A program made the position numbers and the translations under genes. Of a stretch of DNA of 58,448 nt, positions 1-58,448 are shown in pieces. Position 1 is the first letter of the stretch. Each line of letters begins with the position of its first letter. Below the pieces are notes generated by a model. It did not search any database, had not been told where the DNA came from, and saw only the letters and a program-made list of their open reading frames with translations. The stretch is from a bacterium (GTDB lineage Bacteria > Bacillota > Bacilli > Lactobacillales > Streptococcaceae): the NCBI GenBank assembly GCA_905221115.1, contig CAJNBX010000010.1, positions 1-58,448 on the forward strand, written 5' to 3'.

Positions 1-30
1 TAATTCCACCATAAAAATCCGTTTTAGACT

Positions 31-100
31 AATTTCCACTTTGGTCAGGTGAGTGGAAGTTACTTTGAGAAGTTACCTCCTCCTATTCTAGAACGGGAGG
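31..100. other. Two hairpins upstream of the lic1 promoter
   Basis: Two short inverted repeats lie in the gene-free first 180 bases. The first pairs AATTTCCAC (31-39) with GTGGAAGTT (53-61); the second pairs CCTCC (79-83) with GGAGG (96-100). Neither has a clear T-run on either strand, so I do not call them terminators. They may belong to the end or leader of a neighbouring gene outside the window. Confidence 0.3.
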
Positions 101-111
101 GCCGGTATTTC

Positions 112-141
112 TTTCATGATAGGACTAGATTGTGGTATAAT
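112..141 (+). promoter_or_regulatory. lic1 operon promoter
   Basis: An extended -10 element is seen, TG-G-TATAAT with TATAAT at 136-141. The -35 is weak (TTTCAT at 112-117, 18-base spacer), as is common when the TGn extension is present. It lies about 40 bases upstream of the tarI start. No CiaR-type TTTAAG repeat pair was seen here. Confidence 0.6.
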
Positions 142-182
142 AGAGAGAATAAGTTTTTTTAGTAAGACAAAGGAGAAAATAG

Positions 183-890
183 ATGATTTATGCAGGAATT
201 CTTGCTGGTGGAACTGGCACACGCATGGGAATCAGTAACTTGCCAAAACAATTTTTAGAGCTAGGTGATCGACCTATCTTGGTTCATACAATTGAAAAAT
301 TTGTCTTGGAACCAAGCATTGAAAAAATTGTAGTTGGTGTTCATGGAGACTGGGTTTCCCATGCAGAGGATCTTGTAGATAAATATCTACCTCTTCATAA
401 GAATCGTATCATCATTACAAAAGGTGGTGCTGACCGTAATACGAGTATTGAGAAAATCATTGAAGCCATTGATGCTTATCGTCCGCTTACTCCAGAGGAT
501 ATCGTTATTACCCACGATTCTGTTCGTCCATTTATTACACTTCGCATGATTCAAGACAATATCAAACTTGCCCAAAATCATGACGCAGTGGACACAGTGG
601 TTGAAGCGGTTGATACTATCGTTGAAAGTACTAATGGTCAATTTATTACAGATATTCCAAATCGTGCTCACCTCTATCAAGGACAAACACCTCAAACATT
701 CCGTTGCAAGGACTTCATGAATCTTTACGGTTCTCTCTCTGCTGAAGAGAAGGAAATCTTGACAGATGCATGTAAAATCTTTGTGATCAAAGGAAAAGAT
801 GTGGCCTTGGCCAAAGGTGAATATTCAAATCTAAAAATTACAACCGTAACAGATTTGAAGATTGCAAAAAGTATGATTGAGAAAGACTAG
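183..890 (+). CDS. tarI: TarI, ribitol-5-phosphate cytidylyltransferase
   Basis: The 235-residue protein would make CDP-ribitol from ribitol-5-phosphate and CTP in the cytoplasm, for the ribitol-phosphate part of streptococcal teichoic acids. It is an IspD/TarI-family nucleotidyltransferase: the N-terminal LAGGTGTRMG loop (about residues 7-16) binds CTP, followed by the PKQF segment and the DSVRPF motif near residue 112. The start has a strong ribosome-binding site, AAAGGAG. It is the first gene of tarI-tarJ-licA-licB-licC, which argues for the teichoic-acid role over the isoprenoid enzyme IspD. The next gene starts 4 bases after its stop. Confidence 0.93.
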   Translation: MIYAGILAGGTGTRMGISNLPKQFLELGDRPILVHTIEKFVLEPSIEKIVVGVHGDWVSHAEDLVDKYLPLHKNRIIITKGGADRNTSIEKIIEAIDAYRPLTPEDIVITHDSVRPFITLRMIQDNIKLAQNHDAVDTVVEAVDTIVESTNGQFITDIPNRAHLYQGQTPQTFRCKDFMNLYGSLSAEEKEILTDACKIFVIKGKDVALAKGEYSNLKITTVTDLKIAKSMIEKD

Positions 891-894
891 TAAA

Positions 895-1917
895 ATGATT
901 AATCAAATTTATCAACTAACTAAGCCTAAGTTTATCAATGTCAAATATCAGGAAGAGGCTATTGACCAAGAGAATCATATCCTCATCCGCCCTAATTATA
1001 TGGCAGTCTGTCATGCGGATCAGCGTTACTACCAAGGAAAACGTGATCCCAAGATTTTGAATAAAAAGCTTCCAATGGCGATGATTCACGAGTCATGTGG
1101 AACCGTTATTTCTGACCCGACGGGAACCTATGAGGTTGGTCAAAAAGTTGTCATGATTCCAAATCAGCCTCCTATGCAGAGTGATGAAGAATTCTATGAG
1201 AACTACATGACAGGGACCCATTTCTTGTCTAGTGGTTTTGATGGCTTTATGAGAGAGTTTGTTTCTCTCCCTAAAGACCGTGTGGTGGCTTATGATGCTA
1301 TCGAAGACACGGTTGCAGCGATTACAGAGTTTGTCAGTGTCGGCATGCACGCTATGAATCGTCTATTGACCCTTGCTCATAGCAAGCGTGACCGAATCGC
1401 CGTTATCGGAGATGGAAGTTTAGCTTTTGTGGTTGCCAATATTATCAACTATACTTTGCCAGAAGCAGAGATTGTGGTTATTGGTCGTCATTGGGAAAAA
1501 TTGGAACTTTTCTCATTTGCCAAAGAATGCTATATTACTGACAATATTCCTGAAGATTTGGCCTTTGACCATGCTTTTGAGTGTTGTGGTGGTGATGGTA
1601 CTGGACCAGCCATTAATGACTTGATTCGCTATATTCGTCCTCAGGGAACGATTCTCATGATGGGTGTTAGCGAGTATAAAGTCAATCTCAATACACGCGA
1701 TGCCTTAGAAAAAGGCTTGCTCTTAGTTGGATCTTCTCGTTCTGGTCGCATCGATTTTGAAAATGCAATCCAAATGATGGAAGTCAAGAAATTTGCCAAT
1801 CGTCTTAAAAATATCCTTTATCTAGAAGAACCTGTAAGAGAAATTAAAGATATTCACCGTGTCTTTGCAACCGATTTAAACACAGCCTTTAAAACCGTGT
1901 TTAAGTGGGAAGTATAA
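895..1917 (+). CDS. tarJ: TarJ, ribulose-5-phosphate reductase
   Basis: A zinc-type alcohol-dehydrogenase family protein of 340 residues that reduces ribulose-5-phosphate to ribitol-5-phosphate with NADPH, feeding TarI. It shows the catalytic-zinc CHAD segment near residue 38, a MIHE motif and a Rossmann glycine stretch, GDGSLAFV, in the middle. An in-frame ATG at 877 would overlap tarI, but MINQIYQL at 895 matches the family start, so I use it. It lies between tarI and licA and is surely co-transcribed with them. Confidence 0.92.
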   Translation: MINQIYQLTKPKFINVKYQEEAIDQENHILIRPNYMAVCHADQRYYQGKRDPKILNKKLPMAMIHESCGTVISDPTGTYEVGQKVVMIPNQPPMQSDEEFYENYMTGTHFLSSGFDGFMREFVSLPKDRVVAYDAIEDTVAAITEFVSVGMHAMNRLLTLAHSKRDRIAVIGDGSLAFVVANIINYTLPEAEIVVIGRHWEKLELFSFAKECYITDNIPEDLAFDHAFECCGGDGTGPAINDLIRYIRPQGTILMMGVSEYKVNLNTRDALEKGLLLVGSSRSGRIDFENAIQMMEVKKFANRLKNILYLEEPVREIKDIHRVFATDLNTAFKTVFKWEV

Positions 1918-1933
1918 GTCCTGGAGGTTAATT

Positions 1934-2803
1934 GTGGAGAAAATCATTAAAGAAAAAATTTCTTCCCTACTTAGTCAAGAAGAGGAAGTCCTCAGTGTTG
2001 AACAACTGGGGGGAATGACCAATCAAAACTATTTGGTCAAAACAACAAATAAGCAATACATTGTTAAGTTCTTTGGTAAAGGGACAGAAAAGCTGATCAA
2101 TCGTCAAGATGAAAAGTATAATCTTGAACTACTAAAGGATTTAGACTTAGATGTAAAAAATTATCTTTTTGATATTGAAGCTGGTATCAAAGTAAATGAG
2201 TATATCGAATCTGCGATTACGCTTGATTCAACGTCAATCAAGACCTAATTTGATAAAATTGCTCCAATATTACAAACCATTCATGCTTCTGGTAAGGAAT
2301 TAAGGGGAGAATTTGCTCCTTTTGAAGAAATTAAAAAATACGAATCTTTGATTGAGAAAAAAATCCCTTATGCCAACTATGAAGCAGTTAGAGAAGAAGT
2401 CTTCTCCTTAGAGAAAAGACTGGCTGACTTAGGTGTTGACAGAAAATCTTGTCATATTGATTTGGTGCCTGAAAACTTTATCGAGTCACCACAAGGACGA
2501 CTTTATCTGATTGACTGGGAATATTCATCAATGAACGATCCAATGTGGGATTTGGCTGCTCTCTTTTTAGAGTCTGAATTCACTCGTCAAGAGGAAGAAG
2601 CCTTCTTATCTCACTATGAGAGTGAGCAAACACCTGTCTCTCGTGAAAAGATTGCCATTTATAAAATTTTACAAGATGCTATTTGGAGTCTATGGACAGT
2701 CTACAAAGAAGAGCAAGGTGCAGATTTTGGTGACTATGGTGTGAGTCGTTACCAAAGAGCTGTTAAAGGTTTGTCATATTATGGAGGTTTAGATGAAAAA
2801 TAA
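1934..2803 (+). pseudogene. licA: licA (pck) choline kinase, interrupted by an in-frame stop
   Basis: Choline kinase phosphorylates imported choline as the first step of teichoic-acid phosphocholine decoration. A GTG start at 1934 (site GGAGG) opens a frame that meets TAA at 2246-2248 after 104 codons. The same frame is then open from 2249 to the stop at 2801-2803. Read through, the product has 289 residues, the family's usual length. The first part keeps the nucleotide-binding N-lobe. The catalytic HIDLVPEN segment and the IDWEYSS metal-binding motif both lie after the stop, so the truncated product should be inactive. By recall the pneumococcal codon here is lysine AAA, so one A-to-T change explains the stop. 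Flanking licB and licC are intact. A sequencing error is the main alternative. Confidence 0.85.
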
Positions 2804-3671
2804 AAATGGAGTTTCTTTTGGTCTACTCTCAGGTATTTTCTGGGGGTTAGGTCTAACGATTAGTGCTTATATCTTTTCGATTTTTACAGATTTGTCGCCC
2901 TTTGTGGTGGCCGCTGCTCACGATTTCTTGAGTATCTTTATCCTACTAGCTTTTCTTTTAGTAAAAGAAGGAAAAGTTCGTCTCTCAATTTTCTTAAATA
3001 TTCGCAATGTTAGTGTGATCATTGGAGCCTTGCTAGCTGGTCCTATCGGTATGCAGGCCAATCTTTATGCGGTTAAGTATATCGGGAGTTCCTTAGCTTC
3101 ATCTGTATCGGCTATCTACCCTGCAGTTTCAGTTTTATTGGCTTTCTTCTTTTTAAAGCACAATATTTCAAAAAATACTGTGTTTGGGATTGTCTTGATT
3201 ATTGGAGGGATAATTGCTCAGACCTATAAGGTTGAAAAGGTCAATTCCTTCTACATTGGGATTCTCTGTGCTTTGGTTTGTGCTATTGCATGGGGGAGTG
3301 AGAGTGTCCTTAGCTATTTTGCCATGGAAAGTGAATTGAGTGAAATCGAAGCCCTCTTAATCCGTCAAGTAACTTCATTCTTGTCCTATTTTGTGATTGT
3401 GCTCTTCTCTCATCAGTCATTTGCAGAAGTGGCCAATGGACAATTGTTAGGTCTCATGATTGTCTTTGCAGCCTTTGATCTGATTTCCTACTTGGCTTAT
3501 TATATCGCTATCAATCGCTTGCAACCAGCCAAGGCTACAGGTCTTAACGTGAGTTATGTAGTTTGGACTGTCTTGTTTGCAGTTGTTTTCTTGGGTGCAC
3601 CGCTAGATATGCTGACAATTATTACGTCACTTGTCGTCATTGCTGGAGTTTATATTATTATTAAAGAATAA
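2793..3671 (+). CDS. licB: LicB, choline permease
   Basis: A 292-residue inner-membrane protein of the EamA/DMT transporter superfamily with about ten hydrophobic helices in two repeats, for example the GLTISAYIFSIF region early and a GVYIIIKE end. In the lic1 locus it imports choline for phosphorylation by LicA. Its start overlaps the licA end by 11 bases, which suggests translational coupling; a ribosome-binding site (ATGGAGG) lies within the licA tail. It appears intact although licA is not. Confidence 0.92.
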   Translation: MKNKNGVSFGLLSGIFWGLGLTISAYIFSIFTDLSPFVVAAAHDFLSIFILLAFLLVKEGKVRLSIFLNIRNVSVIIGALLAGPIGMQANLYAVKYIGSSLASSVSAIYPAVSVLLAFFFLKHNISKNTVFGIVLIIGGIIAQTYKVEKVNSFYIGILCALVCAIAWGSESVLSYFAMESELSEIEALLIRQVTSFLSYFVIVLFSHQSFAEVANGQLLGLMIVFAAFDLISYLAYYIAINRLQPAKATGLNVSYVVWTVLFAVVFLGAPLDMLTIITSLVVIAGVYIIIKE

Positions 3672-3682
3672 AGGAAATTCGT

Positions 3683-4369
3683 GTGAAAGCCATTATCTTA
3701 GTAGCGGGATTGGGAACTCGCTTGCGTCCTATGACTGAAAATACCCCTAAAGCCTTGGTTCAAGTTAATCAAAAACCTTTGATTGAATACCAAATTGAGT
3801 TTCTCAAAGAAAAAGGAATCAATGACATCATCATCGTTGGTTACCTTAAAGAACAATTCGATTACTTAAAAGAAAAATATGGTGTTCGCCTCGTTTTCAA
3901 TGATAAATACGCTGACTACAATAACTTTTACTCTCTCTATCTTGTAAAAGAAGAATTGGCAAACAGCTATGTTATTGATGCTGACAATTATCTCTTTAAA
4001 AATATGTTCCGCAATGATTTGACACGTTCGACTTATTTTAGTGTTTATCGTGAAGATTGTACCAACGAATGGTTCTTGGTCTATGGAGATGACTACAAGG
4101 TTCAAGACATTACTGTTGATAGTAAGGCAGGTCGCATCCTTAGTGGTGTATCCTTCTGGGATGCTCCAACTGCAGAAAAGATTGTCAGCTTTATCGATAA
4201 GGCCTATGCAAGTGGTGAATTTGTTGATCTCTATTGGGACAATATGGTTAAGGACAATATCAAAGAGCTAGATGTCTATGTTGAAGAACTAGAAGGCAAT
4301 AGCATCTATGAAATCGATAGTGTCCAAGATTATCATAAATTAGAAGAAATTCTTAAAAACGAAAATTAA
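3683..4369 (+). CDS. licC: LicC, phosphocholine cytidylyltransferase
   Basis: Makes CDP-choline from phosphocholine and CTP, the donor for LicD transferases acting on teichoic acid. The 228-residue protein starts with the sugar-nucleotide transferase signature GLGTRLRPMT (about residues 9-18), followed by NTPKALV and the metal-binding DADNYLF motif near residue 98. GTG at 3683 is chosen because AAAGGAA lies just upstream and the family starts at this MKAIIL. It is the last gene of lic1. With licA interrupted, its substrate would be lacking. Confidence 0.92.
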   Translation: MKAIILVAGLGTRLRPMTENTPKALVQVNQKPLIEYQIEFLKEKGINDIIIVGYLKEQFDYLKEKYGVRLVFNDKYADYNNFYSLYLVKEELANSYVIDADNYLFKNMFRNDLTRSTYFSVYREDCTNEWFLVYGDDYKVQDITVDSKAGRILSGVSFWDAPTAEKIVSFIDKAYASGEFVDLYWDNMVKDNIKELDVYVEELEGNSIYEIDSVQDYHKLEEILKNEN

Positions 4370-4376
4370 AGATTCC

Positions 4377-4408
4377 AACATCTGGCTAAAATAGTCGGAT
4401 GTTTTTTT
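4377..4408 (+). terminator. Terminator of the lic1 operon
   Basis: Stem AACATC-TGGCT against AGTC-GGATGTT, followed by seven T residues. It separates lic1 from the competence-controlled dprA. Confidence 0.8.
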
Positions 4409-4416
4409 GATTTTTT

Positions 4417-4424
4417 TACGAATA
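4417..4424 (+). promoter_or_regulatory. Com box (ComX/sigma-X promoter) of dprA
   Basis: TACGAATA, an exact match to the streptococcal late-competence -10 box, with a T-rich stretch just before it, 33 bases upstream of the dprA start. It directs transcription by RNA polymerase carrying the competence sigma factor ComX. Confidence 0.9.
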
Positions 4425-4457
4425 AATAGATGAGTAGAAAAAGAAATGGAGATATTT

Positions 4458-5306
4458 ATGAAAATCACAAACTATGAAATCTATAAGTTAAAAAAATCAG
4501 GTTTGACCAATCAACAGATTTTGAATGTCCTAGAATACGGTGAAAATGTTGATCAAGAACTGTTGTTAGGTGATATTGCAGATATATCAGGTTGCCGAAA
4601 TCCAGCTGTTTTTATGGAACGTTATTTTCAGATAGACGATGCGCATTTGGAGAAGGAGTTTCAAAAATTTCCATCTTTTTCTATTTTAGATGACTGTTAC
4701 CCTTGGGATTTGAGTGAAATATACGATGCTCCTGTGCTTTTATTTTACAAGGGCAATCTCGACCTCTTGAAATTTCCAAAAGTCGCGGTTGTGGGTAGTC
4801 GTGCTTGTAGCAAACAGGGAGCTAAGTCAGTTGAAAAAGTCATTAAAGGCTTGGAAAATGAACTGGTTATTGTCAGTGGCTTAGCCAAGGGTATCGATAC
4901 AGCAGCTCATATGGCAGCTCTTCAGAATGGCGGAAAAACCATTGCAGTGATTGGAACAGGACTGGATGTGTTTTATCCTAAAGCCAATAAACGCTTGCAA
5001 GACTACATCGGCAATGACCATCTGGTTCTAAGTGAATATGGACCTGGTGAACAATCTCTAAAATTTCATTTTCCTGCCCGTAATCGCATCATTGCTGGAC
5101 TTTGTCGAGGTGTGATTGTAGCAGAGGCCAAGATGCGCTCAGGTAGTCTCATTACCTGTGAGAGGGCAATGGAAGAAGGTCGTGATGTTTTTGCTATTCC
5201 TGGTAGCATTTTAGATGGACTATCAGACGGTTGCCATCATTTGATTCAAGAAGGGGCAAAATTGGTCACCAGTGGGCAGGATGTTCTTGCGGAATTTGAA
5301 TTTTAA
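4458..5306 (+). CDS. dprA: DprA, DNA processing protein for transformation
   Basis: Binds incoming single-stranded DNA in competent cells, loads RecA on it, and in pneumococcus also shuts off competence by binding phosphorylated ComE. The 282-residue protein has an N-terminal SAM-like domain, then an extended Rossmann fold with VVGSRACSKQG (about residues 110-122), LAKGIDTAAH near 142 and the RNRIIAGL DNA-binding segment near 208. An in-frame ATG 12 bases earlier exists, but the MKITNY start has the GGAG site and matches the pneumococcal protein. It stands alone behind a com box. Confidence 0.95.
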   Translation: MKITNYEIYKLKKSGLTNQQILNVLEYGENVDQELLLGDIADISGCRNPAVFMERYFQIDDAHLEKEFQKFPSFSILDDCYPWDLSEIYDAPVLLFYKGNLDLLKFPKVAVVGSRACSKQGAKSVEKVIKGLENELVIVSGLAKGIDTAAHMAALQNGGKTIAVIGTGLDVFYPKANKRLQDYIGNDHLVLSEYGPGEQSLKFHFPARNRIIAGLCRGVIVAEAKMRSGSLITCERAMEEGRDVFAIPGSILDGLSDGCHHLIQEGAKLVTSGQDVLAEFEF

Positions 5307-5456
5307 TACTCTTCGAAAATCTCTTCAAACCACGTCAGCTTCACCTTGCCGTAGGTATGGTTACTGACTTCGTCAGTCTCATCTGCAACCTCAAAGCAGT
5401 GCTTTGAGCAACCTGCGGTTAGTTTCCTAGTTTGCTCTTTGATTTTCATTGAGTAT
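5306..5456. repeat. BOX element, boxA-boxB-boxC
   Basis: A complete 151-base BOX repeat. BoxA begins ATACTCTTCGAAAATC and contains the reverse complement of the BOXA1R primer site. BoxB follows with the TACTGACTTCGTCAGT palindrome and the TCAAAGCAGTGCTTTGA stem. BoxC ends with TTTTCATTGAGTAT. BOX elements are non-coding repeats of pneumococcus and its relatives. This one begins inside the dprA stop codon and lies upstream of the topA promoter. Confidence 0.92.
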
Positions 5457-5511
5457 AAGACGAAATTTCGCTTACTAGATAAACTTTTCTTCTATATATA
5501 GGAGCTAAGTC

Positions 5512-5540
5512 TTGACAGTTATGGCAAAATGGTTTACACT
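5512..5540 (+). promoter_or_regulatory. topA promoter
   Basis: TTGACA at 5512-5517, 17-base spacer, TACACT at 5535-5540, about 35 bases before the topA start and downstream of the BOX element. Confidence 0.75.
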
Positions 5541-5575
5541 TTATAAAGTTTATTACTTTGAAAAGGTGTGATACT

Positions 5576-7663
5576 GTGGCTACGGCAACAAAAAAGAAAA
5601 AATCAACAGTAAAAAAAAATCTAGTAATCGTGGAGTCGCCTGCTAAGGCCAAGACGATTGAAAAATATCTAGGCAGAAACTACAAGGTTTTAGCCAGTGT
5701 CGGGCATATCCGTGATTTGAAGAAATCCAGTATGTCCGTCGATATTGAAAATAATTATGAACCGCAATATATCAATATCCGAGGAAAAGGTCCTCTTATC
5801 AATGACTTGAAAAAAGAAGCTAAAAAAGCTAATAAAGTCTTTCTGGCGAGTGACCCGGACCGTGAAGGAGAAGCGATTTCTTGGCATTTGGCCCATATTC
5901 TCAACTTGGATGAAAATGATGCCAACCGTGTGGTCTTCAATGAAATCACCAAGGATGCGGTCAAAAATGCTTTCAAAGAGCCACGCAAGATTGATATGGA
6001 CTTGGTCGATGCCCAACAGGCACGCCGTGTCTTGGACCGCTTGGTAGGGTATTCGATTTCGCCTATTTTGTGGAAGAAGGTCAAGAAGGGCTTATCAGCA
6101 GGGCGCGTACAGTCCATTGCCCTTAAACTCATCATTGACCGTGAGAATGAAATTAATGCCTTCCAGCCAGAAGAATACTGGACAATTGATGGCGTCTTTA
6201 AAAAGGGAACCAAGCAATTCCAGGCTGCTTTCTATGGAGTAGATGGCAAAAAGATGAAACTGACTAGCAATGACGAGGTTAAGGAAGTCTTGTCTCGTCT
6301 GACTAGTAAAGACTTTTCAGTGGATCAGGTGGATAAGAAAGAGCGCAAGCGCAATGCTCCATTACCTTATACAACTTCGTCCATGCAGATGGATGCGGCT
6401 AATAAAATCAATTTCCGTACTCGAAAGACCATGATGGTTGCCCAACAGCTCTACGAAGGGATCAATATCGGTTCTGGTGTGCAAGGTTTGATCACCTATA
6501 TGCGTACCGATTCGACTCGTATCAGTCCAGTAGCGCAGAACGAAGCAGCAAGTTTCATTACAGACCGTTTTGGTAGCAAGTATTCTAAGCATGGTAGCAA
6601 GGTTAAAAATGCTTCCGGAGCTCAGGATGCCCACGAGGCTATTCGTCCGTCTAGCGTCTTTAATACACCGGAAAGCATCGCTAAGTATCTGGACAAGGAT
6701 CAGCTTAAGCTTTATACCCTTATCTGGAATCGTTTTGTAGCTAGCCAGATGACAGCTGCTGTCTTTGATACCATGGCCGTTAAATTGTCTCAAAATGGGG
6801 TTCAATTTGCTGCTAATGGTAGTCAGGTTAAGTTTGATGGTTATCTTGCCATTTATAATGATTCTGATAAGAATAAGATGTTACCAGATATGGCTGTTGG
6901 AGATGTGGTCAAACAGGTCAATAGCAAACCAGAGCAACATTTCACCCAACCACCTGCCCGCTATTCTGAAGCGACACTGATCAAGACCTTGGAGGAAAAT
7001 GGGGTTGGACGTCCGTCAACCTACGCACCAACCATTGAAACAATTCAGAAACGTTATTATGTTCGCCTTGTAGCCAAACGTTTTGAACCAACAGAGTTGG
7101 GAGAAATTGTTAACAAGCTCATCGTTGAATATTTCCCAGATATCGTAAACGTGACCTTCACAGCTGAAATGGAAGGCAAACTAGATGATGTCGAGGTCGG
7201 AAAAGAGCAGTGGCAACGTGTTATTGATGCCTTTTACAAACCATTCTCTAAAGAAGTGGCCAAGGCTGAAGAAGAAATGGAAAAAATCCAAATCAAGGAT
7301 GAACCAGCTGGATTTGACTGTGAAGTATGTGGCAGTCCAATGATCATTAAACTTGGTCGTTTTGGTAAGTTTTACGCTTGTAGCAATTTCCCAGATTGCC
7401 GCCATACCCAAGCAATCGTGAAAGAGATTGGTGTTGAGTGTCCAAGCTGTCATCAAGGTCAAATCATTGAGCGTAAAACCAAGCGTAACCGCCTCTTCTA
7501 TGGTTGCAATCGCTATCCAGACTGTGAATTTACTTCTTGGGACAATCCTGTTGGTCGTGACTGTCCAAAATGTGGCAAATTCCTCATGGAGAAAAAAGTC
7601 CGTGGTGGTGGCAAGCAGGTTGTATGTAGTAATGGCGACTACGAAGAAGAAAAGATTAAATAA
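5576..7663 (+). CDS. topA: TopA, DNA topoisomerase I
   Basis: Type IA topoisomerase that relaxes negative supercoils. The 695-residue protein has a basic N-terminus, the Toprim domain beginning VESPAKAKT near residue 20 with DPDREGE, the catalytic tyrosine in TYMRTDST near 308, and three C-terminal four-cysteine zinc ribbons starting near 581, 621 and 662. GTG at 5576 gives the family start MATATKKKK and has AAAGGTG upstream; an ATG 18 bases earlier lacks a site. Transcribed alone from its own promoter and terminator. Confidence 0.95.
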
Positions 7664-7668
7664 GAGGA

Positions 7669-7699
7669 GAGTCCTGAAAGTGAATTTCAGGCTCTTTTT
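7669..7699 (+). terminator. topA terminator
   Basis: Stem GAGTCCTGAAA paired with TTTCAGGCTC around a short loop, then TTTTT. Confidence 0.85.
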
Positions 7700-7768
7700 G
7701 ATTAGTGCTTGACAAAATTCACCATTGTATGCGAAACTAGAAGAAGATTATTTTAACTAGGAGTAGCT

Positions 7769-8128
7769 ATGCGTATTATTTATCTTATTATTGGTTTTTT
7801 ATCACTGGCCTTGGCTATTGTTGGGGTTGTTTTACCTTTATTACCGACAACGCCTTTTCTTTTGTTGTCAATTGCTTGTTTCTCCAGAAGTTCCAAGCGC
7901 TTCGAAGATTGGCTTTACCATACCAAGCTCTATCAAGCATATGTAGCTGACTTTCGTGAGACCAAGTCCATTGCGCGTGAACGTAAGAAAAAAATCATCG
8001 TATCCATCTACATCTTGATGGGGATTTCCATTTATTTTGTTCCTCTACTACCAGTTAAAATCGGTCTGGGAGCTTTAACCATCTTTATCACCTACTATCT
8101 CTTTAAGGTTATTCCAGACAAAGAATAG
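7769..8128 (+). CDS. DUF454 (YbaN-like) small membrane protein
   Basis: A 119-residue protein with an N-terminal pair of hydrophobic helices around the motif VLPLLPTTPFLLL, a soluble charged middle (SRSSKRFEDWL) and two further helices (VSIYILMGISIYFV and the region after VKIGLG). This layout is typical of DUF454/YbaN, whose function is not established. Ribosome-binding site TAGGAG. It stands between topA and cutC as its own short unit. Confidence 0.8.
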   Translation: MRIIYLIIGFLSLALAIVGVVLPLLPTTPFLLLSIACFSRSSKRFEDWLYHTKLYQAYVADFRETKSIARERKKKIIVSIYILMGISIYFVPLLPVKIGLGALTIFITYYLFKVIPDKE

Positions 8129-8181
8129 TTAAAATAGTAGTTATTTCCCTTGATAAAATTGAAAGCATATTCACAATAATA

Positions 8182-8190
8182 TGATATAAT
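8182..8190 (+). promoter_or_regulatory. cutC promoter, extended -10
   Basis: TGATATAAT, an extended -10 element, about 30 bases before the start. No convincing -35 at the proper distance. Confidence 0.6.
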
Positions 8191-8220
8191 AAATTCAAAG
8201 TAATACTCAAGGAGAATCAA

Positions 8221-8853
8221 ATGATTTACGAATTTTGTGCTGAAAATGTGACCTTGCTTGAAAAAGCGATGCAGGCTGGAGCTCGAAGGATTGAACTTTG
8301 TGACAATCTAGCAGTTGGTGGGACAACACCCAGCTACGGAGTGACCAAGGCAGCAGTTGAATTGGCAACCAACTACGATACGACCATTATGACCATGATT
8401 CGTCCACGTGGTGGCGATTTTGTCTATAATGAACTAGAAATTGCTATCATGCTAGAAGATATTCGTTTGAGTGCTCAGGCTGGAAGTCAAGGAGTTGTAT
8501 TTGGTGCCTTAACTGCTGAGAAGAAGTTGGATAAAGCTAATCTTGAGAAGCTAATTGCTGCATCAAAAGGTATGGAAATTGTCTTCCACATGGCCTTTGA
8601 TGAATTGACTGATGAAGATCAGTTGGAAGCCATTGACTGGCTTAGCCAAGCTGGTGTCACCCGTATCTTAACTCGTGCTGGAGTATCTGGTGACTCGCTT
8701 GACAAACGTTTTGCTCACTATCACAGAATTTTGGAACATGCTAAAGGTAAAATTGAAATTCTACCAGGTGGGGGGATTGACTTGGACAACCGTCAAATCT
8801 TTATCGACCAGCTGGGTATAACACAATTGCATGGAACCAAGGTTGTCTTTTAA
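8221..8853 (+). CDS. cutC: CutC-family protein (putative copper homeostasis)
   Basis: A 210-residue TIM-barrel protein of the CutC family. It begins MIYEFCAENV, has the RRIELCDNLAVGGTTPSYG segment and the IRPRGGDFVY motif, and ends with LPGGGI and a HGTKVVF tail. CutC was named for copper tolerance in E. coli, but its biochemical role remains unsettled. The start follows AAGGAG by a normal distance. No metal-transport genes lie nearby. Confidence 0.88.
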   Translation: MIYEFCAENVTLLEKAMQAGARRIELCDNLAVGGTTPSYGVTKAAVELATNYDTTIMTMIRPRGGDFVYNELEIAIMLEDIRLSAQAGSQGVVFGALTAEKKLDKANLEKLIAASKGMEIVFHMAFDELTDEDQLEAIDWLSQAGVTRILTRAGVSGDSLDKRFAHYHRILEHAKGKIEILPGGGIDLDNRQIFIDQLGITQLHGTKVVF

Positions 8854-8860
8854 AAAATAG

Positions 8861-8892
8861 AAAGGAACTGCTAGCTTTGGGTAGCAGTTTTC
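8861..8892 (+). promoter_or_regulatory. Hairpin between ribosome-binding site and start codon of the MmcQ gene
   Basis: AAAGGA (8861-8866) is followed at once by a perfect 8-base-pair stem, AACTGCTA (8866-8873) with TAGCAGTT (8882-8889), loop of eight. The ATG is at 8897, about 30 bases from the AGGA in line but about seven if the hairpin is looped out. It could instead be a weak cutC terminator, since four T residues follow. Confidence 0.6.
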
Positions 8893-8896
8893 ACTT

Positions 8897-9553
8897 ATGT
8901 TTGAAATTTTTAAATCTTACCAGTTTAATCAAGAAAAAGCTCGTGCTTATGGTTTTGTAGAAAATGAGGAGGTCTGGACCCATAGTTGCCAGATTTTGCA
9001 GGGTGATTTTGTCATGACAGTCTCCATCACTACTGATAATGTGAGTTTTCAGGTCTTTGACCGGGAAACGGGCGATCTCTATCCTCAAGTTCATATGCAA
9101 AGTATGAGAGGAAGTTTTGTTGCAAGTGTCCGTGAGGCTTGTTTGGAGATTCTTTGCCAGATATGGAAGACTTGTTTTGATATTCAGGATTTCATCTGTC
9201 CTCAGACTAAACGTATCATGGATCAAGTTCAGGAAAAGTACGGAAATCAGTTGGAGTATCTGTGGGAGAAATCGCCTGATTCGGCAGTGTTAAGACATGA
9301 AGGCAATCAAAAGTGGTATGCTGTTTTGATGAGAATCTCTTGGGATAAGCTGGAAAAGGGCAGAGAAGGACTAGTCGAAGCAGTCAACCTCAAACACGAC
9401 CAAGTATCCGATTTACTTTCACAAAAGGGTATTTATCCAGCTTTTCATATGAACAAACGCTACTGGATTAGTGTGGCTTTTGATGATACGTTTTCAGATG
9501 AAGAGGTGCTAGAATTGATAGAGAAAAGTTGGAGCTTAACCTCTAAAAAATGA
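8897..9553 (+). CDS. MmcQ/YjbR family protein
   Basis: A 218-residue protein. The C-terminal half (from about residue 95) carries the MmcQ/YjbR fold recognised by WYAVLMRISWDKL, the VNLKHDQV segment and the PAFHMNKRYWISVAFDD stretch. The N-terminal part (MFEIFKSYQFNQEKARAYGF) is an extra domain common in streptococcal members. The fold is described as CyaY-like and DNA-binding, but the function is not known. Its translation start is unusual because a hairpin lies between the ribosome-binding site and the ATG. Confidence 0.78.
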   Translation: MFEIFKSYQFNQEKARAYGFVENEEVWTHSCQILQGDFVMTVSITTDNVSFQVFDRETGDLYPQVHMQSMRGSFVASVREACLEILCQIWKTCFDIQDFICPQTKRIMDQVQEKYGNQLEYLWEKSPDSAVLRHEGNQKWYAVLMRISWDKLEKGREGLVEAVNLKHDQVSDLLSQKGIYPAFHMNKRYWISVAFDDTFSDEEVLELIEKSWSLTSKK

Positions 9554-9608
9554 AATATTTTAAGGATTTTCAAGAACTTTCAATTAGCTAAATATTCTAT
9601 ACTGAAGA

Positions 9609-9623
9609 AATTTTCAGAAAATA
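9609..9623 (+). promoter_or_regulatory. CodY box of the leu operon
   Basis: AATTTTCAGAAAATA matches the CodY consensus AATTTTCWGAAAATT at 14 of 15 positions. It lies 12 bases upstream of the -35 of the leu promoter. CodY with bound branched-chain amino acids represses such operons. Confidence 0.8.
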
Positions 9624-9635
9624 TTGGATTTTTTC

Positions 9636-9664
9636 TTGACAAGTGTTTTTAGCTATGCTAAAAT
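9636..9664 (+). promoter_or_regulatory. leu operon promoter
   Basis: TTGACA at 9636-9641, 17-base spacer, TAAAAT at 9659-9664. Transcription should begin near 9671, about 30 bases before the leader peptide. Confidence 0.88.
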
Positions 9665-9700
9665 ACTAAACAAGATATCAAACGAAGGAGAAAGTCAAAC

Positions 9701-9754
9701 ATGAAAACAGCTAAGTTTAATCAATTTGCTTTGTTGTTGAGGTACTCGGGCTAG
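9701..9754 (+). CDS. leuL: leu leader peptide
   Basis: A 17-codon open frame, MKTAKFNQFALLLRYSG, preceded by the strong site AAGGAGAAA. Three consecutive TTG leucine codons sit in the middle, so ribosome speed there senses charged leucine tRNA. It is followed by the alternative RNA structures of an attenuator. This is classic leader-peptide attenuation of the downstream leucine operon. Confidence 0.88.
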   Translation: MKTAKFNQFALLLRYSG

Positions 9755-9764
9755 TGCAAAAAGC

Positions 9765-9838
9765 ATTGGTCCTGTTTGGCTTACCAAGCGGGAGTGAATC
9801 AACATCTCGCTTGGACTTCTAAGCGAGATGTTTTTTTA
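9765..9838 (+). terminator. Leucine attenuator (terminator and antiterminator)
   Basis: The terminator pairs AACATCTCGCTT (9801-9812) with AAGCGAGATGTT (9821-9832), then a T-run. The competing antiterminator pairs CCAAGCGGGAG (9784-9794) with CTCGCTTGG (9806-9814), leaving one bulged G and consuming the terminator's left arm. A third segment, TTGGT near 9765, can pair with ACCAA near 9783 and so block the antiterminator when the ribosome does not stall. Confidence 0.85.
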
Positions 9839-9867
9839 AAAACCACATTTGGAAAAGGGGAAATCTT

Positions 9868-11430
9868 ATGAGAACAGTTGAATTTCTAGATACCAGCCTT
9901 CGGGATGGAGAGCAGACGCCGGGTGTTAACTTTTCAATCAAAGAAAAAATTGCCATAGCAAGGCAGCTGGAGAAATGGGGCATTTCGGCCATTGAAGCTG
10001 GTTTTCCAGCGGCTAGCCCAGACTCATTTACGGCAGTGCAGGAGATTGCTAAGGTCTTGAAGAAAACAGCGGTGACTGGTTTGGCTCGCTCTGTTAAATC
10101 TGATATTGATGCTTGCTACGAGGCCCTCAAGGACGCCAAGTATCCACAGGTTCATGTCTTTATCGCTACCAGTCCGATTCATCGCAAGTATAAGCTCAAT
10201 AAGAGCAAGGAAGAGATTTTGGAAGCTATCAAGGAGCATGTTTCTTATGCTCGTTCTAAGTTTGAAGTGGTCGAATTCTCTCCTGAAGATGCGACTAGAA
10301 CAGAGTTGGATTTCCTCTTGCAAGTTGTTCAAACAGCGGTTGATGCAGGGGCGTCTTATATCAATATCCCTGACACGGTTGGATTTACTACACCAGAAGA
10401 GTATGGAGCAATCTTCAAACACCTGATTGAGAATGTCAAGACGGATCGTCAGATTATCTATTCGCCTCACTGCCACGATGACCTTGGAATGGCAGTGGCT
10501 AATAGCCTTGCTGCTGTCAAGAACGGAGCAGGACGTGTTGAAGGGACTATCAATGGTATTGGGGAGCGAGCTGGAAATGCTGCTCTTGAAGAAATTGCAG
10601 TGGCTCTCAACATTCGCCAAGATTACTATCAAGCAGAGACCAGTATTGTCCTAAATGAGACTATCAATACGTCAGAAATGGTTTCTCGCTTCTCTGGTAT
10701 TCCAGTTCCTAAAAACAAGGCTGTGGTTGGTGGCAATGCCTTCTCTCACGAGTCCGGTATTCACCAAGACGGAGTCCTTAAAAATCCTCTCACTTATGAG
10801 ATTATCACACCTGAATTGGTTGGTGTTAAGAGCAATAGTCTCCCGCTTGGTAAATTGTCTGGTCGCCATGCCTTTGTTGAAAAACTAAGAGAATTGGCTC
10901 TAGATTTTACAGAAGAGGATATCAAGCCACTCTTTGCTAAGTTCAAGGCACTGGCAGACAAGAAACAAGAAATCACAGATGCAGATATTCGAGCTCTGGT
11001 AGCTGGAACCATGGTTGAAAACCCAGAAGGCTTCCATTTTGATGATTTACAACTTCAAACTCATGCAGATAATGACATCGAAGCGCTTGTTAGCCTAGCT
11101 AATATGGATGGTGAGAAAGTTGAGTTCAATGCGTCAGGACAAGGTTCTGTTGAAGCAATCTTTAACGCTATCGATAAGTTCTTTAACCAATCTGTTCGCT
11201 TGGTATCCTATACTATCGATGCGGTGACAGATGGAATCGATGCCCAGGCTCGGGTCTTGGTCACTGTTGAAAACAGAGATACAGAAACCATCTTTAACGC
11301 AGCAGGTCTTGATTTCGATGTGTTGAAAGCTTCGGCTATTGCCTATATTAACGCTAATACCTTTGTTCAAAAAGAGAATGCAGGTGAGATGGGACGGAGC
11401 GTTTCCTATCGCGATATGCCTAGTGTGTAG
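9868..11430 (+). CDS. leuA: LeuA, 2-isopropylmalate synthase
   Basis: Condenses acetyl-CoA with 2-oxoisovalerate, the committed step of leucine synthesis. The 520-residue protein has the HMGL-like TIM barrel with [12 protein letters not shown] at residues 8-19, the metal-binding HCHDD near 201 and the GIGERAGN motif near 232. A C-terminal LeuA regulatory domain (about 390-510) is the site of leucine feedback inhibition. Site AAAGGGGAAA. First gene after the attenuator. Confidence 0.96.
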
Positions 11431-11441
11431 AGGAGAATGCT

Positions 11442-12479
11442 ATGACAAAGAAAATAGTAGCTCTAGCAGGGGACGGAATCGGTCCAGAAATCATGGAGGC
11501 TGGTTTAGATGTTCTGGAGGCTCTAGCTGAAAAAACAGGTTTTGACTATGAGATTGATAGAAGACCCTTCGGAGGTGCAGGTATTGATGCTGCAGGGCAT
11601 CCCTTACCTGATGAAACCCTCAAGGCAAGTAGGGAAGCAGATGCTATCCTACTAGCAGCTATCGGTAGTCCTCAGTATGATGGAGAAGCGGTACGCCCTG
11701 AACAAGGATTGCTGGCTCTCCGTAAGGAACTCAATCTTTACGCTAATATTCGGCCTGTAAAAATCTTTGATAGTCTCAAACATTTGTCACCACTCAAACC
11801 AGAACGAATTGCTGGTGTAGACTTTGTCGTGGTGCGTGAGTTGACAGGTGGTATCTACTTTGGGGACCATATCCTTGAAGAGCGAAAAGCGCGTGATATC
11901 AACTACTATAGCTATGAGGAAGTGGAGCGGATTATTCGTAAGGCCTTTGAAATCGCAAGAAGTCGCAGAAAAATCGTTACTAGTATCGATAAGCAAAATG
12001 TTCTAGCGACCTCAAAACTCTGGCGGAAAGTGGCTGAGGAAGTCGCGCAGGATTTCCCAGATGTAACCTTGGAACACCAGCTGGTAGACTCAGCTGCCAT
12101 GCTCATGATTACCAATCCTGCCAAGTTCGATGTCATCGTGACGGAGAATCTTTTCGGAGATATCTTATCTGATGAATCAAGCGTTTTATCAGGCACACTT
12201 GGAGTCATGCCATCAGCCAGTCATTCTGAAAAGGGTCCAAGTCTCTATGAGCCCATTCACGGTTCGGCACCCGATATTGCAGGTCAAGGAATTGCCAATC
12301 CTATTTCCATGATTTTATCAGTTGCCATGATGTTGAGAGATAGTTTCGGACGTTATGAGGATGCGGAACGTATCGAGCATGCTGTTGAGGCAAGTTTAGC
12401 CGCTGGCATTTTAACAAGAGATATAGGTGGACAGGCTTCGACCAAGGAAATGACGGAAGCTATTATTGCAAGGATATGA
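11442..12479 (+). CDS. leuB: LeuB, 3-isopropylmalate dehydrogenase
   Basis: Oxidises and decarboxylates 3-isopropylmalate with NAD+. The 345-residue protein shows LAGDGIGPEI at its start, the arginine-rich substrate segment RELTGGIYFG, and the metal-binding NLFGDILSDE motif near residue 235, then the adenosine-binding HGSAPDIAG. It starts 11 bases after leuA, and its stop overlaps the next start as ATGA. Confidence 0.96.
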   Translation: MTKKIVALAGDGIGPEIMEAGLDVLEALAEKTGFDYEIDRRPFGGAGIDAAGHPLPDETLKASREADAILLAAIGSPQYDGEAVRPEQGLLALRKELNLYANIRPVKIFDSLKHLSPLKPERIAGVDFVVVRELTGGIYFGDHILEERKARDINYYSYEEVERIIRKAFEIARSRRKIVTSIDKQNVLATSKLWRKVAEEVAQDFPDVTLEHQLVDSAAMLMITNPAKFDVIVTENLFGDILSDESSVLSGTLGVMPSASHSEKGPSLYEPIHGSAPDIAGQGIANPISMILSVAMMLRDSFGRYEDAERIEHAVEASLAAGILTRDIGGQASTKEMTEAIIARI

Positions 12480-12745
12480 AGTTAGACGAAAAAATTACTC
12501 TAGTCCTTTTGATTTGGAATGTCATGGTTTTCTTGATTTATGGTATTGACAAATCCAAGGCAAGGAGAAGAGCTTGGCGCATCCCTGAGAAAATCTTACT
12601 TATTTTAGCCTTTACTTGTGGTGGTTTTGGTGCCTGGTTAGCAGGAATCATCTTTCATCACAAGACTAGAAAATGGTACTTTAAAACGGTTTGGTTTCTC
12701 GGGATGGTGACCACACTAGTAGCCTTATATTTTATTTGGAGGTAA
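12476..12745 (+). CDS. DUF1294 small membrane protein
   Basis: An 89-residue protein with three or four hydrophobic helices and the conserved motif GIDKSKARRRAWRIPE, followed by GGFGAWLAG and FHHKTRKWYF. These mark the DUF1294 family, whose function is not known. It is placed between leuB and leuC, overlapping leuB by four bases and ending three bases before leuC, so it is translated with the leucine enzymes. The setting hints at a link to leucine metabolism or mere operon capture. Confidence 0.85.
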   Translation: MKLDEKITLVLLIWNVMVFLIYGIDKSKARRRAWRIPEKILLILAFTCGGFGAWLAGIIFHHKTRKWYFKTVWFLGMVTTLVALYFIWR

Positions 12746-12748
12746 TGG

Positions 12749-14131
12749 ATGGCAGGAAAATCGATTTTTGATAAATTATGGGACCGTCATGTCATCACGG
12801 GAGAAGAGGGGCAACCCCAACTCATGTATGTGGACCAGCACTATATCCACGAAGTGACCAGTCCACAGGCTTTTCAAGGATTGCGAGATGCAGGTCGTAG
12901 ATTGAGACGACCAGACTTGACATTTGGAACCTTTGACCACAATGTCCCAACAGTCAATATCTACGATATTCGAGATGTGATTTCTAAGGCTCAAATTGAT
13001 AAGCTTGCAGAAAATGTTGAGGAGTTTGGGATTGAACATGCAGCCCACGGTTCTGAAAAACAGGGAATCGTACACATGGTTGGTCCAGAAACAGGACGAA
13101 CCCAACCAGGGAAATTCATCGTCTGTGGAGATAGCCATACGGCAACCCACGGAGCATTCGGAGCTATCGCCTTTGGAATTGGGACCAGTGAGGTCGAGCA
13201 TGTCTTTGCTACCCAGACCCTCTGGCAAGTTAAACCTAAGAAAATGCTGGTGGAGTTCACAGGAGTTCCTCAAAGGGGAGTTTATTCCAAGGATTTTATT
13301 CTCGCCTTGATTGCCAAGTACGGCGTTGCCTGTGGTGTTGGCTATGTAGTGGAATATCGTGGGCAAGCGATTGATGCATTGAGCATGGAAGAGCGAATGA
13401 CCATCTGCAATATGTCCATCGAGTTTGGCTCTAAGATGGGAATTATGAATCCAGATCAAACCACCTATGACTATCTCAAGGGACGGGAATGTGTTCCAGA
13501 GAATTTCGAAGAGGCTGTGGCGGATTGGAAAACAATTGTCAGTGATGAGGATGCCGTTTATGATAAGGTTATCCGGATGGATGTCTCTGACTTGGCTCCT
13601 ATGGTAACCTGGGGAACTAATCCTGCTATGGGTGTTGACTTTGACAGTAGATTCCCAGAAATTAAGGATATGAATGATGAGCGCGCTTATAATTACATGG
13701 ACTTGGAGCCTGGTCAAAAGCCAGCGGATATTGAACTAGGCTATATCTTTATCGGGTCTTGTACCAATGCTCGTCTCAGCGACTTACAGCTGGCTGCGCG
13801 ATTTGTCAAAGGAAAGAAAATTGCTCCTAACTTAACGGCTATCGTAGTCCCAGGCTCTCGTCCTGTCAAACGAGCTGCGGAGAAATTGGGCTTGGATAAA
13901 GTTTTCCTAGATGCTGGCTTTGAGTGGCGAGACCCAGGTTGCTCAATGTGCCTAGGAATGAATCCGGACAAGGTTCCTGATGGCGTCCACTGTGCCTCAA
14001 CCAGCAACCGTAACTTTGAAGACAGACAGGGATTTGGTGCTAAGACCCATCTCTGCAGTCCAGCCATGGCAGCTGCGGCAGCTATCGCAGGGCGCTTCGT
14101 AGATGTTCGGCAAATGCCAGAGGCCCAGTAA
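12749..14131 (+). CDS. leuC: LeuC, 3-isopropylmalate dehydratase large subunit
   Basis: With LeuD it isomerises 2- to 3-isopropylmalate. The 460-residue aconitase-family protein carries the CGDSHT motif near residue 131 and the three cysteines that bind the 4Fe-4S cluster in GSCTNA (near 337) and PGCSMCLGM (near 397). Site GGAGG overlaps the DUF1294 gene end. Confidence 0.96.
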
Positions 14132-14140
14132 GGAGAGGAT

Positions 14141-14734
14141 ATGGAGAAATTTACAGTTTATACAGGAACGACCGTTCCTCTCATGAATGATAACATCGAC
14201 ACCGACCAAATCCTACCCAAGCAGTTTCTCAAGTTGATTGATAAGAAAGGCTTTGGTAAGTACCTCATGTATGCTTGGCGTTATCTGGACGATAACTACA
14301 CTGAGGATCCTGACTTTGTCTTTAACCGACCTGAATACCGCAAAGCCAGTATCCTCATCTCAGGTGATAACTTTGGGGCAGGTTCTTCGAGGGAACATGC
14401 AGCTTGGGCACTAGCAGACTACGGTTTTAAGGTCGTGATTGCAGGATCTTTCGGTGACATTCATTACAATAATGAACTCAATAATGGTATGTTACCAATT
14501 GTTCAGCCCAGAGAGGTTAGAGAGAAACTAGCCAAGCTCAAACCAACTGATCAGGTAACTGTGGACTTAGAACAACAAAAAATCATCTCACCAGTTGGAG
14601 AATTCACTTTTGAAATAGATAGCGAATGGAAACACAAGCTCTTAAATGGTTTGGATGATATCGGTATTACTTTGCAGTATGAAGACTTGATTGCTGCTTA
14701 TGAAAAACAACGACCAGCCTACTGGCAGGATTAG
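14141..14734 (+). CDS. leuD: LeuD, 3-isopropylmalate dehydratase small subunit
   Basis: The 197-residue swivel-domain subunit partnering LeuC. It shows the NIDTDQILP motif near residue 18 and the GAGSSREHA substrate-binding loop near 79. It follows leuC by nine bases with an AAGGAG site and closes the set of leucine-specific enzymes; leucine transamination is presumably done elsewhere. Confidence 0.96.
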
Positions 14735-14761
14735 AAAAAATAGAAAAGGAAATATAGAACT

Positions 14762-15541
14762 ATGACAAAACACATTCAATGGAACGGAACACTTTCACAA
14801 GAAGGCTATGACATTTTAAAAGGTGAGGGCGGATGTATCGTTTGCCCTACTAAAGTCGGTTACATTATCATGACCAGCGATAAGGCAGGACTTGAGCGTA
14901 AGTTCGCAGCCAAAGAGCGTAACCGTAATAAACCAGGTGTTGTTCTCTGCGGTAGCATGGATGAACTTCGCGCTTTAGCACAACTTAACCCAGAAATTGA
15001 AGCCTTTTACCAAAAACATTGGGATGAAGACATTCTCCTCGGTTGTATCCTTCCTTGGAAACCAGAAGCCTTTGAAAAACTCAAAGCATATGGGGATGGC
15101 CGTGAAGAGCTGATGACTGACGTGCGTGGTACTAGCTGCTTTGTTATCAAATTTGGGAAAGCTGGTGAACAATTGGCTGCAAAACTCTGGGAAGAAGGCA
15201 AGATGGTCTATGCTTCATCAGCAAACCCATCTGGAAAAGGAAACCGTGGTAAGGTAGAAGGTATCGGAGAACGTATCGAAGGAGCAGTGGACCTTGTCAT
15301 TGAAGCAGACGACTACGTGGCATCAATCCAACCGGACAAAACGATTGAAACTCGCTACGAGCAAGGTGTGATGGTGTCTATGGTTGATAAAGATGGCAAA
15401 CTCATCCCAGAACAAGGAGGAGCACGTTCAACTTCACCAGCACCAGTTGTGATCCGCAAAGGGCTTGACATTGATAAAATCATGATGCACCTGTCAGATA
15501 CCTTTAACTCATGGGACTACCGTCAGGGAGAGTATTATTAA
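14762..15541 (+). CDS. YrdC/Sua5-family protein
   Basis: A 259-residue protein with the YrdC fold: CIVCPTKVGYIIM near residue 22, the KxRxRxKP-like AKERNRNKPG segment near 52, and YASSANPSGKGNRG near 153. The family includes the threonylcarbamoyl-AMP synthase of tRNA t6A formation. This branch has a divergent tail and may have another role. It follows leuD by 27 bases with its own AAGGAAA site and probably shares the leu transcript, ending at the next terminator. Confidence 0.75.
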   Translation: MTKHIQWNGTLSQEGYDILKGEGGCIVCPTKVGYIIMTSDKAGLERKFAAKERNRNKPGVVLCGSMDELRALAQLNPEIEAFYQKHWDEDILLGCILPWKPEAFEKLKAYGDGREELMTDVRGTSCFVIKFGKAGEQLAAKLWEEGKMVYASSANPSGKGNRGKVEGIGERIEGAVDLVIEADDYVASIQPDKTIETRYEQGVMVSMVDKDGKLIPEQGGARSTSPAPVVIRKGLDIDKIMMHLSDTFNSWDYRQGEYY

Positions 15542-15551
15542 TATTTAAAAG

Positions 15552-15598
15552 AAGTCTAGTGCTAAGAGGGAATACCCCACTCTACACTAGGCTTTTTC
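15552..15598 (+). terminator. Terminator closing the leu-yrdC transcript
   Basis: Long stem, AAGTCTAGTG with CACTAGGCTT, extended inward by AGAGGG/CCACTCT, followed by TTTTTCTTT. Confidence 0.82.
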
Positions 15599-15665
15599 TT
15601 TAGAAATTCTTTTCTTTTTTTGATAGATATGATATGCTAGATGCAGAATATATTAATAGAATGTA

Positions 15666-15703
15666 GTTCCGTTCAAAGTAAAATATCTTACTTTGAACGA
15701 AAC
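15666..15703. repeat. Near-perfect palindrome over the mcrBC promoter
   Basis: GTTCCGTTCAAAGTAA (15666-15681) and TTACTTTGAACGAAAC (15688-15703) are inverted 16-base arms with one mismatch and a 6-base spacer. The right arm fills the space between a -35-like TATCTT (15684-15689) and TATAAT (15707-15712). This placement suggests a repressor operator. A hairpin in a longer upstream transcript or a mobile-element end are other readings. Confidence 0.75.
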
Positions 15704-15712
15704 AAATATAAT
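15684..15712 (+). promoter_or_regulatory. mcrBC promoter
   Basis: TATAAT at 15707-15712 with a weak -35 (TATCTT) 17 bases upstream, 42 bases before the mcrB start. The upstream palindrome overlaps it. Confidence 0.6.
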
Positions 15713-15753
15713 TTACGTCTAACAATAAATTTTTAATAAGCAAGGAAAACACA

Positions 15754-17829
15754 ATGATTTCAAAACAAACTTTCATTGGCAGGATAAAAAAAGAATTCCC
15801 AGATGCAATTGAAAATCAAACAAAAAGTTATATTTCTTTTCAGGTTAAGAATAGGAAAGGAAAGTTACAAAATTTTATAGAGATTAATTTTCAGAATAAA
15901 GGAATAAAGATTGCCGTTCTCTCTAAAAGTCTTCGTGATTCAGATATTTTGTTGTTTAATAAGAGGCCTGATTCATTCGGTTGGACACTTGATGCTGAGT
16001 ATTTTATTAAGGACGAAAATTCATTAAATGAGATTTTACCTTTTATAAATAAATCTTATGAGTTTGTAAAAAGTGGAGTTAATTTAGAGCGTTATCAAGT
16101 CTTCAGAGAATTTTTGTCTAAATTTGTGAATCAAGCAAATATCTATAATTCGAAAGATATAGACATTAAACGTTCTCCAAAATTAGATGGAGCTGAACAT
16201 CTTTATCCTGCTCTGACTATTGAGGGTATTCCGTACAAAGTTCAAATGGCTAGTAATGGTTGTTATGGTCCAAAGAGTGGAGAGGGATCTAGAAAATTAC
16301 CTTACTTTGGTTATCAATTAAATAAAATTGATAATTCATGGATAAATATAAGGTGTGGTTTTCAGCAATCAAAACTCACAGAATTTAAAATAGTAAAATG
16401 GTATAGTAATAATCCAGATGAAGATTTAGAGTATAAATACCTTGTCAAGGACTTAGAGTTGGAATCAACTGCTGAACCTAACGATATTTTAAAAGAGTTT
16501 TATGATAATTTCACTAGTTTTTATAGGAAAGAAGAAATGAAAGATGTAAACATGTTAGAAAATATCAACGAGTATAAGAATATCTTATTACAATCCAAAA
16601 ACATCATCCTACGTGGTGCACCGGGGACGGGAAAAACTTATCTTGCTAAAGAAATTGCTAAAGAATTAACGGATGGTAACGAAGATCGAATCGGCTTTGT
16701 ACAGTTTCACCCATCTTATGACTATACGGATTTTGTAGAGGGTTTAAGACCGGTATCAAATGGGGATGGAGCTATTGAGTTTAAATTACAAGATGGTATT
16801 TTTAAAGAGTTTTGTTTGAAAGCAAAGAAAAATTGGCTTTATTCACATAAAAACAAGGATGATTTAGAAAAGGAAAAAAAATCAATAGCAAAGATTTCAA
16901 AATATTTTGCTAATATGGAGTTTCCGTCTGACAAGTTATATACAAAACGTCAATCGTCCTTTATCATTACAGAAATTGATGAAAATTACATTTATATATC
17001 TATTCCTGAAAATGAGGTATCAAAAAATGCAAAATTGAAAATTAAAGATATCGAAGCAATGTTAACTTCAGAATCTCAATTTGAACATGTTAAAGATATA
17101 ACTCAGTTTTTTAATAAAAATAATGCAACCCAAGAATTTTCATACTATTTGACACTTTACAAAATGATAAAAAATGAAAGTATTCAGGATGAAATAATAG
17201 AAATAGATAATGAATTGAAAAACTTCGTTTTCATCATCGATGAGATCAATCGTGGGGAGATTTCTAAGATTTTTGGTGAACTCTTTTTCTCTATCGATCC
17301 TGGTTATCGTGGTGAAAAGGGAAGTATTTCTACCCAGTATGCTAATTTACATGAGACTGATGAGAAATTTTATATCCCTGAGAATGTCTACATCATTGGA
17401 ACTATGAATGATATTGACCGCTCAGTGGATACCTTTGATTTTGCTATGCGTCGTCGTTTCCGTTTTGTTGAAATTACTGCTGAAAGTCAACTTGGTATGC
17501 TTGATGAGGTGCTTGGTGATAAAGCTGAAGAAGCGAAAAAACGTCTAAGAAACTTGAATACTGCTATTGAAAACGTTCAGGAATTAAACAGTCATTACCA
17601 TATCGGACCAAGTTATTTCCGTAATTTAAAAGAATTGGATTATGACTATGAATTACTCTGGTCTGATTACCTCAAACCTCTTTTGGAAGATTATCTACGT
17701 GGTTCTTATGACGAGGTTGAAACTCTGGAAACTTTAAAAAAGGCATTTGATCTGACAAAGAATGAGCAAAAAGATCAGGCAGTAGCTGATGACAATGAAG
17801 GCGATGAAAACGATGCTGCGGATTACTGA
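15754..17829 (+). CDS. mcrB: McrB-like AAA+ GTPase of a McrBC restriction system
   Basis: The motor and DNA-recognition subunit of a type IV-like restriction system. The 691-residue protein has three parts. Residues 1-110 resemble a DUF5655-like domain (FGWTLDAEYFI, INKSYEF). Residues 130-255 form a second N-terminal module that I do not recognise. The AAA+ domain runs from Walker A GAPGTGKT near 287 to Walker B FIIDEINRG near 493, then GTMNDIDRS near 549 and RRRFRF. McrB enzymes use GTP, and NDID fits the MNxxD signature. About 110 residues (375-485) are inserted between Walker A and B. Site AAGGAAA. The gene is more AT-rich than its neighbours, suggesting acquisition. Confidence 0.87.
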   Translation: MISKQTFIGRIKKEFPDAIENQTKSYISFQVKNRKGKLQNFIEINFQNKGIKIAVLSKSLRDSDILLFNKRPDSFGWTLDAEYFIKDENSLNEILPFINKSYEFVKSGVNLERYQVFREFLSKFVNQANIYNSKDIDIKRSPKLDGAEHLYPALTIEGIPYKVQMASNGCYGPKSGEGSRKLPYFGYQLNKIDNSWINIRCGFQQSKLTEFKIVKWYSNNPDEDLEYKYLVKDLELESTAEPNDILKEFYDNFTSFYRKEEMKDVNMLENINEYKNILLQSKNIILRGAPGTGKTYLAKEIAKELTDGNEDRIGFVQFHPSYDYTDFVEGLRPVSNGDGAIEFKLQDGIFKEFCLKAKKNWLYSHKNKDDLEKEKKSIAKISKYFANMEFPSDKLYTKRQSSFIITEIDENYIYISIPENEVSKNAKLKIKDIEAMLTSESQFEHVKDITQFFNKNNATQEFSYYLTLYKMIKNESIQDEIIEIDNELKNFVFIIDEINRGEISKIFGELFFSIDPGYRGEKGSISTQYANLHETDEKFYIPENVYIIGTMNDIDRSVDTFDFAMRRRFRFVEITAESQLGMLDEVLGDKAEEAKKRLRNLNTAIENVQELNSHYHIGPSYFRNLKELDYDYELLWSDYLKPLLEDYLRGSYDEVETLETLKKAFDLTKNEQKDQAVADDNEGDENDAADY

Positions 17830-19132
17830 TAATCAACACAAGATTATTAAAGAAGAATTTGTTGAAGAATATCCTAAACTAAGCAATCTTCTTTTAGACA
17901 GAACCTTGGAAAGTCTATCTCAAGATGAACGTGTTTTCATTTTTCCAAATGATTTGAAGAATTCTCCTGACTTAGAAAAGGACCAAAAAATCTTTGAAAC
18001 AGTTAATCAGGAAATCAAGACAGGAAATGTGATTGGTTTTCTGGGTTGTAGTCAGGAAAGATTAACGATTTCCTCTCGTTTTTCTGATGAGAGTAATGAC
18101 CATTTTTTGCATTATCTCTTACACAAGGTTCTTCATATCAATCTCACTAGTTTAGATGTTGCTTTGTCTCGTGAAGAGAGGCTTTATCAACTTTTGATGT
18201 ATCTCTTCCCCAAGTATCTACAAGTTGCTATTCGAAAAGGTCTTTATAAGGAATACCATCGATTTTCTCATAATGACAGTAATGTTAAGGGAGTGATTGA
18301 TGTAAGAAACCATCTCAAGAAAAATCTTCCTTTCACGGGAAATATTGCCTACACAACGAGAGAGTTCACCTATGATAATCCCCTCATGCAGTTGGTCCGT
18401 CACACTATTGAATACATTAAGAACCAGAAAAGCATTGGTCAAGGGGTACTAGATAATCTCTCAACTAGTCGTGAAAACGTAGCTGAAATCGTGCGTGTAA
18501 CGCCCTCTTATAAACTAGCTGATCGTGCTAAGATTATTCGGGGAAATCAATCTAAACCGATACGTCATGCATACTTTCACGAGTACAGAAAGTTACAAGA
18601 ACTTTGTCTGATGATTCTAAACCAAGAAAAGCACGGTTTAGGGGATCAAGATCAAAAAATTCATGGTATTCTTTTTGATGTTGCCTGGCTTTGGGAAGAG
18701 TATGTTCATACTTTGTTGCCAAAAGATTTCATCCATCCACGAAATAAAGATAAGACGGACGGAATTTCAGTATTTTCTAGTCGAGAACGAAAAGTTTATC
18801 CAGATTTCTATAATAGAGATTTAAAAATTGTGTTAGACGCTAAATATAAAAAGCTTGAAGATACTGAAAAAGGAATAAACCGTGAGGACTTGTTCCAGCT
18901 GATTTCCTATTCTTATATTTTAAAAGCTGAGAAGGCTGGTCTTGTTTTTCCGAGCAAGGACAAGATTGTTGATAATGAGATAGGAAAGCTAGCAGGTTAT
19001 GGAGCTTTGTTGAAGAAATGGTCTATCCAAATTCCTCAGGAGTCTTCATCTTATAGTGAATTTTGTGAAATGATGGAAAACTCAGAAGAAATTTTTAAAA
19101 GGAATATTGCTAACGAAGTGGGGAGAAGATAA
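17813..19132 (+). CDS. mcrC: McrC-like nuclease subunit of a McrBC system
   Basis: The cleavage partner of McrB. The 439-residue protein has a McrC N-terminal region (FIFPNDLK, NVIGFLGCSQERLTISSRF) and a C-terminal PD-(D/E)xK nuclease, with the active site seen in YPDFYNRDLKIVLDAKYKK near residues 328-346. ATG at 17813 is chosen because AAGG lies 11 bases upstream; earlier in-frame ATGs at 17789, 17795 and 17804 are less well placed. It overlaps mcrB by 17 bases in another frame, so the subunits are translationally coupled. Confidence 0.87.
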   Translation: MLRITDNQHKIIKEEFVEEYPKLSNLLLDRTLESLSQDERVFIFPNDLKNSPDLEKDQKIFETVNQEIKTGNVIGFLGCSQERLTISSRFSDESNDHFLHYLLHKVLHINLTSLDVALSREERLYQLLMYLFPKYLQVAIRKGLYKEYHRFSHNDSNVKGVIDVRNHLKKNLPFTGNIAYTTREFTYDNPLMQLVRHTIEYIKNQKSIGQGVLDNLSTSRENVAEIVRVTPSYKLADRAKIIRGNQSKPIRHAYFHEYRKLQELCLMILNQEKHGLGDQDQKIHGILFDVAWLWEEYVHTLLPKDFIHPRNKDKTDGISVFSSRERKVYPDFYNRDLKIVLDAKYKKLEDTEKGINREDLFQLISYSYILKAEKAGLVFPSKDKIVDNEIGKLAGYGALLKKWSIQIPQESSSYSEFCEMMENSEEIFKRNIANEVGRR

Positions 19133-19164
19133 TCTCTCCTCTTTCTTTTATTATTCACACAATA

Positions 19165-19177
19165 AAAACCGAACAAT
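19165..19177 (+). promoter_or_regulatory. PurBox upstream of guaC
   Basis: AAAACCGAACAAT is an exact match to the PurR-binding PurBox consensus AWWWCCGAACWWT of streptococci and lactococci. It lies 22 bases upstream of the guaC -35. Confidence 0.72.
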
Positions 19178-19199
19178 ATATTTTAATTTATGAAATTAT

Positions 19200-19228
19200 T
19201 TGACAAAAACTGTACTTTAGTTTATAAT
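19200..19228 (+). promoter_or_regulatory. guaC promoter
   Basis: TTGACA at 19200-19205, 17-base spacer, TATAAT at 19223-19228: a consensus promoter. The expected transcript has about a 70-base leader. Confidence 0.9.
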
Positions 19229-19240
19229 GAATCAAGGAAA

Positions 19241-19288
19241 CGTCGGAAAAGGCGTAGTGATGCGAGAGCATAGGTAGGTCATTACAAA
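19241..19288 (+). ncRNA. Candidate structured leader RNA of guaC
   Basis: In the guaC leader, CGTC/GGCG can form a small hairpin. GTAGTGA (19254-19260) pairs with TCATTAC (19279-19285) around an inner TGC-GAGA-GCA hairpin with a GNRA-type loop and an unpaired TAGGTAGG stretch. The unpaired purine-rich joint looks like a structured cis-regulatory RNA. I could not match it to a named riboswitch. Confidence 0.45.
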
Positions 19289-19305
19289 AGAAACGAGACA
19301 TCGAT

Positions 19306-20292
19306 ATGTTAAATGAATTTCCAATTTTTGATTACGAAGATATTCAATTGATTCCAAATAAATGTGTGATTAAAAGCCGTGCAGAAGCAGATACAAGTGT
19401 CACTCTAGGAAATCACACCTTTAAACTACCTGTGGTGCCAGCTAATATGCAGACGATTTTGGATGAAAATGTAGCAGAGCAACTTGCTAAAGGTGGTTAC
19501 TTCTACATTATGCACCGTTTTGATGAAGCAGGACGCATTCCTTTTATTAAACGAATGCACGATCAAGGTCTCATTGCTTCTATCTCTGTCGGTGTTAAAG
19601 ACTATGAGTATGATTTTGTTAGCCAGCTCAAGGCTGATGCTCCAGAATACATCACGATTGATATCGCTCATGGTCATGCAGATAGCGTGATTTCTATGAT
19701 TCAACACATCAAGAAAGAATTGCCAGATACTTTTGTCATTGCTGGAAATGTGGGAACACCAGAAGCAGTTCGCGAGTTGGAAAATGCGGGTGCGGATGCT
19801 ACTAAGGTTGGAATCGGTCCTGGTAAGGTTTGTATCACCAAGGTCAAGACTGGTTTTGGTACAGGTGGTTGGCAGTTGGCTGCTCTCCGCTGGTGTGCCA
19901 AGGCTGCGCGTAAACCAATTATCGCTGATGGTGGGATCCGTACTCACGGTGATATTGCCAAGTCTATCCGTTTTGGTGCCAGCATGGTTATGGTTGGTTC
20001 CCTCTTTGCAGGACACATCGAAAGTCCAGGGAAAACGATTGAAGTTGATGGTGAACAGTTCAAAGAGTACTATGGTTCAGCTTCACAATATCAAAAAGGT
20101 GCATACAAAAACGTGGAGGGCAAACGAATCTTGCTTCCTGCCAAAGGTCATTTACAAGACACTTTAACTGAGATGGAACAAGACCTTCAAAGTGCTATTT
20201 CGTATGCAGGTGGACGTCAGGTTGCTGACCTTAAACACGTTGATTATGTGATCGTGAAAAACTCTATCTGGAACGGGGATGCTTCCCACTAA
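19306..20292 (+). CDS. guaC: GuaC, GMP reductase
   Basis: Converts GMP to IMP with NADPH and ammonia release, linking guanine and adenine nucleotide pools. The 328-residue protein is of the IMPDH/GMPR family and lacks CBS domains, as GMP reductases do. It has the catalytic cysteine in GPGKVCITK near residue 175, the preceding GNVGTPEAV, and [11 protein letters not shown]. It is of the Bacillus-type GuaC subgroup. It stands alone after the McrBC genes, with a PurBox and a structured leader. Confidence 0.94.
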
Positions 20293-20318
20293 GACGGGCT
20301 ATATGGTCAGAAAAAAAC

Positions 20319-20347
20319 TTGTTATTAGAGCAAATTTCTGTTATAAT
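20319..20347 (+). promoter_or_regulatory. tRNA-Arg promoter
   Basis: TTGTTA at 20319-20324, 17-base spacer, TATAAT at 20342-20347, 11 bases before the tRNA. Confidence 0.8.
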
Positions 20348-20358
20348 AAAACAAGTTT

Positions 20359-20430
20359 CCACCCTTAGTGTAATGGATATCACGTAAGATTCCGGTTCTT
20401 GAGATGGGGGTTCGATTCCCTCAGGGTGGA
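20359..20430 (+). tRNA. tRNA-Arg (anticodon CCG)
   Basis: Folds as a cloverleaf: acceptor CCACCCT/AGGGTGG with discriminator A, D stem GTG/CAC, anticodon stem TAAGA/TCTTG around loop TTCCGGT (anticodon CCG, reads CGG arginine codons), T stem GGGGG/CCCTC around TTCGATT. The CCA end is not encoded. Confidence 0.92.
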
Positions 20431-20443
20431 TGTAAACATCCTA

Positions 20444-20467
20444 AAAAAGCCTTTAATAGGGCTTTTT
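20444..20467 (+). terminator. Terminator after tRNA-Arg
   Basis: AAAAAGCCT with AGGGCTTTTT around a five-base loop, ending in a T-run. Confidence 0.75.
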
Positions 20468-20494
20468 ATTTATCCTGCCTCAAATTTGCCCCTA

Positions 20495-20689
20495 ATACTC
20501 TTCGAAAATCTCTTCAAACCACGTCAGCGTCGCTTCATCTACAACCTCAAAATCATGTTTTGAGCTGACTTCGTCAGTTCTATCTACAACCTCAAAGCAG
20601 TGCTTTGAGCTGACTTCGTCAGTCTTATCTACAACCTCAAAACACTGTTTTGAGCAACCTGCGGCTAGCTTCCTAGTTTGCTCAGTATA
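20495..20689. repeat. BOX element with truncated boxA and several boxB units
   Basis: BoxA begins ATACTCTTCGAAAATC but breaks off after CGTCAGCGTCGC, without the CTTGCCGTAGG end. It is followed by about three boxB units, each with a TCAAA-TTTGA stem and separated by CTGACTTCGTCAG. A boxC with an altered end (TTTGCTCAGTATA) closes it. With the hairpin region after it, this fills the long gap between tRNA-Arg and rnc; I see no gene there. Confidence 0.88.
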
Positions 20690-20723
20690 AAACTGAAAAT
20701 CTCATTTCAATGAATACCCAAAT

Positions 20724-20768
20724 CCCCTCCAGTCCCGTTTTAAAGTGACTCAGGGGGCTTTTTTTGAT
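20724..20768 (+). terminator. Hairpin with T-run before rnc
   Basis: CCCCTCCAGTC pairs with GACTCAGGGG (one bulge), followed by CTTTTTTT. The T-run abuts the rnc promoter. Confidence 0.65.
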
Positions 20769-20773
20769 ATAAT
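20765..20773 (+). promoter_or_regulatory. rnc operon promoter, extended -10
   Basis: TGATATAAT, extended -10, 35 bases before the rnc start. No clear -35; the upstream terminator hairpin occupies that position. Confidence 0.6.
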
Positions 20774-20807
20774 AAAAAGGACTGTTATCAGTTAGAAAGA
20801 GGTTGGT

Positions 20808-21506
20808 ATGAAAGAATTACAAACTGTACTAAAGAACCATTTTGCAATCGAATTTGCAGACAAAAATTTACTGGAGACTGCCTTTACTCATACGAGTTAT
20901 GCCAATGAGCACCGCCTCTTAAAAATTTCACACAATGAACGCTTGGAATTTTTAGGAGACGCTGTTCTACAGTTATTGATTTCAGAATATCTGTATAAAA
21001 AATATCCTAAAAAGCCTGAAGGCGACTTGTCCAAACTTCGTGCCATGATTGTCCGTGAGGAAAGTTTGGCTGGCTTTGCGCGTGATTGCAAGTTTGATCA
21101 ATTTATCAAGCTGGGTAAGGGAGAAGAAAAGTCTGGTGGTCGCAATCGTGACACCATTCTTGGTGATGCCTTTGAAGCCTTTCTTGGTGCCCTTCTTTTG
21201 GATAAGGATGTGGCCAAGGTCAAGGAGTTTATCTATCAAGTCATGATTCCTAAGGTTGAAGCAGGCGAGTTTGAGATGATTACAGACTACAAAACCCATC
21301 TCCAAGAGTTGCTTCAGGTCAATGGGGATGTGGCTATTCGTTATCAGGTGATTTCTGAAACAGGTCCTGCCCACGATAAGGTTTTTGAAGTAGAAGTCCT
21401 TGTTGAAGGTAAGAGTATCGGTCAGGGTCAAGGTCGTTCTAAGAAATTAGCAGAGCAGGAAGCTGCCAAAAATGCCGTTGAGAAAGGGCTGGATTCATGT
21501 ATTTAA
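20808..21506 (+). CDS. rnc: Rnc, ribonuclease III
   Basis: Double-strand-specific RNase that processes rRNA precursors and some mRNAs. The 232-residue protein has the catalytic signature [12 protein letters not shown] near residues 43-54, the second acidic cluster [13 protein letters not shown] near 120, and a C-terminal double-stranded-RNA-binding domain (about 157-230). The start follows AGAAAGAGG. It overlaps smc by 10 bases, as is common in Firmicutes. Confidence 0.96.
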
Positions 21507-24500
21507 AGGAAATTGAAATTCAGGGATTCAAGTCTTTTGCTGACAAGACTAAGGTCGTCTTTGACCAAGGTGTGACGGCAGTTGTTGGACCCAATGGATC
21601 TGGAAAGTCGAATATTACAGAAAGTCTGCGTTGGGCCTTGGGGGAGTCAAGTGTTAAGAGTCTCCGTGGGGGCAAGATGCCGGATGTTATCTTTGCTGGA
21701 ACAGAAAGTCGCAAACCGCTCAATTATGCTTCTGTAGTTGTGACTCTGGATAATAATGACGGATTTATCAAGGATGCAGGCCAAGAAATTAGGGTGGAAC
21801 GCCATATCTATCGTAGTGGAGATAGCGAATACAAGATTGACGGCAAGAAAGTCCGTTTGCGTAATATTCATGACCTTTTCTTGGATACAGGTTTGGGACG
21901 AGATTCCTTCTCCATCATTTCCCAAGGGAAGGTTGAGGAGATTTTCAACTCCAAGCCTGAGGAACGTCGTGCCATTTTCGAAGAAGCTGCAGGAGTTTTG
22001 AAATACAAGACTCGCAGAAAAGAAACTGAGAGTAAATTGCAACAAACTCAGGATAATCTGGATCGTCTTGAAGACATTATCTACGAGTTGGATAATCAAA
22101 TCAAGCCTCTTGAGAAGCAAGCTGAAAATGCTCGTAAGTTTTTAGATTTGGAAGGTCAACGCAAGGCTATTTATTTAGATGTGCTGGTTGCCCAAATCAA
22201 GGAAAATAAAGCTGAACTAGATTCGACAGAAGAAGAGTTGGCTCATGTTCAGGAACTCTTGACGAGTTATTACCAAAAGCGTGAAAAATTAGAAGAAGAA
22301 AATCAAGCTCTTAAAAAGCAACGCCAAGATTTACAGGCTGAAATGGCCAAAGACCAAGGCAGTTTGATGGATTTGACCAGTCTGATTAGTGATTTAGAGA
22401 GAAAATTAGCCCTATCGAAATTAGAATCTGAGCAAGTAGCCCTCAATCAACAGGAGGCACAAGCCCGTTTGGCTGCTTTGGAGGATAAGAAAAAGGCTCT
22501 AAGTCAGGAAAAGGCTGAAAAAGAAGCGAACTTGGTACAATTAGAACACAATCTAATTCAAAATAATCAAAAACTCAATCGTTTAGATGCTGAATTGTTG
22601 GCTTTTTCAGATGATCCTGATCAGATGATTGAGCTTCTACGTGAACGCTTTGTGGCGCTTTTACAAGAAGAAGCAGATGTCTCAAACCAGTTGACCCGTA
22701 TCGAAAACGAGTTGGAAAATAGTCGTCAGCTTTCTCAAAAACAAGCAGATCAACTAGAAAAACTCAAAGAACAACTGGCTACAGCTAAAGAGAAGGCTAG
22801 TCAGCAAAAGGCGGAGCTTGAAACTGCCAAGGAGCAGGTTCAAAAATTATTGGCTGACTATCAAGCTATTGCCAAGGAGCAAGAGGAGCAGAAATCTTCC
22901 TATCAAGCTCAACAAAGTCAACTATTTGACCGTCTGGATAATCTCAAAAACAAGCAGGCCAGAGCTCAAAGTTTGGAAAATATCCTTAGAAATCACAGTA
23001 ACTTTTATGCAGGTGTTAAGACTGTTCTCCAAGAAAAAGTCCGCCTTGGTGGGATTATTGGTGCAGTCAGTGAGCACCTGACCTTTGATGTGCATTATCA
23101 AACTGCCTTAGAGATTGCGCTTGGAGCCAGCAGTCAGCATATCATCGTAGAAGATGAAAACGCGGCAACCAAGGCCATTGATTTCCTAAAACGTAACAGA
23201 GCTGGTCGTGCGACCTTTCTTCCATTGACGACTATCAAGGCTCGTACGATTTCTAGTCAGAACCAAGATGCTATCTCTGCAAGTCCAGGATTTCTGGGTA
23301 TGGCAGATGAGCTGGTGACCTTTGATCAGAGACTGGAAGCCATTTTCAAGAACTTGCTAGCTACGACGGCTATCTTTGATACTGTAGAACATGCGCGTGC
23401 AGCAGCTCGTCAGGTTCGTTATCAGGTTCGTATGGTGACATTGGATGGGACAGAGTTGCGTACAGGTGGTTCCTATGCAGGTGGAGCTAATCGCCAGAAT
23501 AACAGCATTTTCATCAAGCCAGAACTGGAGCAATTACAAAAAGAAATTGCTGAAGAAGAAGCAAGTCTTCGTTCAGAAGAAGTGGCTTTGAAGACCTTAC
23601 AAGACCAGATGGCTAGATTGACCGAATCATTAGAAGCTATCAAATATCAAGGAGAGCAGGCACGTATTCAGGAACAAGGCTTGTCCCTTGCTTATCAGCA
23701 GACCAGTCAGCAAGTTGAAGAGCTAGAAACTCTTTGGAAACTTCAAGAAGAGGAATTAAATCGTCTTTCTGATGGAGATTGGCAAGCAGATAAGGAAAAA
23801 TGCCAAGAGCGTCTTGCTACAATCGCCAGTGACAAGCAAAATTTGGAAGCTGAGATTGAAGAGATTAAGTCTAACAAAAATGCTATTCAAGAACGCTATC
23901 AAAACTTGCAGGAAGAGCTAGCGCAAGCTCGCCTGCTTAAGACAGAACTGCAAGGGCAAAAACGTTATGAAGTGGCTGATATTGAGCGTTTAGGCAAAGA
24001 ATTGGACAATTTAGATATCGAACAAGAGGAAATCCAGCGTCTTCTTCAAGAAAAGGTTGACAATCTTGAGAAAGTTGATACAGAATTGCTCAGTCAACAG
24101 GCGGAAGAAGCCAAAATGCAGAAAACAAACCTCCAACAAGGTTTGATTCGCAAACAGTTTGAATTGGATGATATAGAAGGTCAGCTGGATGATATTGCCA
24201 GTCATTTGGAACAGGCCCGCCAGCAGAATGAAGAGTGGATTCGCAAGCAAACTCGTGCTGAAGCCAAGAAAGAAAAGGTCAGCGAGCGTTTGCGCCATCT
24301 ACAAAGTCAATTAACAGACCAGTACCAGATTAGCTATACAGAAGCTTTAGAAAAGGCACATGAACTTGAAAACCTCAATCTGGCGGAGCAAGAGGTGCAG
24401 GATTTAGAGAAGGCTATTCGCTCACTGGGTCCTGTCAATATAGAAGCTATTGAACAGTACGAAGAAGTGCACAACCGTCTGGACTTTCTAAATAGTCAGC

Positions 24501-25036
24501 GAGATGATATTTTGTCAGCGAAAAATCTGCTCCTTGAAACTATTACAGAGATGAATGATGAGGTCAAGGAACGCTTTAAATCAACCTTTGAAGCCATTCG
24601 TGAATCCTTTAAAGTGACCTTCAAGCAGATGTTTGGTGGAGGTCAAGCAGACCTGATTTTGACTGAAGGAGACTTGCTAACAGCTGGGGTTGAGATTTCT
24701 GTTCAACCTCCAGGTAAGAAAATCCAGTCGCTTAACCTCATGAGTGGTGGTGAAAAAGCCTTATCAGCTCTTGCTTTGCTTTTTTCTATCATTCGAGTTA
24801 AGACTATCCCATTTGTTATCTTGGATGAGGTGGAAGCTGCGCTGGATGAAGCTAATGTTAAGCGTTTTGGGGATTACCTTAACCGCTTTGACAAGGATAG
24901 TCAGTTCATCGTCGTAACCCACCGTAAGGGAACCATGGCAGCGGCTGATTCCATCTATGGAGTGACCATGCAAGAATCAGGTGTCTCAAAAATTGTTTCG
25001 GTTAAGTTAAAAGATTTAGAAAGTATTGAAGGATGA
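21497..25036 (+). CDS. smc: Smc, chromosome partition protein
   Basis: The condensin ATPase, acting with ScpA and ScpB to compact and segregate the chromosome. The 1179-residue protein has Walker [11 protein letters not shown] near residue 31, a first coiled coil (about 165-500), the hinge (about 505-650), a second coiled coil (to about 1000), then the ABC signature [10 protein letters not shown] near 1080 and Walker [13 protein letters not shown] near 1107. Length fits the family. It overlaps both neighbours by a few bases. Confidence 0.96.
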
Positions 25037-25827
25037 CAATTAAACTAGTAGCAACGGATATGGACGGAACCTTCCTAGATGAGAAAGGGCGATTTGATAT
25101 GGACCGCCTCAAGTCTCTCTTGGTTTCCTACAAGGAAAAAGGGATTTACTTTGCGGTGGCTTCGGGGCGCGGATTTCTATCTCTAGAAAAATTATTTGCT
25201 GATGTTCGTGATGACATTATTTTTATCGCTGAAAATGGCAGTTTGGTCGAATATCAAGGTCAAGACTTGTATGAAGCGACCATGTCTCGTGAGTTTTATC
25301 TGGCGACTTTTGAAAAGCTGAAAACGTCACCTTATGTAGATATCAATAAATTGCTCTTGACGGGAAAAAAAGGCTCTTATGTGCTAGATACGGTTGATGA
25401 GACCTATTTGAAAGTGAGTCAGCACTATAATGAAAATATCCAAAAAGTAGCGAGTCTGGAAGATATTACAGATGACATTTTCAAATTTACAACCAACTTC
25501 ACAGAAGAAACGCTGGAAGCTGGGGAAGCTTGGGTCAATGAACATGTTCCTGGTGTTAAGGCAATGACAACTGGCTTTGAATCCATTGATATTGTTCTGG
25601 ACTATGTCGATAAGGGAGTGGCCATTGTTGAATTAGCTAAAAAACTTGGCATCAAAATGGGTCAGGTTATGGCTTTTGGAGACAATCTTAATGATTTACA
25701 TATGATGCAGGTTGTGGGACATCCTATAGTTCCGGAAAATGCACGACCAGAAATTTTAGAATTAGCAGAGACAGTGATTGGTCACCATAAGGACCAGTCG
25801 GTTATAGCTTATATGGAGGGCTTATAA
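25033..25827 (+). CDS. Cof-type HAD phosphatase
   Basis: A 264-residue haloacid-dehalogenase-superfamily hydrolase of the Cof/IIB type. Motif I is DMDGTFLDE at residues 8-16, with SGRGF as motif II, a cap domain in the middle, and the motif IV segment FGDNLNDLHMM near 216. The substrate is unknown; relatives act on sugar phosphates, flavin or pyridoxal phosphate. It overlaps smc (ATGA) and the next gene. Confidence 0.88.
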   Translation: MTIKLVATDMDGTFLDEKGRFDMDRLKSLLVSYKEKGIYFAVASGRGFLSLEKLFADVRDDIIFIAENGSLVEYQGQDLYEATMSREFYLATFEKLKTSPYVDINKLLLTGKKGSYVLDTVDETYLKVSQHYNENIQKVASLEDITDDIFKFTTNFTEETLEAGEAWVNEHVPGVKAMTTGFESIDIVLDYVDKGVAIVELAKKLGIKMGQVMAFGDNLNDLHMMQVVGHPIVPENARPEILELAETVIGHHKDQSVIAYMEGL

Positions 25828-26645
25828 TGGCAGATATAAAATTGATTGCATTGGACTTGGACGGGACCTTGCTGACTACTGATAAAAGGCTGACGGATCG
25901 TACCAAGGCAACCTTGAAAGCTGCGCGTGATCGTGGTATCAAGGTCGTATTGACAACTGGTCGTCCCTTAAAAGCTATGGATTTCTTTCTCCATGAGCTA
26001 GGGACTGACGGCCATGAAGATGAGTATACCATTACTTTTAATGGTGGTTTAGTTCAGAAAAATACTGGTGAAATCCTTGATAAAACAGTCTTTTCATATG
26101 ATGATGTGGCACGCTTGTATGAGGAAACAGAGAAATTATCACTGCCTCTTGACGCCATCTCAGAAGGAACTGTTTATCAAATCCAATCGGACCAAGAAAG
26201 TCTTTATGCCAAATTTAATCCAGCTTTGACCTTTGTTCCAGTGAACTTTGAAGACTTGTCTAGTCAAATGACTTATAATAAATGCGTCACTGCCTTTGCT
26301 CAAGAACCCTTGGATGCAGCTATTCAGAAGATTTCTCCAGAATTGTTTGACCAATATGAAATCTTTAAATCGCGTGAAATGTTGCTAGAGTGGTCACCAA
26401 AGAATGTTCATAAAGCAACAGGTTTGGCAAAACTAATCAGCCATCTAGGAATCGACCAAAGCCAAGTCATGGCCTGTGGTGACGAGGCCAATGACCTTTC
26501 TATGATTGAGTGGGCAGGGCTCGGTGTTGCTATGAAAAACGCTGTTCCTGAAGTTAAGGCAGTCGCAAATGTGGTGACTCCAATGACCAATGATGAGGAA
26601 GCTGTCGCCTGGGCTATCGAAGAATATGTGCTAAAGGAGAACTAA
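25827..26645 (+). CDS. Cof-type HAD phosphatase (second paralogue)
   Basis: A 272-residue Cof/IIB HAD hydrolase. Motif I is DLDGTLLTTD near residue 9, motif II TTGRP, and motif IV ACGDEANDLSMIEW near 212. It resembles the YidA branch of sugar phosphatases. Only the start base is shared with the previous gene's stop, so the two HAD genes are coupled. Substrate not deducible from sequence. Confidence 0.88.
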   Translation: MADIKLIALDLDGTLLTTDKRLTDRTKATLKAARDRGIKVVLTTGRPLKAMDFFLHELGTDGHEDEYTITFNGGLVQKNTGEILDKTVFSYDDVARLYEETEKLSLPLDAISEGTVYQIQSDQESLYAKFNPALTFVPVNFEDLSSQMTYNKCVTAFAQEPLDAAIQKISPELFDQYEIFKSREMLLEWSPKNVHKATGLAKLISHLGIDQSQVMACGDEANDLSMIEWAGLGVAMKNAVPEVKAVANVVTPMTNDEEAVAWAIEEYVLKEN

Positions 26646-26648
26646 GAT

Positions 26649-27938
26649 ATGGGATTATTTGACCGTCTATTCGGAAAAAAAGAAGAACCTAAAATCGAAG
26701 AAGTTGTAAAAGAAGCTCTGGAAAATCTTGATTTGTCTGAAGATGTTGAGTCTTCCCTTATAGAAGCTGAGGAAGTTCCTCAAGAAGATGCAGAGGTTGA
26801 AAGTTCTGAAGAATATGTGCTTGAAGAAGAGGAAAATCAAGACACAGTTGAAGAAAGTCTGGATTCAGAGCCAGCTGTAGAGGTTCATCAAGAAGAAATA
26901 GAAGAATTGCCAAACTCAGAAGAAGTCACAGAGGAAGAGAAAACTGAGCTCCTAGAGACTGTAGAAGAAAATAGTTCTGAAGTGCTTGAACCAGAAATGA
27001 CTCAAGCAGAAGAAACTGTTCAGGAAAAATATGATCGCAGTCTTAAGAAAACTCGCACAGGTTTCGGTGCCCGCTTGAACGCTTTCTTTGCTAACTTTCG
27101 CTCTGTCGATGAAGAATTCTTCGAGGAACTGGAAGAATTACTGATCATGAGTGACGTTGGTGTACAGGTCGCTTCTAACTTAACAGAGGAGTTACGCTAC
27201 GAAGCCAAGCTTGAAAACGCCAAGAAACCTGATGCACTTCGCCGTGTCATCATTGAGAAATTGGTTGAGCTTTATGAAAAGGATGGCAACTATGATGAAA
27301 GTATCCACTTCCAAGATGGCTTGACAGTCATGCTCTTTGTTGGGGTTAATGGTGTCGGGAAAACAACTTCTATCGGGAAATTAGCCCACCGCTATAAACA
27401 AGCTGGTAAGAAGGTCATGTTGGTTGCGGCAGATACCTTCCGTGCAGGAGCAGTTGCACAGCTTGCTGAATGGGGACGTCGTGTTGACGTTCCAGTTGTA
27501 ACTGGACCTGAAAAAGCTGACCCAGCTAGTGTAGTCTTTGATGGCATGGAACGTGCTGTAGCTGAAGGTATCGATATTCTTATGATTGACACCGCTGGTC
27601 GTCTGCAAAATAAGGATAACCTCATGGCTGAGTTGGAAAAGATTGGTCGTATCATCAAACGTGTTGTACCAGAAGCACCACATGAAACTTTCTTGGCTCT
27701 TGATGCATCAACAGGTCAAAATGCCCTGGTACAGGCCAAAGAATTTTCAAAAATTACCCCTTTGACAGGAATTGTCTTGACTAAGATTGATGGAACTGCT
27801 CGAGGTGGTGTTGTTCTAGCTATCCGTGAAGAACTCAATATTCCTGTAAAATTGATTGGATTTGGTGAAAAAATCGATGATATTGGAGAGTTTAACTCAG
27901 AAAACTTTATGAAAGGTCTCTTGGAAGGCTTAATCTAA
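26649..27938 (+). CDS. ftsY: FtsY, signal recognition particle receptor
   Basis: Membrane-associated GTPase that docks ribosome-SRP complexes at the Sec translocon. The 429-residue protein has a long acidic N-terminal region (about 10-130, rich in glutamate), an NG domain with GVNGVGKTTS near residue 232, DTAGR near 314 and TKIDGTARGG near 378. The start follows AAAGGAG. Last gene of the rnc-smc-HAD-HAD-ftsY unit. Confidence 0.96.
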   Translation: MGLFDRLFGKKEEPKIEEVVKEALENLDLSEDVESSLIEAEEVPQEDAEVESSEEYVLEEEENQDTVEESLDSEPAVEVHQEEIEELPNSEEVTEEEKTELLETVEENSSEVLEPEMTQAEETVQEKYDRSLKKTRTGFGARLNAFFANFRSVDEEFFEELEELLIMSDVGVQVASNLTEELRYEAKLENAKKPDALRRVIIEKLVELYEKDGNYDESIHFQDGLTVMLFVGVNGVGKTTSIGKLAHRYKQAGKKVMLVAADTFRAGAVAQLAEWGRRVDVPVVTGPEKADPASVVFDGMERAVAEGIDILMIDTAGRLQNKDNLMAELEKIGRIIKRVVPEAPHETFLALDASTGQNALVQAKEFSKITPLTGIVLTKIDGTARGGVVLAIREELNIPVKLIGFGEKIDDIGEFNSENFMKGLLEGLI

Positions 27939-27949
27939 TTAGAAGTAAA

Positions 27950-27986
27950 AATCCTGCAAGGAACAAACTTGCAGGAAATTTTTTTA
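27950..27986. terminator. Terminator between ftsY and zwf
   Basis: TCCTGCAAG with CTTGCAGGA, then eight T residues overlapping the zwf stop codon. A short A-run on the left may let it serve the converging zwf as well. Confidence 0.88.
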
Positions 27987-29471
27987 TTCTAAACGACCAT
28001 CTTGACGATAGGCGATATCTGGTTGCCAAGTCCATTTGGCACCGAATTTTTCAAGTAAGTCAAAGCTTGCTTGAGGTCCCATGCTTCCAGCTTTATAGTC
28101 ATGAAGTGGGGCACCATTTTCAGCCCAGAGTTCTTCGATACGGTCAATCAATTTCCATGACGCACCAACTTCATCCCAGTGGCTAAAGTTAGTTGAGTTG
28201 TTGTTTAGGACATCATAAATCAATTTCTCGTATGGTTCTGGAGAAGCACCAGTTGCGGTCGCATCTGTACGGTAATCAAGTGAGTTTGGAGCCAAGTTAA
28301 ATTCTTCTCCTACTTGCTTCCCATTTAGGCTAAGAGAGAAGCCTTCTGTTGGTTGGATATAGATTGTCAAGATGTTTGGAGCAAGTGGTTCTCCAAAGAT
28401 AGAGTCCATTTGTTTAAAGACGATGTTGACATGAGTTCCTTTTTCAGTCAGTCGTTTACCTGTACGGAAGAAGAAAGGAACACCACGGAATCGATCGCTG
28501 TTTACAAAGAAGGCACCAGATGCAAAGGTTTCAGTTGTTGATTCTGGATTTACATTTGGCTCGCTACGATAAGAGATGTATTTCATGCCATCAATCTTAC
28601 CAGAACGGTATTGCCCACGGATAAAGTGTTCTTTAAGCTCTTCATCAGTTGGATGATAGAGGTTTTTAAAGACCTTAATCTTTTCAGCACGAATTTCGTC
28701 CTTTGTGAAGCTGGCTGGCTTATCCATAGCAAGTAGGGATAGAAGTTGCAAAGTGTGGTTTTGTACCATGTCACGGAGGGCACCAGATTGGTCATAGTAG
28801 CCACCACGTTCTTCTACACCCAAGCGCTCTGCAAAGGTAATTTGAACATTGTCGATAAAATTCTTGTTCCAAACATTTTCAAAAATCAGGTTTGCAAAGC
28901 GAACTGCAAAGATGCTTTGGATCATTTCCTTACCAAGATAATGGTCGATACGGAAAATTTGTTCTTCGTCAAATGTTGCTAGGAGTTCGTCATTTAACTT
29001 GCTTGCAGTTGCGTAATCTGTACCAAATGGTTTTTCAACGATTAAGCGTTCAAAACCTTTACCATCCACAATGTTTTCAGACTTAAGGTGTTTGGCAATA
29101 GTTCCAAAGAACTGAGGTGCCATAGACAAGAAGAAGAGCTTGTTGTGTTCAGCTTGGTACTTGTCATTTAGTTCAGCCTGTAATTGACGCAAAGAAATGT
29201 AGTGTTCTGTATCATTGACATCATGACTTTGATAGTAGAAGTGACTAGCGAACTCTTGAGCCTGTTCGGTACTATCTGCCAAATCAAGGATCGATTCGAC
29301 GACAACAGATTCAAAATATTCCTTGCTCCAAGGACGACGGGCCGTTCCAATGACAGCAAAGTGCTCGGAAAGATTGCCGGATTTATATAGTCTAAAAAGG
29401 GAAGGGTAGAGCTTGCGTTTAGCCAGGTCTCCACTCGCACCGAAAATTGTAACAATAACCTTAGATGACAT
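27984..29471 (-). CDS. zwf: Zwf, glucose-6-phosphate 1-dehydrogenase
   Basis: First enzyme of the oxidative pentose phosphate route; it makes NADPH. The 495-residue protein has the NADP-binding GASGDLAKRKLYPSL near residue 11, the EKPFGTD segment, and the active-site motif RIDHYLGKE near 172. Length fits the family. It is transcribed alone, convergent with ftsY. The site before its ATG is weak (TTAGGTAG). Confidence 0.96.
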   Translation of the reverse strand: MSSKVIVTIFGASGDLAKRKLYPSLFRLYKSGNLSEHFAVIGTARRPWSKEYFESVVVESILDLADSTEQAQEFASHFYYQSHDVNDTEHYISLRQLQAELNDKYQAEHNKLFFLSMAPQFFGTIAKHLKSENIVDGKGFERLIVEKPFGTDYATASKLNDELLATFDEEQIFRIDHYLGKEMIQSIFAVRFANLIFENVWNKNFIDNVQITFAERLGVEERGGYYDQSGALRDMVQNHTLQLLSLLAMDKPASFTKDEIRAEKIKVFKNLYHPTDEELKEHFIRGQYRSGKIDGMKYISYRSEPNVNPESTTETFASGAFFVNSDRFRGVPFFFRTGKRLTEKGTHVNIVFKQMDSIFGEPLAPNILTIYIQPTEGFSLSLNGKQVGEEFNLAPNSLDYRTDATATGASPEPYEKLIYDVLNNNSTNFSHWDEVGASWKLIDRIEELWAENGAPLHDYKAGSMGPQASFDLLEKFGAKWTWQPDIAYRQDGRLE

Positions 29472-29585
29472 CTAGCTACCTAATTTCTATTTTTATTCCT
29501 AGTCTTGCTAGGTATGAGGAAATCTCATTTCATAAATTTAATTCTAACATAATTTTCCGAAAAATCAAAAAATCCAATACGAGAT

Positions 29586-29618
29586 AGAAAAAAACTGCAA
29601 GGAAATCCTTACAGTTTG
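29586..29618 (-). terminator. glnQ terminator
   Basis: Read on the minus strand: AAACTGTAAGG pairs with CCTTGCAGTTT around a short loop, followed by a T-run, just after the ABC ATPase gene. Confidence 0.82.
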
Positions 29619-29621
29619 AGT

Positions 29622-30362
29622 TTATACGTTTAAGACCTTGTCCAAGAACTCTTTCAGACGTGGGTGTTGTGGGTTGTCAAAGATTTGATCTGGTGTTCCG
29701 TCTTCTAGGAATTCACCGTCTGCAGTAAAGATAACGCGGTTGGCAACCTGACGGGCAAATCCCATCTCATGGGTTACGATAATCATGGTCATGCCTTGCT
29801 CAGCCAATTCCTTCATAACGTTTAGTACGTCTCCAACCATCTCAGGGTCAAGGGCAGAAGTTGGTTCATCAAAGAGCATGATATCAGGATTCATTGCTAG
29901 TCCACGAGCGATAGCTACACGTTGTTTTTGACCACCGGATAGGCTATCTGGGTTAGCATTAGCTTTATCTGCTAGTCCAACCTTTTCAAGCAACTCCATT
30001 CCCAATTTCTCAGCTTCTTCCTTAGTCATTAACTTGTGCTCAGTAGGAGCAAAAGTAATGTTGTCCAATACAGACATGTGTGGGAAAAGGTTGAAGTGTT
30101 GGAAAACCATTCCGATATTTTCACGGACGTGGTCAACATTGGTTGTTTTTTCAGTTAAGTCATAACCGTTCACAGTGATGTGACCACTAGTGACTTCTTC
30201 TAGAAGATTGAGGCTACGGAGGAAGGTTGACTTACCAGAACCTGAAGGACCGATGATACAAACAACATCTCCTTCATAGAACTTAGTCGTAATTCCTTTT
30301 AAAACTTCATTTTTTCCGTAGTTTTTGTGTAAATCATTTACATCAATTTTTAATTTTGCCAT
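29622..30362 (-). CDS. glnQ: GlnQ, amino-acid ABC transporter ATPase
   Basis: A 246-residue ATP-binding subunit of a polar amino-acid importer, most likely for glutamine/glutamate. It has Walker [10 protein letters not shown] near residue 37, the Q-loop FQHFNLFPH, signature LSGGQKQR near 143 and Walker [12 protein letters not shown] near 163. It starts at the last base of the permease gene, so both form one operon on the minus strand. Confidence 0.93.
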
Positions 30363-32527
30363 TAACGAATCCTCTTTTCTAAGCGTTTCGCTAGTCTAGT
30401 CAAAAGTGTGATAATTACAAGATAGAAGATGGCAAGGATTGCATACATCTTGAAGCTTTGGTAGTTACGGGCGATGATAATCTTACCAGTTTGGAAGAGT
30501 TCAACCAAACCGATAGCAGAAACGATGGTTGTATCTTTAAGTGCGATAACGAATTGGTTGACAAAGTTTGGCAACATCAATTTAGTTGCTTGTGGCAAGA
30601 TAATCTTACGCATGGTTTTTCCATAAGAGATCCCCAAGCTGCGGCTGGCTTCCATTTGTCCAACTGGAACGGCCTGAATACCACCACGAACGATCTCAGC
30701 GATATAAGCGGCTGCATTGAGCGATAGGGCAATGGTACCAGCTACAAAGTCGTTAATTGGACTTTGTTGTCCTGTGATAGACTCGATGAAGTTTGGAATT
30801 CCCCAGAAGATGAAGGCTGCAAGAATCATCAATGGAATACCACGGATAACGTCAACGAAAATCTCAGAAATCACACGAAGAGATTTATAGGGGCTAACGC
30901 TAAACATACCGAAGATAATCCCGATAACAATAGCAATAGCAAATGAGATAAGAGCTAGAGCAAGAGTGATACCAAGACCGCTAAGGAGTTGTTTGTAGTT
31001 GTTTTGAAGCAAGCCCCAGATAGTTGTTTCATCAATAGTGCTTGTTGAAGCAGTTGAAGATTCGCTAGCTAGGTATTTGTCAAGAATCTTTTGGAATTCT
31101 CCGTTTGCTTTAAGGTTTGCAAGTCCGTTATTGAACATTTCAATCAATTCTGGATTTGCTCCTTTTTTAACAGCAAAGGCTGTTTCACCGATTGGAGTTC
31201 CAGCGATTGGTGTCTTCAATTTTTGTCCTTGGCTGATAGAATATTTGAGAACAGGCTCATCATCCATAACGGCATCAATGGCACCAGTGTTTAAACTGTC
31301 ATACATTGACGAACCATCAGCGAAGGTTTTGATTTTGTAGCCGTATTTGCTTTGATTTTCTGTTAGGAAGGTTTGAGAAGCAGTTCCGTTTTTAACACCA
31401 ACTGTCTTCCCTTTTAGATCTTCATAAGAAGCAATGGTACTTGATTCTTTGACACCAAGGATAGTATTGGCAGTGTAGTAGGATTCTGAGAAATCAAAAG
31501 TTGCCTTACGAGCATCAGTGACAGACATACCAGCAATCATACCATCTGCTTGACCAGCTTGGACGGCACTGATAGCAGCATCGAAACCAGGGTTGGTGAT
31601 TTCAATTTCAAAACCTTGGTCTTTAGCGATTGCCTTAATCAATTCCATATCAATACCAGTGTATTGGTTGCTTGAATTTTGGAAAACAAAAGGTGCAAAA
31701 GAAGAATCGCTGGCAATGATGTATTTAGCTTTAACAGGAATAGCTTTTAAGCCTGCAAGAGTAGTTGTAGTTGGCACTGCTGAAGACGATGAAGCAGTCC
31801 ATTTCTTGATGATTTTATCAAGACTACCATCTTTTTTCATTTCAGCTAAGGCTTGGTTAAATTCAGTGACTAGGTGCTCGTATTTGCTTCCTTTTTTTAC
31901 ACCGAAAGCAAAACTTCCTACAGCTTCCCCATCCATTTCAATATGGAGGTCTTGACCTTGGTTAATAGCATACTCGATAACAGGTTTGTCATCCATCATA
32001 GCATCAATGGCACCAGCACTCAAGCTGTTGTTCATCAAATCACTAGTGTCAAATGTTTTAATAGTAAAGCCGTATTTATCTTTAATCGTTTCTAGGAAAC
32101 GTTGAGCGGCTGTTCCGTTTTTAACACCAACAGTTTTACCAGACAATTGGTCGTACTTGCTAATCTTGTGTGCCTTTGTAGTTGCAATGACAACTTTTGT
32201 GTCATAGTAAGTATCAGACATGGTGAAAACTTTTTCACGTTCTTTCGTCTTTGTCATCCCTGCCATGATAGCGTCAGCTTGACCAGCTTGAACCGCATTG
32301 ACCGCTGCGTCAAATCCAGGATAAGACATCTGAATGTTCCATCCTTTAATCTCAGCGACTTTGTTGATAATGTCAACATCAATTCCTTTATAAGTTTGAT
32401 CTGAATCTTTAAACTCAAAAGGTGCATAGGCGGTATCAGAAACAATCTTAATCGTCTCTGCTTTGGCAATACCTAATGAGAAAATTGGGAATAAAATTAG
32501 CAAAAATGCTAGAAATTTTTTCTTCAT
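30362..32527 (-). CDS. glnP: GlnP, fused double substrate-binding domain and permease
   Basis: A 721-residue transporter subunit with a signal peptide (about residues 1-23), two tandem solute-binding domains (about 24-247 and 265-495) and a permease with about five helices (from about 515). Both binding domains show parallel motifs, [15 protein letters not shown] and [15 protein letters not shown], so they came from duplication. This is the layout of lactococcal GlnP, which imports glutamine, glutamate and asparagine with GlnQ. The fusion anchors the binding domains at the outer membrane surface. Confidence 0.93.
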
Positions 32528-32556
32528 TTTTAGTCTCCTTTTCCGAATATTTTCCC

Positions 32557-32565
32557 ATTATATCA
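32557..32565 (-). promoter_or_regulatory. glnPQ promoter, extended -10
   Basis: On the minus strand TGATATAAT, about 30 bases before the glnP start. The -35 is not evident. Confidence 0.6.
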
Positions 32566-32637
32566 GAAAAAGTAAAAAAAGGCAAATTTTTATAGTTTTG
32601 TGTTAGAAAATATAACATTGATTTTTTCTTTTCTTTC

Positions 32638-32665
32638 TTGAATTGCTACTATAAAGTGCTATAAT
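32638..32665 (+). promoter_or_regulatory. Promoter of the CPBP protease gene
   Basis: TTGAAT at 32638-32643, 16-base spacer, TATAAT at 32660-32665, 35 bases before the start. Confidence 0.65.
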
Positions 32666-32699
32666 AATAGTATATAATAGAAGAAAAGAGGACAGGGAT

Positions 32700-33653
32700 A
32701 TGAAGAACAAAAGAATATTTAAAGACTTCCAAGCTTCAAAAATGAGTTTAAACATTTACACAAGCCCCTTGTTAGCCTTTACTTTTGTCTTCATAGGAGA
32801 GTTTGTGGCTTATACTCTGTATGGTATTAGTTTGTTAGCTCTTATCGGACTTGCTAGAAATTTTGGAGAGACTGGTCAAGCTTTTGCTACCTACTTGCAG
32901 ACCTTGCAGCAGAGCTTGATGGATAAAACAAGTGACTTTCATTTAATTTTAGATTTACTGGCCTTTGGTTTTATACTCAACACTGTGTTCAGATGGACTA
33001 AAAAAGTTGAGAAAAGACCTATTCGAACTTTGGGTTTTTATAGAGAAAATTTCCTCAGCAGTCTTCTGAAAGGATTTGGCCTAGGTTTGGCACTTTTTCT
33101 TCTGACCTTGTTAGGTTTGGTGGCCTTGGGGCAATATCGTTTTGAGTCTATTCACTTAAATCCTTATTCTCTTATCTTTGTTGTCTTTACTATCCCATTT
33201 TGGATTTTACAGGGGACAACAGAAGAAGTGGTGTCCCGTGCTTGGCTCCTTCCCCAATTGGCCTCAAGAACCAATCTAAAACTAGCTGTTCTTATATCGA
33301 GCCTGTTCTTTACCCTGCTTCATGTGGGAAATTCTGGTCTCACCCCTCTATCTCTAGTGAATCTCTTCTTATTTGGAGTTGCCATGTCACTTTACCTCCT
33401 CAAAACCGATACAGTTTGGGGTGTTGCAGGTATTCATGGGGCTTGGAATTTTGCTCAGGGTAATCTCTTTGGGATTTTAGTTAGCGGTCAGCCGTCTGGG
33501 ACATCACTGATGACCTTTTTACCACAAGGCAATCAAGACTGGCTATCAGGTGGTTCTTTTGGGATTGAAGGTTCTATCATGACAAGTCTGGTTTTACTAC
33601 TGCTGATTGTCTATCTCGCTTATCAATTAAAGAAAGAAAATGAAAGGATGTGA
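32700..33653 (+). CDS. CPBP-family intramembrane metalloprotease
   Basis: A 317-residue membrane protein with about eight hydrophobic helices. The CPBP/Abi motifs are seen: TTEEVVSRAWL with the paired glutamates and arginine near residue 171, the LLHVGNSG histidine near 206 and GIHGAWNFAQG near 244. The family includes CAAX-prenyl proteases and bacteriocin self-immunity proteins. No bacteriocin gene lies nearby, so the substrate is unknown. Site AGAGGAC. Confidence 0.85.
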   Translation: MKNKRIFKDFQASKMSLNIYTSPLLAFTFVFIGEFVAYTLYGISLLALIGLARNFGETGQAFATYLQTLQQSLMDKTSDFHLILDLLAFGFILNTVFRWTKKVEKRPIRTLGFYRENFLSSLLKGFGLGLALFLLTLLGLVALGQYRFESIHLNPYSLIFVVFTIPFWILQGTTEEVVSRAWLLPQLASRTNLKLAVLISSLFFTLLHVGNSGLTPLSLVNLFLFGVAMSLYLLKTDTVWGVAGIHGAWNFAQGNLFGILVSGQPSGTSLMTFLPQGNQDWLSGGSFGIEGSIMTSLVLLLLIVYLAYQLKKENERM

Positions 33654-33674
33654 CTTCGGTCCGTCCTTTTCTTC
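33640..33674 (+). terminator. Terminator after the CPBP gene
   Basis: AAAGGA and GAC pair with GTC and TCCTTT around a TTCG loop, followed by a T-rich stretch. It overlaps the end of the coding region. Confidence 0.6.
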
Positions 33675-33729
33675 GTGAAAATGTTACAAGTATGCTAAAA
33701 TAGGAATAGCACATGGAGAGAGGATTCTT

Positions 33730-35718
33730 ATGATCAATCGCATTACAGACAATCAATTTAAACTAGTATCAAAATATCAACCATCAGGAGACCAACCACA
33801 AGCTATCGAGCAGTTGGTTGATAATATCGAAGGGGGAGAAAAAGCTCAGATTCTGATGGGGGCGACCGGAACAGGGAAGACCTATACCATGAGTCAGGTC
33901 ATTTCCAAAGTCAATAAACCAACTCTGGTTATTGCCCACAATAAAACTCTAGCAGGCCAGCTCTATGGGGAGTTTAAGGAATTTTTCCCTGAAAATGCAG
34001 TTGAGTACTTTGTGTCTTACTATGATTATTACCAGCCAGAAGCTTATGTCCCTTCCAGTGATACCTATATTGAAAAGGATAGTTCTGTCAATGACGAGAT
34101 TGACAAGCTCCGCCACTCAGCGACTTCGGCCCTTCTGGAGCGTAATGATGTTATTGTCGTGGCTTCAGTCTCTTGTATCTATGGTTTGGGTTCGCCCAAG
34201 GAATACGCTGATAGTGTCGTGAGTCTCCGTCCAGGTCTTGAAATTTCTCGTGATAAACTTTTGAATGACTTGGTCGATATTCAGTTTGAACGTAATGATA
34301 TTGATTTCCAACGCGGAAGATTTCGCGTTCGTGGGGATGTGGTAGAGATTTTCCCAGCTTCCCGTGATGAACACGCCTTTCGAGTAGAATTTTTTGGAGA
34401 CGAAATTGACCGTATTCGTGAGGTTGAGGCCCTGACTGGTCAGGTATTGGGAGAAGTGGATCATTTAGCGATTTTCCCAGCTACTCACTTTGTGACCAAT
34501 GACGACCACATGGAAGTTGCCATTGCAAAGATTCAAGCAGAATTAGAAGAGCAACTAGCTGTCTTTGAAAAGGAAGGCAAACTGCTAGAAGCTCAGCGTT
34601 TGAAACAACGGACAGAGTATGATATTGAGATGCTACGTGAGATGGGTTATACCAACGGTGTTGAGAACTACTCTCGTCACATGGATGGACGGAGCGAAGG
34701 AGAGCCTCCTTATACTCTCTTGGATTTCTTCCCAGATGATTTCTTGATTATGATTGATGAGAGCCACATGACCATGGGACAAATCAAGGGTATGTACAAT
34801 GGAGACCGTTCTCGTAAGGAAATGTTAGTAAATTACGGTTTCCGCTTGCCATCAGCTTTGGACAATCGACCTTTACGTCGTGAAGAGTTTGAAAGCCATG
34901 TGCACCAGATTGTTTACGTTTCAGCGACACCAGGTGACTATGAAAATGAACAGACCGAGACAGTTATTGAGCAAATCATTCGTCCGACAGGTCTTTTGGA
35001 TCCTGAGGTGGAAGTCCGTCCGACTATGGGACAGATTGATGACCTCCTAGGTGAAATCAATGCCCGTGTTGAAAAGAACGAACGAACCTTTATCACAACT
35101 TTGACCAAGAAAATGGCAGAAGATTTGACCGACTACTTCAAAGAAATGGGCATCAAGGTCAAGTACATGCACTCGGATATCAAGACCTTGGAGCGGACTG
35201 AGATTATCCGCGACTTGCGTTTAGGAGTCTTTGACGTCTTGGTCGGAATCAATCTCCTCCGTGAAGGGATTGACGTTCCTGAAGTGAGCCTCGTAGCTAT
35301 TCTTGATGCTGACAAGGAAGGATTCCTTCGAAACGAGCGTGGCCTAATCCAGACTATTGGACGTGCTGCCCGTAACAGCGAAGGCCATGTCATTATGTAC
35401 GCTGATACCATGACTCAGTCTATGCAACGTGCTATTGATGAAACGGCTCGTCGTCGGAAAATCCAGATGGCTTATAATGAAGAGCACGGTATTGTGCCTC
35501 AGACAATCAAGAAGGAAATCCGTGACCTGATTGCCGTGACCAAGGCAGTTGCTAAGGAAGAGGACAAGGAAATCGATATCAATAGCCTCAACAAACAAGA
35601 ACGTAAAGAACTGGTCAAGAAACTAGAAAAACAAATGCAAGAAGCCGTCGAAGTACTTGACTTTGAACTAGCAGAACAGATTCGTGATATGATGTTGGAA
35701 GTCAAGGCGTTGGATTAG
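33730..35718 (+). CDS. uvrB: UvrB, excinuclease ABC subunit B
   Basis: Damage-verifying helicase-like subunit of nucleotide excision repair. The 662-residue protein has Walker [12 protein letters not shown] near residue 43, the beta-hairpin segment [12 protein letters not shown] near 96, DESH near 342, helicase motif VI near 540 (QTIGRAARN) and a C-terminal UVR motif that contacts UvrC. Site GAGAGAGG. Followed by mutX after 22 bases, probably one transcript. Confidence 0.96.
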
Positions 35719-35740
35719 AATATTACCTAAAGGAGAAAAT

Positions 35741-36208
35741 ATGTCCCGTTCCCAATTAACGATTTTAACAAATATTTGTCTGATTGAAGATCTCGAAACA
35801 CAGCGCGTGGTGATGCAGTATCGCTCTCCTGGAACCAATCGCTGGTCTGGTTATGCCTTTCCAGGAGGTCATGTAGAAAATGGTGAGGCTTTTGCGGAGT
35901 CTGTCATTCGTGAAATCTACGAAGAAACAGGGTTGACAATCCAAAATCCTCAACTTGTCGGCATTAAAAATTGGCCTCTGGATACAGGCGGGCGCTATAT
36001 CGTCTTTTGTTATAAGGCGACTGAGTTCTCTGGTACCCTTCGCTCTTCAGATGAAGGAGAAGTTTCTTGGGTGCAAAAAGACCAGATTCCAAACTTGGAT
36101 CTGGCCTATGATATGTTACCCTTGATGGAGATGATGGAAGCTCCGGACAAATCTGAATTTTTCTACCGTCACCGTACAGAAGATGGCTGGGAGAAAGAAA
36201 CTTTTTAG
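35741..36208 (+). CDS. mutX: MutX, Nudix hydrolase (8-oxo-dGTP pyrophosphohydrolase)
   Basis: Removes oxidised dGTP from the nucleotide pool and so prevents transversions. The 155-residue protein has a complete Nudix box starting GGHVENGEAF near residue 45 and ending REIYEETGL. Its last codons (RHRTEDGWEKETF) differ from the tail copy found downstream at 37288-37440, which reads more like the pneumococcal end. The 3' 153 bases are thus present twice, around an inserted gene. Site AAAGGAG. Confidence 0.92.
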   Translation: MSRSQLTILTNICLIEDLETQRVVMQYRSPGTNRWSGYAFPGGHVENGEAFAESVIREIYEETGLTIQNPQLVGIKNWPLDTGGRYIVFCYKATEFSGTLRSSDEGEVSWVQKDQIPNLDLAYDMLPLMEMMEAPDKSEFFYRHRTEDGWEKETF

Positions 36209-36318
36209 TTCTATGATTAGTTGATAGGTGTTATCTTTTAAAGTACGGTACTGAAATATAGGCTAAGTATGGCGGTGTAAGTCAACTGAATATTGCTAAA
36301 TTTCCTATCTATATCTTG

Positions 36319-36363
36319 AACAATCTCCATCTTCCATTCTGAAATCGGAGATTGTTTTGTTTT
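36319..36363 (+). terminator. Terminator between mutX and the methyltransferase
   Basis: AACAATCTCC (36319-36328) with GGAGATTGTT (36347-36356), loop of 18, then TTGTTTT. It lies within the inserted segment, so it arrived with it. Confidence 0.75.
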
Positions 36364-36371
36364 ATGGTATA
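36363..36371 (+). promoter_or_regulatory. Methyltransferase promoter
   Basis: Extended -10 TGGTATAAT directly after the terminator, about 30 bases before the start. The inserted gene thus has its own promoter. Confidence 0.65.
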
Positions 36372-36401
36372 ATCTTAAAATATGAAAGGAAGTACCAGAA
36401 A

Positions 36402-37169
36402 ATGGATGATAAAGTAATTGAACAATATAAAAGTCATGATAATCTTGATATTCGAGTAGAATTGCATAAGAAGTATTCAAAAAATAAATTGGGATTTAAT
36501 AATTGGATATTTTCTAACTACCAAATCACTGATGAAGTAAAGGTTCTAGAATTGGGATGTGGTACAGGAGAACTGTGGAAAAGTAATAGTGATTCTATAG
36601 ATAAAATGAAGCAGTTGGTTGTTACAGATTTTTCTAAAGATATGGTGAGAACAACGATATCAGTGATTGGAAATAGAGACAATGTTAACTATGAAATAAT
36701 GGATATTCAAAAGATTTCTTTTGAGGATGAAACGTTTGATATTGTTATTGCTAATATGCTTCTACATCATGTAAATGATATTCCTAAAGCGCTCTCTGAG
36801 GTGAATAGAGTCTTAAAAACAGGCGGAATTTTTTACTGTGCTACATTTGGTGAAAATGGAGTTGTAGATTATTTGGCAAGTTTATTTAAAGATGAGGTTA
36901 ATCAAGATTTGGAAAATAAAACTTTTACTTTACAAAATGGCAAAAGGTACCTGAGTAGGTATTTTAACTCTGTCGATACATTACTCTATGATGATGAGTT
37001 ACAGGTAACTAGCATAGATGATCTAGTTAAATACATCCAATCCTTTAAAGGAATTTCAGAAATAGGTTCGCTAGAAGAAAAAGTCATTCGTAAAAGATTG
37101 GAAGTACATTTTCATAAGGGTAAGTTAATTATTCCTAAAGAATATGGTATGTTTATTGCTCGAAAGTAA
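36402..37169 (+). CDS. Class I SAM-dependent methyltransferase, inserted
   Basis: A 255-residue methyltransferase of the Methyltransf_11 type. SAM-binding motif I is VLELGCGTGE (about residues 48-57), then VTDFSKDM, and motif IV/post IV DIVIANMLLHHV near 113, followed by RVLKTGGIFYC. The substrate cannot be told; small-molecule methylation is typical. ATG at 36402 has AAAGGAAG upstream; an earlier in-frame ATG at 36357 lies in the promoter. The gene is AT-richer than its neighbours and lies between an intact mutX and a second copy of the mutX 3' end, both signs of acquisition. Confidence 0.85.
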   Translation: MDDKVIEQYKSHDNLDIRVELHKKYSKNKLGFNNWIFSNYQITDEVKVLELGCGTGELWKSNSDSIDKMKQLVVTDFSKDMVRTTISVIGNRDNVNYEIMDIQKISFEDETFDIVIANMLLHHVNDIPKALSEVNRVLKTGGIFYCATFGENGVVDYLASLFKDEVNQDLENKTFTLQNGKRYLSRYFNSVDTLLYDDELQVTSIDDLVKYIQSFKGISEIGSLEEKVIRKRLEVHFHKGKLIIPKEYGMFIARK

Positions 37170-37287
37170 AATTAAGGGAACGAAATTGTGAAAAATTAAG
37201 GAGAAGCTTTTCAATATAAAATCAAGCGGATAGTCTTTAAAGCCTGCTATAGCGGATTCTATATATAAATCTCAATCTTTTGGATTT
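37170..37287. other. Non-coding remainder of the inserted segment
   Basis: 118 AT-rich bases between the methyltransferase stop and the repeated mutX end. I see no terminator, repeat or credible gene here; the frames are short and closed by stops. Confidence 0.6.
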
Positions 37288-37440
37288 GGAGAAGTTTCTT
37301 GGGTGCAAAAAGACCAGATTCCAAACTTGGATCTGGCCTATGATATGTTACCCTTGATGGAGATGATGGAAGCTTCGGACAAATCTGAATTTTTCTACCC
37401 TCGCCGTACAGATGATGGCTGGGAGAAGAAAATCTTCTAG
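37288..37440 (+). pseudogene. Duplicated 3' end of mutX
   Basis: 153 bases matching 36056-36208, the last 50 codons of mutX, including the stop. The first 90 or so bases are identical; by eye nine differences lie near the end, giving RRTDDGWEKKIF instead of RHRTEDGWEKETF. There is no start signal. Its stop codon overlaps that of the converging niaR gene, as expected for the original mutX end. It marks the right border of the inserted segment. Confidence 0.92.
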
Positions 37441-37952
37441 TCTTTTACTAAATAACCTAGCTGATCCAAGGCCTCCTCGATATAGTGGAGGTCTTGTTGT
37501 GTTTCGGCTTCGACTAGGTGGTAATGGACACCATCTGTTAATTCAGATAAAGGTCTAAAATCAGAATGCTCGACTTGTTCTAGAAAATGTTGAACATCTC
37601 TGCGACAAGACAGTTTAAGCAAGGTTTCGATTTCTCCATAAACGGGATGGTCAATCAAGGTATTTTGAACACGTCCACCATTATCAACGATAGCAAGGAG
37701 TTCTTGACCGATTTCTTCAACTTCATGTTTCACTTTGAAAAGTTTGTGAACATAAGGATTGGTTTCAATTTGCTTATAGATGTAGCCACGATTGGTGGAT
37801 AGGATAGGAGCGCCATCAGCTCTCAAAATTGCAATGTCCTGCACAATGACCTGACGTGTGACATGAAAATGTTCCGCTAAACTTTGGCCATTAAGGGCTT
37901 TAGGAGCTTCTTTCAAGACTTGGAGCAGGGCTTGTTTGCGATCTTTTGTCAT
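37437..37952 (-). CDS. niaR: NiaR, NAD-responsive transcription repressor
   Basis: A 171-residue regulator with an N-terminal winged helix-turn-helix (about residues 6-65: SLAEHFHVTRQVIVQDIAILR) and a C-terminal 3H domain with its conserved histidines (HPVYG, HYHL) that senses nicotinic acid. It represses niacin uptake and NAD-synthesis genes. It follows niaX by 11 bases in one operon, so it probably controls its own level through the operator upstream of niaX. Confidence 0.9.
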   Translation of the reverse strand: MTKDRKQALLQVLKEAPKALNGQSLAEHFHVTRQVIVQDIAILRADGAPILSTNRGYIYKQIETNPYVHKLFKVKHEVEEIGQELLAIVDNGGRVQNTLIDHPVYGEIETLLKLSCRRDVQHFLEQVEHSDFRPLSELTDGVHYHLVEAETQQDLHYIEEALDQLGYLVKD

Positions 37953-37963
37953 AGCTTTTCCTT

Positions 37964-38491
37964 TTAACGGCGTTTTCGAAGCACTTTATAGACAGCTAGT
38001 GCTAATGTATAGTCTACCATACTATGGATAATTGTACCAAATCCAACTAGTACAAATAGAACATAAAACATATTTTCTACATTGGTACCAGAAGTTGCGT
38101 AAAAAACGACACAGGCTAATACTTCAGCAAGGGCATGGACAAGTGCTAACACAAAGTTGAAAATCCAGGAAGCTTTTGGTTTATCTAGGGTATCGGGGAA
38201 TTTTTGTAGGTAAAGAGCCCCCAAAGTCCCAAAAAAGATATGGGAAAAAGCTCGAAAAACGATAACCATGGGATAGCCAGCCATCAAAAATCCAAAACTA
38301 GAGGCTAGAATGACAAAAACAGCCATCAAGGGCGATAAAAACATGGCAATAAAAATAGCGATGTGGCTTCCTAAAGTATAGGAAGCAGGTGGAATGACGA
38401 TTTTGAAAGGCATAACAATTGGAATCAAAATCGCAATAGCCGTTAAGAGGGCAGTCATTGTCATAAATTGTGTCTTTTTCCGTGTATTCAT
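37964..38491 (-). CDS. niaX: NiaX, niacin ECF transporter S component
   Basis: A 175-residue membrane protein with about six helices that binds niacin and works with the shared ECF energising module encoded elsewhere. It begins MNTRKKTQFMTMTAL, followed by the PIVMPFKIVIPPASYTLGSH segment. The ATG at 38491 has AAAGGAGA upstream; a longer frame to 38545 would run through the promoter and operator. Paired with niaR, as in pneumococcus. Confidence 0.88.
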   Translation of the reverse strand: MNTRKKTQFMTMTALLTAIAILIPIVMPFKIVIPPASYTLGSHIAIFIAMFLSPLMAVFVILASSFGFLMAGYPMVIVFRAFSHIFFGTLGALYLQKFPDTLDKPKASWIFNFVLALVHALAEVLACVVFYATSGTNVENMFYVLFVLVGFGTIIHSMVDYTLALAVYKVLRKRR

Positions 38492-38502
38492 AAGAATCTC
38501 CT

Positions 38503-38527
38503 TTTCGTCTGTATATACACTAGTATA
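38503..38527 (-). promoter_or_regulatory. NiaR operator
   Basis: On the minus strand TACTAGTGTATATACAGACG, close to the published pneumococcal NiaR site (TAC-W-R-GTGT-M-T-W-K-ACA). It spans the expected transcription start of niaX, where binding would block transcription. Confidence 0.72.
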
Positions 38528-38553
38528 GTACAATAAACAAGACAATAAAGCAA
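38525..38553 (-). promoter_or_regulatory. niaX-niaR promoter
   Basis: Minus strand: -35 TTGCTT (38548-38553), 17-base spacer, -10 TACTAT (38525-38530). The -10 abuts the NiaR operator. Confidence 0.75.
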
Positions 38554-38627
38554 GGATTTACTTAAGTTTATAGGCCATTTTAAATTAAATATTGGTAAAG
38601 ATTTCACTAATAATAGTAACGATATAG

Positions 38628-38668
38628 AGCAAAATCTCCACCTTCAAGCTTGAAAGTGGAGATATTTT
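38628..38668 (-). terminator. Terminator of coaB-coaC-panT
   Basis: ATCTCCACTTTCAAG pairs with CTTGAAGGTGGAGAT on the minus strand, followed by TTTTG. It overlaps the end of panT slightly. Confidence 0.75.
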
Positions 38669-39231
38669 TATTTTTTCAAAGTCTGTAGTCTTGGAACAAT
38701 GGCTAGGGTTAGAACTGCAGAAATGACTAATTCGGCAATGGAATTTGTTGAGATAACAGTTGCTAGGAGTTTTTGGATATTACCATCAAAGACATTTCCA
38801 AAAAGGTAGAAAATTCCACCAAGTACAAAGACTGTATTGGTAAGTGAACCAAGGGCACCAGCTAGAATCAGACCAGTTTTATTTTTCATCAGTTTATAGA
38901 CTAGATAAGGAGTTAAACCAATTAAAATACGTGGGACGATGGCAATGATAGCTGAGTAGATGTTTCCGTTTGGTACGAATGGTGAGAAGAGGTAGCTTGT
39001 TGGTAAAATTGTAATCGTGTTAACGGTCAAACTAAGTAGCCCCATCAAAAATCCAAGTGTAACCCCAACTCGTGGACCGTAAATAATGCTGGCAATAATG
39101 ACAGGAATATGAACGATAGTCGGTTTGATTGGGAATGGAAAAAGGTTAAAGATAAGTGAGCTTAGAAAGTGTATCACGAGCATGGTTGCAAAAAAGATAG
39201 CAATAGGTGCAATATTAGAGCGTTTTTTCAT
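38668..39231 (-). CDS. panT: ECF transporter S component, probably PanT (pantothenate)
   Basis: A 187-residue membrane protein with about six helices and the ECF-S pattern (PIKPTIVHIPVIIASIIYGPRVG, then GFLMGLLS). It overlaps coaC, and its grouping with coaB and coaC, the first steps after pantothenate phosphorylation, supports pantothenate as substrate. The assignment rests on this context rather than on a specific motif. Confidence 0.72.
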   Translation of the reverse strand: MKKRSNIAPIAIFFATMLVIHFLSSLIFNLFPFPIKPTIVHIPVIIASIIYGPRVGVTLGFLMGLLSLTVNTITILPTSYLFSPFVPNGNIYSAIIAIVPRILIGLTPYLVYKLMKNKTGLILAGALGSLTNTVFVLGGIFYLFGNVFDGNIQKLLATVISTNSIAELVISAVLTLAIVPRLQTLKK

Positions 39232-39766
39232 CGAGAGTTTCCTTTATTCTTTCTAAAATAATTGTGAGGTCAGCTAAAGCTCCTCTTCCGTGGTCTCCAC
39301 AAGCTAGTAGGGATTCCTTAGGAGCAATCAGCTGATAGCCGTAGGTTTCTAATGTTTTCAGATTAGCCTGAGTTGCTGGATGGTCATACATCTTTGTATT
39401 CATAGCTGGTGCGATGAGTTTGGGAATATGACTGGGCAATGCTAGAGCCGTACAGGTTACCATGTTGTCCGCAAAGCCGTGGGCTAGTTTTGCAATAGTG
39501 TTAGCAGTTGCAGGGGCCACGATAAATAAATCTGCTTTTTTTCCAAGTTCGATATGATTGACTTGATCAGGATAGGGTTCCTCCATGACATCCAAGTGGA
39601 CAGGATTCTGAGAGAGTACCTGCAGTGTCAAAGGTTGAATAAACTCTGTAGCAGCCTGAGTCATTAGAACAGTAACTTGATGCCCTTGTTTTTTTAGAGA
39701 ACTGACTAAATCTGCCGACTTGTAAGAGGCGATTGAGCCCGTTACAGCCAAGAGAATGTTTGCCAT
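39215..39766 (-). CDS. coaC: CoaC, phosphopantothenoylcysteine decarboxylase
   Basis: A 183-residue FMN-dependent flavoprotein making 4'-phosphopantetheine for coenzyme A. It shows AVTGSIASYKSADL at its start, the catalytic-histidine segment NHIELG, VAPATANTIAK, the PAMNTKMYDHP motif, and the active cysteine in LACGDHGRGAL. Streptococci have separate CoaB and CoaC, unlike the fused E. coli CoaBC. Lies 11 bases after coaB. Confidence 0.93.
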   Translation of the reverse strand: MANILLAVTGSIASYKSADLVSSLKKQGHQVTVLMTQAATEFIQPLTLQVLSQNPVHLDVMEEPYPDQVNHIELGKKADLFIVAPATANTIAKLAHGFADNMVTCTALALPSHIPKLIAPAMNTKMYDHPATQANLKTLETYGYQLIAPKESLLACGDHGRGALADLTIILERIKETLDEKTL

Positions 39767-39777
39767 AGCTTTCCTTT

Positions 39778-40467
39778 CTATGAATGATAGTCTTGAATTT
39801 TTTCAAGGAGAAGTTCTGCAATTTCTTCTTTAGTCTGGACTGTTTGAAGCAGATTTTTTTCAACAAATATAGCTCGGTGCTGTTTTGCTGAGATTTGGGT
39901 CAGGTCATTTGCGATAATCAAGTCTGCTTGGTTCTTGATAAGACTTTTTCTAGCAATGTCAACCAGATGGTCTTCGCTAACATCAACCAGCAGTTTAAAG
40001 CCAATCAGATGAATAGCAGGATTCCATTCCTTGACTAGAGAGATGATTTTGGGTGTCTTTTTAAGGAACAAAACCTGAACCTCATCAGTTGAAGAAATCT
40101 TAGCTTGATGATTCTGCTTGCTTAAAAATTCTTCTAGATTGGAACTAGATTGAACTTCCTCAAACCCTGTCATATAAACAGGAGTGTAATCGGATACAGC
40201 CATTGAGTGAATCAAGACCTGATAATCCTTGACACGTTCTTGCATTTCCAGTAGAAGGTCCTTGGTATTGTTAATTTCTCGAATGCTTAGGTTGGGATGG
40301 GCTTCTGGCTTCAAAGCTCGTTTTGTAGTAATTAAACAAACTTCATGCCCTGCAGCAAGCAAAGTTTCTGTGATGATTTTGCCCAAGTGACCTGTAGAAT
40401 GGTTAGTGATAGAGCGGACGCTATCGATAGCTTCACTGGTACCGCCCGATGTAACTAAAATTTTCAT
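39778..40467 (-). CDS. coaB: CoaB, phosphopantothenate-cysteine ligase
   Basis: A 229-residue enzyme joining cysteine to 4'-phosphopantothenate, using CTP in the bacterial CoaB type. It shows VTSGGTSEAIDSVR at the start, the ITNHSTGHLG segment, HSMAVSDY in the middle, and GFKLLV and ANDLTQI toward the end. I start at ATG 40467; an in-frame GTG 15 bases upstream lies in the -10 region. No ribosome-binding site precedes the ATG; the -10 element ends six bases before it, which suggests a leaderless transcript. Confidence 0.9.
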   Translation of the reverse strand: MKILVTSGGTSEAIDSVRSITNHSTGHLGKIITETLLAAGHEVCLITTKRALKPEAHPNLSIREINNTKDLLLEMQERVKDYQVLIHSMAVSDYTPVYMTGFEEVQSSSNLEEFLSKQNHQAKISSTDEVQVLFLKKTPKIISLVKEWNPAIHLIGFKLLVDVSEDHLVDIARKSLIKNQADLIIANDLTQISAKQHRAIFVEKNLLQTVQTKEEIAELLLEKIQDYHS

Positions 40468-40473
40468 AGCACT

Positions 40474-40502
40474 ATTGTACACAAAAATAAACGGTAAGTA
40501 AA
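40474..40502 (-). promoter_or_regulatory. coaB promoter, start-codon proximal
   Basis: Minus strand: -35 TTTACT (40497-40502), 17-base spacer, -10 TACAAT (40474-40479). Only six bases separate the -10 from ATG, so transcription should begin at or near the start codon. Confidence 0.65.
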
Positions 40503-40603
40503 ATGAAAGTGATAAAATTTTGGTAAAAGGAAAGAATATAGTTTCAAACTATAAAGCCATATAAAATTTAAGAAAGGACTCTAAAAACATTAAAAATAGG
40601 GAT

Positions 40604-40616
40604 AATTACGAACGTT
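40604..40616 (+). promoter_or_regulatory. Possible PurBox of fhs
   Basis: AATTACGAACGTT differs at two positions from AWWWCCGAACWWT. It lies about 57 bases upstream of the expected fhs transcription start. fhs belongs to the PurR regulon in lactococci. Confidence 0.4.
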
Positions 40617-40650
40617 TAGAGAGTTTAAGGATGTTAAAAATCTTATTTTG

Positions 40651-40659
40651 TGTTATAAT
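40651..40659 (+). promoter_or_regulatory. fhs promoter
   Basis: TGTTATAAT with TATAAT at 40654-40659, about 33 bases before the start. The -35 is weak. Confidence 0.6.
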
Positions 40660-40692
40660 GAATTATCATATAAGAGGTTAGAGGAGTTTTGA

Positions 40693-42363
40693 ATGAAAAC
40701 AGATATTGAAATCGCGCAGAGTATTGAATTGAAGCCAATCGTTGATGTTGTAGAGAAACTTGGTATTTCTTACGACGATTTGGAGTTGTACGGAAAGTAC
40801 AAGGCTAAGCTCAGCTTTGATAAAATTCGTGCAGTTGAGAGCAATCCAGTTGGGAAATTGATTTTGGTTACTGCCATCAATCCAACACCAGCAGGTGAAG
40901 GAAAATCAACTATTACCATTGGTCTTGCGGATGCCTTGAACAAGATTGGCAAGAAAACCATGATTGCTATCCGCGAACCATCTCTTGGTCCAGTAATGGG
41001 GATTAAGGGTGGTGCTGCAGGTGGTGGTTATGCCCAAGTTCTGCCAATGGAAGATATCAACCTCCACTTTACTGGGGATATGCATGCCATTACAACTGCC
41101 AACAATGCTCTTTCTGCCTTGATTGACAACCACTTGCACCAAGGAAATGAGTTGGGAATTGACCAACGTCGTATTCTCTGGAAACGTGTAGTGGACTTGA
41201 ACGACCGTGCTCTTCGCCATGTGACCGTTGGACTTGGTGGCCCTCTAAATGGTATTCCACGTGAGGATGGCTTTGACATTACCGTCGCTTCCGAAATCAT
41301 GGCGATTCTTTGCTTGGCAACAGACATCGAGGACTTGAAACGCCGTTTGGCTAATATCGTTATCGGTTATCGCTATGACCGTACGCCTGTTTCTGTAGGT
41401 GATTTGCAGGTTGAAGGTGCCTTAGCATTGATTTTGAAGGATGCGATTAAGCCGAACTTGGTTCAGACAATTTACGGAACACCTGCCTTTGTACACGGTG
41501 GTCCATTTGCCAATATTGCTCACGGATGTAACTCTGTCTTGGCAACGACTACAGCCCTTCACTTGGCTGATTACACAGTTACTGAAGCTGGTTTTGGTGC
41601 AGACCTTGGTGCCGAGAAATTCCTTGATATCAAGACACCAAACTTGCCAACATCTCCAGATGCAGTAGTTATTGTTGCAACCCTTCGTGCTCTTAAGATG
41701 AATGGTGGCGTGGCTAAAGACGCTTTGACTGAAGAAAACGTAGAAGCTGTTCGTGTCGGTTTTGCCAACTTGAAACGCCATGTTGAAAATATCCGTAAGT
41801 TCGGTATTCCAGCAGTTGTTGCTATTAACGAATTTGTGTCTGATACTGAAGCAGAAATTGTAGCCTTGAAAGAACTCTGTGCCTCAATCGATGTACCAGT
41901 TGAGTTGGCAAGTGTCTGGGCTGATGGTGCAGAAGGTGGAGTAGCTCTTGCTGAAACGGTTGTCAAGACTATCGCTGAAAACCCATCTAACTATAAACGT
42001 TTGTATGATAATGACCTTTCTGTCCAAGAAAAGATTGAAAAGATTGTTACTGAAATCTACCGTGGTAGCAAAGTGAACTTTGAGAAGAAAGCTCAAACAC
42101 AAATCGCCCAAATCGTTCAAAACGGTTGGGACAAATTGCCAATCTGTATGGCTAAGACCCAGTATAGCTTCTCAGACAATCCAAATGCACTTGGAGCACC
42201 TGAAAACTTTGAAATTACCATTCGCGAATTGGTGCCAAAATTAGGTGCAGGCTTCATCGTTGCCTTAACTGGTGATGTCATGACCATGCCAGGACTTCCA
42301 AAACGACCAGCAGCCCTCAACATGGATGTTGAAAGTGATGGAACCGTATTAGGTTTGTTCTAG
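40693..42363 (+). CDS. fhs: Fhs, formate-tetrahydrofolate ligase
   Basis: Makes 10-formyltetrahydrofolate from formate, ATP and tetrahydrofolate for purine and initiator tRNA formylation. The 556-residue protein has the ATP-binding [13 protein letters not shown] near residue 65, the [20 protein letters not shown] region near 96, and [13 protein letters not shown] close to the end. Site GAGGAG. Single gene, divergent from coaB. Confidence 0.96.
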
Positions 42364-42380
42364 TATATTGAAATGGACTT

Positions 42381-42485
42381 TATACTCTTCGAAAATCTCT
42401 TCAAACCACGTCAGCTTCACCTTGCCGTACTCAAGTACAGCCTGCGGCTAGCTTCCTAGTTTGCACTTCGATTTTCATTGAGTAA
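42381..42485. repeat. BOX element, boxA-boxC without boxB
   Basis: BoxA (TATACTCTTCGAAAATC to CTTGCCGTA) is followed directly by boxC (GCCTGCGGCTAGCTTCC to TTTTCATTGAGTA) with only a short CTCAAGTAC joint. The boxB unit seen in the other two elements is absent. It lies after fhs. Confidence 0.9.
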
Positions 42486-42524
42486 AAAATGAGTTTGGAA
42501 ATACTATCCAAGCTCATTTTTTAT
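42484..42524 (+). terminator. Terminator after fhs and BOX
   Basis: AAAAAATGAGTTTGGA pairs with TCCAAGCTCATTTTTT around a short loop; the T-run is on the plus strand. The symmetrical A-run suggests it can work in both directions. Confidence 0.82.
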
Positions 42525-42587
42525 CTAGATATAAGAAGTTGTCTTCCACACGTAATCAGTCTAGGTAAAGATATTTTCCCTGAATTC

Positions 42588-42596
42588 TGATATAAT
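42588..42596 (+). promoter_or_regulatory. pcrA promoter, extended -10
   Basis: TGATATAAT about 34 bases before the pcrA start. No clear -35. Confidence 0.6.
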
Positions 42597-42629
42597 AGAA
42601 ATATTGACTTCAAGAGTAAGGAAGAGAAG

Positions 42630-44921
42630 ATGAATGCATTATTAAATGGAATGAATGACCGTCAGGCTGAGGCGGTGCAAACGACAGAAGGTCCCTTGTT
42701 GATTATGGCGGGGGCTGGCTCTGGGAAGACCCGAGTTTTGACCCACCGCATTGCTTATCTGATTGATGAAAAGCTGGTCAATCCGTGGAATATCTTGGCT
42801 ATTACCTTTACAAATAAGGCTGCGCGTGAGATGAAAGAGCGTGCTTATAACCTCAATCCAGCCACTCAGGACTGTCTGATTGCGACCTTCCACTCCATGT
42901 GTGTGCGTATTTTGCGTCGCGATGCGGACCATATTGGCTACAATCGTAATTTTACTATTGTGGATCCTGGTGAACAGCGAACTCTTATGAAACGTATTCT
43001 TAAGCAGTTAAACTTGGATCCGAAAAAATGGAATGAACGGAGCATCTTAGGAACTATTTCCAATGCTAAGAATGATTTGATTGATGATGTTGCTTATGCT
43101 GCCCAAGCTGGCGATATGTATACGCAAATCGTGGCCCAGTGTTACACTGCTTACCAAAAAGAATTGCGTCAGTCGGAGTCGGTTGACTTTGATGATTTGA
43201 TTATGCTGACCCTGCGTCTCTTTGATCAGAATCCTGATGTTTTGACTTACTATCAACAGAAATTCCAATACATCCACGTTGATGAGTACCAAGATACCAA
43301 CCACGCTCAGTACCAATTGGTCAAACTCTTAGCTTCCCGTTTTAAAAATATTTGTGTGGTTGGGGATGCGGACCAGTCTATCTACGGTTGGCGTGGTGCT
43401 GATATGCAGAATATTTTGGATTTTGAGAAAGATTATCCCCAAACCAAGGTTGTTTTGTTGGAGGAGAATTACCGCTCAACTAAAACCATTCTCCAAGCGG
43501 CTAATGAGGTTATCAAAAACAATAAAAACCGCCGTCCTAAGAATCTCTGGACCCAAAACGCTGATGGGGAACAAATCGTTTACTATCGTGCCGATGATGA
43601 GCTGGATGAGGCTGTATTTGTAGCCAGAACCATCGATGAACTTAGTCGCAGTCAAAACTTCCTTCACAAGGATTTTGCAGTTCTTTATCGGACTAATGCG
43701 CAGTCCCGTACTATTGAGGAAGCCCTGCTCAAGTCAAATATCCCTTATACCATGGTTGGTGGAACCAAGTTCTACAGCCGTAAGGAAATCCGCGATATTA
43801 TTGCTTATCTCAACCTCATTGCCAATTTGAGTGACAATATCAGTTTTGAGCGTATTATCAACGAGCCTAAACGTGGAATTGGGCCAGGTACAGTTGAGAA
43901 AATCCGTGACTTTGCAAATTTGCAAAATATGTCTATGCTGGATGCTTCAGCAAATATTATGTTGTCTGGCATCAAAGGAAAAGCAGCCCAGTCTATCTGG
44001 GATTTTGCCAATATGATTCTGGATTTGCGGGAGCAACTGGACCACTTAAGCATTACAGAGTTGGTTGAGGCTGTCCTTGACAAAACAGGTTACGTCGATA
44101 TTCTCAATACCCAAGCGACTCTAGAAAGCAAGGCTCGGGTTGAAAATATTGAAGAGTTCCTTTCTGTGACGAAAAACTTTGATGACACCTCTGATGTGAC
44201 AGAAGAGGAAACTGGTCTGGACAAACTGAGTCGTTTCTTAAATGACTTGGCCTTGATTGCGGACACAGATTCAGGTAGTCAGGAGACATCAGAAGTGACC
44301 TTGATGACCCTGCATGCTGCCAAAGGTCTCGAGTTTCCAGTTGTCTTTTTGATTGGGATGGAAGAAAATGTTTTTCCGCTTAGCCGTGCGGCTGAAGATC
44401 AAGATGAATTGGAAGAAGAACGCCGTCTGGCCTATGTAGGAATTACGCGTGCAGAGAAAATTCTCTATCTGACCAATGCCAACTCACGCCTGCTTTTTGG
44501 TCGTACCAACTACAATCGTCCGACTCGTTTTATTAACGAAATCAGTTCAGACTTACTTGAGTATCAAGGATTGGCCCGTCCAGCTAATACAAGCTTTAAG
44601 GCATCTTATAGCAGTGGTGGCCTTGCCTTCGGTCAAGGTATGAGTCTGGCTCAAGCTCTTCAAGACCGTAAACGCAGTGCTGCCCCAAAATCTATCCAGT
44701 CAAGCGGTCTCCCATTTGGTCAATTTACAGCTGGCGCAAAATCCGTGTCTAGTGAGGCAAATTGGTCTATTGGTGACATTGCTCTCCACAAGAAATGGGG
44801 AGAGGGAACCGTTCTGGAAGTTTCAGGTAGCGGTGCTACGCAGGAATTAAAAATCAATTTCCCAGAAGTAGGTTTGAAAAAACTTTTAGCTAGTGTAGCC
44901 CCAATTGAGAAAAAAATCTAA
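42630..44921 (+). CDS. pcrA: PcrA, ATP-dependent DNA helicase
   Basis: Essential 3'-5' helicase of the UvrD/Rep superfamily 1, used in repair and in clearing proteins from replication paths. The 763-residue protein has Walker [13 protein letters not shown] near residue 27, Walker B DEYQDTN near 219, motif [17 protein letters not shown] near 242 and C-terminal motifs [10 protein letters not shown] near 606. The C-terminal Tudor-like tail ([15 protein letters not shown]) is typical of PcrA. Transcription ends at a hairpin shared with radC. Confidence 0.95.
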
Positions 44922-44927
44922 TTTTCC

Positions 44928-44963
44928 ATCCTTCTCACGAATAATAAAGTGAGGAGGATTTTT
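44928..44963 (+). terminator. pcrA terminator overlapping the radC start region
   Basis: ATCCTTCTCAC (44928-44938) pairs with GTGAGGAGGAT (44949-44959), loop of ten, then TTTTT up to the radC ATG. The right arm contains the radC ribosome-binding site. Confidence 0.85.
44936..44943 (+). promoter_or_regulatory. Com box (ComX promoter) of radC
   Basis: CACGAATA, seven of eight bases of the TACGAATA com box, 20 bases before the radC start and partly in the loop of the pcrA terminator. radC is a known late-competence gene in pneumococcus, which supports the call. Confidence 0.78.
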
Positions 44964-45644
44964 ATGTACAGTATTTCATTCCAAGAAGATTCATTATTGC
45001 CAAGAGAAAGACTGGCTAAAGAAGGAGTAGAAGCGCTCAGTAATCAAGAGTTGCTAGCTATTTTACTCAGGACAGGAACACGTCAGGTTAGCGTTTTTGA
45101 AATTGCCCAGAAAGTCTTGAGCAATCTTTCAAGCCTAACGGATTTGAAAAAAATGACCCTGCAGGAATTGCAGAGCCTATCTGGTATCGGGCGTGTTAAG
45201 GCCATAGAGTTACAAGCTATGATTGAACTGGGCCATCGTATTCATAAACATGAGACGCTTGAGATGGAAAGTATTCTCAGTAGCCAAAAGTTGGCCAAGA
45301 AGATGCAACAGGAATTAGGGGACAAAAAACAAGAGCACCTGGTGGCGCTCTATCTCAATACTCAAAATCAAATCATCCATCAACAGACCATTTTTATCGG
45401 TTCTGCAACTCGTAGTATCGCTGAGCCGCGAGAGATTCTTCACTATGCTATCAAGCATATGGCGACTTCACTCATCTTGGTCCATAATCATCCTTCAGGA
45501 GCGGTAGCGCCTAGCCGAAATGATGATCATGTCACTAAACTTGTGAAAGAAGCCTGCGACCTGATGGGAATTGTCCTCTTGGACCATTTGATTGTCTCAC
45601 ATTCTAGTTACTTTAGTTACCGTGAAAAGACGGATTTAATCTAA
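44964..45644 (+). CDS. radC: RadC, JAB-domain protein of the competence regulon
   Basis: A 226-residue protein with an N-terminal helix-hairpin-helix pair ([22 protein letters not shown]) and a C-terminal JAB/MPN domain whose metal-binding motif is [15 protein letters not shown] near residue 174. RadC is competence-induced, but deletion in pneumococcus gave no clear transformation or repair defect, so its role is open. ATG at 44964 follows GAGGAGG closely; an earlier in-frame ATG at 44949 lies in the terminator loop. Its stop overlaps that of the converging next gene by four bases. Confidence 0.92.
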
Positions 45645-46330
45645 AGTTCATTAACGACATAGTCAAAGAGGTTTTTATCTTTGGGACGATTTTCAAATAG
45701 AAATTCTGGGTGCCATTGGACACCGAGAAAGGCAACATCATCCGTACTCATGACAGCTTCAATAATGCCATCCTTAGGATCATGAGCCGCAATCTTTAAA
45801 TTTGGTGCTAAATCCTTGATGCTCTGATGGTGGAAGGAATTGATATGGGAAATTTCTCCATAGATTTCTCGAAGAACTGTATCAGGTTCTGTCACCAAGC
45901 GTTGGGTTGTGTACTCTGCGGAACAATCCTGCCAGTGGTCTTCGATATCTTGATATAAAGTTCCACCCATGGCAACGTTAAAGAGCTGAGTACCACGGCA
46001 AACAGAGAAAATTGGCTTTTTCTGTTTAATAGCTTCCTTGATGAGGGCTAGTTCGAAGATATCTCTTTTAAGGTGGTAGTCATCGCTATCAATGGTTTTT
46101 GGTTCACCATAGAATTTTGGATCAACATTTTGCCCACCTGTCAAGATGAGCTTGTCAATCATACTGATATAGTGGCAGGCCATTTCTTGATCACCAATCG
46201 GTAGGATGATGGGAATCCCTCCAGCGTCTTTAACGCCTTCCACAAAGCCTTTTGCTGCGTAGCTCATCATGATGTCATCATCTGGATGAGTTTTTTCGTT
46301 TCCTGTAATCCCAATAACTGGTTTTTTCAT
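45641..46330 (-). CDS. Class I glutamine amidotransferase, peptidase C26 family
   Basis: A 229-residue PuuD-like hydrolase that probably cleaves gamma-glutamyl amides. It starts [13 protein letters not shown], has LTGGQNVDP as oxyanion region, nucleophile cysteine in FSVCRGTQ near residue 110, and the catalytic histidine in GVQWHPEF near 205. The true substrate is unknown. It is the last gene of a minus-strand run downstream of rex. Confidence 0.88.
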
Positions 46331-46347
46331 AAAATGATTTTCGCTTT

Positions 46348-46989
46348 CTAATCCTCTTTTCGCATGAAGTAGAGGAGGGTTTGGAGTTCACTTGTCAAAT
46401 CGACATACTGAACGACCACATCTTTTGGTAAATGCAGATGGACTGGTGAAAAACTAAGAATTCCTTTCACGCCAGCATCCACCAAGAGATTAGCGACCTC
46501 TTGTGATTTGACGCTGGGAACGGTCAGGATAGCAGTTTTTACATCAGCATCCTTGATTTTATCCTTGATTTGAGAAATCCCGTAAATGGGAATCCCATCA
46601 GGAGTTTGGGTACCGACTTCGGGATGGTCATCAAGGTCAAAGGCCATGATAATCTTCATCTTGTTACGTTCGTGGAAGCGGTAGTGGAGAAGGGCATGGC
46701 CCATATTTCCAATACCTACCAGCATGACATTGGTAATGGAGTTATCATTTAGCAAATCGGCAAAAAAAGTCATCAGTTTTTTGACATCATAGCCAAAGCC
46801 ACGACGACCAAGTTCACCAAAATAGGAAAAATCACGACGTACGGTCGCTGAATCAATACCGATAGCCTCTGCAATTTGCTTAGAGTTGGCACGTTCAATC
46901 TTTTCTGCATGAAATCTCTTAAAAATTCGATAGTAGAGAGAGAGTCTTTTCGCTGTAGCTTTTGGAATAGCAGACTGTTTATCTTTCAC
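46348..46989 (-). CDS. rex: Rex, redox-sensing transcription repressor
   Basis: A 213-residue regulator that senses the NADH/NAD+ ratio and represses fermentation genes such as adhE when NADH is low. It has an N-terminal winged helix (about residues 10-80, [20 protein letters not shown]) and a Rossmann domain with [11 protein letters not shown] near residue 93. A degenerate Rex-like site lies upstream of its own start. Confidence 0.94.
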
Positions 46990-47028
46990 AAAATCACAAC
47001 CTTTCTATTCTTCTATTTTATAGAAACA

Positions 47029-47046
47029 TTGTGAAAAAATCAACAA
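47029..47046. promoter_or_regulatory. Possible Rex operator upstream of rex
   Basis: TTGTGAAAAAATCAACAA keeps the left TTGTGA half of the Rex consensus TTGTGA-N6-TCACAA; the right half is degenerate. About 40 bases upstream of the rex start. Autoregulation is possible but unproved. Confidence 0.4.
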
Positions 47047-47077
47047 AAACAAGAAAAAACTAAGAAAAATCTTAGTT

Positions 47078-47287
47078 TTAATGTAAAAAATCTGCATGTG
47101 ATAGAAAACGGTAGAGGTCTCCGACCAGACCTTGGTAAACTTCCTGGCCCTTAAAAGTCAGAGAAGTCACATAAAGTGTATCTGGTAGGGTCACACATCC
47201 TGACAGAGCCAGCATGAGAGCCTCATAATCTTCATACTTGAGAGTCCGCTCTACATGATAGTTATCCTTATAGGTCAGTTCAAACAT
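47078..47287 (-). CDS. DUF4649 small protein
   Basis: A 69-residue protein (MFELTYKDNYHVERTLKY) that resembles the DUF4649 family of streptococci. ATG at 47287 is chosen; a longer frame would run into the upstream gene. It follows the DUF1831 gene by seven bases. Function unknown. Confidence 0.72.
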   Translation of the reverse strand: MFELTYKDNYHVERTLKYEDYEALMLALSGCVTLPDTLYVTSLTFKGQEVYQGLVGDLYRFLSHADFLH

Positions 47288-47294
47288 TTTGGCT

Positions 47295-47642
47295 CTATCT
47301 TTCTGATTTTGTAAAGACACCACGTTCTACCAAGCTATCCATGAGGAAGTAGAATTTTTCCTGATGAATGTGGTGGTCTTCTGATTTGAAAATATCAACT
47401 AGACGAAGGCCAAACTTGTCAGTGATATTGATTTTAGCCCCTGTAAGTTCCTTGTTAATAATGATTTTGAGTTGGAAGCCTTCACCGCTGTTTGGCACTT
47501 TTTCCAAAAGGCGAGTCAATTCATAGTTACCAACCTTTGTCTCAAAAAAAGTGTTGTCTTTGAGGGTGAATTTTTTAACAGAAGGGCTAAGAGTGTAGTC
47601 GTAACGACAATTTTTTAACTGAATGGTTTTTTCAAATGCCAT
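47295..47642 (-). CDS. DUF1831 protein
   Basis: A 115-residue soluble protein matching the DUF1831 family of lactic bacteria (MAFEKTIQLKNCRYDYTLSPSVKKF). It follows the cysteine desulfurase by four bases, a linkage conserved in streptococci, and may be tied to its action. No catalytic residues can be pointed out. Confidence 0.78.
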   Translation of the reverse strand: MAFEKTIQLKNCRYDYTLSPSVKKFTLKDNTFFETKVGNYELTRLLEKVPNSGEGFQLKIIINKELTGAKINITDKFGLRLVDIFKSEDHHIHQEKFYFLMDSLVERGVFTKSER

Positions 47643-47646
47643 ATGG

Positions 47647-48762
47647 CTAACCTCCGATAATTTCTTTTAAGGTTTTTGCGAGGGTTTGTAGGTCTTCAAC
47701 AGTATTTTGTGGCGACAAACTGATACGAACGGATTCCTTCAAGCGTTCTGAATTTGCCCCATACATAGCTTCAAGAACATGGCTGGATTGAACAATGCCT
47801 GCCGTACAGGCTGAGCCAGTAGAGATTGAAATTCCAGCCAAATCTAGACGAAGGAGTAAGAGGTCGTTTTTCTGACCAGGAAATCCAATATTGAGCACAT
47901 AAGGGAGATGATGCTCTCCTCTATTCAGGTAATACTGAACTCCCTCCAGCTCTGCAAGAAAGGCAGTTTCTAAATTTTGTACATGTTGGAAATGTTCTTC
48001 TTGTCTTTCTAGGTTTTCTTTTAGGGCTGCAACCATGCTAACGATAGCAGCTAGATTTTCAGTCCCTGCACGTTTTTTCTGTTCTTGGTCTCCGCCATGA
48101 AGATAGGAATCAAAGTCCATGCTTGATGCGTAGAGAAAACCAATTCCCTTAGGGCCATGAAATTTATGGGCAGAAGCAGTAAGAAAATCAATGCCCAATT
48201 CTTCTGGATGAATAGGGATTTTACCGATAGCTTGAACTGCATCAACATGGTAGGCAGCAGAGTGTTGCTTGAGTATTTGGCCAATTTCAGCAATGGGCAG
48301 TAGGTTTCCTGTCTCATTATTAGCAAACATGGTAGAAACCAAAATCGTATCGTCACGTAAGGCCTCTTGAATTTGCTGGGCGGTGATTTCCTGATTTTTT
48401 GGCTGGATAATGGTTGCTTCAAAACCGAAGTGCTGAACCAAGTAATCAATGGTTTCAAGGACAGCATGGTGCTCAATGGCAGTTGTGATGATATGTTTTC
48501 CTTGTTCTTGGTGACGAAGGCAGTAGCCGATGATGGCAGTATTGTTGCCTTCGGTCCCACCAGAAGTGAAAAAGATATGTTGAGGTTTTGTCCCCAGTAA
48601 CTGGGCTAGTTCCTGACGGGCTTCTCGCAAGAGTTTACCAGCTTGACGACCATGACCGTGAATACTAGAAGGATTGCCATGAGTTTCTTGCATCACCTTG
48701 GTCATAGCTGAAATTGCAACTGCTGACATAGGAGTCGTCGCAGCATTGTCCAAATAAATCAA
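47647..48762 (-). CDS. Cysteine desulfurase (NifS/IscS family)
   Basis: A 371-residue PLP enzyme removing sulfur from cysteine for tRNA thiolation or Fe-S work. It begins IYLDNAATTPMS, has the PLP lysine in TASAHKFHGPKG near residue 200 and the persulfide cysteine in STGSACTAGIV near 320. In streptococci the SufS desulfurase serves Fe-S clusters, so this one is more likely for tRNA 4-thiouridine or 2-thiouridine. Nine bases after prs. Confidence 0.92.
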   Translation of the reverse strand: MIYLDNAATTPMSAVAISAMTKVMQETHGNPSSIHGHGRQAGKLLREARQELAQLLGTKPQHIFFTSGGTEGNNTAIIGYCLRHQEQGKHIITTAIEHHAVLETIDYLVQHFGFEATIIQPKNQEITAQQIQEALRDDTILVSTMFANNETGNLLPIAEIGQILKQHSAAYHVDAVQAIGKIPIHPEELGIDFLTASAHKFHGPKGIGFLYASSMDFDSYLHGGDQEQKKRAGTENLAAIVSMVAALKENLERQEEHFQHVQNLETAFLAELEGVQYYLNRGEHHLPYVLNIGFPGQKNDLLLLRLDLAGISISTGSACTAGIVQSSHVLEAMYGANSERLKESVRISLSPQNTVEDLQTLAKTLKEIIGG

Positions 48763-48771
48763 AGAATCACC

Positions 48772-49731
48772 TTATTTCTTTTTGTTGTAAGCAAAGAGTG
48801 GGCTGACTGGTTTTCTTTCGTGAATACGGACGATGGCATCACCAATTAACTCACTAGCAGTGATGTAGCATACGTTTTTAGGAGTTTTTTCTTTTGTTGC
48901 TACTGAATCAGTCACAAGAATTTCTTTAATCTTAGTATTGTCAAGAAGTTCAGCAGCTCCTTCTACGAAGAGGCCGTGGCTAGAAACAGCATAAATTTCT
49001 GTAGCCCCTTCACGTTCAACGATTTTAGCAGCTTCAGAGAAGGTGCGTCCTGTATTCAGAATATCGTCAATCAAGATGGCTTTTTTACCTTCAACATCAC
49101 CGATGATATAGCCTTCGTTGCGAGTTGCATCATCTTGAGGGTAATCGATAATGGCGATAGGAGCATCAAGATATTCAGCCAAGCTACGAGCACGTTTGAC
49201 ACCTGAATTTTTAGGGCTAACGACAACAACATCTGAACCAAGTAGACCCTTATCGCAGTAATGTTTAGCAAATAGGGGAACTGTGTAGAGGTTATCAACA
49301 GGAATATCAAAGAAACCTTGAACCTGAACGGCATGTAAATCAAGCGTAAGGACACGGTCAACCCCAGCCTTAACCAGCATATTAGCAACTAGTTTAGCTG
49401 TAAGTGGCTCACGAGGTGAAGCGATACGGTCTTGACGTGCATAGCCAAAATATGGAAGGACAACGTTGATACTGTGGGCACTTGCGCGCACACAAGCGTC
49501 AACCATGATCAACAATTCCATTAGGTGGTTGTTAACTGGGAAACTTGTTGACTGGATGATGTAAACATCATAACCACGGACACTTTCTTCGATATTTACT
49601 TGGATTTCTCCGTCTGAAAATTGACGTGATGATAATTTTCCAAGTGGCACACCAACAGCTTGTGCAATTTTCTGTGCAATCTCTTGGTTAGAGTTAAGTG
49701 CGAAAAGTTTCATGTTTTTTCTATCTGACAT
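48772..49731 (-). CDS. prs: Prs, ribose-phosphate pyrophosphokinase
   Basis: Makes PRPP from ribose-5-phosphate and ATP for nucleotide, histidine and NAD synthesis. The 319-residue protein shows [14 protein letters not shown] at its N-terminus, the [13 protein letters not shown]-binding segment near 98 and the PRPP-binding loop [12 protein letters not shown] near 220. Pneumococcus has two prs genes; by context this is the second (prs2). Confidence 0.93.
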
Positions 49732-49842
49732 TATAGACCGTCCTCTGTAAACTTTTTAAATCCTAGCTATATCTGCCTAGCCTATATGAACTGGGATTTT
49801 TGTATTTTATCTTTTCTATTTTACCAAAAAATGGAGATTATT

Positions 49843-50412
49843 TCAGCTATTTTTCATGCTTTTGACAAATCGAACCAATTTTGAAGGAGCTTTTTGATAA
49901 GCAATCTGATTTTCATCTAAAAATTGCTGGAAATCCTGTTTGCCTTGCTCGTGATTTTCCACTTCAAGCTCTAATTCGTAATCTGTAATGTCAAAGTACT
50001 GACTTTCATCTAGTGCCATGAGGCCAATTGGTGTTTGCATTTCATAGCGAAGCGTTGTTAGACAACCAAGAACCTGCCATTTTTTACTTTGGATACCATG
50101 TTTAGCCAATTCATCCAGCACCAGTCCCTGAGGAAGTTCTTCTTTGCTCAGATAATCTTCAGCATCTTTTAGGTGCAATTTTTGATTGTATTCCATGTTT
50201 CCAACACTTTGCGGGACTTTGAGTGTCAATTCAGCCCAGTCTTCAAAGGTTCGAATACGTATAGCGACTTTCTTTTCTCGTAGTTCAAAATCAGGCGTGT
50301 CGATGTAGTAATTTTTTTGAAGAACAGGTGTGACACCTGTGAACTGGACTTTTAGACGATCATATTCATCTTTTTTCAATAGTGTTTTCAATTCAATTTC
50401 TAAATGTTTCAT
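49843..50412 (-). CDS. CYTH-domain protein
   Basis: A 189-residue protein starting with the CYTH signature EIELKTLL (ExExK) for triphosphate and metal binding, then the YYIDTPDFELREKKVAIRIR barrel strands. Family members include triphosphatases and adenylate cyclases; triphosphatase is most likely here. ATG at 50412 (AAGGTAAG site) is chosen over a long upstream frame. Divergent from relQ, whose alarmone enzymes often adjoin CYTH genes in Firmicutes. Confidence 0.85.
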   Translation of the reverse strand: MKHLEIELKTLLKKDEYDRLKVQFTGVTPVLQKNYYIDTPDFELREKKVAIRIRTFEDWAELTLKVPQSVGNMEYNQKLHLKDAEDYLSKEELPQGLVLDELAKHGIQSKKWQVLGCLTTLRYEMQTPIGLMALDESQYFDITDYELELEVENHEQGKQDFQQFLDENQIAYQKAPSKLVRFVKSMKNS

Positions 50413-50539
50413 TTTTCTTACCTTTTCTTTATCGTTGAAAGCGGATTTATGATATAATAGCTTTGTATTTATTGTATATAAATCTGGAGAAAAAATCAAA
50501 GATATTTTTGAAGGATAATATGAGAACAAGGGAGAATAT

Positions 50540-51211
50540 ATGACCTTAGAATGGGAAGAATTTCTAGATCCTTACATTCAAGCTGTTGGTGAGTTAAAGA
50601 TTAAACTTCGTGGTATTCGTAAGCAATATCGTAAGCAAAATAAGCATTCTCCGATTGAGTTTGTGACTGGTCGGGTCAAGCCAATTGAGAGTATAAAAGA
50701 AAAAATGGCCCGGCGTGGCATTACTTATGCGACCTTAGAACACGATTTGCAAGATATTGCTGGCTTGCGTGTTATGGTCCAGTTTGTAGATGACGTCCGA
50801 GAAGTGGTGGAGATTTTGCACAAGCGTCAGGATATGCGGATCATACAGGAGCGAGATTACATTACTCATCGAAAAGCATCAGGCTACCGTTCCTATCACG
50901 TGGTAGTAGAATATACGGTTGATACTATCAATGGAGCCAAGACCATTTTGGCAGAAATTCAAATACGTACCTTGGCCATGAATTTCTGGGCAACAATAGA
51001 ACATTCTCTCAACTACAAGTACCAAGGGGATTTCCCAGAGGAGATTAAGAAGCGACTGGAAATTACGGCCAAGATTGCTCATCAATTGGATGAAGAAATG
51101 GGCAAAATTCGTGATGATATCCAGGAAGCCCAGGCTCTTTTTGATCCTTTGAGTAGAAAATTAAATGACGGTGTAGGAAACAGTGACGATACAGATGAAG
51201 AATACAGGTAA
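50540..51211 (+). CDS. relQ: RelQ, small alarmone synthetase
   Basis: A 223-residue (p)ppGpp synthetase lacking hydrolase and regulatory domains. The RelA/SpoT fold is seen with the ATP-binding [14 protein letters not shown] near residue 50, [11 protein letters not shown], the GTP-contacting ASGYRSYH near 115 and [17 protein letters not shown] near 138. First of a relQ-nadK-rluA set that continues toward pta. Overlaps the NAD kinase gene by 17 bases. Confidence 0.93.
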
Positions 51212-52013
51212 ACGAATTGATCTGATAGCTAATAGAAAACCGCAGAGTCAAAGGGTTTTGTATGAATTGCGAGATCGTTTAAAGAGAAACCAATTTATAC
51301 TCAATGATACCAATCCGGACATTGTCATTTCCATTGGTGGGGATGGCATGCTCTTGTCGGCCTTTCATAAGTACGAAGACCAGCTTGATAAGGTGCGCTT
51401 TATCGGTCTTCATACTGGACATTTGGGTTTTTATACCGACTATCGTGATTTTGAGTTGGATAAGTTGATGACTAATTTGCAGCTAGATACTGGAGCAAGG
51501 GTTTCTTATCCTGTTTTGAATGTGAAGGTTTTTCTTGGAAATGGAGAGGTCAAGATTTTTCGTGCTCTTAATGAAGCCAGCATCCGCAGGTCTGATCGAA
51601 CCATGGTAGCAGATATTGTCATCAATGGTGTTCCCTTTGAACGTTTTCGTGGGGACGGGCTAACAGTTTCAACGCCGACTGGTAGTACGGCTTATAACAA
51701 GTCGCTTGGTGGAGCTGTTTTACACCCTACCATTGAAGCTCTTCAGTTGACGGAAATTGCCAGCCTTAATAATCGTGTCTATCGAACGCTGGGTTCGTCC
51801 ATTATTGTGCCTAAGAAGGATAAGATTGAACTCATTCCAACAAGAAACGATTACCATACTATTTCGGTTGACAATAGCGTTTATTCTTTCCGTAGTATCG
51901 AGCGAATCGAGTATCAAATTGATCATCATAAGATTCACTTTGTCGCGACTCCTAGCCATACCAGCTTCTGGAACCGTGTCAAGGATGCCTTTATCGGCGA
52001 GGTGGACGAATGA
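51195..52013 (+). CDS. nadK: NAD kinase
   Basis: Phosphorylates NAD to NADP. The 272-residue protein has [13 protein letters not shown] near residue 39, [12 protein letters not shown] near 70, NEASIRR near 122 and [14 protein letters not shown] near 153. ATG at 51195 ([11 protein letters not shown]) matches the family start; an earlier ATG at 51183 is in frame but lies deeper in relQ. Overlaps relQ and rluA-type genes. Confidence 0.94.
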
Positions 52014-52906
52014 GGTTTGAATTTATCGCAGATGAGCATGTCAAGGTTAAGACCTTCTTAAAAAAGCATGAGGTTTCTAAGGGGCTGCTGGCTAAGATTA
52101 AGTTTCGAGGTGGAGCTATACTGGTCAATGATCAACCACAAAATGCGACGTATCTATTGGATATTGGAGACCGAGTTATCATCGATATTCCCGCCGAGGA
52201 AGGCTTTGAAACTCTGGAAGCTATTGAGCGCCCTCTGGATATTCTCTATGAGGATGACCATTTTCTAGTCTTGAATAAACCCTATGGAGTGGCTTCTATT
52301 CCTAGTGTCAATCACTCCAATACCATTGCAAACTTTATCAAGGGTTACTACGTTAAGCAAAATTATGAAAATCAGCAGGTTCACATTGTGACCAGGCTTG
52401 ATAGAGATACTTCTGGCTTGATGCTCTTTGCCAAGCACGGTTATGCCCATGCACGATTAGACAAGCAGTTGCAGAAGAAGTCCATTGAAAAACGTTACTT
52501 TGCCCTCGTTAAAGGAGATGGATATTTGGAGTCAGAGGGAGAAATTATTGCTCCTATTGCGCGTGATGAAGACTCTATTATTACTAGACGAGTGGCTAAA
52601 GGTGGGAAGTACGCCCATACTTCCTACAAGATTGTCGCTTCCTATGGAAATATTCACTTGGTCGACATTCGCTTGCATACTGGTCGAACCCACCAAATCC
52701 GAGTCCATTTTTCTCATATTGGTTTTCCTTTGTTGGGAGATGACTTGTATGGTGGTAGTCTGGACGATGGCATTCAACGTCAGGCCCTACATTGCCATTA
52801 CCTATCCTTTTATCATCCATTTTTAGAGCAAGACTTGCAGTTAGAAAGTCCCTTACCGGATGATTTTAGCAACCTTATTACCCAGTTATCAACTAATACT
52901 CTATAA
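52010..52906 (+). CDS. RluA-family 23S rRNA pseudouridine synthase
   Basis: A 298-residue enzyme with an N-terminal S4-like RNA-binding part ([19 protein letters not shown]) and the catalytic aspartate in [13 protein letters not shown] near residue 130, then [20 protein letters not shown] near 224. Which uridine it modifies cannot be told from sequence. It overlaps nadK as ATGA, and pta follows. Confidence 0.9.
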
Positions 52907-52949
52907 AAACTGTTTCAGAGTATAATTATTATCTAAAAGGAGAAAACTC

Positions 52950-53924
52950 ATGGAAGTTTTTGAAAGTCTAAAAGCCAACCTTGTTGGTAAAAATGCTCGT
53001 ATCGTTCTCCCTGAAGGGGAAGAGCCACGTATTCTTCAAGCGACTAAACGCTTGGTAAAAGAAACAGAAGTGATTCCTGTTTTGCTTGGAAATCCTGAAA
53101 AAATTAAAATCTATCTTGAAATCGAAGGGATCATGGATGGTTATGAAGTTATTGACCCTCAACATTATCCTCAATTTGAAGAAATGGTTGCTGCCTTGGT
53201 GGAGCGTCGCAAGGGCAAAATGTCTGAAGAAGATGCACGCAAGGTTTTGGTTGAAGATGTCAACTATTTTGGTGTTATGTTGGTTTACTTGGGCTTGGTT
53301 GATGGGATGGTGTCAGGAGCGATTCACTCAACAGCTTCAACAGTTCGCCCAGCCCTACAAATCATTAAAACTCGTCCAAATGTGACTCGTACTTCAGGTG
53401 CCTTCCTCATGGTTCGTGGTACGGAACGTTACCTATTTGGAGACTGTGCTATCAATATCAATCCTGATGCAGAAGCCTTGGCTGAAATTGCCATCAACTC
53501 AGCAATCACAGCTAAGATGTTTGGAATCGAGCCTAAAATTGCTATGCTAAGCTATTCTACTAAAGGTTCAGGTTTTGGAGAAAGCGTTGATAAGGTTGTT
53601 GAAGCAACTAAAATTGCTCACGACTTGCGTCCTGACCTTGAAATCGATGGTGAGTTGCAATTTGATGCAGCCTTTGTTCCTGAAACTGCAGCTCTGAAAG
53701 CTCCTGGAAGTACAGTAGCTGGTCAAGCAAATGTCTTTATCTTCCCAGGTATCGAGGCAGGAAATATCGGATACAAGATGGCTGAACGTCTTGGTGGTTT
53801 TGCAGCTGTAGGACCTGTTTTGCAAGGTTTGAACAAACCAGTTAACGACCTTTCTCGTGGATGTAATGCAGATGATGTTTACAAGTTGACCCTTATCACA
53901 GCAGCTCAAGCTGTTCATCAATAA
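52950..53924 (+). CDS. pta: Pta, phosphate acetyltransferase
   Basis: Interconverts acetyl-CoA and acetyl phosphate in mixed-acid fermentation; AckA does the kinase step. The 324-residue protein is the short single-domain form of Firmicutes (MEVFESLKANL, then ARIVLPEGEEPR). It carries TRTSGAFLM and SYSTKGSGFGESVDKV in the catalytic domain. Site AAAGGAG. Followed by a strong terminator facing pepT. Confidence 0.95.
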   Translation: MEVFESLKANLVGKNARIVLPEGEEPRILQATKRLVKETEVIPVLLGNPEKIKIYLEIEGIMDGYEVIDPQHYPQFEEMVAALVERRKGKMSEEDARKVLVEDVNYFGVMLVYLGLVDGMVSGAIHSTASTVRPALQIIKTRPNVTRTSGAFLMVRGTERYLFGDCAININPDAEALAEIAINSAITAKMFGIEPKIAMLSYSTKGSGFGESVDKVVEATKIAHDLRPDLEIDGELQFDAAFVPETAALKAPGSTVAGQANVFIFPGIEAGNIGYKMAERLGGFAAVGPVLQGLNKPVNDLSRGCNADDVYKLTLITAAQAVHQ

Positions 53925-53960
53925 AGAGAAGTGCTACTAAATAATTCGCATTTATAATCA

Positions 53961-54008
53961 AAAAACGCACAGTATCAGGAGCCGAAACCTTGATACTATG
54001 CGTTTTAT
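53961..54008. terminator. Terminator between pta and pepT
   Basis: AAAACGCA-C-AGTATCA pairs with TGATACT-ATGCGTTTT. A-run and T-run on both sides make it suitable for both converging genes. Confidence 0.88.
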
Positions 54009-54063
54009 TGTGTGAAGATTTACTTCATTTTCTCTTGAAATTGAGTTTTTGCCCAGCCTATTT

Positions 54064-55287
54064 TTAGTCTTTATAAGCTACGATACCAATGATGGTATCA
54101 ACTGCACGTTCCATAGTCTGAAGGCTAACGTATTCAAAACGTCCGTGCATATTTTCGCCACCAGCAAAGATATTAGGGGTTGGGATTCCCATAAAGGAAA
54201 TCTTAGAGCCGTCTGTCCCTCCACGGATTGGTTCGATAATAGGAGTGATACCTAGATCTTCCATAACGGCTTTAGCAATGGTAATTGGAGTCATATCTTT
54301 TTCAATGACTTCTTTCATATTGTAGTACTGATCTGTCAAGTTTAGGGTGACACGGTCGCTACCAAGTTCTTGATTCATCTTATCAGCGATAGACTGCATA
54401 GCTGCTTTACGCGCTTCAAAGGCATCTTTTTCAAAATCACGAATGATGTAGCTTGCACGCGCTTCCTCAACACTACCTGTCACATCCATTAGATGGTAAA
54501 AACCTTGGTAATCTTCAGTTAACTCAGGACGGTCATTCTCTGGAAGTTGATTGTGAAAATCAATTGCTAGCTGTAGAGCGTTGACCATCTGACCTTTGGC
54601 AGTACCAGGGTGGACATTGCGTCCTTGGAAATGCAATTCAGCACCCGCTGCTGAGAAGGTCTCGTACTGAAGCTCACCTAATGGACCACCATCAACTGTG
54701 TAGGCAAAGTCAACATCAAAATCTTCTGCATCAAATTTATTAGCACCAACACCGATTTCCTCATCTGGACCAAAACCAACACGAATCTCACAATGTTTGA
54801 TTTCAGGGTGAGCAGTTAGATATTCAATAGCAGTCATAATTTCAGCAATCCCTGACTTGTCATCAGCACCTAGCAAGGTTGTTCCATCTGTTGTGATGAG
54901 TGTTTGTCCTGGATATTTTTCAAGACTCTTAAAGTCAGCTGGATCCAGTTTAAAACCAGAATTCCCTAGTTCAATCACACCACCATCATAGTTCTCAATC
55001 ACCTGGGGATTAACTCCTTCGGCATTAAAGTCAGCAGTATCCATGTGGGAGATGAAGCCAATTTTACGTGTTAAAGATGGATCATTGGCTGGCAAGGTCC
55101 CAATTGCAAAACCATTTGGAAGGTAGTAGACGTTTTGCAGTCCAACACGTTTCATTTCAGGGATAAGAACATTGGTTGCGAAGTCAACCTGACTCTGTGT
55201 ACTTGGAGTAGTAGTAGAGTGTTCATCAGAGCGCGTGTTGACCTTAACGTAGGTTAAGAAGCGGTCCAAGAGATTGGGATAAGTCAT
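54064..55287 (-). CDS. pepT: PepT, tripeptide aminopeptidase
   Basis: A 407-residue cytoplasmic zinc peptidase of the M20 family that frees the N-terminal residue of tripeptides. It shows [11 protein letters not shown] near residue 77 with the metal histidine, [12 protein letters not shown] near 138, [10 protein letters not shown] near 173 and the C-terminal GGTDGS plus [11 protein letters not shown]. Site AAGGAG. Converges on pta. Confidence 0.95.
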
Positions 55288-55440
55288 AAAAAACTCCTTT
55301 TGAATTCATTTTTTCCATTGTATCATAGAAAAGAGAGAAAAACAAAAGACAGAAGTTAGGGAAATTCGCTATGTTGGCGTTTACTTATTAATAGATAAAT
55401 GATAAAATAAACTTGATAAAAACATCACAAGGAAGCGATT

Positions 55441-56535
55441 ATGAAAAAAGCAATTTTAATGATGACTTTCGGTTCGCCAGAAGAGATTACCTTTGAAGGT
55501 GTGGCTGATTTTTTCACAAATATTCGTCGCGGAGTGAGACCTCAAGACCATGAGATTCAAACCCTCTATGACAATTATGTGCGAATTGGAGGGACCCCTC
55601 TGCAAAAAATTACTCGTGAAGAGGTTGCCTTGGTAGAAGCTAGATTGGGAAATGAATACAGTGTCTATTTTGCCAATAAATTTTCCAGACCTTTTATTCC
55701 AGATGTGATTGGTCAGATGGAAGCAGACGGCATTGAACAGTGTATTTGCCTGATTTTGGAGCCCCATTATTCTTTTTACTCTGTCATGGGTTATGAGAAA
55801 TTTTTAGAAAGCAAACAAATTCAATTTTTAGTTATTAAGGACTGGTATCAAGAAGAGGCCTTGCTAAACTATTGGGCAGATGAAATTGCTAAGATTTTAA
55901 AAGAAGAAGTAAAGCAGGATAGCTTTAAAGTCATCTTTTCAGCCCACAGTGTGCCCATTTTTGCTTTGGATTTTGGTGACCCATATATTGACCAAATTTT
56001 CGAAAATAGTAAGCTAGTCGCTGAAAAACTAGGCTTGAGTTCAGAGCAATATACTAACACTTGGCAGAGTGAAAGTGATATCGGGATTCCATGGATTAAG
56101 CCAGATGTTTTGGAGTACCTCAGAGAACAGAAAGAACATCCAGACCATTATATTTTTGTTCCTATCAGCTTCATTAGCGAGCATATTGAAGTCTTGTTTG
56201 ACAACGATGTGGAATGTTATGACTTATGTCAGGAATTTGGAGTAAACTACCATCGTCCACCAATGCCAAATACAGATTCTCGTTTGATTGATGCCTTGGT
56301 TAATACCGTCAGAGCTAATGAGGACAAAGAATTTAAGGAATTTCTCCCAGAAGAAGAAACCTTTGATGAATTAGTTCCTTCAGATGAGACGAAAAACATT
56401 TTGGCCGAATCTCAAGATTTACAAATGCCAGAATTTGTGAAAAAACTGATTGAGAAAAAAGGTCGGGAAAATGTTAAGATGCCTTATTTGATCAAGAAAA
56501 TGCTTGAGAAAGCAGGCAAGTTACCGAAAGAGTAA
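55441..56535 (+). CDS. hemH: HemH, coproporphyrin or protoporphyrin ferrochelatase
   Basis: A 364-residue ferrochelatase-family protein. The metal-binding histidine lies in FSAHSVPIF near residue 169 and the paired glutamate in SFISEHIEV near 248. It is longer than the usual 310-345 residues: the last 60 residues contain two related units, [14 protein letters not shown] and [14 protein letters not shown]. No other haem-synthesis gene is seen here, and streptococci lack the pathway, so its true role is open. Site AAGGAAG. Confidence 0.86.
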
Positions 56536-56536
56536 A

Positions 56537-56571
56537 GAAAAAAGGATTTAGCTTTGTGCTAGATCCTTTTA
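56537..56571. terminator. Terminator between hemH and mscL
   Basis: AAAAGGATTTAGC pairs with GCTAGATCCTTTT around a five-base loop. It has A- and T-runs on both sides and serves both converging genes. Confidence 0.82.
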
Positions 56572-56576
56572 AATGA

Positions 56577-56963
56577 TTATTTTTTCTCAAGAAGAGCTTT
56601 GATTTCTTGAAGTACTTCCAACTCAGTTGGAGCAGCTGGAGCTTCCTCAGCAGCCTCTTCTTTCTTAGTAAGGCTTTGAGCTTTTTCGATACCTTTGATA
56701 ACAAAGAAGAGAACAGTACCGATAACTAGGAAGTTGATAACAGCGCTCAAGAATTTACCATATGTAACACCATTCCAAGCAAGCTCAGCGATGTTTTGTA
56801 CTTTCGCAGCTTCCAAGGCTGGATTCAAAATAAGTGGAGTGATGATATCGTTAACAAGTGATGTAACGATTGCACCAAAAGCAGAGGCAATGATCACACC
56901 GACAGCAAGGTCAACAACATTACCACGAAGCAAAAATGCTTTAAGATCTTTTAACATTTTCAT
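56577..56963 (-). CDS. mscL: MscL, large-conductance mechanosensitive channel
   Basis: A 128-residue membrane protein forming a pentameric pore that opens under osmotic shock. It has the N-terminal MLKDLKAFLLRGNVVDLAVGVIIASAFGAIV segment and first helix in two parts, the VLFFVIKGIEK second helix, and an alanine/glutamate-rich C-terminal helix ending in LEVLQEIKALLEKK. Length fits the family. Confidence 0.95.
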   Translation of the reverse strand: MKMLKDLKAFLLRGNVVDLAVGVIIASAFGAIVTSLVNDIITPLILNPALEAAKVQNIAELAWNGVTYGKFLSAVINFLVIGTVLFFVIKGIEKAQSLTKKEEAAEEAPAAPTELEVLQEIKALLEKK

Positions 56964-57039
56964 AATTTCCTTTCAAAAAAAGTTTATATTTCATTATATA
57001 TTAATTAAGAAAAGCTTGCAAGATATATGCTCAGAAATT

Positions 57040-57471
57040 TTATTTTTTAAAAATAAAAACCTTACTAAAAATGTAATTAAGGATAATTATCAATAATTGT
57101 GCAAGAACTGTTTCGATTGCATTGATTTTGTCAAGATTTTCATTTACGAATTGACCTATGATGTGGGGAAACTGGGTTACAAATAGAAAAGTAAGGAGCA
57201 AGTCTAACAGAAAAGTAGAAAGGCGGACAAGAGAAAATTTCACTAAACGTCTTGCCCAATTCTGCCTAGCTTGCTTAAATACAATCCTATCATTTGTGCT
57301 AAAGGCAAAGAGGATACCAATAATATTTGCTAGGACAGTAGCAAGGAGTTCCTGATGACTTAGTTGATAAATGACTAGTCGTGTGAGAATCGAAACTAGA
57401 GTTGTTGCAAGGCCAAAGAAGAGATAGGATAAAATTTCATTGTTAAAAAATTTTTGAATAGGAATTTTCAT
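57040..57471 (-). CDS. GtrA-family membrane protein
   Basis: A 143-residue protein with four hydrophobic helices (YLFFGLATTLVSIL, LLATVLANIIGILFAF, and two more), the standard GtrA layout ending YIFSKVFIFKK. GtrA proteins move lipid-linked sugars or support cell-wall glycosylation. No glycosyltransferase adjoins it, so the substrate is unknown. Divergent from queT. Confidence 0.87.
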   Translation of the reverse strand: MKIPIQKFFNNEILSYLFFGLATTLVSILTRLVIYQLSHQELLATVLANIIGILFAFSTNDRIVFKQARQNWARRLVKFSLVRLSTFLLDLLLTFLFVTQFPHIIGQFVNENLDKINAIETVLAQLLIIILNYIFSKVFIFKK

Positions 57472-57501
57472 GGTTTAAGTATAGCATAAAGCAGGCTATT
57501 G

Positions 57502-57510
57502 TGCTATACT
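57502..57510 (+). promoter_or_regulatory. queT promoter, extended -10
   Basis: TGCTATACT, extended -10, ending 22 bases before the riboswitch. The -35 is weak. Confidence 0.6.
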
Positions 57511-57530
57511 AGTAAGGTTGAATAAAGCAA

Positions 57531-57591
57531 CCCTTGGTGCTTAGCTTCTTTCACCAAGCATATTACACGCGGATAACCCGCTAAAGGAGAA
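57531..57591 (+). ncRNA. preQ1-II riboswitch
   Basis: The conserved preQ1-II (COG4708) aptamer is recognisable: CTTGGTGC (57533-57540), AGCTTCTTT, CACCAAG, the linker ATATTACACG, then the CGGATAACCCG hairpin and the AAAGGAGAA end. The last block contains the ribosome-binding site of queT, so preQ1 binding would hide it and stop translation. This class is known from streptococci upstream of queT. Confidence 0.93.
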
Positions 57592-57594
57592 AAG

Positions 57595-58104
57595 ATGAAA
57601 AAATTAACTATTCGTGATGTTGCAGATATTGCAATCGTTGCTGCTATCTATGTCGTTTTGACTGTCACACCGCCTCTAAATGCCATCAGCTATGGTGCTT
57701 ATCAGTTTCGTATTTCAGAAATGATGAACTTTATGGCTTTTTACAATCCTAAGTACATCATCGGAGTTACCATCGGTTGTATGATTGCTAATTTCTTTAG
57801 CTTCGGACTGCTAGATGTCTTTGTTGGTGGTGGATCAACCCTAGTATTCCTTAGTCTAGGTGTTTGGCTTTTTGCAAAATACAGCAAAGATTACCTCTTT
57901 AACGGATTGATTCGAAAAGATCATTTCTTCTTTTCAATCCTCTTTTCAATTTCCATGTTTACTATCGCTGCAGAGTTAAATATTGTAGCAGAATTACCAT
58001 TTTTCCTTACTTGGTTCACAACAGGAGTTGGTGAATTTGCTTCATTGATTATTGGAGCGATTATTATCGGTAAAATTGGTCGTCGAATCGATTTAAGCAA
58101 ATAG
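57595..58104 (+). CDS. queT: QueT, queuosine-precursor ECF transporter S component
   Basis: A 169-residue membrane protein of the COG4708/QueT family with about five or six helices (VADIAIVAAIYVVLTV, IIGVTIGCMIANFFS and others). It is the S component for uptake of queuosine precursors, energised by the shared ECF module. The preQ1-II riboswitch immediately upstream supports this and predicts repression when preQ1 is present. Confidence 0.92.
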   Translation: MKKLTIRDVADIAIVAAIYVVLTVTPPLNAISYGAYQFRISEMMNFMAFYNPKYIIGVTIGCMIANFFSFGLLDVFVGGGSTLVFLSLGVWLFAKYSKDYLFNGLIRKDHFFFSILFSISMFTIAAELNIVAELPFFLTWFTTGVGEFASLIIGAIIIGKIGRRIDLSK

Positions 58105-58112
58105 AAGAAGAC

Positions 58113-58142
58113 AAGCTAGGGAGCTCTTACCTGGCTTTTTCT
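58113..58142 (+). terminator. queT terminator
   Basis: AAGCTAGG (58113-58120) with CCTGGCTT (58130-58137), then TTTTT. Confidence 0.8.
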
Positions 58143-58164
58143 TATGGAAAATTTCTAAGGAAAC

Positions 58165-58193
58165 TTGACAAGATTTTCTAACTGTAGTATACT
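58165..58193 (+). promoter_or_regulatory. tRNA-Thr promoter
   Basis: TTGACA at 58165-58170, 17-base spacer, TATACT at 58188-58193, ten bases before the tRNA. Confidence 0.9.
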
Positions 58194-58203
58194 TTTAAAG
58201 TAA

Positions 58204-58276
58204 GCTGATTTAGCTCAGTTGGCAGAGCGCATCCATGGTAAGGATGAGGTCGCCGGTTCAATCCCGGCAATTAGCA
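58204..58276 (+). tRNA. tRNA-Thr (anticodon GGT)
   Basis: Acceptor GCTGATT/AATTAGC with discriminator A, D arm GCTC/GAGC, anticodon stem CATCC/GGATG around loop ATGGTAA (anticodon GGT, reads ACC and ACU), T stem GCCGG/CCGGC around TTCAATC. The CCA end is not encoded. Confidence 0.93.
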
Positions 58277-58315
58277 TTAAATATACAGAAAAAACCTTGA
58301 TTTACGAGCCTACTG

Positions 58316-58343
58316 AAAAAGTCATCAAATTGATGGCTTTTTT
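58316..58343 (+). terminator. Terminator after tRNA-Thr
   Basis: AAAAAGTCATCAA with TTGATGGCTTTTTT around a very short loop, one G-T pair. Confidence 0.85.
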
Positions 58344-58389
58344 GTTATACTAGAGATGAGGTGAAATAATACTTGATAATCAGTTAACT

Positions 58390-58448
58390 ATGGATGTCAG
58401 TCCTTATTCTAGTTTGTATGATATCGTGGTTCCTAAAACCCACTTTTT
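58390..58448 (+). CDS. 5' part of an open frame, possibly an insertion-sequence transposase
   Basis: An open frame runs off the window end. The visible start reads MDVSPYSSLYDIVVPKTHF. The same frame is already open from 58360, reading LDNQLT before the ATG. The layout of a short N-terminal segment followed by LYDxVVPKxHF resembles IS1182-type transposases; this is a weak recognition. No good ribosome-binding site lies at a normal distance from the ATG, so the true start may differ. It follows a tRNA gene. Confidence 0.35.
   Translation, partial: MDVSPYSSLYDIVVPKTHF

What the first reader, a model, noticed from the sequence alone, without database searches (positions are those of the whole stretch)
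1934..2803. Choline kinase licA carries an in-frame stop before its catalytic residues
TAA at 2246-2248 cuts the protein at residue 104, while the same frame stays open to the normal end and the total length equals the family's 289 residues. The catalytic HIDLVPEN and IDWEYSS motifs are beyond the stop. tarI, tarJ, licB and licC are intact. If real, the strain could not phosphorylate choline, although pneumococcus normally needs choline. It would then be choline-independent, perhaps through a changed TacF flippase, or it would use readthrough.
Basis: partly seen in the sequence, partly recalled or inferred. Interest (0 to 1): 0.75.

Follow-up and report, generated by a model that had tools for sequence, protein, structure and literature searches.

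The report
Broken choline kinase in oral streptococcus
A mouth streptococcus carries a broken copy of the gene that prepares choline for its cell wall; related strains have broken the same gene in other ways and carry a second, fused enzyme of the same kind, so the loss is probably real and tolerated rather than fatal.

Summary
In detail: TAA at 2246-2248 closes licA after residue 104, and licA is the only broken gene of 42 compared over about 50 kb. The organism is of the S. mitis complex; its own assembly is not held. The pneumococcus framing and the changed-TacF idea find no support.
licA is broken in four of 38 other S. mitis-type genomes by four other lesions: a G6 tract read as 5, 7 or 9 G, and a one-base deletion. 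Those four, and none of the 34 licA-intact ones, carry tacF-licD1-licD2 moved next to a 592-aa LicC-like/LicA-like fusion. Their TacF is nearly unchanged and their choline-binding-repeat counts are low. Two of them share with the window an IS30-like edge upstream of tarI; one also shares a licC codon loss.
Best reading: a real null allele, made dispensable by a second amino-alcohol kinase/cytidylyltransferase feeding LicD1/LicD2/TacF. Whether that enzyme uses choline or ethanolamine is open; ethanolamine would explain the reported S. mitis SK598 teichoic acid. The cassette was not seen in the window strain itself.

The parts
1..77 (.). Edge of an IS30-like element, ending about 105 bp upstream of tarI
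   Evidence: Window 1-182 aligns with L008 (97.8%) and L131 (85.3%) through this edge; most other S. mitis-type loci align only from 78/79 on; L058 (infantis-like) also matches it. In L131 the element holds a 402-aa ORF with HTH_38; the name IS30 is recalled.
183..890 (+). tarI, ribitol-phosphate cytidylyltransferase, open
   Evidence: IspD PF01128 134.8 bits; full length against G002; gene name recalled
877..1917 (+). tarJ, dehydrogenase, open
   Evidence: ADH_N and ADH_zinc_N; full length against G002; gene name recalled
1934..2248 (+). licA, 5' part, open for 104 codons and closed by TAA
   Evidence: ORF list; PF01633 26.1 bits
2008..2013 (+). G6 tract in licA codons 25-27, the place where three relatives differ in length (5, 7, 9)
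2246..2248 (+). In-frame TAA stop, codon 105
2249..2803 (+). licA, 3' part beyond the stop with the catalytic motifs; a 151-aa TTG ORF at 2348-2803 lies in it
   Evidence: ORF list; PF01633 52.9 bits
2793..3671 (+). licB, choline permease of the EamA family, open
   Evidence: EamA PF00892 99.8 bits; gene name recalled
3683..4369 (+). licC, phosphocholine cytidylyltransferase, open but one codon short in a run of isoleucines
   Evidence: NTP_transferase PF00483 47.7 bits; gene name recalled

Best explanation
The window carries a real null allele of licA in a strain of the S. mitis complex, one of several independent losses of this gene. Shown in four licA-broken relatives: tacF, licD1 and licD2 sit in the teichoic-acid repeat-unit cluster beside a 592-aa protein (winged helix, LicC-like cytidylyltransferase, LicA-like kinase), followed by an NCS1-like permease in the three whose contigs continue. 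Inferred: this cassette takes over uptake, phosphorylation and CDP-activation of an amino alcohol for LicD1/LicD2, so TacF still receives decorated chains, and licA, then licB and licC, can decay. Inferred by association: the window strain has the same cassette. Open: the amino alcohol. Choline is possible; the thinning of choline-binding proteins leans to phosphoethanolamine, as reported for S. mitis SK598.
For: licA is the only broken gene of 42 compared. Four other S. mitis-type genomes have four different licA lesions; one of them, M334, has also lost 283 bp across licB/licC. licA is broken in 4 of 38 S. mitis-type genomes and open in 61 of 61 other genomes of the genus with LicA of 77% identity or more. 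The fusion beside tacF-licD1-licD2 is in 4 of 4 licA-broken and 0 of 34 licA-intact S. mitis-type genomes (p 1.4e-5). The fusion, first seen in three of them, was then predicted for and found in the genome of L008. Its domains match solved LicC (1jyk, 1.6e-39) and LicA (4r77, 2.2e-25) and keep T29, N30, D176, N181, D194, E196 and Y197, W251, W254, Y268. TacF is conserved. Choline-binding repeats are 21-34 in the broken genomes and 41-113 in 32 of 34 intact ones. The window shares the IS30-like edge with L008 and L131, and the short licC with L008.
Against: The window strain's own fusion, tacF and licD were not seen; its assembly is not held. The fusion also occurs in G174 and G199 with licA intact, at another site, and in 25 further genomes of the genus (mostly S. 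oralis-type by LicA identity) whose licA is open, so it does not by itself make licA dispensable. Cage residues do not tell choline from ethanolamine: ethanolamine kinase 2qg7 shows similar residues. N32, V178 and E213 are changed in the fusion. licA-intact S. oralis-type genomes also have few repeats (22-58 in 31 genomes). A CHAP-type choline-binding protein is open in 3 of 4 broken genomes, and Pce is full length in G201. Low repeat counts (16, 18) also occur in two licA-intact genomes, G093 and G030. The 38-genome set was chosen after the fact.
Confidence: 0.6

Rival explanations
1. The stop is a sequencing or assembly error and licA is intact in the strain.
For: No reads are available and the window strain's assembly is not held. 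The G-tract lesions of three relatives sit in a homopolymer, where such errors are common.
Against: No other gene of 42 is broken; the window's change is not in the tract; the same gene is broken in a single-contig genome by a deletion outside the tract, and M334 has a second, large lesion; the broken genomes are exactly those with the fusion beside lic2.
Confidence: 0.13
2. The fused enzyme is a choline kinase/cytidylyltransferase and phosphocholine decoration continues unchanged; licA is simply redundant.
For: LicA catalytic residues and aromatic cage kept; similarity to LicC and LicA; a source names relatives cholinephosphate cytidylyltransferase/choline kinase (P0052, P0096); TacF conserved; some choline-binding proteins still open.
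Against: Fewer choline-binding repeats and a Pce-like gene full length in only 1 of 4 broken against 28 of 34 intact genomes (p 0.035); several choline-binding genes of the broken genomes are cut or frameshifted (no matched control); S. oralis-type genomes keep both licA and the fusion, so the two are not simply interchangeable there.
Confidence: 0.3
3. The strain is choline-independent through a changed TacF.
For: Such laboratory strains exist: PMC5513899 (passages) lists choline-independent mutants; the TacF role is recalled.
Against: TacF of the four licA-broken relatives is 98-99% identical to the usual one, with V32L the only shared change against 22 others. The window's own tacF is not in view.
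Confidence: 0.06
4. licA is a contingency gene switched off and on by slippage in its G6 tract.
For: 5, 7 and 9 G in three genomes. PMC10434233 (passages) describes a G tract in Neisseria pptA tied to phase-variable phosphocholine.
Against: The window and G201 lesions lie outside the tract; some S. mitis-type copies have an interrupted tract (L014, L019); M334 also lacks the licB/licC junction.
Confidence: 0.07
5. Readthrough of the TAA or re-initiation gives enough LicA activity.
For: The frame stays open to the end and a 151-aa TTG ORF follows.
Against: The internal start would lack the P-loop residues T29 and N30 and the whole N lobe; TAA is a tight stop (recalled); other null alleles lie in the same gene.
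Confidence: 0.04

Closest known systems
S. pneumoniae LicA choline kinase and lic1 operon (structure 4R77; PMC4364537, passages)
   Same: Gene order tarI-tarJ-licA-licB-licC, 289 codons, both pieces match the family
   Different: Closed after 104 codons, before the catalytic residues
S. mitis SK598 teichoic acid with ethanolamine in place of choline (PMC5513899, passages, citing Bergstrom 2003, not read)
   Same: S. mitis strain without phosphocholine, the outcome that the licA-broken, fusion-bearing genomes would predict
   Different: No SK598 genome was found or examined; the link is an inference
Fused LicC-LicA type enzymes (annotated cholinephosphate cytidylyltransferase/choline kinase; a fused Treponema denticola enzyme is recalled)
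   Same: Cytidylyltransferase and kinase in one chain
   Different: Here in the licA-broken genomes beside tacF-licD1-licD2, with an N-terminal winged helix
S. oralis and S. mitis lic-cluster variants (PMC4863584, passages)
   Same: Known variation of licD and teichoic-acid clusters
   Different: That paper reports licABC in all three species; the passages seen mention neither licA loss nor the fusion
Phase-variable phosphocholine genes (pptA G tract, PMC10434233, passages; H. influenzae licA repeats, recalled)
   Same: Tract-length differences in a phosphocholine gene in three relatives
   Different: The window's lesion is a stop outside the tract

Membership tests
LicA choline kinase (PF01633) | Sequence match to the family | tested here: met
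   N piece 26.1 bits (below the cut-off of 29), C piece 52.9 bits
LicA choline kinase (PF01633) | One open frame holding P-loop and catalytic residues | tested here: not met
   TAA at codon 105
LicA choline kinase (PF01633) | Position in the tarI-tarJ-licA-licB-licC operon | tested here: met
licA-broken, fusion-bearing S. mitis group | licA null | tested here: met
licA-broken, fusion-bearing S. mitis group | Fusion beside tacF-licD1-licD2 in the same genome | not testable with these tools
   Window strain's assembly not held; within the window the fusion matches only licA and licC
licA-broken, fusion-bearing S. mitis group | IS30-like edge upstream of tarI (two of the four genomes; the other two not comparable or different) | tested here: met
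   Shared with L008 and L131; M334 (L132) lacks it
Choline-independent TacF mutant | Altered TacF | not testable with these tools
   Not in the window; unchanged apart from V32L in licA-broken relatives
Phase-variable contingency gene | Lesion is a change of repeat-tract length | tested here: not met
   The window has the usual G6 and a stop elsewhere
SK598-type ethanolamine teichoic acid | Phosphoethanolamine in place of phosphocholine | not testable with these tools
   Needs chemistry

The most novel reading that the evidence does not exclude
licA loss plus the relocated tacF-licD1-licD2/fusion/permease cassette is the genetic basis of a natural switch from phosphocholine to phosphoethanolamine teichoic acids in S. 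mitis, made several times, with later loss of choline-binding proteins.
Probability: 0.38. Interest if true: 0.78.

Novelty: new variant of a known kind. Interest (0 to 1): 0.55.

Why it matters
LicA is described as a key enzyme and a drug target because phosphocholine is thought to be needed by pneumococcus and its kin. A natural group that repeatedly drops licA while holding a second amino-alcohol activation cassette would show how the wall decoration can be rerouted. It gives a testable genetic explanation for the reported ethanolamine teichoic acid of S. mitis SK598, and warns that licA presence or absence does not by itself predict surface phosphocholine.

Tried and rejected
DD26 (L009, G146) first looked like an insertion in licA; it is a scaffold gap of N with overlapping ends and was dropped from the licA counts. 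A search of phage records gave nothing. Met28 re-initiation in the G5 and G9 alleles was considered because a stop and an ATG overlap there, but 262-aa gene calls are also recorded for SK564, whose full-length frame is open, so they are no evidence. Short LicA proteins in the large protein set include one frameshifted tail after residue 93 in 8 clusters (P0127-P0131, P0133, P0134, P0171), but contig ends and errors cannot be told apart, so they were not counted. Integrity of a CHAP-type choline-binding protein did not discriminate: it is also open in G093 and G030. The dprA+topA tree (25 rows, 4 of 22 inner branches well supported) shows only that the licA-broken genomes do not group. The aromatic cage as proof of choline specificity was given up. 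Papers recalled but not read: Kharat 2008 (look-up failed), Denapaite 2012, Hakenbeck 2009, Bergstrom 2003 (not looked up).

Full report
What was checked. TAA at 2246-2248 is codon 105 of the GTG frame that starts at 1934, and that frame runs on to 2803, 289 codons. The two pieces each match the choline kinase family, the N piece just below its cut-off; the catalytic motifs are in the C piece. tarI, tarJ and licB are open at full length; licC is open but one codon short.

Is it an error? Of 42 ORFs of G002 placed on the window between 0.18 and 50.5 kb, 41 are open at full length and licA alone is not (one antisense row dropped). Reads are not available, so an error is not excluded, but the comparison below makes it the less likely reading.

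Which organism? The window's own assembly is not held, and the nearest held genome shares 27% of its sampled 31-letter words. On dprA+topA (25 rows) the window lies in a mostly unresolved star of S. mitis-complex genomes, none more than 95% identical to it. So 'pneumococcus' should read S. mitis complex.

licA in relatives. Among 66 loci fetched with the C piece, four showed a break. One, DD26, is a scaffold gap and was dropped. The others are M334 (tract of 5 G instead of 6), S. hohhotensis IMAU99199 (7) and SK579 (9, with a change beside it). A search of 284 genomes of the genus added G201, a single-contig genome with a one-base deletion near codon 85. M334 has also lost 283 bp across the licB/licC junction. 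The S. mitis-type set used for counts is 38 genomes: the 38 handles without G146 (DD26), plus G180. It was chosen after the fact by LicA identity of about 92% or more; G233, also 92%, was left with the S. oralis type. licA is broken in 4 of these 38 and open in 61 of 61 other genomes of the genus with LicA of 77% identity or more (p 0.02). The lesions differ, which points to independent losses.

What these genomes share. Pneumococcal-type tacF, licD1 and licD2 stand beside tarI in many S. mitis-type loci (for example L001, L003, L137) but not in G201 or M334, the two licA-broken genomes with enough flank there; some licA-intact loci lack them too. In all four broken genomes they sit in the repeat-unit cluster, in the order licD3, two glycosyltransferases, a polymerase-like gene, a 344-aa gene, tacF, licD1, licD2, mobile-element remnants, a 592-aa fusion, an NCS1-like permease, a second flippase-like gene (G203's contig ends after the fusion; gene names partly recalled). 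The fusion has a winged helix, a cytidylyltransferase domain matching LicC (1jyk, 1.6e-39) and a kinase domain matching LicA (4r77, 2.2e-25). It keeps T29, N30, D176, N181, D194, E196 and the aromatic cage of LicA, with N32 to S, V178 to Y and E213 to C (residue roles from PMC4364537, passages). Having seen it in G201, G244 and G203, I expected it in the genome of L008 (IMAU99199); it was there, 99.7-100% identical to that of G201. The fusion beside tacF-licD1-licD2 is in 4 of 4 licA-broken and 0 of 34 licA-intact S. mitis-type genomes (p 1.4e-5). The fusion anywhere is in 4 of 4 and 2 of 34 (p 2e-4): G174 and G199 have it at another site with licA intact, in G174 next to a branched-chain-type ABC operon. 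In the 284 genomes 31 have it; 25 of these lie outside the S. mitis-type set and their licA is open; their fusion sites were not looked at.

Link to the window. Bases 1-77 match the edge of an IS30-like element that lies at this place in L008 and L131 (G201) alone among the S. mitis-type loci compared, and in one infantis-like locus, L058. Of 76 loci, only the window, L008 and L039 (an S. oralis) have the short licC. So at this locus the window resembles two licA-broken genomes, but its fusion, tacF and licD are not visible.

How it probably works. TacF in the four genomes is 98-99% identical to the usual protein and shares one change, V32L, absent from 22 others, so a choline-independent TacF is not indicated. 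More likely the fused enzyme makes a CDP-amino alcohol, LicD1/LicD2 transfer the phospho-amino alcohol, and TacF still sees decorated chains. Choline-binding repeats number 21, 24, 30 and 34 in the broken genomes and 41-113 in 32 of 34 intact ones. The other two intact ones, G093 and G030 (16 and 18), have a cut licD3 and no licD1/licD2-type match, though G093 keeps another LicD-family gene. A full-length Pce-like gene (metallo-beta-lactamase plus choline repeats; name recalled) is in 1 of 4 broken and 28 of 34 intact genomes (two of the 28, G202 and G094, with one TAA in the match); of the six other intact ones, three have only a 51-52% relative and three no match at E 1e-60 (p 0.035). Several choline-binding genes in the broken genomes are frameshifted or cut (no matched control). 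This pattern fits loss of phosphocholine and a switch to phosphoethanolamine. Against it: 31 S. oralis-type genomes, licA open, have 22-58 repeats, and a CHAP-type choline-binding protein is open in 3 of 4 broken genomes. The cage cannot decide, because ethanolamine kinase 2qg7 shows similar residues.

What is in print. PMC5513899 (passages) cites Bergstrom 2003: S. mitis SK598 has ethanolamine instead of choline in WTA and LTA even in choline medium. PMC4863584 (passages) says all three species it studied contain licABC. [quoted passage not shown] PMC10434233 (passages) describes the pptA G tract of Neisseria. PMC12451636 (passages) treats S. hohhotensis as a synonym of S. mitis. Searches showed no paper, in the listings or in the passages read, on licA loss in S. 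mitis or on this streptococcal fusion; most subscription papers are not held.

Verdict. The stop is probably real. It is not a sign of a TacF-altered pneumococcus but one of several licA losses in S. mitis strains that have a second activation route. The step from relatives to this strain, and the substrate of the fused enzyme, remain inference.

Noticed in passing
window 3683-4369: licC is one codon short in a run of isoleucines, shared with L008 and L039 only of 76 loci.
   Followed up: partly
window 2008-2013: G6 tract in licA; relatives have 5, 7 and 9 G here, a likely slippage site.
   Followed up: yes
L184 (G093) and L185 (G030): licA is intact but licD3 is cut and choline-binding repeats are few (16 and 18): perhaps another route to loss of choline decoration.
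   Followed up: partly
L132 6947-6951 (M334): A 283-bp deletion removes the end of licB and the start of licC.
   Followed up: yes
L180 (G174) 502-12202: Fusion followed by two copies of the NCS1-like permease next to a branched-chain-type ABC operon.
   Followed up: partly
L009 5835-5963 (DD26): licA is split by a scaffold gap of N with overlapping ends, an assembly artefact.
   Followed up: yes
proteins P0127-P0131, P0133, P0134, P0171: Eight protein clusters share one frameshifted LicA tail after residue 93, perhaps a circulating null allele.
   Followed up: no
window 15754-19132: Two ORFs (691 and 447 aa) with no counterpart in G002 between otherwise collinear genes; not identified.
   Followed up: no
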